A stretch of DNA of 41,334 nucleotides. Origin: Streptomyces sp. 13-12-16 (GTDB taxonomy: Bacteria; Actinomycetota; Actinomycetes; Streptomycetales; Streptomycetaceae). The stretch lies in the NCBI RefSeq assembly GCF_002114215.1, contig NZ_NCTE01000977.1, forward strand, positions 4,734 to 46,067. Reading direction: 5' to 3'. Positions 1 to 41,334 of the stretch are shown piece after piece; the stretch's first letter is position 1, and each line of letters begins with the position of its first letter. Both the position numbers and the translations under genes were made by a program. The notes beneath the pieces were generated by a model. The model searched no databases and was not told where the DNA came from. It saw only the letters and a list, made by a program, of their open reading frames with translations.

Positions 1-492
1 CGGCCGCTCGGGCCGCAAGCGGATGTACTCCCGTTTCGTGGCCTTGCGCATCCGGCCTGCCGGACGCGAGGTCCGCCAGCGCGTCGACGGACCGGAACTG
101 CCCGCGTGCTGGCTGCTGGCCGAATGGCCCGCCGGCGAGAGCGAGCCGGTGCAGTACTGGCTGTCCGACCTGCCCTCCGGCATACCATTGACTACACTGG
201 TCCGCCTCGCCAAGCTCCGCTGGCGCATCGAGCACGACTACCGGGAGATGAAACAGGCCCTGGGACTTGCCCACTTCGAGGGCCGCACGTGGAAGGGCTG
301 GCACCACCACGTCACCCTCGTCTCCGCCGCGCATGCTTTCTGCACGCTGCAACGACTGGCGCGAGCCCCAAAAGACGCGGCGCAGGTCTGAGTCTCTACC
401 AGGTCGTCCGCGAGCTGCAGACACTCCTCGCCCTCTGGACCGGCGCCTGCCCCACCTGCCACCGCGACATACCCACCCCACTCCGGACCTGA
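1..492 (+). pseudogene. IS701-type transposase, C-terminal fragment, frameshifted
   Basis: The reading frame is open from the left edge and carries the hallmark C-terminal block of IS701-family DDE transposases: LAKLRWRIEHDYREMKQALG followed by HFEGRTWKGWHHH. This is the region around the last catalytic acidic residue (E of YREMKQ). The frame ends at 391 with PKDAAQV, but the typical family tail (SLYQVVRELQTLLALWTGAC, then PTCHR) continues in another frame to a stop at 492, so an indel lies near 375-391. The 5' part of the gene lies outside the window. The element is probably inactive as read, unless the shift is a sequencing error. No terminal inverted repeat was identified to its right. Confidence 0.8.
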
Positions 493-545
493 CCAAGCCC
501 TACTAGGACGCAAGCACCTGTACGACACCGCCGTAGGCTGATGTC

Positions 546-752
546 ATGAAATCCGTCATCACGGCCATCGACGAAGTGTCGCCGGACAACCGGCTCGGGT
601 GCAGCATGCACACCCCGCCGAGTCCTCACTGCAGTGGCCCGGCCGTTGCCGTGGTGACGTTCGACGACGCCGGCGGGAAGGACAACCATTGGAACGTGTG
701 CCACTGGTGGCTCACCAACCATCCCAACGCGGTCGCCTTGCAAGGGCAGTGA
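546..752 (+). CDS. Small hypothetical protein, 68 aa
   Basis: This short frame shows strong G/C preference at third codon positions and a plausible globular composition with three Cys and several Trp/His residues (WNVCHWWLTNHP near residues 50-60). I do not recognise a named family. The ATG at 546 has only a weak upstream purine tract (TAGG), so the start is uncertain. It stands alone between transposase debris and the NACHT gene. It could be a genuine small protein of the HxxP/CHWW kind found as orphans in actinomycetes, or a relic of a longer gene. Confidence 0.45.
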   Translation: MKSVITAIDEVSPDNRLGCSMHTPPSPHCSGPAVAVVTFDDAGGKDNHWNVCHWWLTNHPNAVALQGQ

Positions 753-1235
753 CTGGGAGACAGTTCCCGCGGGACTCACGTCGACGAAGAACGCGCCTTC
801 CATCCGCTCACGACTTCCACAGCGGCAGCAACTGCTTGACTTCTTCAGAACCCGAGATACCTATCGGGACACAGCCCGCCGGCCCGGTGCAGGCATGCAT
901 CGCCCTATCCCCGTGGTCTTCCTCCCGCTCGTCGTAAAGCCGTTCAGCGCGCGGCTGGCCCGCTGTGTGCTTCGGCCGACGCCCGCCGACACTTGTCGCT
1001 GCACGCAAGGTCAAGCGGATAATCCCTCAGGCACCAGTTCCCGACCTCTGTCAAGAGACGACGACCGCGCGGACAATCATCCCGCGCCCACCATCGCCCC
1101 GCAGAGGTTTGAGCACCGTTGACCTGAAGCACGGTGAGGGCCGCCCGCTGTTCCCCCTCTGTTTGCAGGCGCTTTCGGATCCATCGGTCCCGAACGCCAT
1201 TACGGTGAAGGGAACAGCATCGCCGGGGTGATGAG
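753..1235. other. Intergenic stretch before the first NACHT gene
   Basis: I see no convincing gene here: the frames on both strands lack codon bias and recognisable motifs. It should contain the promoter of the NACHT gene at 1236. The only structure noted is an exact 8-nt inverted repeat, CTGTTCCC at 1148-1155 and GGGAACAG at 1210-1217, the second arm ending 18 nt before the start codon. With a 54-nt spacer it may be coincidental or an operator pair. Confidence 0.4.
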
Positions 1236-3242
1236 GTGAGCGTCATGAGGACCGGGCGGCGGGACGACGCACGCGCGCTGGCGGACGCTTTCGCCCCGAG
1301 CGTACTGCAGCGGGAGACCGAGCAACTGCGTCAACTAATCCACCACAGTCCCGTCATGGACGTGGGCTTCCGGCCACTCACGGTGCCGGGACAGGGGGCG
1401 TCCGATCCCGAGACGACGCCCAGCGCCGGCATCGCCGACTTCTACCGGCGGACCGCCGACGCCCGTCTGGTCGTGGTGGGCGGGGGCGGCACGGGCAAGA
1501 CCTGTCTTCTCATCCGCATGGCGCTCGGGCTGCTGGACCTTCGCGGGCCGGGCGAGGCGGTGCCCTACCGACTCTCCGCCGCCGGCTGGGACGTTGGAGA
1601 GGGTCTGGACCGGTGGATGACGAGGGAGTTGGCCAGGGACAGCGGCCTGTCCTTCGGCCAGGCCGCTCTGCTCGTCTCGGAGGGAATGATCCTGCCGGTG
1701 CTCGATGGCCTGGACGAAATGGACCCTTCGGGCGCGGTACACCCGTGCCGGGCCGCGGCGGCATGGCGCGCTCTCCACGAACGGACACGAGAGGGCAAGC
1801 CGGCCCCCTTCGTGACGGCCTGCCGAGACGGTGTCCACCAGATACTGGCCGCGTCGGATGGTCATCCGGCCACGCCCGCCGTCGTCATGTCGGCGCTCAA
1901 CGCCGAGCGGATCCGCCAGTGCGTCGACGGCCTTCCGGGACACGAACGATGGCACGAGGTACTTGGCGAACTGGAGCGCCGCCCTTACGGCAGGCTGGCC
2001 CAACAGTTGTCCGTCCCGTGGCACCTGGCCGTAGTAACAGCCTTGTACGAGGAACGGGACGACGACGGGGGTCATCTGCGGGATCCTTCGGATCTGATCC
2101 GGACGCAGTCGGCCCCGCCGGACGCCGGGCCGGTGTCCCTGTACGCAGCCACCTTGCTGCGCGCCGGCGGCTCGGACGGCAGCGAAGCTCGCCGGATCCG
2201 CAGCATGCTGAGCGAGATCGCCGCCTACCTAGTGGACAACCAGGCGTTGCAGCGCCGGGCCGGCGGCGAACCGCTGCCCCATGTGGACATCGTCGTTCAC
2301 CGGCTGTGGCCGATCACGGGAGCACGTTCTGCCCGCTGGCTGAGCGCTGCCCTGAGCATGGTGCTGTGGACGCCCGCAGCATTCGTCGTCTGGTGGGTCC
2401 TGGGACGGATGGACTGGCCCTCGGCGCTCGACGCGGGCATAGCCATCGCGGCGTCCCTGCTGCCGCTGCGCTCCCTGTGGTCCAGCCTCGCCTGGTGGCC
2501 GCATCCCAAACGGATCGTGCTCGGCCGACTGCGCACCAGGGCCGGTCGGGCGCGGCTGGCGATGACCCTCCCCGGCGCCCTGGCATTGGGCACGGTGCTG
2601 GCGGCCACCGGGCGACCCGACTACACCGTGGCGTTCGCGATCTCGTTCGCGGTGGTGTTCGGCGCCGGGATCGCACTGGCCGTACGGGACACCGCGGACA
2701 GCCGGCTGCTCGTCCTGACCGGCACTGCGACGGGCCTGCTCCTGGGACTGCTGGGGCGGGTACTGGTCGGCTTCCTCGGTGCGGCCGGCGGACTGCTGTT
2801 CGGCACCGCCGGGGCGGGGCTGGCCCTCTTCGCCGCCGTGGCGGCCGCGTTGCGCTTGCCGGAGGCGACGCCCGGACATGTGCGCAATCCCGTCTTCGGT
2901 GAATTCGTGAGCAACGACCTCCGCACCGGACTGGTCTCGGGCACGCTGACCGCAGCGATCACCGCGGCCATGCTCGCGCTCCTGCCCGGGCTGGGGGCCT
3001 CACTGCTGCAGATCGCCGTGGCGGCTGGCGGGGTCGGCCTGTCCGTGGGTCTGGGCGCGGTCGCCGACACCTGGCGACGGCATGTCTCCATGCTCCTCCT
3101 GGCGCGCGGGCGCCTTCCGGTCCGGCTGGGCGTCGCCTTGGAGCACTCCTACCGCTCCGGTCTCCTGCGACGGGCCGGAATCGCCTACCAGTTCCGCCAT
3201 CTCGAACTGCGGGACCATTTCGCGCACGGCGCACTACGCTGA
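1236..3242 (+). CDS. NACHT NTPase with C-terminal membrane bundle (paralogue 1)
   Basis: This 668-residue protein is a predicted STAND-class signalling NTPase. Walker A is GGGGTGKT at residues 82-89 and Walker B is LPVLDGLDEMD at 153-163, the NACHT form with acidic residues after the first Asp. A helical segment follows, and residues about 365-600 are rich in Ala/Leu/Val/Gly stretches that look like several membrane helices. The tail is IAYQFRHLELRDHFA. It is clearly paralogous to the protein at 6885-9173, with the same Walker B, the same membrane region and almost the same tail, but it lacks that protein's two N-terminal membrane segments. GTG at 1236 is used here; an ATG nine bases later is an alternative. 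It heads a + strand pair with the prenyl synthase 70 nt downstream. A role as a membrane-associated sensor/effector in conflict or cell-death signalling is inferred from the NACHT family and context. Confidence 0.85.
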   Translation: MSVMRTGRRDDARALADAFAPSVLQRETEQLRQLIHHSPVMDVGFRPLTVPGQGASDPETTPSAGIADFYRRTADARLVVVGGGGTGKTCLLIRMALGLLDLRGPGEAVPYRLSAAGWDVGEGLDRWMTRELARDSGLSFGQAALLVSEGMILPVLDGLDEMDPSGAVHPCRAAAAWRALHERTREGKPAPFVTACRDGVHQILAASDGHPATPAVVMSALNAERIRQCVDGLPGHERWHEVLGELERRPYGRLAQQLSVPWHLAVVTALYEERDDDGGHLRDPSDLIRTQSAPPDAGPVSLYAATLLRAGGSDGSEARRIRSMLSEIAAYLVDNQALQRRAGGEPLPHVDIVVHRLWPITGARSARWLSAALSMVLWTPAAFVVWWVLGRMDWPSALDAGIAIAASLLPLRSLWSSLAWWPHPKRIVLGRLRTRAGRARLAMTLPGALALGTVLAATGRPDYTVAFAISFAVVFGAGIALAVRDTADSRLLVLTGTATGLLLGLLGRVLVGFLGAAGGLLFGTAGAGLALFAAVAAALRLPEATPGHVRNPVFGEFVSNDLRTGLVSGTLTAAITAAMLALLPGLGASLLQIAVAAGGVGLSVGLGAVADTWRRHVSMLLLARGRLPVRLGVALEHSYRSGLLRRAGIAYQFRHLELRDHFAHGALR

Positions 3243-3260
3243 CGCCCGGGACGGCGGACG

Positions 3261-3283
3261 GCGCCGACGCGTCCCTTCGGCGC
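3261..3283 (+). other. Hairpin between NACHT gene and prenyl synthase gene
   Basis: The arms GCGCCGA (3261-3267) and TCGGCGC (3277-3283) are perfectly complementary with a 9-nt loop, 19 nt after the NACHT stop codon and 30 nt before the next start. There is no T-run, so it could be a weak terminator, an attenuator or an mRNA stabiliser that separates expression of the two genes. Confidence 0.35.
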
Positions 3284-3312
3284 TGGTGCGTCGCGACGGG
3301 GGAGACAACGAC

Positions 3313-4380
3313 ATGGACGCCAGGCAGATCATGGACTACTACGCGTCGTCAGTGGTACCGCTGAGGTCGCGGATCCTCGACGAACACCGGGAACTGGCAG
3401 CGGACTTACCCGAGCCGGCCCGTTCCTCCCTCATGGCCGTCATCGAGGAACTGCCGGTGCACCGGCTTCCCGCCCGCCCGGTCCTCACCTATCTGGGCTG
3501 GCTGCTGGCGGGAGGAGACGCGGAGTCGCAAGCGCCCGCGTACGCGGCGATCGCCTCCGAATTCTTCCACGAGGCCGGACTGATCTACGACGACATCGTC
3601 GACTCGTCGCATCACAGGCGCCAGCAGCCGACGGTGTGGGCTGCGTACGCCTCACTGCACGCCGAGGAGCCGTGGGCCGGGTCGTTCGGCCGCGGTGTGG
3701 CGCTCTGGCAGGGCGCCCTCCTGCTGCGCTGGGCGGAGGACGCATTCGCCCGTGCTCTGCTCGCCGTCGAGCCGTCGTGCGTGAGCGGCGCACAGCACGT
3801 GTGGCGAAGGTCGGCCGCCGACCTGTGGGCGTCCCAGCACATCGACCTGGTCGTCTCGGCGAAAGAGGGGAACACCAGTTCGCCGGGCTCCGCCGAGCGG
3901 GTCGTCACCCTTAAGGGCCGCTATGTGGCGCTGCTGCCCCTGCAGATCGGCTGCGCGCTCGCCGGGGGAGAGCCCCCTCTGATGGCCGCGCTGAGCGCGT
4001 ACGCCGAACCTTTGGGCAGGGCCTACATCCTCAGAAATGACCTCGAGGGCGTCTTCGGGACCTCGCGCAGCAAGCCGCCGAACGACCTGCGCGAGCGGCG
4101 GCTCAGCATGCTGATCGAGTATGCGCGCACCATGGCGACTCCAGTGCAGGCGCGGGTCCTGGACCTGGCCGGCCGCGAGGACCTGTCCGACACGCAGGTG
4201 AGTGAGATCAAGTCTGTGCTGGAGGCGACCGGTGCCCGTGACAGGGCCGAACGTGCGGTCCTGATGCTCGCCAAGGACGCCCGGGTCGCCGCCGGTTGGG
4301 GGGCCTTTCCCGACGGAGCGCGCTCTTTGCTGGAGCGGAACGTGGACACCGCGCTGAGCTTCCACGACCTGGCTCCTTAG
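3313..4380 (+). CDS. Isoprenyl (polyprenyl) diphosphate synthase-like protein
   Basis: This 355-residue protein has the all-helical trans-prenyltransferase pattern. The first Asp-rich motif is intact as YDDIVD (residues 92-97), followed by the diphosphate-binding HHRRQQPTVW segment, the same place as DSxxRRGxPTV in the family. The Lys/Gly motif LKGRY is near 200. The second Asp-rich motif, usually RDDLLGVFGD in actinomycetes, reads RNDLEGVFGT (241-250): the first Asp is Asn and the trailing Asp is Thr. Family members condense isopentenyl diphosphate with allylic diphosphates using Mg2+ held by both motifs, so activity or chain length may be altered, or it may only bind prenyl diphosphates. 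The start ATG at 3313 has a good GGGGGAG site. It sits between NACHT and WD40 genes, not in a terpene cluster, and its stop overlaps the stop of the convergent WD40 gene by 2 nt. Confidence 0.82.
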   Translation: MDARQIMDYYASSVVPLRSRILDEHRELAADLPEPARSSLMAVIEELPVHRLPARPVLTYLGWLLAGGDAESQAPAYAAIASEFFHEAGLIYDDIVDSSHHRRQQPTVWAAYASLHAEEPWAGSFGRGVALWQGALLLRWAEDAFARALLAVEPSCVSGAQHVWRRSAADLWASQHIDLVVSAKEGNTSSPGSAERVVTLKGRYVALLPLQIGCALAGGEPPLMAALSAYAEPLGRAYILRNDLEGVFGTSRSKPPNDLRERRLSMLIEYARTMATPVQARVLDLAGREDLSDTQVSEIKSVLEATGARDRAERAVLMLAKDARVAAGWGAFPDGARSLLERNVDTALSFHDLAP

Positions 4381-6731
4381 AGTGCCTCGGTGTCGATCTC
4401 GAAGCACAGGTAACCGGCCGGGCCGCTCAACAGCAAGGCGGGGTGTACGCCGTTCGGCACGCCGGTGATTTGGACGGGAGCGCCGCACACCACGCTGAGC
4501 ACGCACTCGCCGGTGCCGGGATCCCACACCCGCAGGACACAGTCGTCACTCGCGGCGGCGAGCAGGGGCCGTTGACGGGCGCTTGTGAAGGCCACCACAC
4601 CGCTCACCTCGCCGCCGTGGCCGGTGATGACGCCTTCCTCGGCGCCGGTCGACGCGTTCCACAGCCGTACGGTTCCGTCCGAACCGGCCGTGGCGAGGAG
4701 GGTCCTCGCCCGGTCGTCCCGGAAAACCGCCACGTCGTTGACCGCGCCTTTGTGACCGGCCATCCGGTTTCCGGCGTCGCTGCCCGTGAGAGCGTCCCGG
4801 ACCAGGACCAGCCCGTCACGGCCGGCGGTCACGAGACGGGGACGCATGCCGCGCCCAGGAAAGACGGTCATGGCCGTGACAGCGGCCAAATGGCCGGAGC
4901 GGTACCAATACGCCGTCCCGCCCGACGGATCGCAAACGTGGACCGTGCCGTCGGTGACCGCCAGGGCGCACCGCGGGCTGCCGTCCGCAGCGGCAAACGC
5001 CGCTGACGCGGTCACCGTCGTCCCGGGCTCTACCACCAATGCCAGCGGCGCGGTGGTTTCCTGACCTGTTGTCGCCACCGTGAATCGTACGCGGCGGTCC
5101 GCCGACGCGGCGACGAGCAGGAGGCGCCTTCCGGACGCCACGGCCGTGGCGGCGGTGACCGGGACGCGGACGCGGTCGCCCCACCGGCCGGTGACGGCAC
5201 CTGACCGGACGTCGCGGACCTCCACAATGCCGTCCCGGTCGGCCAGGACAGCCGTCGGTCGGCCCTCGGTACTGATGACCGTCACGAGAGTCTGTGTCCG
5301 GTCGCGGCGCCGGGTATGGGGTCCGGGCGCGTCCACGAAGGCGGCCGGATCCCACAGCCGCAGCGTCCGGTCGTCGCCGGCGGTGGCCAGCAGTTGGCGG
5401 TGCCGGCTTCCGGTGAGCACGGCCATGGCGGTGACGGCGCCCTGATGCCCGCCGCGGGCGTATCGGGCGGTTGCGGTGGCCGGGTCCCAGACCCGTATGG
5501 CGCCCGTGGCGTCTCCGGCGGCCAGCAGGAACCGGCCGTCCACACCCTCGAACCCGCTCAGGGTGGTGATCTGCCCCGTGTGCGCCTCGTGGCCTTCTTG
5601 GCCGTCGTCGCCCTCGTGGACTCCGAGGACCCTCGGTACGTCGGACCGGTCGAGATCCCAAAGGCGCAGGACGCCCTTGCCGTCCCCGGTGGCCATCAAC
5701 GCCCGCCCATCCGCTCCTGTGAAGACGGCGAGCACGTTGATCCGGGCGTCGCCGCCGCGCAGTTCCCGCACGGGCACGCCCGTCGACAGATCCCACATGC
5801 GCACCGCACCGTCGTGGCCGGCCGAGACAAGGAGAGTGCGCCCCCGCTCCGTCGTGACGGCCGTCAGAGCGCGGACCGGCGCGGCGTGCGCCGACCAGAT
5901 GACGGCCTCCTCGGCGCCCGTCGCCGGATTCCGGACCCGGATGGTGCCCTCACCGTCCCCTGACGCGAGGAGCGGAAAACCGTCCGGCCCAGGGAACACT
6001 GTGAGCGCGTTGACCCAGTCCTCGTGGCCGGTGAGTTCCCGCACCTCGGCCCCCGTCATCGGGTCCCACACCCGCACCGTGTGGTCCCGCCCCGCCGACG
6101 CGAGGAGCGCGGGGCCGCCGGGCGGGGTGAGCGCCACCAGGGCATCGACGCCGTCCTCGTGCCCCGTCATGGGCACGCCCACGGCGGCTCCGGTCACGGG
6201 GTCCCACAGACGGACGGTCCCCTCGGCGTCCCCGGCGGCCAGGAGCCACCGTCCGCCGGGAACCGGAACCCGCGCGAGGCCGCGTACGGTTGCGGCGGTT
6301 CGGGCCACCACGTTGGCCGGCAGCTCCCAGTCCGACCACAGGGGCCGCACCAGCGAGCCGGGCACTGCCTGTGTGGGGTGACGCGGGCCCCGCCCACCCG
6401 AGAAGAGGGCCAGGTGCAGGCTGGAGGCGCGGGAGCGGTAGTCGGCGTCACCGGCGAAGGGCTCGATACCCGCCCACGCCGCGAGTGCCCGCGTGTGCGG
6501 TGAGCCGGTCACCGGAAGCCCCATCAGCCCCCGCACCGCTGCGCCGGACTCCCAGGGCAGGAACGCCGGAGCGAGGTGGGCGTCGTCCAGCACGCCTCCC
6601 GCCGCCGCGTGACGGGCAAGATGGCGCCGGATGTAGGGGTGGGGGCTGGCCTCGGACGAGGAGCCGGCGATCGTGTCCGCGAGGGCCCGGGCGATACGCC
6701 GGTGCGCCCGCGCGTCAGTGTCGTCCGTCAT
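4377..6731 (-). CDS. WD40 beta-propeller protein, probable detached STAND sensor half
   Basis: About 784 residues. After roughly 130 N-terminal residues, at least a dozen WD40 repeats follow, recognisable by blade ends such as VRLWDPVTG, VRVWDPMTG, VRMWDLSTG, LRLWDLDRS, IRVWDPATA, VRLWNASTG and LRVWDPGTG, enough for two seven-bladed propellers. The N-terminus (AHRRIARALADTI, then HPYIRRHLARHAAAGGVLDD) resembles the helical linker that in fused caspase/trypsin-STAND-WD40 proteins lies directly between the ATPase module and the propeller. No ATPase is present here. The caspase-STAND protein at 10059-11933 stops just before such a linker, so the two may be halves of one sensor-switch. The start at 6731 is chosen for its GGAGGG site; the frame is open to 6818. 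The gene is divergent from the second NACHT gene and convergent with the prenyl synthase gene. Confidence 0.88.
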   Translation of the reverse strand: MTDDTDARAHRRIARALADTIAGSSSEASPHPYIRRHLARHAAAGGVLDDAHLAPAFLPWESGAAVRGLMGLPVTGSPHTRALAAWAGIEPFAGDADYRSRASSLHLALFSGGRGPRHPTQAVPGSLVRPLWSDWELPANVVARTAATVRGLARVPVPGGRWLLAAGDAEGTVRLWDPVTGAAVGVPMTGHEDGVDALVALTPPGGPALLASAGRDHTVRVWDPMTGAEVRELTGHEDWVNALTVFPGPDGFPLLASGDGEGTIRVRNPATGAEEAVIWSAHAAPVRALTAVTTERGRTLLVSAGHDGAVRMWDLSTGVPVRELRGGDARINVLAVFTGADGRALMATGDGKGVLRLWDLDRSDVPRVLGVHEGDDGQEGHEAHTGQITTLSGFEGVDGRFLLAAGDATGAIRVWDPATATARYARGGHQGAVTAMAVLTGSRHRQLLATAGDDRTLRLWDPAAFVDAPGPHTRRRDRTQTLVTVISTEGRPTAVLADRDGIVEVRDVRSGAVTGRWGDRVRVPVTAATAVASGRRLLLVAASADRRVRFTVATTGQETTAPLALVVEPGTTVTASAAFAAADGSPRCALAVTDGTVHVCDPSGGTAYWYRSGHLAAVTAMTVFPGRGMRPRLVTAGRDGLVLVRDALTGSDAGNRMAGHKGAVNDVAVFRDDRARTLLATAGSDGTVRLWNASTGAEEGVITGHGGEVSGVVAFTSARQRPLLAAASDDCVLRVWDPGTGECVLSVVCGAPVQITGVPNGVHPALLLSGPAGYLCFEIDTEAL

Positions 6732-6884
6732 GACTGCCCGCCCTCCCCGGCCTGCGAGGCGGACCGGCTCGATCCGTACAAGCCGTCCGACCCTCACAGA
6801 CCCCTCTCTCTGGTACACAAACGGCTATATCCTGGCACCAGTTGTGTCCGTGTAATCTCACGTTCGTCGGATGGAGCGCCGGCC
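6732..6884. promoter_or_regulatory. Divergent promoter region between WD40 and second NACHT genes
   Basis: This 153-bp spacer is the only divergent control region inside the NACHT/caspase block, so it should carry promoters for both directions. Its centre is relatively A/T-rich, with CTATAT near 6825-6830, and is flanked by inverted arms ACACAA (6815-6820) and TTGTGT (6842-6847). That is compatible with -10 elements on both strands and an operator spanning them. GGAG before the GTG at 6885 is the presumed ribosome-binding site for the NACHT gene. Confidence 0.45.
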
Positions 6885-9173
6885 GTGCACGACTACCGGC
6901 AGGCGTTCACCGCCCGAGCCGCCGCGACGTTCGCCGTCGCAGGTCTTTTGATGCTGTCCCTAGCTGCGCTGCTCGCGCAGACCTTATACGGCTGGAGCCC
7001 GCCACACATCGGGCGTCCGGTCTGCGCCGCCACCGCAGTCCTCGCGGCGGCCGCACTGGCCGCCCTGCACGCCGTGCGCGTGCTCTCGGCCACCGGAGAG
7101 GCACAGGACCTCTCCGCGCCCGCGCTCGCCGACAAACTCGCCGGCATCTGTGCAGCGCGTGAGCGGCGTCAGTTCGACCAGCTGGTGGAGACCGGAGCAC
7201 CGATGGACCTGCTGTTCCGGCGGTTACGTGACTCGGCGGGCCATCCGCAGGGAAGCGGCGCCAGTCGGCTGAGTGACGTCGCCTCCTACTACCGAGGCTG
7301 CGAGAATGAACGTCTGATGTTCCTCGGCGAGGGCGGGTCGGGCAAGACCGTCATCCTCGTCCATCTGCTCCTGCAGATGCTGGACGAGCGCGCGCCTGGG
7401 GGACTGGTCGCCTGGAGATTCTCACTCTCCCGGTGGGACACCTCACGGAACCTGTCCGCCTGGATGGCGGAGGAGATTTCCCGAGACACCCGGATACCGT
7501 TGGCCCAGGCCCAGGATCTGGTGACCCGTGGGCTCGTTCTGCCACTGCTGGACGGCCTCGACGAGATGGACCCCCCGCACACGCCGTTCCCGACCCGCGC
7601 CGCCGAAGTGGTCGAACAGCTCAACAAGGCCGAGCGCTTCGACAAGCCGATCCCGTTCGTGCTCACCTGCAGGACCGACACCCACGACAGACTCGTCAGC
7701 CGTGGGGCACGACTGACGGACACCGTCGCCGTCCAGATGCTCCGGCTCAGCCCGAAGCAGGTGCAGCGCCACATCAGGAGCGTCGCGGACGAAGAGCGCT
7801 GGGCGGACGTCCTCTCCCATCTGGAGAAGGACGCCAACGGCCGCCTCGCCCAATACCTCAACCTGCCCTGGCGACTGGCCATGGCGGTCATCATCTACGA
7901 CAAGAAGTCCGGTGACGGGTACGCGCGGGACCTCTCCGACCTCACAGCCCCGGGATGGTCCGACGACACACCACCCGTGACCGTGGGGCGGTTCGTCGAG
8001 GAACTGCTCAGCCGCCCCGCCGTCGCCCGCCGCCGCGAACCCACCCGCCGCACCCTCGCCACCCTCGCCGCGTACCTTCACGACAAGCGCGGCCGGGGTG
8101 ACGAGGGAAGGGCACTTCCAGGCGTGGAGGAAGGCAAGACGCTCTCGGGCGTGGACCTGGTCGTGCACGAACTGTGGCCGGTGGGCGGGCCGCGCGCCCC
8201 GCGCTACGTCACCGCCGCGCTCAGCCTGCTGCTGTGGATTCCAGCCGCCGCAGCCGTGCTCTGGGCCGTCGGACACATGGCATGGCCCTTCTGGCTGAAA
8301 GCCGTGGTATACGGCGTACTCGGTCTCTTCCCCGCTTACTCCGCCCACACGAGCCTCGCCCAGTGGCCGCATCCCCGTAACGTCGTACTGGGCAGATTCC
8401 GCACCCCGACGGGCGTCAGACGGCTCTCGGCCGCCGCGGCGGTGGGCCTACTCATGTTGATCCTCCTCGCGGCCACCGGTGCCCCGGGGTTCACCGCCGC
8501 CTATGCGGCCATGTTCGCGCTGATCTTCGGAAGCGGATCGGCCCTCGCGGTACGAGAGGGGGCGGACGTGCGGGTCCTGGCCGCGGTCGCTGCAGCCGTG
8601 GGACTGGTCTTCGGACTGGCCACCCGCCTCGCGCTGGGGTCGCTCGGCCCGGCCGGAGGCATGCTGGCCGGCACCGGCGGCGGCGGATTCGCCCTCGTGC
8701 TCGCGGTACGCGCGGCCCTGCGGGGCGGTGCCGAACCCGGCCACGTCCGCAACCCCGTGTTCGAGGATTTCATCGCCAACGACGTCCGGACCGCCTGCGT
8801 GTCGGGCTCCATGCTGGCGGCGATCGCCGCTGTCCTCCTGCACTACCTGCCGCTCTCGGCGTCAGCGCTTCAGGTCACCCTGGTGTCCGTCGGAGCCGGC
8901 TTCTCGCTCGGCTTCGGATTCGTCGCCGACGCCTGGCGGCGGCACATCGCGCTGCTCATCTGCTGCCGGGGCACGCTGGCCTTCCGCCTGACACACGTGC
9001 TGGCCCAGGCGCACGATGCCGGACTGCTCCGCCGCGCCGGCATCGCCTACCAGTTCCGTCACCTCGACCTCCGCGACCACTTCGCCACCCTCTCCGCCGA
9101 ACTCACCGGACACTGGCCGGGCGGACGAGGAACCCGGTCCGGTCCCCCTGCACCGTCCGCCAGAGAAAGGTAG
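6885..9173 (+). CDS. NACHT NTPase with N- and C-terminal membrane segments (paralogue 2)
   Basis: 762 residues from the GTG at 6885, chosen because GGAG lies just upstream and the two predicted membrane helices (about 12-32 and 43-65) then start the protein; the frame stays open well upstream, but that part has no sensible composition. Walker A is GEGGSGKT (148-155) and Walker B LPLLDGLDEMD (219-229). The C-terminal third contains several hydrophobic stretches, and the tail IAYQFRHLDLRDHFA nearly matches that of the protein at 1236-3242. The added N-terminal hairpin would put the NTPase on the cytosolic side of a membrane-anchored protein. It is followed after 7 nt by the serine hydrolase gene and then the caspase-STAND gene, forming a probable three-gene operon. 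A function as a membrane NTP-dependent switch is inferred. Confidence 0.85.
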   Translation: MHDYRQAFTARAAATFAVAGLLMLSLAALLAQTLYGWSPPHIGRPVCAATAVLAAAALAALHAVRVLSATGEAQDLSAPALADKLAGICAARERRQFDQLVETGAPMDLLFRRLRDSAGHPQGSGASRLSDVASYYRGCENERLMFLGEGGSGKTVILVHLLLQMLDERAPGGLVAWRFSLSRWDTSRNLSAWMAEEISRDTRIPLAQAQDLVTRGLVLPLLDGLDEMDPPHTPFPTRAAEVVEQLNKAERFDKPIPFVLTCRTDTHDRLVSRGARLTDTVAVQMLRLSPKQVQRHIRSVADEERWADVLSHLEKDANGRLAQYLNLPWRLAMAVIIYDKKSGDGYARDLSDLTAPGWSDDTPPVTVGRFVEELLSRPAVARRREPTRRTLATLAAYLHDKRGRGDEGRALPGVEEGKTLSGVDLVVHELWPVGGPRAPRYVTAALSLLLWIPAAAAVLWAVGHMAWPFWLKAVVYGVLGLFPAYSAHTSLAQWPHPRNVVLGRFRTPTGVRRLSAAAAVGLLMLILLAATGAPGFTAAYAAMFALIFGSGSALAVREGADVRVLAAVAAAVGLVFGLATRLALGSLGPAGGMLAGTGGGGFALVLAVRAALRGGAEPGHVRNPVFEDFIANDVRTACVSGSMLAAIAAVLLHYLPLSASALQVTLVSVGAGFSLGFGFVADAWRRHIALLICCRGTLAFRLTHVLAQAHDAGLLRRAGIAYQFRHLDLRDHFATLSAELTGHWPGGRGTRSGPPAPSARER

Positions 9174-9180
9174 GACCCGT

Positions 9181-10062
9181 ATGGCAGCCGTCGTAGGCAT
9201 CCACGGCATAGGCAAGGAACAACTCGGCCGCCGGCAGATGCTCACAGAGTGGGGCCCCGCCCTCGGGGACGGACTCGAGCGGGCGGCCGGCGGGCCGGTC
9301 GCCGTCCCCGCGTTCGACCTCGTCTACTACGCCGACCTGTTCCTCAGAAAGCCTTCGGACGGCTCCGCCCGCAAGGGCTCAGGACCGGACACGGAGGTCA
9401 TCACCTCCTGGCTCACGGACCTGAGCGACGGCACCACACAGGAGGAACTCCTCGACGCCCTCTCGGACATCGTCGACGCACAGGACATCGCGGACGCCGA
9501 GGCGGCACCGGCCAAGGGCTACACACGTGTTCCGACATCCGTCCAGAGAGTCCTGCGTGCCGTCGACCGCCGCTACGGCCCGGGAGCGGCCCTGCTGTAC
9601 GTGGGCGCCTTCCGGCAGGTGCGCAGATATCTGGGGGACCCGGCGCTCAAGCAGGAGGTGGACGACCGCGTCGACGCCGCCGTCCCCGAGGACTGCCGGG
9701 TGCTGATGGGCCATTCCCTGGGCTCCGTTGTCGCGTTCGAGTACGTGCGTCGGCACAGGCGCCGCCGCCTCGACCTACTGCTGACGATGGGATCGCCGCT
9801 GGGCCTGCGCATGGTGCGGTCCCGGATGCCCAATCCCCGCTACGGCGCGGTGCACGGCCTCCCGGTGGGGGTGCGTTCCTGGGTGAACGTCCTCGATCCC
9901 CGCGACCCCGTGACCGGCGGCAGGCATCTGGCCGACCGGTGGCCCAAGGTGGACGACCGGCAGGTCGACAACCAGGCCGACGCGCACTCCGTGACCCGAT
10001 ATCTCGGCAAACGGGAGACAGGGGCGGCGGTGCGGGAGGTCCTCGCGGCGACAACCCCGTGA
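9181..10062 (+). CDS. Alpha/beta-hydrolase (lipase/esterase-like serine hydrolase)
   Basis: This 293-residue protein opens with VVGIHGIG (residues 4-11), the oxyanion-loop strand of alpha/beta-hydrolases. The nucleophile elbow is GHSLG (177-181, Ser179); the likely acid and base are in DPRDPV (Asp242) and DAHS (His269), giving a complete triad. No signal peptide is evident, so it should act in the cytosol. The ATG at 9181 has AAAGG upstream. The gene lies 7 nt after the NACHT gene, and its last codons overlap the next gene's start (GTGA), implying coordinated expression with the caspase-STAND protein. It may be a lipase- or esterase-type effector of the system or a processing enzyme; the substrate cannot be read from the sequence. 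Confidence 0.8.
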   Translation: MAAVVGIHGIGKEQLGRRQMLTEWGPALGDGLERAAGGPVAVPAFDLVYYADLFLRKPSDGSARKGSGPDTEVITSWLTDLSDGTTQEELLDALSDIVDAQDIADAEAAPAKGYTRVPTSVQRVLRAVDRRYGPGAALLYVGAFRQVRRYLGDPALKQEVDDRVDAAVPEDCRVLMGHSLGSVVAFEYVRRHRRRRLDLLLTMGSPLGLRMVRSRMPNPRYGAVHGLPVGVRSWVNVLDPRDPVTGGRHLADRWPKVDDRQVDNQADAHSVTRYLGKRETGAAVREVLAATTP

Positions 10063-11933
10063 CGCAGGTCGCCGACGAGGCTGTCCTCAGACGCCACTTC
10101 GTGGCGATCGCGACCGCCGACTATGACGACCCGCACTGGCAGCCGCAGAAACTGCCGGTGGACGACGAGGTCCGCGTGATGCGGGACTGGCTCTGCGCGA
10201 GGACGCTGGGCCGACGGCGCTTCACCCCCCTCCACCCGCATCTCGCCGACAACCCGACCCTGACGGACATCAGCCACGCCCTGCAGGACCCCGAGCCGCA
10301 CGCGCGGTGGCGTGAGGCAGACGCCGCGGTGGTCTACATCACCGGTCACGGCACGGTCGCCGACGAGACCCACTGGAGTGTCCTGCGGCGCACGATGAAG
10401 GGTGGCCACGCGGGCACCGCGCAGCGCACCGGTCAGCTCATCGCCTGGCTCGCGGAGAGCGGCATCGAGCACCTGCTGGTCATCGTCGACGAGTGCTATG
10501 CCGAGAAACTCAGCGCCGATCTCGTCCAACGGGAGAGCACACTTCCCCCCGGGTGGCTCATCCTGCCGAGCGCCGCGCGTGACGAAGAGGCGGACAGCCG
10601 CGCGCTGACCACGGCCATCTCAGAGTTCCTCGAGGACGTCGTGGCCCGCCCATACGCGTACAAGCCCGGCCCGCTGCTCCATGTCGAGGAGTTCGTCCTG
10701 GGCGTGCAGAGCAGACTCGGACGAACGCTCCACCCTCTCGGATCCCATCGTTACGGACCGCATCCCTGTCTGCCGCATCCCGCGTACACCGGTGCCCCGG
10801 GGGGCGAGGACGACGAAGAGGACGCCTTCGGCCGCCGCGCACTCATGCACCGGCTGATCCGGGCCGCCGCCGGACCGCCGCAGGCGCTGCTGGTGACGGG
10901 GTGCGCGGGCAGCGGGAAGTCGGCGGCCCTGTCACAGCTGGCGGCACTCGGCGGTTCGTACCGGGTGGACGCGTTCGTGGACGCCGCGGGGCTGAGCGGC
11001 ACCGAGGTCATGGCCCGGATCTTCGCGGCGCTGGCGATTCCCGCCCCTGGCCGGCCGGGAGGACCGCCCTCGCCGCAGGAGTGGCTCGAAGCCTGGGCGG
11101 ACTGGCGTGACAGCACGTCGGAACCTGTCACCGTGGTGGTGGACGCGCCCGACGAGGCCGCCGACCCTGACCGTCTCCTCCAGGATCTGCTGGGCCGGCT
11201 CGAGCCGCCGCACACCAGACACCGCCGGCTGCGGCTGATCGTCGGCATGCGGTCGCCGGGCGGAGCGGAGACCGCCGACTCGGAGCCCGCCACCCACACC
11301 CTCGCGGACCGTGCCGAAGCGCTGCTGCGCGCCGAGCGCATACGGCTCGACGACCCCCCCTACTGGCGGCGGGACGACATCGCCGCCTGCGTGCGGGCCG
11401 TTCTGCTCGGCGACGAGAACTCCCCGTACGCCGAGCAGGAGTCCCTGGCCGACCAAGTCGCCCGTGCCGTCGCCGACGCCGCCGGACCGTCGTACCTAAT
11501 GGCCCGCGCGGCCGCCGGGAATCTCGCCGCCCGGGACCGTGCCGTAGACCCCCTCGCCCAGGAATGGCGGGCCGTCCTCACAGAAGGTCTCGTGGGGATC
11601 TTCCGAGATGACCTGCGCCGGATCTTCCCCAACCCGGGGGACCGGCTCGTCGCGGTGGAGCTGCTCCGCGCCGTGGCGTACGCGTACGGCCGGGGAATGC
11701 CGCGGCAAGGTATCTGGCCCGTGGTCGCCAACGCCCTGTCCCGCGACTCCCCTTCGCAGCCCTACGGTGACGAGGAGATTGCCTGGCTGCTCGCTTCCCG
11801 CGCAGGGGCGTACCTCACCGCAGACCAGGAGGACGGGGTGACGCTCTACCGGCTGTTCCATGACACGTTGCGCGAGGTGATCACCGGGCACTGGCGGGAC
11901 CTGGTGGGCGAGGCCCCGGACCGCCGGGACTGA
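10059..11933 (+). CDS. Caspase-like peptidase fused to STAND P-loop NTPase
   Basis: 624 residues. The N-terminal domain is a C14 caspase/metacaspase fold: the catalytic His is in VVYITGHGT (His97) and the catalytic Cys in VIVDECYAE (Cys146), each after a hydrophobic strand as in the family. After a linker the P-loop domain has Walker A GCAGSGKS (281-288) and Walker B TVVVDAPDEA (358-367), with a sensor-like RLIVGMRS. The protein ends soon after YRLFHDTLREVITGHW, the winged-helix end of a STAND ATPase, and has no WD40 or TPR sensor of its own. GTG at 10059 overlaps the hydrolase stop (GTGA), the basis for the start choice. By family, ligand-triggered oligomerisation would activate the protease to cleave host targets. 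The likely sensor partner is the WD40 protein at 4377-6731. Confidence 0.85.
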   Translation: MTQVADEAVLRRHFVAIATADYDDPHWQPQKLPVDDEVRVMRDWLCARTLGRRRFTPLHPHLADNPTLTDISHALQDPEPHARWREADAAVVYITGHGTVADETHWSVLRRTMKGGHAGTAQRTGQLIAWLAESGIEHLLVIVDECYAEKLSADLVQRESTLPPGWLILPSAARDEEADSRALTTAISEFLEDVVARPYAYKPGPLLHVEEFVLGVQSRLGRTLHPLGSHRYGPHPCLPHPAYTGAPGGEDDEEDAFGRRALMHRLIRAAAGPPQALLVTGCAGSGKSAALSQLAALGGSYRVDAFVDAAGLSGTEVMARIFAALAIPAPGRPGGPPSPQEWLEAWADWRDSTSEPVTVVVDAPDEAADPDRLLQDLLGRLEPPHTRHRRLRLIVGMRSPGGAETADSEPATHTLADRAEALLRAERIRLDDPPYWRRDDIAACVRAVLLGDENSPYAEQESLADQVARAVADAAGPSYLMARAAAGNLAARDRAVDPLAQEWRAVLTEGLVGIFRDDLRRIFPNPGDRLVAVELLRAVAYAYGRGMPRQGIWPVVANALSRDSPSQPYGDEEIAWLLASRAGAYLTADQEDGVTLYRLFHDTLREVITGHWRDLVGEAPDRRD

Positions 11934-12104
11934 TCAGGCCGGCGGCCCGCAGCGCCGACGGCCCGGGTGTGAGGTAGGGCTCTTACGCCCGATGCGTGGT
12001 CGGTGGGCTCGTGCACACCTGGTTGCTCTCCGAACAACCGGCCGGACAGTCGACAGGGTGGCGACCGGTTATCAGGCCCGGCTTCCGTGCGGACCCCACG
12101 GCGG

Positions 12105-13061
12105 TTACCGGCCCTCCTCGGCGACGAAGACCTTGAGCTGGTCCTGGCCGAGGCCGCGCAGCCACCGCGCCTGCCGCTCCAGGCCCTCGGCGAGGGACAC
12201 CCGGGGCCGGTGTCCGAGCAGCCGCCGGGCGTGTGACGGATCAGCAACGGTGGCCCACGCGTCACCTGGCCGCGCTCCGGACACGTCCAGCAAGACGCGT
12301 CGTTCCGTGACCGCGGCCGCCACCGTGAGCACATCGAGCAGCGACACGCTCGCGCCACCGCTCACGTTGACGATCTCGTCCCGGGCCGCTACACGCGCCG
12401 CTGCTACCGTCGCGTCGACGACATCGCCGACGTACGTGAACTCCCGTTTCTGTGTACCGTCGCCGAACATCCTGAACGGCACGCCCGAGTAGCAGGCGAA
12501 CAGCATCCGGGAGAAAGCCATGTCGGGGCGCTGACGCGGCCCGTACACCGTGAAGTAGCGCAATGCGACCACGCTGAGCGGGCTGCCGGGACGGCGCGCG
12601 TATGCAAGGCACAACTGCTCGGCGGCCAGCTTGGTCACGCCATACGGCGACAGCGGCCGACAATCGTCGGCCTCGGAACTCGGCCCCGTGGTCTCACCGT
12701 AGACGCTGGACGAGGACGCGAACACCAGGCGCGGTACGCCGCCGTGGAAACAAGCGTTCACGAGCCTGTGGGTCGCGGTGACGTTGGCGGAGAGATAGTC
12801 GCCGAAGTCGGCTCCCCACGATCCTCGCACTCCCGGCCGTGCGGCGAGGTGGAAGACTGCGTCGCGTCCTTCAACCAACTCCTCGAGCGGATCGGCCCGC
12901 AGGTCGACGTCGAGGGTGCGCACGCCGGGCCACTGCCAGGGCTCTCCGAAGCGCGGTGGCTGGTGGTCGACAGCCAGAACCGACAGACCGAGCCCGGCCA
13001 AATGCTCGACCAGGTGTGAGCCGATGAATCCGTTGCTTCCGGTGACGAGTACGCGCTCCAC
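12105..13061 (-). CDS. NAD-dependent epimerase/dehydratase (extended SDR)
   Basis: 318 residues. The Rossmann motif is TGSNGFIGSH (7-16); the active site has SSSSVYGE (117-123) with Ser118 and the YGVTK motif with Tyr140 and Lys144. These are features of extended SDRs acting on nucleotide sugars, such as UDP-glucose 4-epimerase and dTDP-glucose dehydratase relatives; substrate specificity is not visible. The start is placed at GTG 13061, with AAGGA a few bases upstream; a TTG one codon earlier is possible, and the longer open frame upstream overlaps the radical SAM gene and is not credible. It is the second gene of an operon, 35 nt after the radical SAM stop. The pair suggests tailoring of a sugar or natural product. 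Confidence 0.88.
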   Translation of the reverse strand: MERVLVTGSNGFIGSHLVEHLAGLGLSVLAVDHQPPRFGEPWQWPGVRTLDVDLRADPLEELVEGRDAVFHLAARPGVRGSWGADFGDYLSANVTATHRLVNACFHGGVPRLVFASSSSVYGETTGPSSEADDCRPLSPYGVTKLAAEQLCLAYARRPGSPLSVVALRYFTVYGPRQRPDMAFSRMLFACYSGVPFRMFGDGTQKREFTYVGDVVDATVAAARVAARDEIVNVSGGASVSLLDVLTVAAAVTERRVLLDVSGARPGDAWATVADPSHARRLLGHRPRVSLAEGLERQARWLRGLGQDQLKVFVAEEGR

Positions 13062-13096
13062 CAACGTCCTTCCCTCGGTCCGCGGGCATCCTTCGG

Positions 13097-14800
13097 TCAG
13101 GCGCTGGTCTGCTCGTTCGAGACGGATCGGTGTGAGCCGCTGTAACCGAGCAGCATGGCCTCCAGCGCCTCCTCGATCCGCTCGCTCTCCCCGGCGGGCA
13201 GGTGCGCGCGCCCTGCCAGGATCCGATTGAGCAGCCACATCTTGTGTGGACCTTCGACCTCAGGAATCCAGTGGCTCACCCCGAGCCTCTTCTGCCACTC
13301 CTTTCTCGAGGATGCAAGTGACCTCTCGAATTCGTCCATCACCTCTCGGGCCTCGGGATCCCGGGGGAAGACAGACACGACACGCCTGACCCGGATGTGC
13401 TCGTGTCCCACCACGGGCGAATCTGTTTCAAGGGTAATTCCCTCGCCGCTTTCCTGCAGGTCCAGATCAATTTTCGTGCCGGGCAGACTGAAGAGCCGGT
13501 CATTAATGCGCATGACATGCCCGTCCGACAAGGACCGTGTGATCCATCGAACGTTTTGAGTCAGCGATTTCACTGTCGAGTACAGGCCCGACAGGATGAT
13601 GTAGGAGACCACGTTCATCCCGTATCGTCGGCAGGCATCCAACGCCAACCGGTTGACCTCGGCCCCGTCGGACCCGAGTTTCTTGTTGTACGCCTCCAGT
13701 TCATCAGGATCGAAGGTCTCCAAGCCCATGCTCACCCCGGTGAATCCTGCGCGCCGTGTCGCTTCGAGAAGGCGGGTGTCGACCGTGAGGGTCCTCGGGT
13801 CGACCCAGGTGTCGACCCGGGCCTTGCCGTGATAGGTGACGTTCCTACCGTCGAGGGCGTGAACCTCGTTCCGAACGTCCTCGAGCGCTTGGAGATCTTC
13901 CAGGAGATCGCTCCTCGAACCGCCTCTGAGGAAAAACAGGTCATCCTTGAACATCACCTTCCGGGCCTGCGGATTCTTCAGGAGCAGATTCCGCACGTAT
14001 GCGGCTAGGTCGTGTTTGCGGATGGCGATGACCTTGGCGGTCCTGCCGTTTCCGTCACGGTGAAAGGTGGTCGTACTGCAGAATGCGCAGCCCATGGGGC
14101 AGTAGTTACTCGTGTACGGCTTGATGGTGAGGATCTTCCCCAGCAGGATCGGATCATCGAGCTGCTCCGCGGAATAGTGGGCCTTCAACTGGTCCCAGTA
14201 CAGTTCCAGTCCCACATCCGTGAAGTCCACTGCGAGCGTGGCGCGCGTGAATTCTTCCACCGTGAACGGTTCGGGGTACCCGGTGAAGAATGACCTTTCA
14301 CCGCCTCTGATATAAAATCCTCGAACGTGAGACAAATACCGCCCGGGGTTCCTCCCGATCGCATCGGTCCCGTACTCGTGAACCTTTTTCAGCAGTTCAG
14401 TGAGAGGTTTTTCACCTTCCCCGCGAGCGATCAGACTGAGATTCGGAACGTGCCGAAAAAGCAGCTCTCTCGAGAGTCCCGCTTGCTGGCCTCCTGCTAT
14501 ATGTAATGCATGCGGGAGTATGTCGCCGGCGTCCAGCATGTGGCCGATGTCCCGCGACAGGGTGTCATGCAGAGGGCTGTACCCAACGATCTCGAATCTC
14601 GCTTCCTCCAGGAGGCCATTGAGTGTCTCGCGGGCGTCCGCGTAGAGGTTAGGATCGAAGCAGGTCACTTCGATCCCTTCCTTGAATTCGCTTTCCAGCC
14701 ATTTCCTGATGCGGTGAATACCGAGGGGTGCCGAATTGAAGTAGGTTCCGTGATTCTCGCTGTCGTCGGCCTGGATGAGGATCATTTTGATCTTGTTCAT
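13097..14800 (-). CDS. B12-binding-domain radical SAM enzyme
   Basis: 567 residues. The radical SAM cluster motif CxxxCxxC is seen as YCPMGCAFCS (Cys234, Cys238, Cys241), coordinating a 4Fe-4S cluster and S-adenosylmethionine. The N-terminal ~150 residues match the layout of B12-binding (Rossmann) domains of this superfamily: GYSPLHDTL near 73-81, AGGQQ near 102-106 and GEGEKPL near 127-133. The canonical DxHxxG loop is not evident, so cobalamin use is uncertain. Such enzymes do methylations and other radical chemistry on natural products, lipids or cofactors. The coding sequence has clearly more A/T-ending codons and A/T-rich runs (for example 14290-14520) than its neighbours, a sign of acquisition from elsewhere. 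The start ATG at 14800 has a weak ribosome site (GGGCGG). The epimerase follows it. Confidence 0.87.
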   Translation of the reverse strand: MNKIKMILIQADDSENHGTYFNSAPLGIHRIRKWLESEFKEGIEVTCFDPNLYADARETLNGLLEEARFEIVGYSPLHDTLSRDIGHMLDAGDILPHALHIAGGQQAGLSRELLFRHVPNLSLIARGEGEKPLTELLKKVHEYGTDAIGRNPGRYLSHVRGFYIRGGERSFFTGYPEPFTVEEFTRATLAVDFTDVGLELYWDQLKAHYSAEQLDDPILLGKILTIKPYTSNYCPMGCAFCSTTTFHRDGNGRTAKVIAIRKHDLAAYVRNLLLKNPQARKVMFKDDLFFLRGGSRSDLLEDLQALEDVRNEVHALDGRNVTYHGKARVDTWVDPRTLTVDTRLLEATRRAGFTGVSMGLETFDPDELEAYNKKLGSDGAEVNRLALDACRRYGMNVVSYIILSGLYSTVKSLTQNVRWITRSLSDGHVMRINDRLFSLPGTKIDLDLQESGEGITLETDSPVVGHEHIRVRRVVSVFPRDPEAREVMDEFERSLASSRKEWQKRLGVSHWIPEVEGPHKMWLLNRILAGRAHLPAGESERIEEALEAMLLGYSGSHRSVSNEQTSA

Positions 14801-14817
14801 TCGAACCGCCCGTCCGG

Positions 14818-14825
14818 ATACGTAT
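14818..14825. promoter_or_regulatory. ATACGTAT palindrome upstream of the radical SAM gene
   Basis: A perfect 8-bp palindrome lies 18 bp upstream of the radical SAM start codon in a locally A/T-richer stretch. It could be an operator or part of the -10 region; the evidence is position and symmetry only. Confidence 0.25.
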
Positions 14826-14923
14826 GGAGAAGAGCCCGACGACGTCGGAGGGCGACCTGCCTCGTGTCGGCACTGCGGCGCTCAAGAAACCTGACGTTAG
14901 CCGCCGTTGTCGGCGGTGGATAG

Positions 14924-15070
14924 GCCCCCGGCGGCCAACGCCTTGGCGACTACGCCCAGGCGGGTAAGGGTGGCGGGCTGCGCTGGCTGCACAGTCTCGG
15001 TGACGTCGCTGGCCTGACTCTGACCGAGGCCGTGGCACTGGTGGCCGCGCCGCGGTTCATGCCGTCCTGA
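14924..15070 (+). pseudogene. Possible coding remnant (49 codons), family unknown
   Basis: From a stop at 14921 to a TGA at 15068-15070, the + frame encodes a protein-like string containing GLRWLHSLGDVAGLTLTEAV with good third-position G/C bias. No start codon with a ribosome site is visible. It directly abuts the decayed IS110 tail, so it may be the truncated 3' end of a gene disrupted by that element. I cannot name the family. Confidence 0.3.
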
Positions 15071-15275
15071 CCAGGTTGCAGACCTCAACGGCGACATACC
15101 GCTTGAGGCGCTGTCCTCCCGTCGAGTCTCGCCTTCCAGGGTGTGGCCTTCGTCGTACGCCTAGGTGCGGGGATCGAAGCGCAGCCTGGTGAACACGATG
15201 CGGTACAGGGCCGCATCGGGCTGCCGGTCACCGCCATGGTTGAGCCGACGCGAGGTCCGACCGCCGGTTTCGCCG
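15065..15275 (-). pseudogene. Decayed IS110-family transposase, C-terminal remnant
   Basis: The minus strand encodes RRLNHGGDRQPDAALYRIVF and TRLRFDPRT, matching the C-terminus of the IS110 transposase at 27918-29018 (RRLNHGGDRQANAALHRIVF). It then meets a stop; the rest of the tail continues as HTLEGETRRE in the same frame and QRLKRYVAVEVCNLVR in a shifted frame, against LKRYAAREVFNLVR in the intact copy. Only the last ~70 codons survive, with one nonsense mutation and one frameshift, so it is a fossil. Its upstream end is joined to the jetD remnant. Confidence 0.85.
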
Positions 15276-15277
15276 TC

Positions 15278-15592
15278 ACCGTCCACGAGGCTGTCGTAGA
15301 CGTCGGCTTCATTCGGTATGAGCGTCCCGAGGTGCTCGCGGGCGGGGACGTCTTCCTTCGCCCACTGCCCTCGGTGCTCCAGAAGAATGCGCCTGTTCAT
15401 CAGGATGGACTGGGTGTGCGGGAAGACTCGGCGGAGCCGGTCGAGGATGGTGAAGCCGTGGGTGTCGAGGTCGCCCCAGCAAACCAGGCGTACATCGTGC
15501 AGCCAGGGTAGGGCGGACAGTTGGGTGACCGCACAGCCGCCGCCGTGAATGCCGATGCTGTGCGGCTGGTCGGGGAAAGCGAGGTAGGTGGG
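15278..15592 (-). pseudogene. jetD: Remnant of Wadjet JetD (DUF3322/DUF2220) nuclease subunit
   Basis: The minus strand reads PTYLAFPDQPHSIGIHGGG, then LVCWGDLDTHGFTILDRLR, HTQSILMNRRILLEHRGQW and LIPNEADVYDSLVDG. This is the C-terminal TOPRIM-like domain of JetD, whose family signature is YWGDIDTHGFAILDRLR with the Asp residues of GDLDTHG as metal ligands. JetD is the plasmid-cleaving subunit of the Wadjet (JetABCD) condensin-like system. About 100 codons remain: both ends are missing, no jetA, jetB or jetC genes are in the window, and the 3' end is fused in frame to an IS110 remnant. It is therefore a fossil of a lost defence system. Confidence 0.75.
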
Positions 15593-16087
15593 CGCGGCGG
15601 CGATCGGCACCCAGCGTGAGACCCGGGTGAGCGCGGGCCGTCCGGACTCTATAGGCCGACCGCAGGCGTGCTAAATACCCAACGGCATGGACATGAACAT
15701 ACGCCGCCACGCATCGAGACGTTTCCGCAGGAGCGGAAGCGGTGGGGGTGCTGAGGCCAGGCTCGGTAGCCCCCGGCACGCAAGGTGGGCCCCGCCCGCG
15801 GCCCCTGCCACGACCTCACCGGCCAACGGCCCCGGCCCTCTGGCTCTGGGCCGCTCAGCCCCTGCCCCACCCGCCGTCCGGGAGGGAAGCTGGCCAGATG
15901 CCAAGGGCCGGCTCCCTGGGACGGTCCGGCAGGACGACATCGACCACCACGGCCGAGCGAGCCCGTGCACTCCGGCTCCCGGTGCCCATCGCGCGGTGGC
16001 GCGGCCCCGCGCTCTCCGTTGGGCGTCGGGCGCGGCGCTCGGTCGCCCTCCGCCGGGAGACGACGGAGAAGAAAGAAGGTGGGCGTG
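15593..16087. other. Non-coding stretch between jetD remnant and CBS gene
   Basis: Frames on both strands are open only because of the high G/C content and show no motifs. AGAAGG just before 16088 is the presumed ribosome-binding site of the CBS gene. Nothing else is supported. Confidence 0.4.
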
Positions 16088-16794
16088 ATGACTCACGTCG
16101 TCGGTGAGGTGATGACCCGCGAGGTTGCCGAAGCCCGCCGGGAGACAACATCGTGGCACGACTGCTGGACCAGCATCGGATCAGTGGTCTGCCCGTGGTC
16201 CATCATGATGACAAGGTCCTGGGCGTGCTTCCCGAGACCGACCTGATCCGGCGCCAGGCGGTAAAGTCCGCCGTCCCTTCTGCACGGCGGTTCGAAGGGC
16301 CCACGCTGCGGCGCTCCCCCCGCCGCGCGGCCGCCGTCGCCCGGGCCAAGACCGCCGAGGCCCTGATGACATCACCCGCAATCACGGTGCACCCCGAACA
16401 ACGGGTCGCAGACGCCGCGCGTGCGATGGAACGCCGCGGTGTCGAACGCCTCCCGGTCGTGGACGAGGAGGACCGGCTCATCGGTATCGCCACCAACCGC
16501 GACCTGCTGCGCGTCTCCCTGCGGACCGACGAGGTGATCCGCAGGGACGTCATCGTCGAGGTGTTCACCTGCGCCATGTGCCTACCGCCCGACGCCGTGA
16601 CCGCCTCTGTCCGAGACGGCATGGTCACGCTGGATGAGCGCCTGAAGCATCGCAGCGACATCCCGTTGGCGATTCAGCTGACGTATCGGACCGACGGTGT
16701 GGTCGGTGTCGTCAACAGCCTGGCCTACGACGTCGATGACGGCCAGGCCACGACCCTGCTGCGCCCGGGCAAGCAAAGCCGTCACGTGGGCTGA
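16088..16794 (+). pseudogene. CBS-domain/BON-domain protein, frameshifted near its N-terminus
   Basis: An ATG at 16088 preceded by AGAAGG starts MTHVVGEVMTREVAEARRET, the classic opening of two-CBS-domain proteins. The continuation RLLDQHRISGLPVVHHDDKV of the first CBS domain lies in another frame (open from GTG 16153), so one indel occurs at about 16140-16155. The second CBS domain (ALMTSPAITVHPEQRVADAA to DRLIGIATNRDLL) and a C-terminal BON-like segment (VTASVRDGMVTL to VVGVVNSLAYDVDD) are intact, ending at 16794. CBS pairs bind adenosyl nucleotides and act as energy sensors; BON domains bind membranes or ligands. If translated from 16153, the product lacks half of CBS domain 1. It may be a sequencing error or a recent pseudogene. 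Confidence 0.78.
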
Positions 16795-16807
16795 AAGCCT
16801 TGAGAGG

Positions 16808-16990
16808 TCATGCGCTGCGCATGGCCCCCTCGGGCGGGCTGCGCACCAGCGGTGGATGCTGCTCGATGAGCTCCGCGGCAGCGTGTCGGGCGCGCATCAT
16901 TTCGGGTCCGTGCAGTTCCCGGTGGGGATCGAACGTGATGGTTAACTGGCGCTGATGATCGACAGGCCGTCGAGCCAGAGAAGCCCCCAC
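16808..16990 (-). CDS. Small hypothetical protein, 60 aa
   Basis: The frame from GTG 16990 encodes QLTITFDPHRELHGPEMMRA and LIEQHPPLVRSPPEG, which has a natural protein composition and good codon bias toward its C-terminus. I do not recognise a family. It ends 14 nt from the CBS gene on the other strand. The N-terminal dozen residues are less convincing, so it may be a shorter gene or a relic. Confidence 0.4.
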   Translation of the reverse strand: MGASLARRPVDHQRQLTITFDPHRELHGPEMMRARHAAAELIEQHPPLVRSPPEGAMRSA

Positions 16991-17234
16991 GAAGGTGATC
17001 GCCAGGGCAGAACTCCCTTACGCCGCACCGTTGCTCTGCCCCGCCTGAATCACTCACCGACGCAAGATGCCGACAGGAATTCTCTCCGACCAGACCAAAG
17101 GGGAGACGGGAAAAGGCCGACTCCAGCTGGCCAGTGATCTCGGTGAGCGGACGGACAGCTCTCCCATCCGGAATTTTGAAGCGTCGGCGGCGCGAGTGAG
17201 GACAAACTGAACGCCGGCCTGCCCGTCCCGGCTC
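16991..17234. other. Short non-coding gap
   Basis: No gene or clear signal was seen between the small frame and the 3' end of the trypsin-STAND gene. Confidence 0.35.
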
Positions 17235-20200
17235 TCACCGCGGCCCGGCCGAGATGAAGGTGACACCATCCTCGGTGAACAGGGCAACTCCTTCACCCGG
17301 GCAGGGCAGCACATGCAGGATGCGTGCGCCGGCGTCGTAGCTCTCGTCGTCTTCATACAGGACGGGAACGAGTTCCGGTGGCGCCGAGCGTGTGCCCCGG
17401 CTGTGCAGTTCGTCGGGCGGTTCCTGTGTGGTCTCTTCCTCCCACTTTAGGGAGAATCCCGTCAGCAGGCTGCCGTTGGCGGCGTAGAAGCGGCCGGGCT
17501 CGGAGTCCTCCGCAGCCACCACCTGGTCCACTCGACGGTCCAGCTGGAAGATGTCTCCCGCGATACCGGGCCATCGTGTTCTGCGCCACCAGCAACGCCG
17601 TACAGGCTCGGGGTCGGTCGCGGCGGCCGGCAGGAGATGGACTTCCAGTGCGGTTCCGGGTGTGGGATAGGTCCGTTCTCGCGCGCGAAGGGCCGTCATG
17701 TGGCCGTCGGCGTTGATAACGGCGTCCGAGTCGCGTAGCGCATTGGGGGTCGCGTACCAACTGCCGTCCGCCTCTGGTGGGAGCAGGTGGATCGGGGTGG
17801 CCTCCGCGCGGTCCGTCGAGACCATCCGCCATGCCCGGCCACTGCCCAGCCTGCGGCTGTCCGCGGGCGGGATACAGAGGTAGGGGCCCCGGCCGGCGAA
17901 GGCGTGCAGGGATTCCGGCTCTGCTCCATCGGGACAACTCACCGGAGTGAACGTGTCGGAGGTTGTGTCCCACAACAGGTCCGGTCCCTCGTCGACCGTG
18001 AGGTACAGCAGGTCAGCTGCCCTCAGAGCGTGCATGCCGACGACTTGTCCGGGATGCCCGATCGGCATGCGGCGCACTGTCATGGGCTGTTCGGGGTCCC
18101 AGAGCACCACGGAAGCGCTGCCCTCGTAGAGGTCCATGACCAGCTTGTTGTGGAAGGCGAGGACTACGAGACGTCCTTGGATCACGGCCCAGTCGATGGC
18201 CGTCACCTCGTCGGGCGAGACGGGGATGTTCCAAGGCGGAGCGAGCCGGGCGCCGGAGCGCGTGTCGATCAGAGTCGCCCTTCGCTGTTCGCTCAGGTGG
18301 CCCTCGTACGGAGTTGTCACGAGGAGGACGGGCCGCCCTCGGTGTGTTCCGGTCCGGCCTGGGACGCCCGTCAGCGGCTCGGGGACCTTGGGCTCTCCGG
18401 GGTACCTTTCCCCCCGCATGGCCCACAGGCCGCCGGGAGGCCACGTGGACGGATCGAAGGGGTCACGGGCGTAGGGGCCGGCCTTGCGCAGGCGCAGCCG
18501 CTTCTTCTCAATTCCGAGTGTGTGGCGTTCGCCGTGCACGGTGAGTTCCACAGTGTCGGGGCGCAGTTGGCAGGGAGGGCCGAGCCGGGTGCCGGTGTGC
18601 GGGTCGCGCTCGTAGCGTTCCCGACAGGACGACAGGAACAGTCGGCGGCGGCCGTCGAACTCTTCGGTCCACACGGACTTGTAACTCGGGTATCTTTCCC
18701 AGCGGTTGCGACGCGTCTTTCGGTAGTCCGGGTTAGTGTCCAGGACCTCGCCGGTGAGCGGGTCCCACAGGTCGATCGCGAATTCGTCGTCGGTCATGGT
18801 GGCGCGCAGCCGGAAGCCCGCCATGGCCCGCTCCTGCGGCCGGTCCTCGCGGTCGAGCAGGACGAGGGACGTGAGTCCGCCGGCCACCTCCCAGTCGGAG
18901 AGGCGGGTTCCGTCGCCCAGTGCCCGGCACTCGACGTGTCCGTAGGACAGACACACCACTGCGGGCTCTCCCCGCACCGTGGTGAGGGCGAGGCCGTTCA
19001 GCGGCAGCGCGTCGATGTGTTCGGGTGTGTGCATGGGCTGTGGTGAGTCGGCGTCGAGGTCGAAGCAATACAGGCGGTCGGTCCAGGTCGCGACCACTGC
19101 GACGGTGCGCTCGCCGATACGGCCCAGGGCGCAGTGCCGTGCAGAATTCTGTGCGCCGTGCTCTTCCTCCTGGTCGAAGAGGAGATCGGGAGACAGGTGG
19201 TCGCCGTCATCCATCGACCAGCGCCTCAATCGGTTATCGGTGTGGTAGACGACGAGTGTTTTCCTGCGGGCGTTGGTCACCGAGCCGAGGAGGTCGCTGG
19301 CCTTTGCTCGGCCAACCGGCACGAGGTCGCCGATGGGGGACCGTGTTTCGAGGTCGAACACCTGAAGGAAGTCCTGGTGGTGCCGGCTGCCGAGCACGAC
19401 GCAAACGGGCTGCCCGAGCCACGAGAGCGCGATCATGTCACGGGGGCCGCCTTCGAAACCGGTGGGCAGTTCGTCGTCGAGGATGAGTCTGCGACGGCTC
19501 CAGCGGGTGGCGCGGCGCGGTGGGCAGCAGCAGTCATTAAGTCGGTCCGCGAGCGTGTCGGCGCCGCTGCGGCGGGCTGCGGCTTGAAGGATCTGTGCCC
19601 GGACCGTGGCCGGAGTGTCGCGGTGCAGTGCCGTCGTGGCCCGCAGAGCCTGCGCGGTGCGCGGGACGTCCGCGCGGTTGACCGCGGTCAGCAGGGCTGT
19701 CTGGTCGCTGTGCAGGAGGAGCCCAGGGTCATCCAACAGCGTGTGCAGCGTGTGCGCCGACCGCGCGTGGGTGGTGAGGTGGTCGAGGGCGTAGCGGGGC
19801 GCGGCGTGCCAATCGGGTGTCGCGCCGTCCCAGGGCACCGCACCGATCAGCGCTTGGGCGATCGCCTCGTGCGCGGCCTCCTCGTCGTGCCCCTTCGCCA
19901 GCCAGTGGGCCAGGGCGGTGTGGGAGAGACGGAAGGACGTGTCACCGGCCGCGGTGTCGGTCACCGTCGTAGGCACGAGGTAGTCGCCCACGAGCCGGAG
20001 TAACTCCGTTACGTCGTGGGTGGTATAGCGGCGCCCGCTCAGGGCGGACGCCGCCTGTGGCCATACGTGGGCGGACGACAGACCGGCACCGCGGGCGAAG
20101 GCGAGGGGCCGCAGGAGCCCCTCGGCCCAGGGCAGCCGGCCGCCAAGCCGCTCGGCGGTCTCCGCCCTCAGCGCACCGTGGATGCCGTCCTCGGCCAACT

Positions 20201-21743
20201 GGCGCCATTCCTCGCTGCCCGGAAGAGCGGTGGAGGACCGCCGTGCCAGCGCCCTGGCGAGCAGACCGGCCAACAGGAAGGAGGGCTCGCCCCGATCGGC
20301 CACCTGCCGGACGGCTGCGGCGAGCAGGTGCGGCGGAGCGCCGCGCCACACGCTGTCCGGAACGGAATCGGTCAGGTCCTGGCGAACGGCGTGCTCCAGT
20401 GCCTTCCGGTCCGCGTAGTTTGGGCTGTCCAGGTCGATCGTCACGAGGTCGGGACGTTCCAGCAACGGCAGACGGTGCGATCTTGTGCCGATGAGCAGCC
20501 TCACCCGGGGCACATCGGTCTCGATCAGGGGCACGAGCAACGTTCGACACAACTGCTCGGGCCGGTCCGCCTCGTCTAGCGCATCCAACAGTACGACCGG
20601 CGCGGCTTCCTCGGCCGGTGCGGGTGCCGTCAGGATGTCAGCGACGGTCTCGGCATCCACTCCGCAGGCGGCGCCCAGTACGCGTGTGACCCTGGCCCGG
20701 TCCATCGCGGTCACGTACAGGTGCGCCGTCAGCACGGGCCAGCCACCCCGGGAGGGAGCCGTGCACGCGTTTGGAACGGTCTGCCGCCCGTACTCGTCGT
20801 GGGCGAGTGCCGTCTGCCGCAGCAGTGCGGACTTCCCCGAGCCCATTCCGCCCGTGACCACCAAGGCCGTTGCTGCGGCTGTGTCCGGAGCCGGGTGGAG
20901 CCATTCCTCGATGCCTCGGATGGCCTCTTCCCGCCCGAAGAAGGCCCCGTGTGGGCTCGCTTGCCGCCGGGTGGTGGCGGTCGGCTGCAGGTATTCCTCG
21001 GACAGCTGCCGCAGCTCGTCGGCCGGAGCCGGAGCCTGTGGAGCGGGCGATGTCCTGCTCTGGCCATGTGGCCGCCCGCGGTCGGTCAGCGTGCTGAGGC
21101 TCGGCGCTCGCCCGCCGTCCGTCTCCAAGTGGCTTACGAACTCGGCGTCCTGGGTGAAGGCATAGGCCGGTACCGCATGCAGGCGCCGGTCGTCGAAGTG
21201 CGCGTCGTCCGTGATGACCACCCCGACCAAGCAGTCCCCGCAAAAGACGGCGGCACCCGACACGCCGGCCCAGTTATGTCGGTCCGGATGCGGACGCGGG
21301 GCGGCACTCTGGTCCAGGACGAGACCGCCGGCGAGCCCCTGGCCGAAGGTGGGGAGCCGACCGGTGAGGTGCTCGACGCGCGCTACCTCGTCGTCGTACC
21401 GGGCGAAGCTCGGAAAGCCCAGGGCCTCGTAGTCGAGGACTCCCGCGACCGGACGCCCCCAGAGCACCTCGCCCGGCACGTCCACCGGCCGGTCGAGCCG
21501 GATCAGCGCGACATCACGCGCGGTGCCCGCCCAGCACAACCGACCAGACCGGTGTTGCCGGTCGCCGTGACCGGGGTGCCCGATGACGACATCGATACGC
21601 TGGTGTGGCTTCCGGTCATGGGTGGCGGTGACGACATGCAGAGCGGTGAGCACAAGCCGCGGAGTGAGGACGTAGCCGGAGCCGCTGGCTTGGACGTACT
21701 CGGCATCCCCTGCGCGCACGGCGGCCAGGCGGCGCGGATCCAC
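17235..21743 (-). CDS. Trypsin-like protease fused to STAND NTPase and beta-propeller-like region
   Basis: 1502 residues. The N-terminal S1 trypsin-like domain has a complete triad: His36 in VLTALHVV, Asp77 in ARDVALIRL and Ser162 in GVSGAAVF. After a linker come a P-loop with Walker A GGMGSGKS (298-305) and Walker B VVLLDALDEAD (383-393), the STAND sensor RLLIGTRSH, a winged-helix end FRLSHTALAHWL and a helical linker. The last ~750 residues are repeats of four-stranded sheet type (for example VAVVATWTDRLYCFDLD, ALTTVRGEPAVVCL), likely one or two divergent propellers acting as sensor. The start GTG at 21743 is two bases after the trypco2 stop (TAG-CC-GTG); the frame stays open to 21803. Its trypco2 partner marks it as one of the trypsin-based conflict systems described for multicellular bacteria: signal binding would release the protease. 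Confidence 0.87.
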   Translation of the reverse strand: MDPRRLAAVRAGDAEYVQASGSGYVLTPRLVLTALHVVTATHDRKPHQRIDVVIGHPGHGDRQHRSGRLCWAGTARDVALIRLDRPVDVPGEVLWGRPVAGVLDYEALGFPSFARYDDEVARVEHLTGRLPTFGQGLAGGLVLDQSAAPRPHPDRHNWAGVSGAAVFCGDCLVGVVITDDAHFDDRRLHAVPAYAFTQDAEFVSHLETDGGRAPSLSTLTDRGRPHGQSRTSPAPQAPAPADELRQLSEEYLQPTATTRRQASPHGAFFGREEAIRGIEEWLHPAPDTAAATALVVTGGMGSGKSALLRQTALAHDEYGRQTVPNACTAPSRGGWPVLTAHLYVTAMDRARVTRVLGAACGVDAETVADILTAPAPAEEAAPVVLLDALDEADRPEQLCRTLLVPLIETDVPRVRLLIGTRSHRLPLLERPDLVTIDLDSPNYADRKALEHAVRQDLTDSVPDSVWRGAPPHLLAAAVRQVADRGEPSFLLAGLLARALARRSSTALPGSEEWRQLAEDGIHGALRAETAERLGGRLPWAEGLLRPLAFARGAGLSSAHVWPQAASALSGRRYTTHDVTELLRLVGDYLVPTTVTDTAAGDTSFRLSHTALAHWLAKGHDEEAAHEAIAQALIGAVPWDGATPDWHAAPRYALDHLTTHARSAHTLHTLLDDPGLLLHSDQTALLTAVNRADVPRTAQALRATTALHRDTPATVRAQILQAAARRSGADTLADRLNDCCCPPRRATRWSRRRLILDDELPTGFEGGPRDMIALSWLGQPVCVVLGSRHHQDFLQVFDLETRSPIGDLVPVGRAKASDLLGSVTNARRKTLVVYHTDNRLRRWSMDDGDHLSPDLLFDQEEEHGAQNSARHCALGRIGERTVAVVATWTDRLYCFDLDADSPQPMHTPEHIDALPLNGLALTTVRGEPAVVCLSYGHVECRALGDGTRLSDWEVAGGLTSLVLLDREDRPQERAMAGFRLRATMTDDEFAIDLWDPLTGEVLDTNPDYRKTRRNRWERYPSYKSVWTEEFDGRRRLFLSSCRERYERDPHTGTRLGPPCQLRPDTVELTVHGERHTLGIEKKRLRLRKAGPYARDPFDPSTWPPGGLWAMRGERYPGEPKVPEPLTGVPGRTGTHRGRPVLLVTTPYEGHLSEQRRATLIDTRSGARLAPPWNIPVSPDEVTAIDWAVIQGRLVVLAFHNKLVMDLYEGSASVVLWDPEQPMTVRRMPIGHPGQVVGMHALRAADLLYLTVDEGPDLLWDTTSDTFTPVSCPDGAEPESLHAFAGRGPYLCIPPADSRRLGSGRAWRMVSTDRAEATPIHLLPPEADGSWYATPNALRDSDAVINADGHMTALRARERTYPTPGTALEVHLLPAAATDPEPVRRCWWRRTRWPGIAGDIFQLDRRVDQVVAAEDSEPGRFYAANGSLLTGFSLKWEEETTQEPPDELHSRGTRSAPPELVPVLYEDDESYDAGARILHVLPCPGEGVALFTEDGVTFISAGPR

Positions 21744-21745
21744 GG

Positions 21746-22189
21746 CTAGTCCGCCCGCCCCGGCGGGTCCTGCTCCCCGTGCGCGGCGGCGCCTGGTTCC
21801 CACTGCTCCTTCCGTGTCTCCCGCACCTGTGTGTTGCGACCACCGAATGCTTCGTCGCGGACCTTCAGCTTGAGCGTGAGCTTGTGAGTGCGGGTGCTGC
21901 CGCGTTCCGCGCCGAGATCCGCGCTCACCACGCCGAACGCCAGCTTCACCCCTGGCCTGACATCCGAACGCAGCTCCAGTAGGAGTTCGAGGGTGGCCTC
22001 CTCGATCTCGAACCTCAGCCGTCGCCGCGCACCGGCCTCCTGCGCCGCGTCCAACTCGGCCCTCAGCGTCTCAAGCGCCTCCGTTAGACCACCCGGCTCT
22101 CCCTCAGGAGGCTGCTGGCTCCCGTCGTCCCAGCCCTCCGTGTCGCCCCAGCCGTCTCCGTGGTTCTGTCGATGTTCGGCTTCGTACAC
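21746..22189 (-). CDS. Trypsin-co-occurring domain (trypco2-like) protein
   Basis: 147 residues. The segment LTEALETLRAELDAAQEAG, then RRLRFEIEEATLELLLELR, then VKLAFGVVSADLGAERG and THKLTLKLKV, follows the helix plus four-strand pattern of trypco2 proteins, which neighbour trypsin-like conflict proteases. GTG at 22189 is chosen for its GGGGGGA site; the frame is open to 22279. The first ~35 residues are Gly/Asp/Glu-rich and probably disordered, with a charged tail. Its stop is two bases before the protease start, so the two are translationally coupled. It probably binds the protease-STAND protein as adaptor, inhibitor or recruitment module; its exact role is unknown. Confidence 0.72.
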   Translation of the reverse strand: MYEAEHRQNHGDGWGDTEGWDDGSQQPPEGEPGGLTEALETLRAELDAAQEAGARRRLRFEIEEATLELLLELRSDVRPGVKLAFGVVSADLGAERGSTRTHKLTLKLKVRDEAFGGRNTQVRETRKEQWEPGAAAHGEQDPPGRAD

Positions 22190-22342
22190 GGGTCCCCCCT
22201 CACACCGCGCGGCAGCAGCCGCCACCGGGCTCCAAGGCCAGTGTGCGCCAGCCGGAGCCGTTCGTGCAGCGGAACGCATCCGTCCTGTTCAGCCCGCCCA
22301 CGAGAGACGTGGCGCCGCGTGGACACGAGCAGCATTGGCACG

Positions 22343-22537
22343 CTATCGGAGATCGGCAGCGGCGCCGACGACGTGGAGGCGGACGTGCGGAGCAAAGCCA
22401 ATCAGGGAACGGGGGTTCTCCGCCGTGATCCCTTCTTCGTACCGCAGCCCTTTCACGTCGAGGTAAATCTGTTCAAGATCCTCTCCGGCCCACGTCGCGA
22501 GCTGCTGACGCAGCCGGAGCCCGCTCGAGTGGCCCAA
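22343..22537 (-). CDS. Small hypothetical protein or gene remnant, 64 aa
   Basis: The frame encodes WAGEDLEQIYLDVKGLRYEE and SLIGFAPHVRLHVVGAAADL with strong third-position G/C bias, so it looks translated or formerly translated. The only start is a TTG at 22537 without a good ribosome site, and an in-frame stop lies shortly upstream. It sits upstream of trypco2 on the same strand. I do not recognise the family; it could be a truncated third component of the trypsin system or a degraded gene. Confidence 0.4.
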   Translation of the reverse strand: MGHSSGLRLRQQLATWAGEDLEQIYLDVKGLRYEEGITAENPRSLIGFAPHVRLHVVGAAADLR

Positions 22538-22629
22538 CGTTCCAAAGGAACCCGTCCGCGTCGCTTATGTCGGCTGAGGCACGCTGCCGGCGGGAGGCCG
22601 GCACAGACGCCGGAACTGCGAATGTCGTG

Positions 22630-25272
22630 TCAGAACACTCGTAGAGGGGAGTTCTCTGCCAGGCACTGCGCGCGGATCCGTTCGCCGGCGTCGGCGAAGG
22701 CAGGGAGGTCCTTTCTCTCCGCGGCGCGGACCAGGTCCTTTAGCGCCATGGCAAGTGCGGTGTTGTGGCCGTCCTCGGCCAGCCCCACGGCCTCGAAGAG
22801 TGCTGCGGTCTTGTCGGCTCCGGTCATGTGGTCCGCGCTGCGCATGATGTCGTCGAGCTTCTGGCAGGCACGCGCGGTGGCCCCATGGGAGGCCACTTCA
22901 GGCTGGCCCGCGCTCGTGTCGACTGTCAGCCCGGCGAGGACCACCGTTAGGGCCAGTGCGCCGGCTGCGGCGAGGACGGCCCGCTGTCCGCGGGAGACAG
23001 GCGAGAAACCGGTGAAGATACGGGTCGGCGTGTCTTGCTGCCGTGTCCACCAGGAGCGCACCGCGGCGGCCGATGCGGCTCCGACGACCGCGACCGCGGC
23101 GCCCGCCACCACCGTCCGCAGCAGGCTGTCGCGTATGGCGGAAGGGGCGATGTTGAATCGACAAGGCCCGGGGGCGAGTGCGAGCGCGTCCCAGCATCCG
23201 CCCGCGACGGCCGACCCGAGGAACACCGCCGTCACGAGGCACCCGGTCACGAATGCAGCCATCAGTCCGAAGAGGACCGCGGGACGGCCGTGCGCGTGGT
23301 GCAGCCGTGCGGTGACGAACGCTGCCACTACCCCCTGCAGCAGCACGGCCGCGATGACCAGCCAATGCTCGAACACTCCGGCGTAGCCGGGGCTGCCGCG
23401 GAGCTCTTCGGGTACGCGGAAGTGGATCGACAGGCGGGCTCCAATGACTACGACGGTGAAAACGGCCATTCCCCCGAGGGCGGACATGACGACCCACCGG
23501 GCCCAGCCGGACGATGGTGCGTACGTGCCCCGACGCCACAGCACCGCGAGCGGAAGGGCCCAGAGAGTGACTGCCGCCAGCACCGTGGGTGTCCAGCGAT
23601 AGAAGAGCAGGACCATGGGATAGTTCAGCGCCGCCCATGCCCACAGTGGTCCGGCGGGGACGATTGCCGAGGCGGCGCGGTGGTCGGCCACGAGCCCCTC
23701 GTTGACCACGTGGAGACCGTCCGCGAGGTCGTAGAGCAGTAGCCACCAGGCGAGCAGGACCGCCAGCGGCACGACCGCAGCTACCCAGACGACGGGCCAG
23801 GCTCGACTGAGAGGACGGCCCAGGGGATCGAGCCAGACCATAGCCCCCTGCGCCATCCAGCGGAAGAAGAGCACCATCAGCACGCCGAGAACGAGAGACC
23901 ACATTCCCGCAGCCCGCGACGGAAGGAAGGTTCCGCCATCGCCGATGCCGTTGTCCGCCGCGATGTAGCGGCCCGCCACAAGACCGACGGTCAAACCAAC
24001 AGCGGGAAGCACCGTCGGGGGCCGGGCCCCGTCCGCCGCTTCCGGTCCTCGGCCCCTCGCCCAGGCGCCCGCCCGCCATATTCCGGCCCCGGTCACAGCC
24101 ACCACGGAAGGTGCGAGCACGAGGGCGGCGATCCAGAAAAGCGTTCGTGTGTCCGGACCGATAAAGGCTGTCAACAACATCGTGTTCAGACTGGACACCC
24201 CGACCGTGGCGGACAGGCCAACAACCAGGCACTCGGTGAAACCGAGACGGAACAGACCTTCCGGACATCGGATCTGGCACGCACGCTGCCGACCAGTGGG
24301 ATGCAGCCGTAAGGGACCCCGCAGCCACAACGACCGCCGCGGTTCGGTTGGAGACGGGGCGCTCAGCAGTCTCAGCAGCCCCGCCCGGGTGCCGCTCCAG
24401 GAGGCGGCACGGACATCGGCGGCAATTTCGCGGACACGTAGCACGGATGCCGCCGTCAGACATACGACGCCGACGAGAACCACCGCGCGCCAGCTCACGT
24501 CGAATGCGTTCTCGGTGTCCGTCGCGGCCAGCGCGATAGTGAGCGGAATGAGCCCGAGCGGCACGAACGACACGATCAGCGCCACGGTGAGGTAGGTGAT
24601 GTCGATATCCCGGTTCCGGATGTGGGCCAATTCGTGCAGTACCACGGTGCGCAGGTGTTCCATGTCGTCGGCGCTTTTGTCGATGAGTCCGTCGTTGAGC
24701 CTCACGCGGTAGTCGCCGAGCCTGCCGAAAGCGAGGGCGCCGGCCTCCTTGCGGTTGGGGGCCACGTAGAAACGCGGCTTCACGCGCAGCCCAGCCTGTG
24801 TCACCAGGGACTCAAGAACCTGTGACAGCGCGGCTTCGCCGGGATCGATGTCCGGCCGCAGGGGTGCGAGCCGTTGCCACTTGGTCCGCAACCACGGGAG
24901 GACCAGGTGGACGACGGCGGTGGTGAGTGCCAGCAGCGCCAGGCCCGCGAGAACCCACGCTGTGCTCTCCTGCCGACCGGGCGCGGTACACGCGAGGAAC
25001 TCCTTTGTATAGCTTCCCGGTGCGGCTCCCCGTGGGACGGCGGCCTCCAGTACACAGTCGCGATAGTGGTCCGCGGCGCCGGGACGGATCGCGTAGTAGA
25101 ACAGGTTGTAAATGAAACCGGAGGTACCGAACAGAGCGGTGACGAGCAGGACGAAGCGGAACTTCACGCCGTCGGGCAGGCCGAATGGGTCGGGGTGCAC
25201 CTGGCCTGCATGGTCACAGCGGTGCTCGGCCTGCCACGCACCTGCGCGAGCAGACGGCAGCTTCCATGCCAT
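22630..25272 (-). CDS. M48-family membrane zinc metallopeptidase
   Basis: 880 residues. The zinc motif HEXXH appears as VVLHELAHIRN (His213, Glu214, His217), and the third ligand is probably Glu282 in REIAADVRAA, as in M48 (HtpX/Ste24-like) peptidases. There is one membrane helix near 38-60, another near 105-125, a pair after the HEXXH site and about ten more hydrophobic segments through the C-terminal half, far longer than HtpX (~300 residues). A soluble tail (about 800-880) ends the protein. It starts with ATG 25272 overlapping the previous gene's stop as TAATG, so it is co-translated with the 184-residue protein. M48 enzymes cleave membrane or misfolded proteins. Proximity to the trypsin-STAND/trypco2 pair, on the same strand, suggests but does not prove a shared system. 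Confidence 0.87.
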   Translation of the reverse strand: MAWKLPSARAGAWQAEHRCDHAGQVHPDPFGLPDGVKFRFVLLVTALFGTSGFIYNLFYYAIRPGAADHYRDCVLEAAVPRGAAPGSYTKEFLACTAPGRQESTAWVLAGLALLALTTAVVHLVLPWLRTKWQRLAPLRPDIDPGEAALSQVLESLVTQAGLRVKPRFYVAPNRKEAGALAFGRLGDYRVRLNDGLIDKSADDMEHLRTVVLHELAHIRNRDIDITYLTVALIVSFVPLGLIPLTIALAATDTENAFDVSWRAVVLVGVVCLTAASVLRVREIAADVRAASWSGTRAGLLRLLSAPSPTEPRRSLWLRGPLRLHPTGRQRACQIRCPEGLFRLGFTECLVVGLSATVGVSSLNTMLLTAFIGPDTRTLFWIAALVLAPSVVAVTGAGIWRAGAWARGRGPEAADGARPPTVLPAVGLTVGLVAGRYIAADNGIGDGGTFLPSRAAGMWSLVLGVLMVLFFRWMAQGAMVWLDPLGRPLSRAWPVVWVAAVVPLAVLLAWWLLLYDLADGLHVVNEGLVADHRAASAIVPAGPLWAWAALNYPMVLLFYRWTPTVLAAVTLWALPLAVLWRRGTYAPSSGWARWVVMSALGGMAVFTVVVIGARLSIHFRVPEELRGSPGYAGVFEHWLVIAAVLLQGVVAAFVTARLHHAHGRPAVLFGLMAAFVTGCLVTAVFLGSAVAGGCWDALALAPGPCRFNIAPSAIRDSLLRTVVAGAAVAVVGAASAAAVRSWWTRQQDTPTRIFTGFSPVSRGQRAVLAAAGALALTVVLAGLTVDTSAGQPEVASHGATARACQKLDDIMRSADHMTGADKTAALFEAVGLAEDGHNTALAMALKDLVRAAERKDLPAFADAGERIRAQCLAENSPLRVF

Positions 25273-25826
25273 TACGGCCCGAGTTCCGCGACCAGGGCGT
25301 CAGCGAGCCGCAGAGCACTGGCCTCGTCCAGACCCTGGGACAGGGCGAGTTCGCGAGCGTGGGCATGCACCAGGCCCAACTGTTCGGCGCTGAGGTGCTC
25401 TTCCTCCGTGGAGGCCGCGCCGTGCACGTCCGGTGCCGTCTCTCCGGCGCTCGCGCGTCGCAGCATCAGCCGGAGGAGCCGCGCCGCGGCCTCCCGGCCC
25501 CGATCGGTTGCTGACGCGACCAGCGACTCGGTCAGTGACGTGAGCACGCCCTGCACGACGGCGAGAGCGAAGGGGGTCAGTGCTACGACCGTTTCAGCAG
25601 TACCCCAGGCGAGTAACTCCTCCTTCGGCCTGGCCCGCAGGCTTTTTCGTGCCGCGTTCAGTTCCGCCTCGGGGTCCTTGAAAAAGGCGTCGCTACGGCG
25701 CCTGAACAGCGTCAACTCCCGCGGTGTCACCTTGCTGATCACGCCGCGGGCAACATCCCTGACGAGGTCCTCGTCTACTGCGCCACCGCCATCCGGGGCC
25801 TGCCCGCCCTTACGCCTGCCGATCAA
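25272..25826 (-). CDS. Hypothetical protein coupled to the M48 peptidase, 184 aa
   Basis: The family is not recognised. The N-terminus is basic with DEDLVRDVARGVISKVTPRE; the middle (about 75-105) is moderately hydrophobic (AETVVALTPFALAVVQGVL) and could be a single membrane-associated helix; the C-terminal half is helical and Ala/Glu-rich (LSAEQLGLVHAHARELALSQ). No signal peptide is seen. Its stop overlaps the M48 start (TAATG), so a 1:1 partner, inhibitor or adaptor of the peptidase is the best reading. Confidence 0.7.
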   Translation of the reverse strand: MIGRRKGGQAPDGGGAVDEDLVRDVARGVISKVTPRELTLFRRRSDAFFKDPEAELNAARKSLRARPKEELLAWGTAETVVALTPFALAVVQGVLTSLTESLVASATDRGREAAARLLRLMLRRASAGETAPDVHGAASTEEEHLSAEQLGLVHAHARELALSQGLDEASALRLADALVAELGP

Positions 25827-25869
25827 TTCCGCCTCCTGCCTCAGCTATGTAATAGACTAATTACCTTCA

Positions 25870-26376
25870 TCAGCCACTGGCCTGGCGAACATAACTGACC
25901 CCGCCCGGCACAAAATTTTCAAACGTGTAACCGGAGCCCACTTCGAATGCCTCGACCGACCACCTTCGGTAGTGAATCGGCCCGCCCTGCGCGTAAAGAA
26001 TCAAGGACGTTTCGTCGGCGACGGCGATTCCTTCGAGCACCGAACCGCTGTTGAAGATCAGGGCCACGCCGCCGTCGGCACTGAACCTGATTTTGTCGAA
26101 GCGTATGCCCGCACCGTCACCGTCCCATTCGCCGACGAGCTGCGGAGGCACGAATCCCTTGGGAAGGCTTGTCGCCTGAGATTCAGGATCGGTTTCCACG
26201 GTGACCGGAGTAGAGGAGGAAAAAGAGGCAGCGGAAGAGCTGGACGACGATCCGGAAGAAGGCGAGTACGAGGGAGACAAGGAAGGCGACGAAGAGGAAT
26301 CAAAACCGCCGCAACCAGCTACGAGGCCGACCGCGAGCATCCCACCTCCCGCCCACCGCATCATTGCCTGACGCAT
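25870..26376 (-). CDS. Secreted lipoprotein with Ser-rich linker
   Basis: 168 residues from ATG 26376, chosen because a lipoprotein signal peptide then starts the protein and GGGGGGTAGGG lies just upstream. Signal: basic MRQAMMRW, a hydrophobic core and the lipobox LVAGC with the lipidated Cys22. A low-complexity Ser/Pro tract of about 30 residues follows, then a ~90-residue domain beginning LVGEWDGDGAGIRFDKIRFS and ending FENFVPGGVSYVRQ, which looks like a small beta-barrel of lipocalin-like type seen in actinobacterial lipoproteins. It should be anchored on the outer face of the membrane. Function unknown. Confidence 0.78.
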   Translation of the reverse strand: MRQAMMRWAGGGMLAVGLVAGCGGFDSSSSPSLSPSYSPSSGSSSSSSAASFSSSTPVTVETDPESQATSLPKGFVPPQLVGEWDGDGAGIRFDKIRFSADGGVALIFNSGSVLEGIAVADETSLILYAQGGPIHYRRWSVEAFEVGSGYTFENFVPGGVSYVRQASG

Positions 26377-26491
26377 CAGCCCTACCCCCCGTTCCAGAAG
26401 ATCCACGCACTCGCAGGCGACTGGATTCCTCGGGTCCCAGAAGAAATCGTAACGACGGCACCGCTCCTGTGGGGACTTCCCGACCCAAGCA

Positions 26492-26511
26492 GTCGAATTC
26501 GATAATTCGAC
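26492..26511. promoter_or_regulatory. Perfect inverted repeat upstream of the lipoprotein gene
   Basis: The arms GTCGAATT (26492-26499) and AATTCGAC (26504-26511) are perfectly complementary around a CGAT centre, an A/T-rich island in G/C-rich DNA, about 115 bp upstream of the lipoprotein start. This geometry fits a dimeric repressor or activator operator in the lipoprotein promoter. No regulator gene is adjacent. Confidence 0.45.
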
Positions 26512-27275
26512 GTCAACCACTTGACAGAATCGACCACAAGCGGCCTTCATGCAAACCAAACTCCATCGAGGTGGACTTCAGCATGCGTCGTGTTGAGGGA
26601 GGAAGGAGACGGTGCCGCTGTCCGAGCGGAGCCACCCGCGGAGCGACTCTGACACGAGGTGTGGGGTCAGACCGTCGGTGATGGGTGCGAAGCGTACGGA
26701 GAGGCCCAGAGGCTGAGAGCCCACTCGAATGGACTGGCAGGTTTGGCCGGTGTGTCCCCGGCATGACGCGGCACCCACGGCCGGGGCGGAACGGTGCGGC
26801 CGTGTGGTGATGCGCAAACGATGGCGGACACGTAGTGGCACCGGTCGCCGAACTCGCGCACATTCGGCCACCATCGGCCCAAGTAGGGTTGGCGGTGTGA
26901 TGCAGTTCGTTTCGGACAACCGCCGTGATCAGGTGCCGTGGCCACAGTGCCGTTCGCCAGATGCGGGGTTGAGAGAACGCAGGCCACCGTCACCAATCCG
27001 CTTTCGGTTGGTTTTCTCGCCCAGCGCGCCCTGTCCAACTGGGGCCCATCAAGCCCGCATCACGCCCTGCCCTGTCGGACGGATCGCCCCGCACCTGTCC
27101 GTCCTCCGATACAGCTTTCGCACCCATGCGGGATGCGTGAGGCAACACGTCAAAGCGCATCACTCCCATGTCACGGCCTTGTCACCGGCCGACGCCGAAC
27201 TGATCGTAAGCAGGCAGTAACAACTGTTAACACAATGAGGTGGGCAGGCGGTGACAGCCGTGTCTGGGGTGGGAG
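26512..27275. other. Non-coding region, partly A/T-richer, before the IS5 remnant
   Basis: Several frames are open on both strands but none shows a family motif or consistent codon bias. A near-palindrome TAACAACTGTTA lies at about 27218-27229, upstream of the IS5 transposase. The outer inverted repeat of the IS5 element should lie in the last ~70 bases, but I could not pair it because the other end is missing. Confidence 0.35.
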
Positions 27276-27922
27276 TTGAGCGTTCGTCCCCGCGTGGGGA
27301 CGTCACCGCGGATCGTGTCGGATGAGCTGTGGGACCGCTTGGCGCCGTTGCTGCCGCAGCGCGAGCAGCGCTTCCGGTATCCCGGCCGCAGGCCGCTGCC
27401 AGACCGGGAGGTGCCCTGCGGGATCCTGTACGTGCTGCACACCGGAATCCAGTGGGAGCACCTGCCTCAAGAGCTCGGCTTCGGCTCCGGCATGACGTGC
27501 TGGCGCAGATTGCGGGACTGGAACGAGGCCGGCGTCTGGCAACGCTTGCATGATGTGCTGCTGGCCGAGCTCAACGCGGCCTCCCGGCTGGACTGGTCCC
27601 GTTGCATGGTCGACTCCTCGCACGTTAGGGCGTCAAAAGGGGGAGCCAGACGGACCCGTCGCCGGTCGATCGTGGGCGGGCTGGCTCGAAACACCACCTC
27701 ATCACCGACGGACACGGCACTCCGCTTGCGGTCCTGCTGACTGGCGGCAATCGCAACGATGTCACCCAGTTGCTGCCCTTGCTCGACGCGGTCCCGCCTG
27801 TCCGTGGCCGCGTCGGACGGCCGCACCGCAAGCCTGACTCGCTGTTCGCGGACCGCGGCTACGACCATGACGTCTACCGTGATCAGGTCCGAGCTCGTGG
27901 CATCGTCCCGGACGCCCCTATA
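27276..27922 (+). pseudogene. IS5-family (IS427-like) transposase, truncated by IS110
   Basis: Frame 1 encodes IVSDELWDRLAPLLPQREQR, HTGIQWEHLPQELGFGSGMT and CMVDSSHVRASKGGA, the N-terminal half of IS5/IS427 DDE transposases (first catalytic Asp in VDSSH). At about 27635-27650, after a TCAAAAGGGGGA tract, the coding sense moves to the -1 frame: SPVDRGRAGSKHHLITDGHG, LLTGGNRNDVTQLLPLLDAV, FADRGYDHDVYRDQV (second Asp in ADRGYD), RARGIVPDAP. The IS427 group normally makes its transposase by such a shift, so this may be programmed and not decay. The protein is cut at RGIVPDAP, where the IS110 element begins; the final catalytic Glu region (VVERTFAWL in relatives) is missing, so it is inactive. 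Start is TTG 27276 or GTG 27294. Confidence 0.82.
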
Positions 27923-29018
27923 ACGCAGGGGTGCGGGAAGCCGGTCTGACCAGGTTGAAGACCTCGCGGGCTGCGTATCGCTTGAGGCATCGGACGATCT
28001 CACGTCGGGTCTTGCCCTCCTGGGTGCGGCGTTCGTAGTACTCCTGGGTGCGTGGGTCGTGACGCAGGCGGGTGAAGACGATGCGGTGCAGGGCCGCGTT
28101 GGCCTGCCGGTCGCCGCCGTGGTTGAGCCGGCGCGTGCTCCGCCGGCCGGAGGAGTACTCGATGGGACTGACTCCGCAAAGGGCGGCAAAGGACGCCTCG
28201 GTGTTGAGCCGCTCCGGGTTGTCTCCCATGGTGATCAGCAGGGTGACGGCGCTGTCCGGACCGATGCCCACCGGTACGAGCAGTTGCGGCGCGTGGCGTT
28301 CGACGAGCCGGGTCAGTCGCTGGTTCAGCTCATTGATCTGTCCGGTGAGCTGCTCGATGCGTTCAGCGAGCATGCGTAATGTCATGTGGGTGGCCTGGGC
28401 CACCGCGTCCTCGTCTCCCCCACCACCGTCGTGCGGGCCGAGGCGCGCACAGGTGCGGAACAGCTCGGCGTTGCCGAGGCTCGACATGCGTTCCCGCAGG
28501 GCGGGGTCGGCGATGACCAGGACGGCCTTGAGCTGGTTGATCGCCTGGGTGCGGGCCTTGACCGCGGAGTCCTTGGCGAGTTTGTAGATCCGGGCGCTGT
28601 GCACCGGACCGTCGCCGGATTTCGCCCGGGCTCGGGCGCGACCGCTGAGCACGGCTCGCGCTGCGGCCTGGGCATCGAGCGGGTCCGACTTGCCGAGCAG
28701 CCGGCGGGCCGAGCGGTCGGGCCGGTTCACTTCGAACACCTGAATCTGCTGAGCGAGCAGATAACGGGACAGGCCCGCGCCGAAGGTGCCGGTGCCCTCC
28801 ACGCCGGCCCGGCGCACCGTCCCCCGCTTGCGGGCCCAGACAAGCAGTTGTCGGTAGCCGGCCGCCGTCGCGGGAAAGGACTCGGTTCCCAGGACCTTCC
28901 CGAGCGGGGAGATCACGGCGGCGACATGCACCTCGCCGTGCGTGTCCACGCCCAGGACGACCTCGCGCCGAACGAGAGGATCCGTGCTCGAGGAGGTGCT
29001 GCATTGTCGGGTCTTCAT
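27918..29018 (-). CDS. IS110-family (DEDD) transposase, apparently intact
   Basis: 366 residues. The RuvC-like DEDD residues are Asp25 (GVDTHGEVHVA), Glu74 (AGVEGTGTFG), and Asp112 and Asp115 (KSDPLDA). The C-terminal transposase_20 domain has the conserved GIGPDSAVTLL and LCGVSPIEYSSGRRS, with the candidate catalytic Ser289/Ser290. No stop or frameshift interrupts it, so the element may be active. Its 3' end sits inside the IS5 remnant, giving the order of events. IS110 enzymes are guided by a bridge RNA made from the non-coding end of the element. A decayed relative is at 15065-15275. Confidence 0.92.
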   Translation of the reverse strand: MKTRQCSTSSSTDPLVRREVVLGVDTHGEVHVAAVISPLGKVLGTESFPATAAGYRQLLVWARKRGTVRRAGVEGTGTFGAGLSRYLLAQQIQVFEVNRPDRSARRLLGKSDPLDAQAAARAVLSGRARARAKSGDGPVHSARIYKLAKDSAVKARTQAINQLKAVLVIADPALRERMSSLGNAELFRTCARLGPHDGGGGDEDAVAQATHMTLRMLAERIEQLTGQINELNQRLTRLVERHAPQLLVPVGIGPDSAVTLLITMGDNPERLNTEASFAALCGVSPIEYSSGRRSTRRLNHGGDRQANAALHRIVFTRLRHDPRTQEYYERRTQEGKTRREIVRCLKRYAAREVFNLVRPASRTPAL

Positions 29019-29654
29019 GGTGGTCGTCCTCCCACGTGATCACGTGCTGGCTGGGTGGATGGCACCGGCCTGCTCGGGCGGTCTGAACCGTGATGGCGCC
29101 TGATCGTGGCAAGGCCCCTATTGGGACACGCCCTGTGGCTCGGCGGCAGGCAGCATCCCGCGACGACAGTCGACAGGTCCGTGACTGGACACTTCGGTCA
29201 TAGATCTCACGAGTCAGACCCCGTCCGGGATGTCGCTGCACAACCGTCCCATCGAACCCGGCACAGCGGCATGACTCGATCATTGCCGGATGGCTTCGCC
29301 CGAACCGATGCTCAATCTGATTAGGCGGATTGACAAGGCGTTGCCTTTCGTCCACTCCTGACCGGTATTGACGGGGAGGCGTCACGCAAGGAGGTAGTGA
29401 CCTCACCGGCTACGGCAGCGGCCCCACTCCGTAATCAGCACCCCGATGGGGCCCATTCACCGCAAGGGGGCTCCTGGTTCTGGATCGACTGCGGACCCAC
29501 CCACAAAAGGCGTCTCTACCTGTTGCGACCAGGCCGCTGCCCTCGTCTCGAATAGGGCACCGCCATCAGAAGGCAGCGGCGCCACACTGAGGGTCACGTC
29601 CGCTGGAGTGGTGTATCGACGGCCACTCGGTGGCCTCGGTGATCTCGTGCGAGG
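29019..29654. ncRNA. IS110 non-coding end (candidate bridge-RNA region) and adjacent empty sequence
   Basis: No gene is seen here. The part next to the transposase start (about 29019-29340) corresponds to the long 5' non-coding end of IS110-group elements, from which the bridge RNA is transcribed. It contains dyads (see 29033-29046) and a locally lower G/C content near 29280-29350. The far boundary of the element and the RNA ends cannot be placed by eye. From about 29350 to 29654 I see nothing further. Confidence 0.35.
29033..29046. promoter_or_regulatory. 14-bp perfect palindrome upstream of the IS110 transposase
   Basis: CACGTGATCACGTG is a perfect palindrome 15 bp upstream of the transposase ATG. 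It may be a hairpin limiting transposase translation, an operator, or a structural element of the IS end. Confidence 0.45.
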
Positions 29655-29934
29655 CTATGCGGTGAGTTCGGTAGGCACGGCCGGGTCGTCGGTTTCTGAC
29701 TCGATCGGTTGGAGTCGGGCCTTGACGAGGAGTTCGCGGCCCATATAGCGGCAGGCTTCGGTCCATTCGTCGTTCAGCACGGCCAGGACCGCACCGACGA
29801 GCCGGATGACGGTGGTGCGGTCGGAGAAGATGCCGACCACGTCGGTGCGGCTGGGGGCACCTCCCGCGGCGCAGCCGTGGGGGAGGATCTCCTCGTGTAG
29901 CCGTTCCTGCGGGTTGTTCAACCAGATCTGTCGC
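29655..29934 (-). pseudogene. IS256-family transposase, C-terminal fragment
   Basis: The minus strand reads IWLNNPQERLHEEILP, then [37 protein letters not shown] and ELLVKARLQPIESE, the C-terminal end of IS256/mutator-type transposases (consensus [24 protein letters not shown]). A short insertion (about 10 residues, GCAAGGAP) interrupts the NKEIRRRTD motif. The fragment begins abruptly at about 29934, where the element was split. Confidence 0.85.
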
Positions 29935-30000
29935 TAGATCTGAAGGCCAGCAGGTCGTGCTGGGCGGCGCCCAAGTACGCACCCAAGGGCGATCCGGTCC

Positions 30001-30222
30001 AGGTCGAGGACCGCCACTTATCTGCGCAAGTTGTGCACTATGGACGTCCTCGCCGAGGCGTTGGGCGACGTCAGCAGATCCTCGATCGGCAACACGGTCC
30101 GCGAGATCCGCCCCCTGCTCGCCGAAGCCGGACTCCTCCCGTCCCCGGCCAGTACCCGCTACCGATCCGCCGCTGATCTCCTCACCGCAGCACAAAGCGA
30201 AGGCGCCACCCCGACAGGTTGA
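30001..30222 (+). pseudogene. Transposase C-terminal fragment (ISAzo13-like, tentative)
   Basis: The + frame encodes TYLRKLCTMDVLAEALGDVS, RSSIGNTVREIRPLLAEAG, SPASTRYRSAADLLTAA. This is a helix-turn-helix plus tail found at the end of a transposase-related family in Streptomyces; I assign it to ISAzo13-like with caution. The 5' part is missing. It lies between the two pieces of the IS256 transposase and appears to have been inserted into it. Confidence 0.55.
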
Positions 30223-30229
30223 ATCCTTA

Positions 30230-30345
30230 CGGCTTCAGTGGGTGCGGCAGCGCTGTCAGGAGGCGCCAGGCAGGACCGCGTCGATCGCGTCCACCAGGCC
30301 GGCATGGGCGTTGGAGGCGACGAGTTGGACGCCGGACAGGCTCCG
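30230..30345 (-). pseudogene. IS256-family transposase, central fragment with catalytic change
   Basis: The minus strand reads ITRSLSGVQLVASNAHAGLV, DAIDAVLPGAS, stop, QRCRTH, stop. In IS256 transposases this region is GVxLVxSDAHAGL...LPGASWQRCRTHY, so the catalytic Asp of SDAH is Asn and the Trp and Tyr codons have become TGA/TGA. It is the middle portion of the element whose end is at 29655-29934, separated by about 300 bp. The stretch from 30346 to 30614 holds no recognisable gene. Confidence 0.75.
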
Positions 30346-30614
30346 GGTGATCGTGCTGCCGCGGCCCGGATGTGGTGGGCATGATGAGACGGCCGGTTCG
30401 GCTACTGCGCCCTCCTCCGCGGCCAGGTCCACTTTGAGTGCCGCAGTTCCTCGCTTGGTACGCCGATGGCACGGCCCTACTGGCCGACGGCCCCAGCTGC
30501 CCGGATGCCAGCCGGCCGAGAGCATGCCGACGGCACCGGAAAGGTGCCTCGCACGCGGTCCGCTGACGAAACCCGAGCGCATGGCATGTCAGTGGCAGGT
30601 GTGAGGATGACGGT

Positions 30615-31553
30615 ATGTCATACACAGACGAGTTCCGGGCTTTCGCCTGTGAACACGGCGTCTCCGATGAGGCCATCACCCGCATCATGTGGTGCATGCA
30701 GCCGTCCGTACACCTCGACATGGTCGATCCGGCGGCTGTCGGCCCTCACGACATCGTGGTCGGTCACACCGGCGGCCTGCCCGAGCTGCCCACCGGTGTT
30801 CCCTGGGAGGGCGGGGAAGTCTATGTCGCCGGCCTGGACCTGGCCGCGATACCGGAGCAGCCCCTGTCCCTCAATCTTCCCCGTGAGGGACACCTCCTGT
30901 TCTTCACGAACGTCGGCTACGAGGACGACGAGTCCGCACCGGTGGTGTACGTACCGCCAGGCACCGAGACGACCGTACGACCCGCACCCGCGGGCGTCTC
31001 GGTCATTGCCCCGTACAACACGTGGACAACACAGGTCCTTGAGCGCCGGACACTGGTCTACCGCCCCGGTACATCATGGGACCCCCTGGGCTGGACATGG
31101 GCTCCCGAGCACCAGTACGACCATCCCCGGGCTCTGATGCCTGACCTCGATGACGTCCACGAGGACGACAGGGAGACGCTCCGTCCGCTTCTGGAGGCGA
31201 TCACGGAGTACGCCGAGCGAGTCGGGAGTATCCCCTTCGTGCACCGGACCTGCACCCTGCGGGGGGAGTTGTTGAGTCCTCGGGACTACTGGTGCCAGTA
31301 CGGCAGGGAGTTCTTGGACCGGTGCGAAGAAGCTGTGGTCACGCTGAGGGATACGCCGGAGAGGTTCGACGAGCTGTATGCCGAGGGTCTGGAGAAAGCG
31401 TGGTGGAAGGAGGGCGGCCCCTGGCTGAACCTCTTGGAGTTCGGCGAGTCCGAGCTGTTCGACACCGGCGACGGGGAGGTGAGTTGGATCATCCGCCGTG
31501 AGGACCTTCTGGCGCAGCGCTTCGACCGCGTCATGCAGTCCTATTACTGCTGA
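30615..31553 (+). CDS. DUF1963 (YwqG-like) protein, copy A
   Basis: 312 residues. It has the DUF1963 pattern: GHTGGLPELPTGVPWEGGEV (52-71), LDLAAIPEQPLSLNLPREGH and LLFFTNVGYEDD, and at the end VSWIIRREDLLAQRFDRV, the typical closing strand-helix. DUF1963/YwqG proteins are cytosolic beta-rich proteins often found with SUKH-type immunity proteins of polymorphic toxin systems; a direct role is not established. The start ATG 30615 has GTGAGGA upstream. A close paralogue lies convergently at 31953-32861, sharing FRAFA-HGVSD-AITR and (L/D)RRFD endings. Confidence 0.82.
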   Translation: MSYTDEFRAFACEHGVSDEAITRIMWCMQPSVHLDMVDPAAVGPHDIVVGHTGGLPELPTGVPWEGGEVYVAGLDLAAIPEQPLSLNLPREGHLLFFTNVGYEDDESAPVVYVPPGTETTVRPAPAGVSVIAPYNTWTTQVLERRTLVYRPGTSWDPLGWTWAPEHQYDHPRALMPDLDDVHEDDRETLRPLLEAITEYAERVGSIPFVHRTCTLRGELLSPRDYWCQYGREFLDRCEEAVVTLRDTPERFDELYAEGLEKAWWKEGGPWLNLLEFGESELFDTGDGEVSWIIRREDLLAQRFDRVMQSYYC

Positions 31554-31779
31554 ATATTCCCTCTTCTCCCTGCTACGCCCGGCGGGTGTCGGAGCCGTGC
31601 GCCCAGGTCGGAAGCTCAGTTCGCGCAGCCGACCGACCCGCATCATTGCTCCATCTCGCCGACTGCCCGACGGGCGCCGTCGAGGCCCTACTCGACACCG
31701 GCGTCCGCGTCGGCACGGTGCTCATCATCCGCCTGGCGAGCATCGCTGCCGACCGCTCTTCGACCGCTCCCGGTACCGG

Positions 31780-31945
31780 AAGACGGGCGCGGGGCGGCCG
31801 TCGACGGACCGGTGGTTCGTGCACCGGCCACCCCGGACCGGAGATGCCGACGGCGGAGCGCGTCGGCGTAGGTCTGTCCGAACGTGACACACCAGCGACG
31901 GACCGTCTCATGCGAGGCGATCGCGCGGGGGCGTGTGCGCGAGCC
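31780..31945 (-). pseudogene. IS6-family transposase scrap between the DUF1963 copies
   Basis: One minus-strand frame reads SHETVRRWCVTFGQTYADAL then RRRHLRSG, matching the segment of IS6-family transposases that precedes the first catalytic Asp (consensus SYETVRRWCxKFGQAYANxLRRRRPRPGDKWHLDE). After this the similarity is lost or shifts frame. Only about 40 codons are recognisable. The remaining 31554-31780 has no identifiable gene. Confidence 0.55.
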
Positions 31946-31952
31946 GCCGGGG

Positions 31953-32861
31953 TCAGCCCAGCCAGTGGTGCTCGACCTTGTCGAACCGTCTGGCGTGGAG
32001 GTCGTCGCGGCTGATCAACCAGCTGATGTCACCGTCCATCCAGCCGTACTGCAGCGACTCCATGTTGAAGGTCGCGAGGTGCAACAGCGGTTGTTCGGGC
32101 AGCTCCCGCCACGCCCGGTCGTACACCTCGTCGAACCGCTCCGGGTCGTCCCGGAGTGCGAGGACCGCCTCCTCCCGCAGACGCTGGAACGCCTCGGTGA
32201 CGTAGTCCCAGCTGTCGTGGACGTTCCGCTGCACCCCCCGCAGTTTGTCAGTGCTGTTGTTCATGGCCGGCCGGACGCCGACCTTGGCGGCGTACTCCTC
32301 GACGGCGGCCTCCAGCCGAGCGTGCCACTCGGCCTCCTCGTCCTCCACCTCGTCCCAGATGCCCCCGTACTCCTCGCCGATCAGCCAGGCGTGGGCGTCC
32401 CAGGCGTCGTCGCGGGAGGCCACCATGGTCCTGCGCTCCAGCACCATGTGGGAGGACCCGAGACGCAGGTCCAGTGCGCTCGGGACGGGCACCGGGGCCA
32501 CAGCCGTCTCGGTCCCGGGTGGTATGTAGAGCGCCTTGCCGCCGCCCGCGTCCGACCAGGTGAACAGCAGGAGATGCCCCTCCCGGGGCAGCCTGTCGTC
32601 GAACAGCGTCCGGGGCACCGCCGCGAGGTCGAAGGAGGCGACGAAGACGTCGCCCATGTCCCACTCCATGTCCAGGGGCAGCTCCGGCGCCCCTCCGATG
32701 TAACCGATCACCCGGTCATCGGGCCGGACACTCCCCGGGGCCTTCCAGTCGAAGTACACCGCCGGCTCCATGCTCCACAGCAGGCGGGTGATGGCGTCGT
32801 CGGAGACCCCGTGCCGCCGGGCGAAGGCCCGGAAGGCGCTGTTGCGGGACGTCTGCCCCAC
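31953..32861 (-). CDS. DUF1963 (YwqG-like) protein, copy B
   Basis: 302 residues from GTG 32861 (GGAG five bases upstream), which aligns its N-terminus with copy A; the frame is open to 33107, with other GTG choices at 32900 and upstream. The shared core includes NSAFRAFARRHGVSDDAITR, GYIGGAPELPLDMEWDMGDV, LAAVPRTLFDDRLPREGHLL and the end ISWLISRDDLHARRFDKVEH. It is more acidic than copy A. The two genes face each other tail to tail. A role as immunity-like or stress protein is possible but unproven. Confidence 0.82.
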   Translation of the reverse strand: MGQTSRNSAFRAFARRHGVSDDAITRLLWSMEPAVYFDWKAPGSVRPDDRVIGYIGGAPELPLDMEWDMGDVFVASFDLAAVPRTLFDDRLPREGHLLLFTWSDAGGGKALYIPPGTETAVAPVPVPSALDLRLGSSHMVLERRTMVASRDDAWDAHAWLIGEEYGGIWDEVEDEEAEWHARLEAAVEEYAAKVGVRPAMNNSTDKLRGVQRNVHDSWDYVTEAFQRLREEAVLALRDDPERFDEVYDRAWRELPEQPLLHLATFNMESLQYGWMDGDISWLISRDDLHARRFDKVEHHWLG

Positions 32862-33197
32862 AGGATCTCCGGAGGGGCCGACGGTGCTGGTCCAGTTGTC
32901 CACGAAGTCGCTTTCTGACGAGGGATCGGTGACCGGCACCGTGCGGGCGGGCCCGATGCCTGATCGACACGGTAAGGCACCCCTCCGACAACGTCCTGGT
33001 AGCCAACTGCCAGCGGCCGTACGGCTGTCCACACACCGCGTCACCCTTCGACCATCGCCGCCCGTGGCCGAGGTCTGCTGTCCCACCAGCCGACCGCGGA
33101 CCTGCATCAGCCCCGCCGCTGTGAACGCCGAGTCCCACCGCGAACAGCTGGCAGTGCCCCCTGTTCTCCGAGCCGGCCATTCGGGCTGTTGGGCGGG
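32862..33197. other. Gap upstream of DUF1963 copy B
   Basis: The sequence should hold the promoter of the DUF1963 gene and the 3' region of the kinase gene. I see no gene or clear signal. Confidence 0.35.
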
Positions 33198-34925
33198 TCA
33201 TGGCTGAAGCAGGCCGGCGATCTCCCCCTCGGTGAGGGCACGGTCGAAGACCGTGACGTCCTTGATGCTGCCCGGGAAGTGATCGACCGGCCTCCTGCCG
33301 TAACGGCCCCGGCCGATGACGAAGGGCCCCTCGGACCAGATCAGGATCCTGTCACGGATCGCGCCCTCCTCGACGCCGTTCACGAAGAGGCGCAACTCAC
33401 CGGCGACGCTGTCGCAGACACCGGTCAGGTGGGTCCACGCACCGGCGACCGGTACGGACATCGACGTGACGCGCAGGTCCGGGCGGGCGAAGGCCCAGCG
33501 GCCTTCGTCGGAGGAGTACTGGAGGTAGAAGCCGCTGGTTTCCTCGCCGTCCTGGCTGACCGCGGTGACGAAGTGGGGAGGGATCACCCCGAGCCGGACC
33601 CACGCGCCGACGGTGAAGCTGCCGCGTGCCGTGTCGATCAGCGCGCCTTCGGTGGCCACTTCGCTGCTGAACCCGTTGAACTCGGCGCCCTCACCGTGGC
33701 GCGTTGCCCATCTGACTGCCGTGGCCGTGGCGTGGTGGCGTCCGGTGGCGTCCGTCGCCCGCGTTCCGGACCGTTCGTCGAGCCGCCAGGCCGCGACGGG
33801 GCGAGGCGCTGCGGACACCGAACCGGGGTCGGGCACGGCTCCCGCGGAGACCGGCGTGTACCCGGACGCCGGACCGAACCCGGATGCGGGAACCGCTTCC
33901 TCCGCGTGGACGCCGGCGGCCGGGGCCATCACGTCGCGACGAATGGACCGGCGGGGGTCGCCCGGCGCGGACGCCCGCCCGCCGGACGACCCCGGCGGGG
34001 AGAGCGGCGCCCCGGCGTACTGGGTGAACATTTCCGCGAGGGTGGCGAGCCGCGTGGGCCCACCGGTCTCTCCGTCGGTGGCCGGCCGGCCGGCCGGCGG
34101 CATACGCGGGGCCCAGGGAGCGGCCGGGGCCACCCGGCGGAGAATCTGCTGCGGAGTGGGGCGCAGTGCCGGTTCCTTGGCCAGGCAGTCGGCCAGCAGG
34201 GCACGCAGCTCGGGGTCCGGGACGCCCTGAAGGTCCGGGGGCTCGTACACCACGCGGTAGAGCATGGCGGGCGCCGATCCCACACCGAACGGACCGGCCC
34301 CGGTGGCGGCGAAGGCGAGCACCGCGCCCAGGGAGAAGACGTCGCTGGCCGCGGTGATCTCGCCACCGGCGACCTGCTCGGGGGACATGAAGCCCGCCGA
34401 GCCGATGGTGGCCCCGGTCCTGGTGAGGGCGGTGGCGTCGAGCGCCCGGGCGATGCCGAAGTCGATGACGCGCGGGCCGTCGTCGGTGAGTAGCACGTTG
34501 GAGGGCTTCAGGTCGCGGTGCACCAGGCCGGCCCGGTGGATGGAGACCAGGGCCTCGGCCAGCCCCGCGGCCAAAGCGGCCAGCGTCACCGGGGGCAGGA
34601 CCCCCTGTTCGACGACCGCCTGGTGGAGCGAGGGGCCGGGGATGTAGCTGGAGACCATCCAGGGTTGTTCGGCCTCCGTGTCGGCGTCGATCACGGGGGC
34701 GGTGAAAGCTCCCCCGACCAGACGCGACGCCTCCACCTCGCGTCGGAACCGGTCCCGGAACTCCGGCTCGTGCACCAGCGACGCGTGCACCACCTTGATC
34801 GCCACGGACCGGCCGCTCGGCGAACGCCCGAGGAAGACCCGCCCCATGCCGCCTTCACCCAGTCGACCCACCACCCGGTAGTCACCCAGGAAGTCTGGAT
34901 CTCCCTGTTCCAACGGCTGCACCAC
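33198..34925 (-). CDS. Ser/Thr protein kinase with C-terminal LamG-like domain
   Basis: 575 residues from GTG 34925, six bases after GGAGGAG. The kinase domain is complete: Gly-rich loop LGEGGMGRVF (22-31), catalytic Lys44 in VAIKVV, HRDLKPSN with Asp138, IDFG with Asp155, and GSAGFMSPEQ in the activation segment. A Pro/Gly/Ala-rich linker (about 275-400) follows, then a ~170-residue concanavalin/LamG-type jelly roll: FTVGAWVRLG, GFYLQYSSDEGRWAFA, GAWTHLTGVCD, LRLFVNGVEEGA and PGSIKDVTVFDRALTEGEIA. No membrane segment separates them, so both domains would be cytosolic, unlike most such kinases, which have an external sensor. The LamG part may bind a carbohydrate or protein ligand and regulate the kinase. 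Confidence 0.88.
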   Translation of the reverse strand: MVQPLEQGDPDFLGDYRVVGRLGEGGMGRVFLGRSPSGRSVAIKVVHASLVHEPEFRDRFRREVEASRLVGGAFTAPVIDADTEAEQPWMVSSYIPGPSLHQAVVEQGVLPPVTLAALAAGLAEALVSIHRAGLVHRDLKPSNVLLTDDGPRVIDFGIARALDATALTRTGATIGSAGFMSPEQVAGGEITAASDVFSLGAVLAFAATGAGPFGVGSAPAMLYRVVYEPPDLQGVPDPELRALLADCLAKEPALRPTPQQILRRVAPAAPWAPRMPPAGRPATDGETGGPTRLATLAEMFTQYAGAPLSPPGSSGGRASAPGDPRRSIRRDVMAPAAGVHAEEAVPASGFGPASGYTPVSAGAVPDPGSVSAAPRPVAAWRLDERSGTRATDATGRHHATATAVRWATRHGEGAEFNGFSSEVATEGALIDTARGSFTVGAWVRLGVIPPHFVTAVSQDGEETSGFYLQYSSDEGRWAFARPDLRVTSMSVPVAGAWTHLTGVCDSVAGELRLFVNGVEEGAIRDRILIWSEGPFVIGRGRYGRRPVDHFPGSIKDVTVFDRALTEGEIAGLLQP

Positions 34926-35209
34926 GACGAACTCCTCCCGTACACACGCATCGAACCTGAGCAGCTTACGAGAGCGCAGTGGTGCCAGCGGCCTCACAAC
35001 TTCCGGACAGAGACGCGGCGTTGAGCGGCAGCCACCGTCGGAGCAGCTACCGGCCGGCCGTAAGGGAGGTGCCAAAGGTGTGGAAAGTACCGCCGCGAGC
35101 GCTGCGGGGGTAGTGGGCATGCCCCGGGCCGCGTGGGGACGCTGCCGACGCTTCACGGAGCATGCCGTACACCGAAAGGGCCTGTGTGGCCCGGCACTTT
35201 TGCGGTGGG

Positions 35210-35545
35210 TCAGTAGATCTGGAGGGCGTGAAGCGTCGCGTTGAGTCCTTCGGCGTCGACCAGGGTGGACCACTTGTTCATGGTGACTGCTCGAGCGCCC
35301 AGGAACATCGCGACGTTGTTGTCGCCGGAGGTGACCTTCGAGACGTTGGGAAGCTGAAGGGTCACAGTGCCCCCGTTGGCGAAGCACATGGTCCGTGCAC
35401 CGCCGTCGTACCAGACTTTGACGAAGTCGGTCCTGTCGCCGCAGTCGGTCTGGTTGATCGCGGCAGCCTGAGAGGCCGGAAGGAGAGCCGTCAGGGCTGC
35501 CGCCGCCGTCACAGTGACGGCGATGCGCGAAGTGGAACGCTTCAT
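35210..35545 (-). CDS. Small secreted beta/gamma-crystallin-like protein
   Basis: 111 residues from ATG 35545, with AAAAGGA upstream. A Sec signal peptide (KRSTSRIAVTVTAAAALTAL) ends near ASQAAA (cleavage about residue 29). The mature ~82 residues, with Cys35 and Cys54 likely forming a disulfide, have the WYDGGARTMCFANGGTVTLQ and NVSKVTSGDNN pattern of the single-domain secreted beta/gamma-crystallin proteins of Streptomyces, related in fold to killer-toxin-like proteins. It may bind Ca2+ or the cell surface. The ORF upstream of 35545 is not credible. Confidence 0.75.
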   Translation of the reverse strand: MKRSTSRIAVTVTAAAALTALLPASQAAAINQTDCGDRTDFVKVWYDGGARTMCFANGGTVTLQLPNVSKVTSGDNNVAMFLGARAVTMNKWSTLVDAEGLNATLHALQIY

Positions 35546-36002
35546 GGCTATTGATCCTTTTCCCATAAGGTGCGGCCACGGTGTGCCGCTCTGACGACGA
35601 CCGCCTCGTACAGGGAGGGGTCGTCTTGTCCTGATCATTCGTGTGGAATGCGCCGGTCCTCGCATGCCGCAGCGGGGCGGCATCTCGGTGGGGCGTTCCG
35701 ACAGCCCCTGCACGTGAGCCACGAGTTGGCGTGCCCGCACCGGTTCACGTACTGGGCCGCTTCGACCAGGCGGCCCGATAGCGGTTACTCCCTTTCTGGG
35801 CTGAAACGGCGCACAGCTGCGTCGCGCCGTGTGCCCTCGAACAGCGAAAGCGTCGGTCGGGCGGGTGTTCCCGCGCTGAACCGGGATGGTCGGGCCGAGC
35901 GTCCTCGCTCGGCTGGGATATGCGAAGCCCTTCCACAAGCGCGTCGGTAGAGAGCTGAGTTCTGGACCTGCCACAGGTGGGCGGGCCTGTGCAAGCGGTC
36001 GG
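35546..36002. other. Intergenic region between secreted protein and RidA gene
   Basis: It should hold the promoter of the small secreted protein. No gene or striking repeat is visible; open frames are codon-bias artefacts. Confidence 0.35.
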
Positions 36003-36413
36003 TCAGTCGACGAGGGCGGTGGCTTCGATTTCGACGAGGACGCCCGGGTCGAAGAGGCAGTCGACGCCGATGAGTGACGCCGGGGGGAGGGGCTGGGGCA
36101 GCCCGATCTCGTCCGCGACGCTTTCGACGCCCGCCATGAAGGCGCCCATCTTCTCCGGCTTCCACTGGGTGACGTAGACGGTCAGTCGGACCACGTCGTC
36201 GAACGTCGCGCCGGCCCCGGCGAGACCGCGTGCGGTGTTCCGCAGCGCCTGCGCGACCTGCCCGGAGAGATCTCCCGGCGCGACGGGGGTCCCGTCCGCG
36301 AGGCTGGAAGTCTGCCCGCTGACGTGGACGTGTCTGCTGCCGGTGCCGACGGCGACGTGATGGTAAGGCGCGGGCTGCAGCAAGCCCTCGGGGGTGAAAC
36401 GTTGGACGGACAT
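36003..36413 (-). CDS. RidA/YjgF-family protein lacking the catalytic Arg
   Basis: 136 residues, a standard Rid length. It has HVHVSGQTSS near the start and closes with PASLIGVDCLFDPGVLVEIE. In imine/enamine deaminases the position corresponding to Ser in PAS is Arg (PARxxVxVxxLP), the residue that binds the substrate carboxylate. Its absence places this protein among Rid groups without deaminase activity by family knowledge. It has a GGAAGGAG site and is divergent from the HxlR gene, 79 bp apart, so HxlR probably controls it. Confidence 0.86.
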   Translation of the reverse strand: MSVQRFTPEGLLQPAPYHHVAVGTGSRHVHVSGQTSSLADGTPVAPGDLSGQVAQALRNTARGLAGAGATFDDVVRLTVYVTQWKPEKMGAFMAGVESVADEIGLPQPLPPASLIGVDCLFDPGVLVEIEATALVD

Positions 36414-36440
36414 GGTGGTCTCCTTCCGGTGACGGACCTC

Positions 36441-36455
36441 GTATACCTTTGATAC
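36441..36455. promoter_or_regulatory. Putative HxlR operator
   Basis: The 15-mer GTATACCTTTGATAC has a GTAT-N7-ATAC dyad in the 79-bp divergent spacer between the RidA and HxlR genes. HxlR-family regulators act as dimers on such dyads next to their own gene, so control of both is likely. Confidence 0.5.
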
Positions 36456-36492
36456 CTAGGAGTCACAGGACACTTCAACGAGACCAGGTTTC

Positions 36493-36864
36493 ATGACCGA
36501 TACCGCCTCTTCCCACGACGACGAACTGAGCATCCCGGCGCCCCACCGCGAACTGCTCGACCAAGTACTGGACAAGTGGTCCTTGAGCGTGCTCAGCGAG
36601 CTGTGCGAGGGACCGCGCCGGTTCAACGAGCTGCGCCGTGCGATTCCCTCGGTCACACAGAAGTCGCTGACTGCCACCCTGCGCCGACTGGAGCGCAACG
36701 GCATCATCGAGCGCGAGGTCGTGAGCTCCAGGCCGGTCGCAGTGGAGTACCGGGTCGCTCCGCTGGGGAAGACCATGCGCCCGCCCGTCGATGTCCTCCT
36801 GGACTGGGTACGGACATACATGCCCCAGATCGAAAAGGCACGGGAGTCCTTCGACGCCAGGTGA
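36493..36864 (+). CDS. HxlR-family winged-helix transcriptional regulator
   Basis: 123 residues. The winged helix-turn-helix of HxlR proteins is clear: LDKWSLSVLSELCEGPRRFN then ELRRAIPSVTQKSLTATLRR then LERNGIIEREVV, with the wing VEYRVAPLGKTM. There is no Cys in the N-terminal part, so redox sensing by the HypR mode is unlikely; the ligand is unknown. It is divergent from the RidA gene with a dyad in between, consistent with local regulation. Confidence 0.9.
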   Translation: MTDTASSHDDELSIPAPHRELLDQVLDKWSLSVLSELCEGPRRFNELRRAIPSVTQKSLTATLRRLERNGIIEREVVSSRPVAVEYRVAPLGKTMRPPVDVLLDWVRTYMPQIEKARESFDAR

Positions 36865-37184
36865 GATGCTGAGCGGGAAGGCCGCCCGCGCTTCGCGACA
36901 CGTTTCTGCCTTCATCGGCGGGGCGTAATCCTTCGGACCTACCCCGCCGGGTCCGTTGTCGGGAGACAGGTGACCGGCAGCTCCCAGGAGACCGGCAATC
37001 GGCTGGGGGCCCAGTCGACCGACGACAACGTCGGCGGGCGGACCCATACCGGATTGCTCACCGCGGACGGCCACTGGCAGGCGCGGGCTCCGGCTCACGA
37101 ACGTGGCCCGAGTACTGGGGTGAGATCGCATGCCACGTCCCTGGCGGCCGAAGCCGGATTCGCCGCGGTTGCCATACTGCCTTC
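36865..37184. other. Intergenic region before the DUF2071 gene
   Basis: No gene or clear signal was found; it probably contains the HxlR terminator and the next promoter. Confidence 0.35.
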
Positions 37185-38126
37185 ATGTTCACGCTCCTCG
37201 CCGTGCTCGGCTCCGTCCTGTCGGTCGGCCTGGCCGCTTGGGCCGCCGAGCGTTCATTGCGTCGCACTCGCCGGCAGACCAGGTACGGGCGGTACGCACC
37301 GTGGGTTCATCCGCGAGGCCGGCTCGCCGCACCGCTGAACCGGGTGGCCGACAGCCGACTGCTGCGGAGGCTGTGTGAGCGCATCCCCTCAATGGTCTTT
37401 GTCAGCGACGTGACCGACGTCGTCTACGTCAACTACGTGGTCGATGCTCACCGCATCGCACCCCTGGTCCCACCCGGCCTGGAACTGCAGCGTCTCGGCA
37501 AGAGCGGCGACCAGGCGATGGTGACCTTCCTGAGTTACCGCCATGGACATCTGGGGCCAGCGCTGCTCGGCCGGTGGCGGCGGCTTCTGCCCTCCCCGCT
37601 GCAGAGCAACTGGCGGATCTACGTGCGCCACCCCCGCACAGGTTCCCTGGGCGTCTACTTCCTCAGTACCGCTGTCGATCGCACGGTGCACGCCCTCGGT
37701 GCGCGCATGGTCGCCGAGGGGTTGCCCATGCACGTTCTTGATCGAGCTTCGATACTCGTTGCGCAGGACGATCGGATCGATCTCCTTCTGGCTCCGGGGC
37801 GCGGTACCGCCCCGGACGCCGAGGCCCACCTCGTTCCGCTGCCCGAGTGGCCGACGGATGGACCCTGGCGACGCGCTTTTCCCGACTACGGGAGGATGCT
37901 CGCCTACTGCGTGCCTCAGGACCGTGCGCTCTCGGTTCAACCGTGGCACGGACAGGTGACCCGGCAGGAGATCTCTCTCGGTATCCCACTCGATTCCTGC
38001 ACAGCTCTTTCCGGGCCGGTCGTGTCCGCAGCGGCCAGTGCTCTCGTCGGAAACGCCGAACCGTTCGCTTTCCTGGTACCGCGTGTGAGGTTCTTTCTCG
38101 AGAGTGAAGAACGCGATCCACTCTGA
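37185..38126 (+). CDS. DUF2071-family protein with N-terminal membrane anchor
   Basis: 313 residues. Residues 2-21 (FTLLAVLGSVLSVGLAAWAA) form a membrane or signal-anchor helix, followed by an Arg-rich stretch. The rest follows the DUF2071 layout: VVYVNYVVDAHRIAPLVPPG (83-102), FLSYRHGHLGPALLG, SNWRIYVRHPRTGSLGVYFL and GNAEPFAFLVPRVRFF. DUF2071 has no established function. The start ATG at 37185 lacks a strong ribosome site. It stands alone between the HxlR and SWIM genes. Confidence 0.78.
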   Translation: MFTLLAVLGSVLSVGLAAWAAERSLRRTRRQTRYGRYAPWVHPRGRLAAPLNRVADSRLLRRLCERIPSMVFVSDVTDVVYVNYVVDAHRIAPLVPPGLELQRLGKSGDQAMVTFLSYRHGHLGPALLGRWRRLLPSPLQSNWRIYVRHPRTGSLGVYFLSTAVDRTVHALGARMVAEGLPMHVLDRASILVAQDDRIDLLLAPGRGTAPDAEAHLVPLPEWPTDGPWRRAFPDYGRMLAYCVPQDRALSVQPWHGQVTRQEISLGIPLDSCTALSGPVVSAAASALVGNAEPFAFLVPRVRFFLESEERDPL

Positions 38127-38230
38127 ATTGGGGCAAAGGCGGACCCGGACCGGTGGGCTCTCTTCGTTCGAGTGCCGGCCGCGAGGGCTTGATCAGGGCA
38201 TTGTCGGTGGTCGCCTCTAGTGTCTCCTCC

Positions 38231-39595
38231 ATGACGCGATCATCGGGGACCCTCGCCTATGCGCGTTTCTCCGCGTTCGAAGCCTCGGCGGACGGAAGCC
38301 TCTTGGGGCTGGAGACCTCCCGAGGCGCGACGCCCTCCGGCTTCCAGGACCATCCCCGGTTCTTCTCGGGTTTCCTCACCAGTCCCCAGGCAGCCGCCGC
38401 CGGCCTGCTCTCGGTGGCCGACATCCCCGCCGCCCGCTACTACCGGCCTCACCTACCGGCTTGGCTGGACCCGGTGGCGACCGGCAACGGCGACCGGCTC
38501 CGCTTCGAGTCGTTCTCCGGCTGCTGCGGTGTCTACGCACGGCTCGACGTGCTGGCAGACGCACTCGACGGAGGAGAGATCGGGCACGGCACCAGCAACT
38601 TCGACGTCAACAACCCGTTACGTGAGGCGCTCACGCGCGTCGGCCCCACGCGATCCGGTCCATCTGCGGGTGGGGCCTGACGAGTTGACGGTGACCACAC
38701 TGGGCGGCGCGGTGGTGGAGAAGAAGGTGCCCCTGCCCGACCGGTGGTTGCGCGGCTTCGCGGAGGCGCAGGCGATCGCCTCCGGGTTCGACCTGCGTGC
38801 CGAACTGCCCGCGTCCGAAGCAGTCCGATTCCTGCGGTCCCTTCCTCACAGCGGTGGAAGAGAACCGCGCGGCCCCGTTTGGTTCGTGCTGGCCCGGCAG
38901 GGCTCAGGCCCACCACGTGTCCCGCACCAGGAGCGGTGTGCCTGCCCGGACCGGAGCGGCTGGCCGCGTTTCACCGTGTGCTGCGGCACGCTACCGCGCT
39001 GCGTGTCTACGGTCCCGTGGGGGACGGCCGGGCGGCCACCGCGAGTGCCTGGGAAGCGGTTCTGCCGGGCATGCTCCTGACGCTCACTCTCTCCCCGGAC
39101 CCCGTAAGGGGTTTCTCCGGTGAGGGCGGCGTACTGGAGGCACTGGCCGACGACGAGACCGTCCAGGACGCGGAACTGGTGGCCGTGCTGCTGGCGTGGG
39201 AACCGCGGATCGACGTGAGTGCTCTGGCCGCGGCCTGCGGGGTGACCACCGCGCGGGTCCGGTCGGCGCTGATGCGCCTGGCGACCTCCGGCCGGGTGGG
39301 TTACGACACGGCCGAAGCCGCCTATTTCCACCGGCAGCTGCCCTACGACTCCGGTCTCGCCGAGCGTCACAACCCGAGGCTGCGGCATGCCCGTGCCCTG
39401 CTGTCGGCCGGTGCCGTGACGCTGGACGGCGCGATGGGCACCGTCACGGCCGAGGACGGCCACACCCACCGGGTGCGCGAGGACGCCGGCGTCTTTAGGT
39501 GCAGCTGCCTGTGGTGGGCGAGATACCGGGGCGGACGCGGCCCCTGCAAGCACGCGCTGGCGGTACGCATGGCACGACGGGAGAGGAACAGTTGA
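38231..39595 (+). pseudogene. SWIM zinc-finger protein with two compensating frameshifts
   Basis: The family is recognisable throughout: LETSRGATPSGFQDHPRFFS, DRLRFESFSGCCGVYARLDV and TSNFDVNNPLREALTRVG in the first frame; DPVHLRVGPDELTVTTLGGA, EKKVPLPDRWLRGFAEAQAI and SEAVRFLRSLPH in the +1 frame; CLPGPERLAAFHRVLRHATA and onward, back in the first frame. Indels lie near 38641-38650 and 38890-38910 and restore the frame, leaving about 260 nt out of phase and containing a stop. The SWIM finger CxCx(n)CxH is intact near the end: RCSCLWW and GPCKHALAVR. If not a sequence error, the protein is broken. It overlaps the DUF6493 gene (TTGA). SWIM proteins with MoxR-AAA and vWA partners form a conserved system (YehQ type). 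Confidence 0.83.
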
Positions 39596-41334
39596 GCAAG
39601 CTGATCGAAGCGGTGCGCGGCGGGCGGACGGACGACGTGGTGACGATCGTGAACGGCATGACGGCCGCCGAACGGCGCGGGGAACTGCCGGCGCTGAAGG
39701 CGTTGCGCAAGGAGTTCCGCGACGCCTGGGTGACGCCGCAGCTCCAAGCGGCCTCTCCTGCGCTGCTGGTGGCGGGCGTCGCCGGCCAGAGCGGAGCGGC
39801 GGCCGTCGCGTCCTGGCTCACAGCTTCCGGCTGGGAGCGCATGTGGGTGGCGGAGAAGAGATTCATCCCCATGCTCGAGGAGCGCCCCGCCGAATGGCTG
39901 ACGGAGCTGGCGCACCGGATCGCCGAGCGGTTGAGACAGTCGCCCTACCTCAGGCCCATGGTGGCCGGCCTCTTCACGGCAGGGGGGACTGGCCAGGCGC
40001 TGAACAGCGGCCACTCCAACAAGGACAATCCCTGGCTTCTCGCTCTCGCGAGGCTCACCGCAGAAGGCACGCTCGACCGCGCCACCATGGTCGACGGATG
40101 CCTGGGGCGGCTGTTGCGCGGCGGCACGGCAGTGGACCAGCGTGCGTCCCACCGGCTGCTGCTCGACCTCGACCTGTCCGCCGAGGAGCACGCCGGCCGT
40201 GTCGCCGACTGGCGGGCCCTGGCCGCCGACGCGCTCCAGCCCGTCGCCGTCCACGTCCAGTCCGTCCTCGCCGAGCTCGCCCTGACCGGCTCCCTGCCGA
40301 CGCATGACCTGGCCGACATGACGCGAGCGGTGCTCACCCGGCCGGAGAAGAACCTGGTCCGAGCTCAGCTGAAACTGCTGGACACAGTGGTCACCCGCGA
40401 CACCGCCACAGCCGACGCACTGCTCCCGGCCGCGTCCCACGCCCTCACCCACGAGGACACCGAAGCCCAGGAACGGGCCCTGAAGCTGATCGAGCGGCAC
40501 GGGACACATCTGACCGACGCCCTCTCGCGTGAAGAGATCCTCACCTCGGCCGCGCCCATCGCCCCCGGCCTGCGCACCCGAGTGGTCGAAGCCCTGGGAA
40601 CCGGAGCGGAAGAAGCTCTGCAGGCGGCCGGCGAGGACACGCTGCCGCCCGTTCCGTCCCCGGTCGCGCTCGCGTCGCCGCCGGCCTCAGTGGCGGAGAC
40701 GGCCGAGGAGACCGGCGCGCTGCTGGCCTCCCACGGCATCCTGCCCGTCGCCGACTTCGAGCGGACCCTGGACGGACTGGTGCGCTGGGCCCATGAGGAT
40801 CGAGCAGCACTGCTGGAGGCGCTCGAGCCGGTAGCGGCGACGCGGTGGTGGTCCCGCACCTGCCGCCGGCCTCTCCCCGACGACTCGGTCCCCTCCGCCT
40901 TCGCCCCCTCCCATGTCCGCTTCACCCCGCGACTCGCCCTCGACCTGGTCCTCGCCGGCCTCCACCAGCGGATCACACCGCGCACCGCGAAGGCAGTGCT
41001 CGACGGCGGGGGCGCGCATGCCGGATGCCTCCCGGACGGCCCCTTCCGGGCCCGCTTCTGGGAGATCGCCCACAGGTTGCTCACCGATCCGCAGCCGTTC
41101 CTGCTGTCGACGCCGAGCTGGGACAACGGGCTGCTGGAGCCAGGAGAACTGACCGACCGGCTGAAGACGTACCAGCGGCTGGGCGCCCACGTCGGAGCGT
41201 GCGACTTCGCACAGGCCCTGCTGCGGGTGCGCACCACGGACCGGGCGGCCGCCGAGGCCGCCGCCGAGCGGGCCGCACTGCTGGGCACGCCGGAGGGGCG
41301 GCGGCTCGCCGACTGGCTGCGGACCGGCGGCCTC
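39592..41334 (+). CDS. DUF6493-family helical protein (partial)
   Basis: The frame is open from TTG 39592, which overlaps the SWIM stop TGA, to the right edge (581 codons), so the 3' end is outside the window. It starts with LSKLIEAVRGGRTDDVVTIV and LPALKALRKEFRDAW, and continues as a long, mostly alpha-helical protein with HEAT-like rhythm (SVLAELALTGSLPTHDLADM, LLDTVVTRDTATADALLPAA). This is the DUF6493 family, which in Streptomyces lies between a SWIM gene and MoxR-type AAA and vWA genes; in E. coli the matching set is YehQ, YehM, YehL and YehP. A scaffold or adaptor role is inferred. GGGAGAGGA supports the TTG start. Confidence 0.82.
   Translation, partial: MSKLIEAVRGGRTDDVVTIVNGMTAAERRGELPALKALRKEFRDAWVTPQLQAASPALLVAGVAGQSGAAAVASWLTASGWERMWVAEKRFIPMLEERPAEWLTELAHRIAERLRQSPYLRPMVAGLFTAGGTGQALNSGHSNKDNPWLLALARLTAEGTLDRATMVDGCLGRLLRGGTAVDQRASHRLLLDLDLSAEEHAGRVADWRALAADALQPVAVHVQSVLAELALTGSLPTHDLADMTRAVLTRPEKNLVRAQLKLLDTVVTRDTATADALLPAASHALTHEDTEAQERALKLIERHGTHLTDALSREEILTSAAPIAPGLRTRVVEALGTGAEEALQAAGEDTLPPVPSPVALASPPASVAETAEETGALLASHGILPVADFERTLDGLVRWAHEDRAALLEALEPVAATRWWSRTCRRPLPDDSVPSAFAPSHVRFTPRLALDLVLAGLHQRITPRTAKAVLDGGGAHAGCLPDGPFRARFWEIAHRLLTDPQPFLLSTPSWDNGLLEPGELTDRLKTYQRLGAHVGACDFAQALLRVRTTDRAAAEAAAERAALLGTPEGRRLADWLRTGGL

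Follow-up and report, generated by a model that had tools for sequence, protein, structure and literature searches.

A predicted two-gene conflict unit of Streptomyces that combines a trypco2-linked trypsin with a STAND switch and a strongly diverged WD40 tail

A protease that carries a STAND NTPase and a long propeller-like tail on one chain, and that is encoded directly behind a trypco2 gene, raises the question of whether the locus holds a new kind of machine, or at least a new kind of sensor, and from which families its parts were drawn. Such a pair lies on the reverse strand of the window, i.e., the whole 41,334-nucleotide stretch of DNA analysed here, which comes from the high-GC, 8.7 Mb genome of Streptomyces sp. 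13-12-16. A preliminary description, made from the letters of the sequence, had suggested that the sensor type may be new. The analysis leads to a different answer, namely that the unit joins known parts in an unusual way and does not represent a new kind of machine. Its features are as follows.

21746..22189, reverse strand: trypco2 gene, matching PF19631, with ortholog P0004 and a likely GTG start at 22189
21863..22090, reverse strand: Trypco2 domain (Pfam extent), residues 64-139 of P0002
17235..21743, reverse strand: protease gene (trypsin–STAND–diverged WD40 tail), 1502 aa
21129..21743, reverse strand: trypsin-like domain, residues 1-205, with the triad H36, D77, S162
19509..20951, reverse strand: STAND NTPase and helical region, residues 265-745
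20829-20852, reverse strand: Walker A, GGMGSGKS, residues 298-305
20571-20597, reverse strand: Walker B, VVLLDALDE, residues 383-391
17238..19511, reverse strand: diverged WD40 tail, a putative sensor, residues 745-1502, about 758 residues

The full triad, the P-loop and the tail of about 750 residues that had been read within the 1502 residues thus correspond to H36/D77/S162, GGMGSGKS and the 758-residue tail. The open frame of trypco2 extends back to 22279; the GTG at 22189 is preceded directly by AGGGGGG and aligns with a Met of the ortholog in G304, another genome of the genus. The longest mechanical ORF of the protease begins at 21803 and would encode 1522 aa, and the GTG start at 21743 agrees with the frame of the G304 ortholog and with the annotated starts in five plasmid relatives. 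With the trypco2 stop codon ending at 21746, the two genes are separated by two bases, as noted before, and this gap is kept in G304 (10426 and 10423 in L010). Because trypco2 is encoded only two bases upstream of the protease, the two genes probably share a transcript. Scans of the locus for promoters and terminators gave no signal exceeding chance.

The pair in G304 is equal in arrangement, its protease being 71% identical and its trypco2 about 70% identical to those of the window, and its Walker A and B motifs differ from the window's at residue 299 only. The dN/dS values between the two are 0.32 for the protease (trypsin 0.31, STAND 0.30, tail 0.35) and 0.42 for trypco2. Since these values lie at 0.30-0.42 across the parts, the pair is under purifying selection and is a real conserved unit, not a product of chance. 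The flanks of the two pairs are unrelated: in the 18 kb of G304, no counterpart of the other window genes was found (frames of at least 60 residues, E<=1e-5), with the exception of the window's second STAND gene, which shows a 124-residue similarity to the protease itself, and every other match came from overlapping frames at the trypco2 and protease genes. Of 392 genus genomes, two contain the complete tail, namely the own genome and G304, and in a class-wide sample of 394 it was found in the own genome and in none of the other 393; both searches scored the two best candidates per genome, so that absence is here a statement of lower sensitivity. The other tail matches in the genus, two and eight weaker ones, cover small parts of it, and a separate search found the whole tail in none of 60 other relatives. 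Two scans of genome contigs for relatives found none, and neither the tail against plasmids nor the whole protein against phages gave a match.

Several other genes of the window deserve a description of their own. A long WD40-repeat protein (4377-6818, reverse strand, 813 aa) has a mechanical frame that overlaps by about 240 bases that of a gene for a NACHT protein (6576-9173, forward strand, 865 aa). The latter is followed by the second STAND gene (9249-11933, forward strand, 894 aa), which is the own-genome match of the protease's STAND region, contains a caspase-like stretch (profile, E 4e-10) and has no detected WD40 blade. The NACHT, WD40-repeat and other STAND genes in the window form a STAND/WD40 gene cluster. 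A Radical SAM protein, which also gave a weak B12-binding match, is encoded at 13097-14800 (reverse strand), and the GC content dips around this gene, to 0.59 in 13501-15000 vs. 0.67-0.70 on either side. Upstream of trypco2, a gene at 22630-25272 (reverse strand) encodes an M48 family metallopeptidase-like protein of 880 aa. It was considered as a member of the unit and excluded because it has no counterpart in the fetched flank of the G304 ortholog. An IS110 family transposase gene (27918-29018, reverse strand) may mark a region prone to insertions.

The smaller partner is the more easily identified of the two. Its product matches PF19631 with an E-value of 5.5e-21 and 75 bits vs. a cut-off of 24.2, so that the profile match on which the earlier trypco2 assignment hung was indeed found. 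Kaur et al. (2020, PMC7159879) define Trypco2 by its occurrence next to trypsin-like peptidases of conflict systems, and the consulted portion contains no experiment on its role; in both the window and G304, the gene adjoins one for a trypsin-like peptidase. In the genus, trypco2 is present in 127 of the 199 genomes searched. From the matches listed, a spread of 40 loci was picked by hand (L191 and L214 being cut short by contig ends); 33 of the 40 contain a trypsin frame, and neither the window's STAND region nor its tail was found in any (E<=1e-3). A Pfam scan covering 30 of the 33 partners (leaving out L181, on the opposite strand, L197, distant, and L199, short) identified Trypsin_2 in 29, NACHT in 18, TPR_12 in 10 and nSTAND5 in eight, and WD40 is absent among the 25 families listed of the 30 obtained. 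Trypco2 with a trypsin–NTPase–repeat protein is hence a common pattern, in which the window unit has an uncommon switch and sensor, given that the sampled loci lack this STAND and this tail. Apart from the combination, the parts of the unit are ordinary for the genus. The other trypco2 match in the own genome (L013, 6989-8717, contig C973) is oriented divergently beside a trypsin-like gene and does not lie upstream of it.

The affinity of the trypsin-like domain was examined by identity, tree and neighbourhood. The triad is identical in all 44 aligned trypsin domains, an alignment made without the fetched trypsin frames L012, L181, L197 and L199. Scored alone, the domain reaches 21.5 bits with PF00089, over the cut-off of 20.6, and 25.6 bits with PF13365, under the cut-off of 27.6; the whole protease scores below both cut-offs, and a PDB sequence search with the domain gave no match. 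When the other 43 rows are ranked by their match to the domain, trypco2-linked trypsins fill the first six places, with identities of 72, 49, 43, 44, 43 and 35%. Among these, the four closest trypco2-linked trypsins other than the ortholog, at 43-49% identity, carry either a TPR tail (L005, L122) or a VMAP-C tail (L006, L121). Seven trypco2-less trypsins in the set, six from trypsin–STAND proteins of the window's STAND family and one from a trypsin–nSTAND1 protein, showed no significant match to the window trypsin (best E 5.7). Phylogenetically, the window's trypsin branches within the trypco2 group (100/99), in a six-row set of window, ortholog, L005, L122, L006 and L121 (97/94, or 95/94 with L012 added). 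The added row, absent from the first tree and comparison, belongs to a trypsin–NACHT–AAA–TPR protein of 2003 residues in the own genome (L012, 3676-9687, contig C804), which lies near a contig end and whose remaining 736 upstream bases contain no trypco2; its trypsin is 38% identical to that of the window (E 2e-22) and also falls inside the trypco2 group. Because this trypco2-less protein nests there, the split, as judged from the sequences, runs between trypsin subfamilies and not strictly by the presence of trypco2. On plasmids, trypco2 stands directly upstream of the protease in 5/5 loci opened (from 30 records with a trypsin match), and 26 of the 34 plasmid records with a match are from Streptomyces. 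A trypsin–nSTAND1 protein of the own genome (L011, 3747-8168, contig C212, 1473 aa) has a weak propeller match and differs in family from the window protease; trypco2 was not found in its 13 kb contig.

The STAND core has other relatives. Residues G301, G303, K304, D387 and E391 and the downstream R421 are invariant across 42 aligned STAND proteins, an alignment that left out L088, and the whole-protein Pfam scores stay under their cut-offs (AAA_16, 29.8 vs. 32.6; nSTAND1, 24.5 vs. 27.1). The STAND region was matched in 73 of 246 genus genomes, own genome included, at E<=1e-10. It is 31-39% identical to 40 close relatives, mostly the best-scoring ones (good matches skipped include G105:C700, G072, G505 and G525), and nearly all of these are caspase types, with a caspase-like domain ahead of the STAND region in 39/40 by blastp, Pfam Peptidase_C14 in 36/40 and Pfam WD40 in 36/40. 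Fourteen further loci, partly inspected, include 13 caspase-like ones. The 20 weaker relatives, which are the next matches on the list with a few skipped, comprise five caspase-like, six trypsin-like and nine proteins without assignment, these nine lying outside the Pfam scan. Trypco2 was found in none of the loci of these 60 close and weaker relatives, contig ends truncating some of the loci. The window protease itself has no Pfam Peptidase_C14 match, its N-terminal domain being the trypsin. Two scans of viral contigs returned relatives of the STAND region only, at three loci on two contigs, of which L124 and L125, on one contig, are caspase-like and the third is L126.

The identity of the tail, the part for which a new sensor type had been considered, was less apparent. 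Scanned alone, it matched no Pfam family at E<=0.1, and the Pfam WD40 signature was not found. A profile built from 40 WD40 tails (39 from STAND relatives and one from a Nonomuraea protein) gave 63.7 bits on the window tail and 51.1 bits on the G304 tail, compared with a maximum of 12.9 bits in 1000 shuffles, all searches being run with every HMMER filter off and a hand-set search space. The reverse search, with the two tails against the 40 relatives, was weaker (best E 7.4e-6, 5/40 over the inclusion threshold), and hhalign aligned residues 11-520 of the 758 tail residues at 96.9% and E 1.4e-10, an E-value for one test in a single comparison; the last ~240 residues have little homology support. 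A single-blade WD40 model found seven weak blades in each tail, window and G304. Four and five of these, respectively, have an i-E below 0.1 (search space of one) vs. at most two in 300 shuffles, and the rest of the protease gave three blade hits, none better than 0.33. Blade counts in the 40 relatives were 8-14 in 33, 19-20 in five, six in one and none in one, and few detectable blades (3 to 6) were also found in L128, L129, L132, L134, L135 and L136. Worn WD-like blade ends can be read in the window tail as FDLETRS, WSMDDG, FDLDADS and LWDPLTG. By these profile comparisons, the tail is a strongly diverged, worn WD40 tail, homologous to the ordinary WD40 tails of STAND relatives. The architecture of trypsin, STAND and propeller-like tail proposed earlier thus stands, as does the remark that the usual WD signature is missing; the new sensor type was rejected on the match to the WD40-tail profile together with the blade hits, and a worn WD40 tail makes it unnecessary.

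AlphaFold, given the window sequence alone, returned a pLDDT of 37.9 for the whole tail and of 46.2 for a 356-residue part with groups of three to four strands. With no confident fold predicted, the label "propeller" leans on sequence-profile homology. A Foldseek search with the low-confidence 356-residue model returned 40 PDB entries at E<=0.001. Most are proteins that we take to be propellers and three are DNA sliding clamps; they were given little weight because the TM-scores were no higher than 0.33 among the matches listed. Sequence searches of the PDB gave weak matches to RACK1 and WDR5 with the protein and to RACK1 with the tail, at E-values of 0.01 at best. The lack of both a Pfam family and a confident fold would suit a tail that is an unrelated beta-rich sensor and not a WD40 propeller; against a profile score far over all shuffles, the blade hits in the tail and, for what they add, the presumed propellers among the local PDB matches, this reading is highly improbable. 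The intact, conserved trypsin domain and its trypco2 partner belong to the trypco2-linked family, and the STAND region and tail have their affinities with the caspase–STAND–WD40 family. The sequence identities of the trypsin and STAND parts favour an exchange, and the unit appears, with about an even chance, to have arisen by swapping a caspase-like effector for trypsin and trypco2 on a STAND–WD40 body. Equally balanced is the fuller reading of a rare exchange within a bacterial NLR-like family, after which the WD40 sensor would have diverged to the point of likely recognising a different ligand. The trees do not prove an effector exchange, because the AU test does not reject either the pair's trypsins held with the seven trypco2-less trypsins (p-AU 0.231) or the eight trypsin–STAND rows joined as one clade (p-AU 0.235), and because the branch that leads to the pair in the STAND tree is long and only weakly placed. 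A clade of the six trypsin–STAND rows without L130 and L131 was rejected (p 1.4e-5), and these two also proved to be trypsins. The same unrejected groupings leave room for an older trypsin–STAND–WD40 lineage that gained or kept trypco2 without any exchange, of which the trypco2-less trypsin–STAND proteins with recognisable WD40 repeats (L130, L131, L140, L146 and the shorter L145, in the stretch fetched) could be other members. However, the window trypsin, so close to its trypco2-linked relatives, has no significant match to those five, and the STAND region is 31-39% identical to caspase-type relatives vs. 29-32% to those five, a smaller difference, which makes such a lineage a rather unlikely origin.

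What the unit does can be predicted from its parts. As is established for the class, STAND proteins switch by means of ATP and assemble into oligomers upon sensing. The pair is somewhat more probably than otherwise a two-gene conflict unit with an immune-like, probably abortive-infection, role, and we infer that it senses a threat and brings about cell death. At rest, the WD40-like tail would hold the STAND switch off; on recognition of an invader- or damage-derived protein by this tail, the STAND region would bind ATP and oligomerise, and the trypsin domains, brought together in this way, would cut a target of the cell or of the invader and bring the cell to a halt. Switch, sensor and protease would thus act on one chain, and Trypco2, the partner encoded alongside, is most likely the protease's dedicated regulator or substrate adaptor. 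NTP-dependent assemblies have been proposed for such conflict systems in the consulted part of PMC7159879, and lysis by LypABC depends on the NLR-like ATPase partner as well as on the catalytic Ser of its trypsin-like protein, according to the available part of PMC13236601. A housekeeping or developmental proteolytic switch would be in keeping with the statement, in the same portion of PMC7159879, that work on bacterial STAND proteins has treated them mainly as NTP-dependent regulators of transcription, but it is distinctly unlikely in view of the rare, patchy tail (2/392 genus genomes and 0/393 others class-wide), the unconserved flanks and the other STAND and WD40 genes nearby.

Exchangeable effectors, switches and sensors are regarded as the building blocks of bacterial STAND conflict systems. 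With a protease and partner that resemble one family and a switch and sensor that resemble another, a compact two-gene layout and an ortholog, the unit lends itself to tests of effector exchange and of what Trypco2 does. If exchange is true, it would allow proteases of unrelated folds to be tested as interchangeable outputs of one STAND switch.

The combination of trypsin/trypco2 with STAND–WD40 is not described in the portions of PMC7159879, PMC10907252, PMC13236601, PMC3501461 and PMC9218822 covered here, subscription papers and supplements lying outside this scope. Membership of Avs1 was ruled out (20.6 bits vs. a cut-off of 1500), the likeness to AVAST type 1 (Avs1b protease) being confined to the trypsin-like stretch. 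A VMAP ternary system was likewise ruled out, as the protease is without VMAP-C and no MoxR/vWA match was found among the 18 window ORFs scanned, a subset of the window's ORFs that includes the pair. The LypABC and CARD-NLR systems, in the part of PMC13236601 available, also pair a trypsin-like peptidase with an NLR-like STAND ATPase; however, they use separate proteins, CARD and TPR, and a trypsin–endonuclease as third protein. The trypco2-less trypsin–STAND–WD40 proteins (L140, L146) have the same domain order but a distant trypsin, WD40 repeats that Pfam recognises and no trypco2 in the stretch fetched. The caspase–NACHT/STAND–WD40 proteins (metacaspase-NACHT-WD40, in the consulted part of PMC3501461) share a homologous STAND core and a WD40-derived tail, whereas their effector is caspase-like in place of trypsin with trypco2, and the WD40 repeats of the window are far more diverged. 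Trypsin–NTPase–repeat proteins that are linked to trypco2 in Streptomyces-type genomes, together with the VMAP ternary systems (Kaur et al. 2020, PMC7159879, in the portion consulted), resemble the unit in having trypco2 immediately upstream, a protease of the same trypsin subfamily, an NTP-dependent switch and a repeat tail; theirs are built with NACHT, nSTAND5, TPR or VMAP-C, whereas the window's protease combines a caspase-family STAND with a WD40-derived tail.
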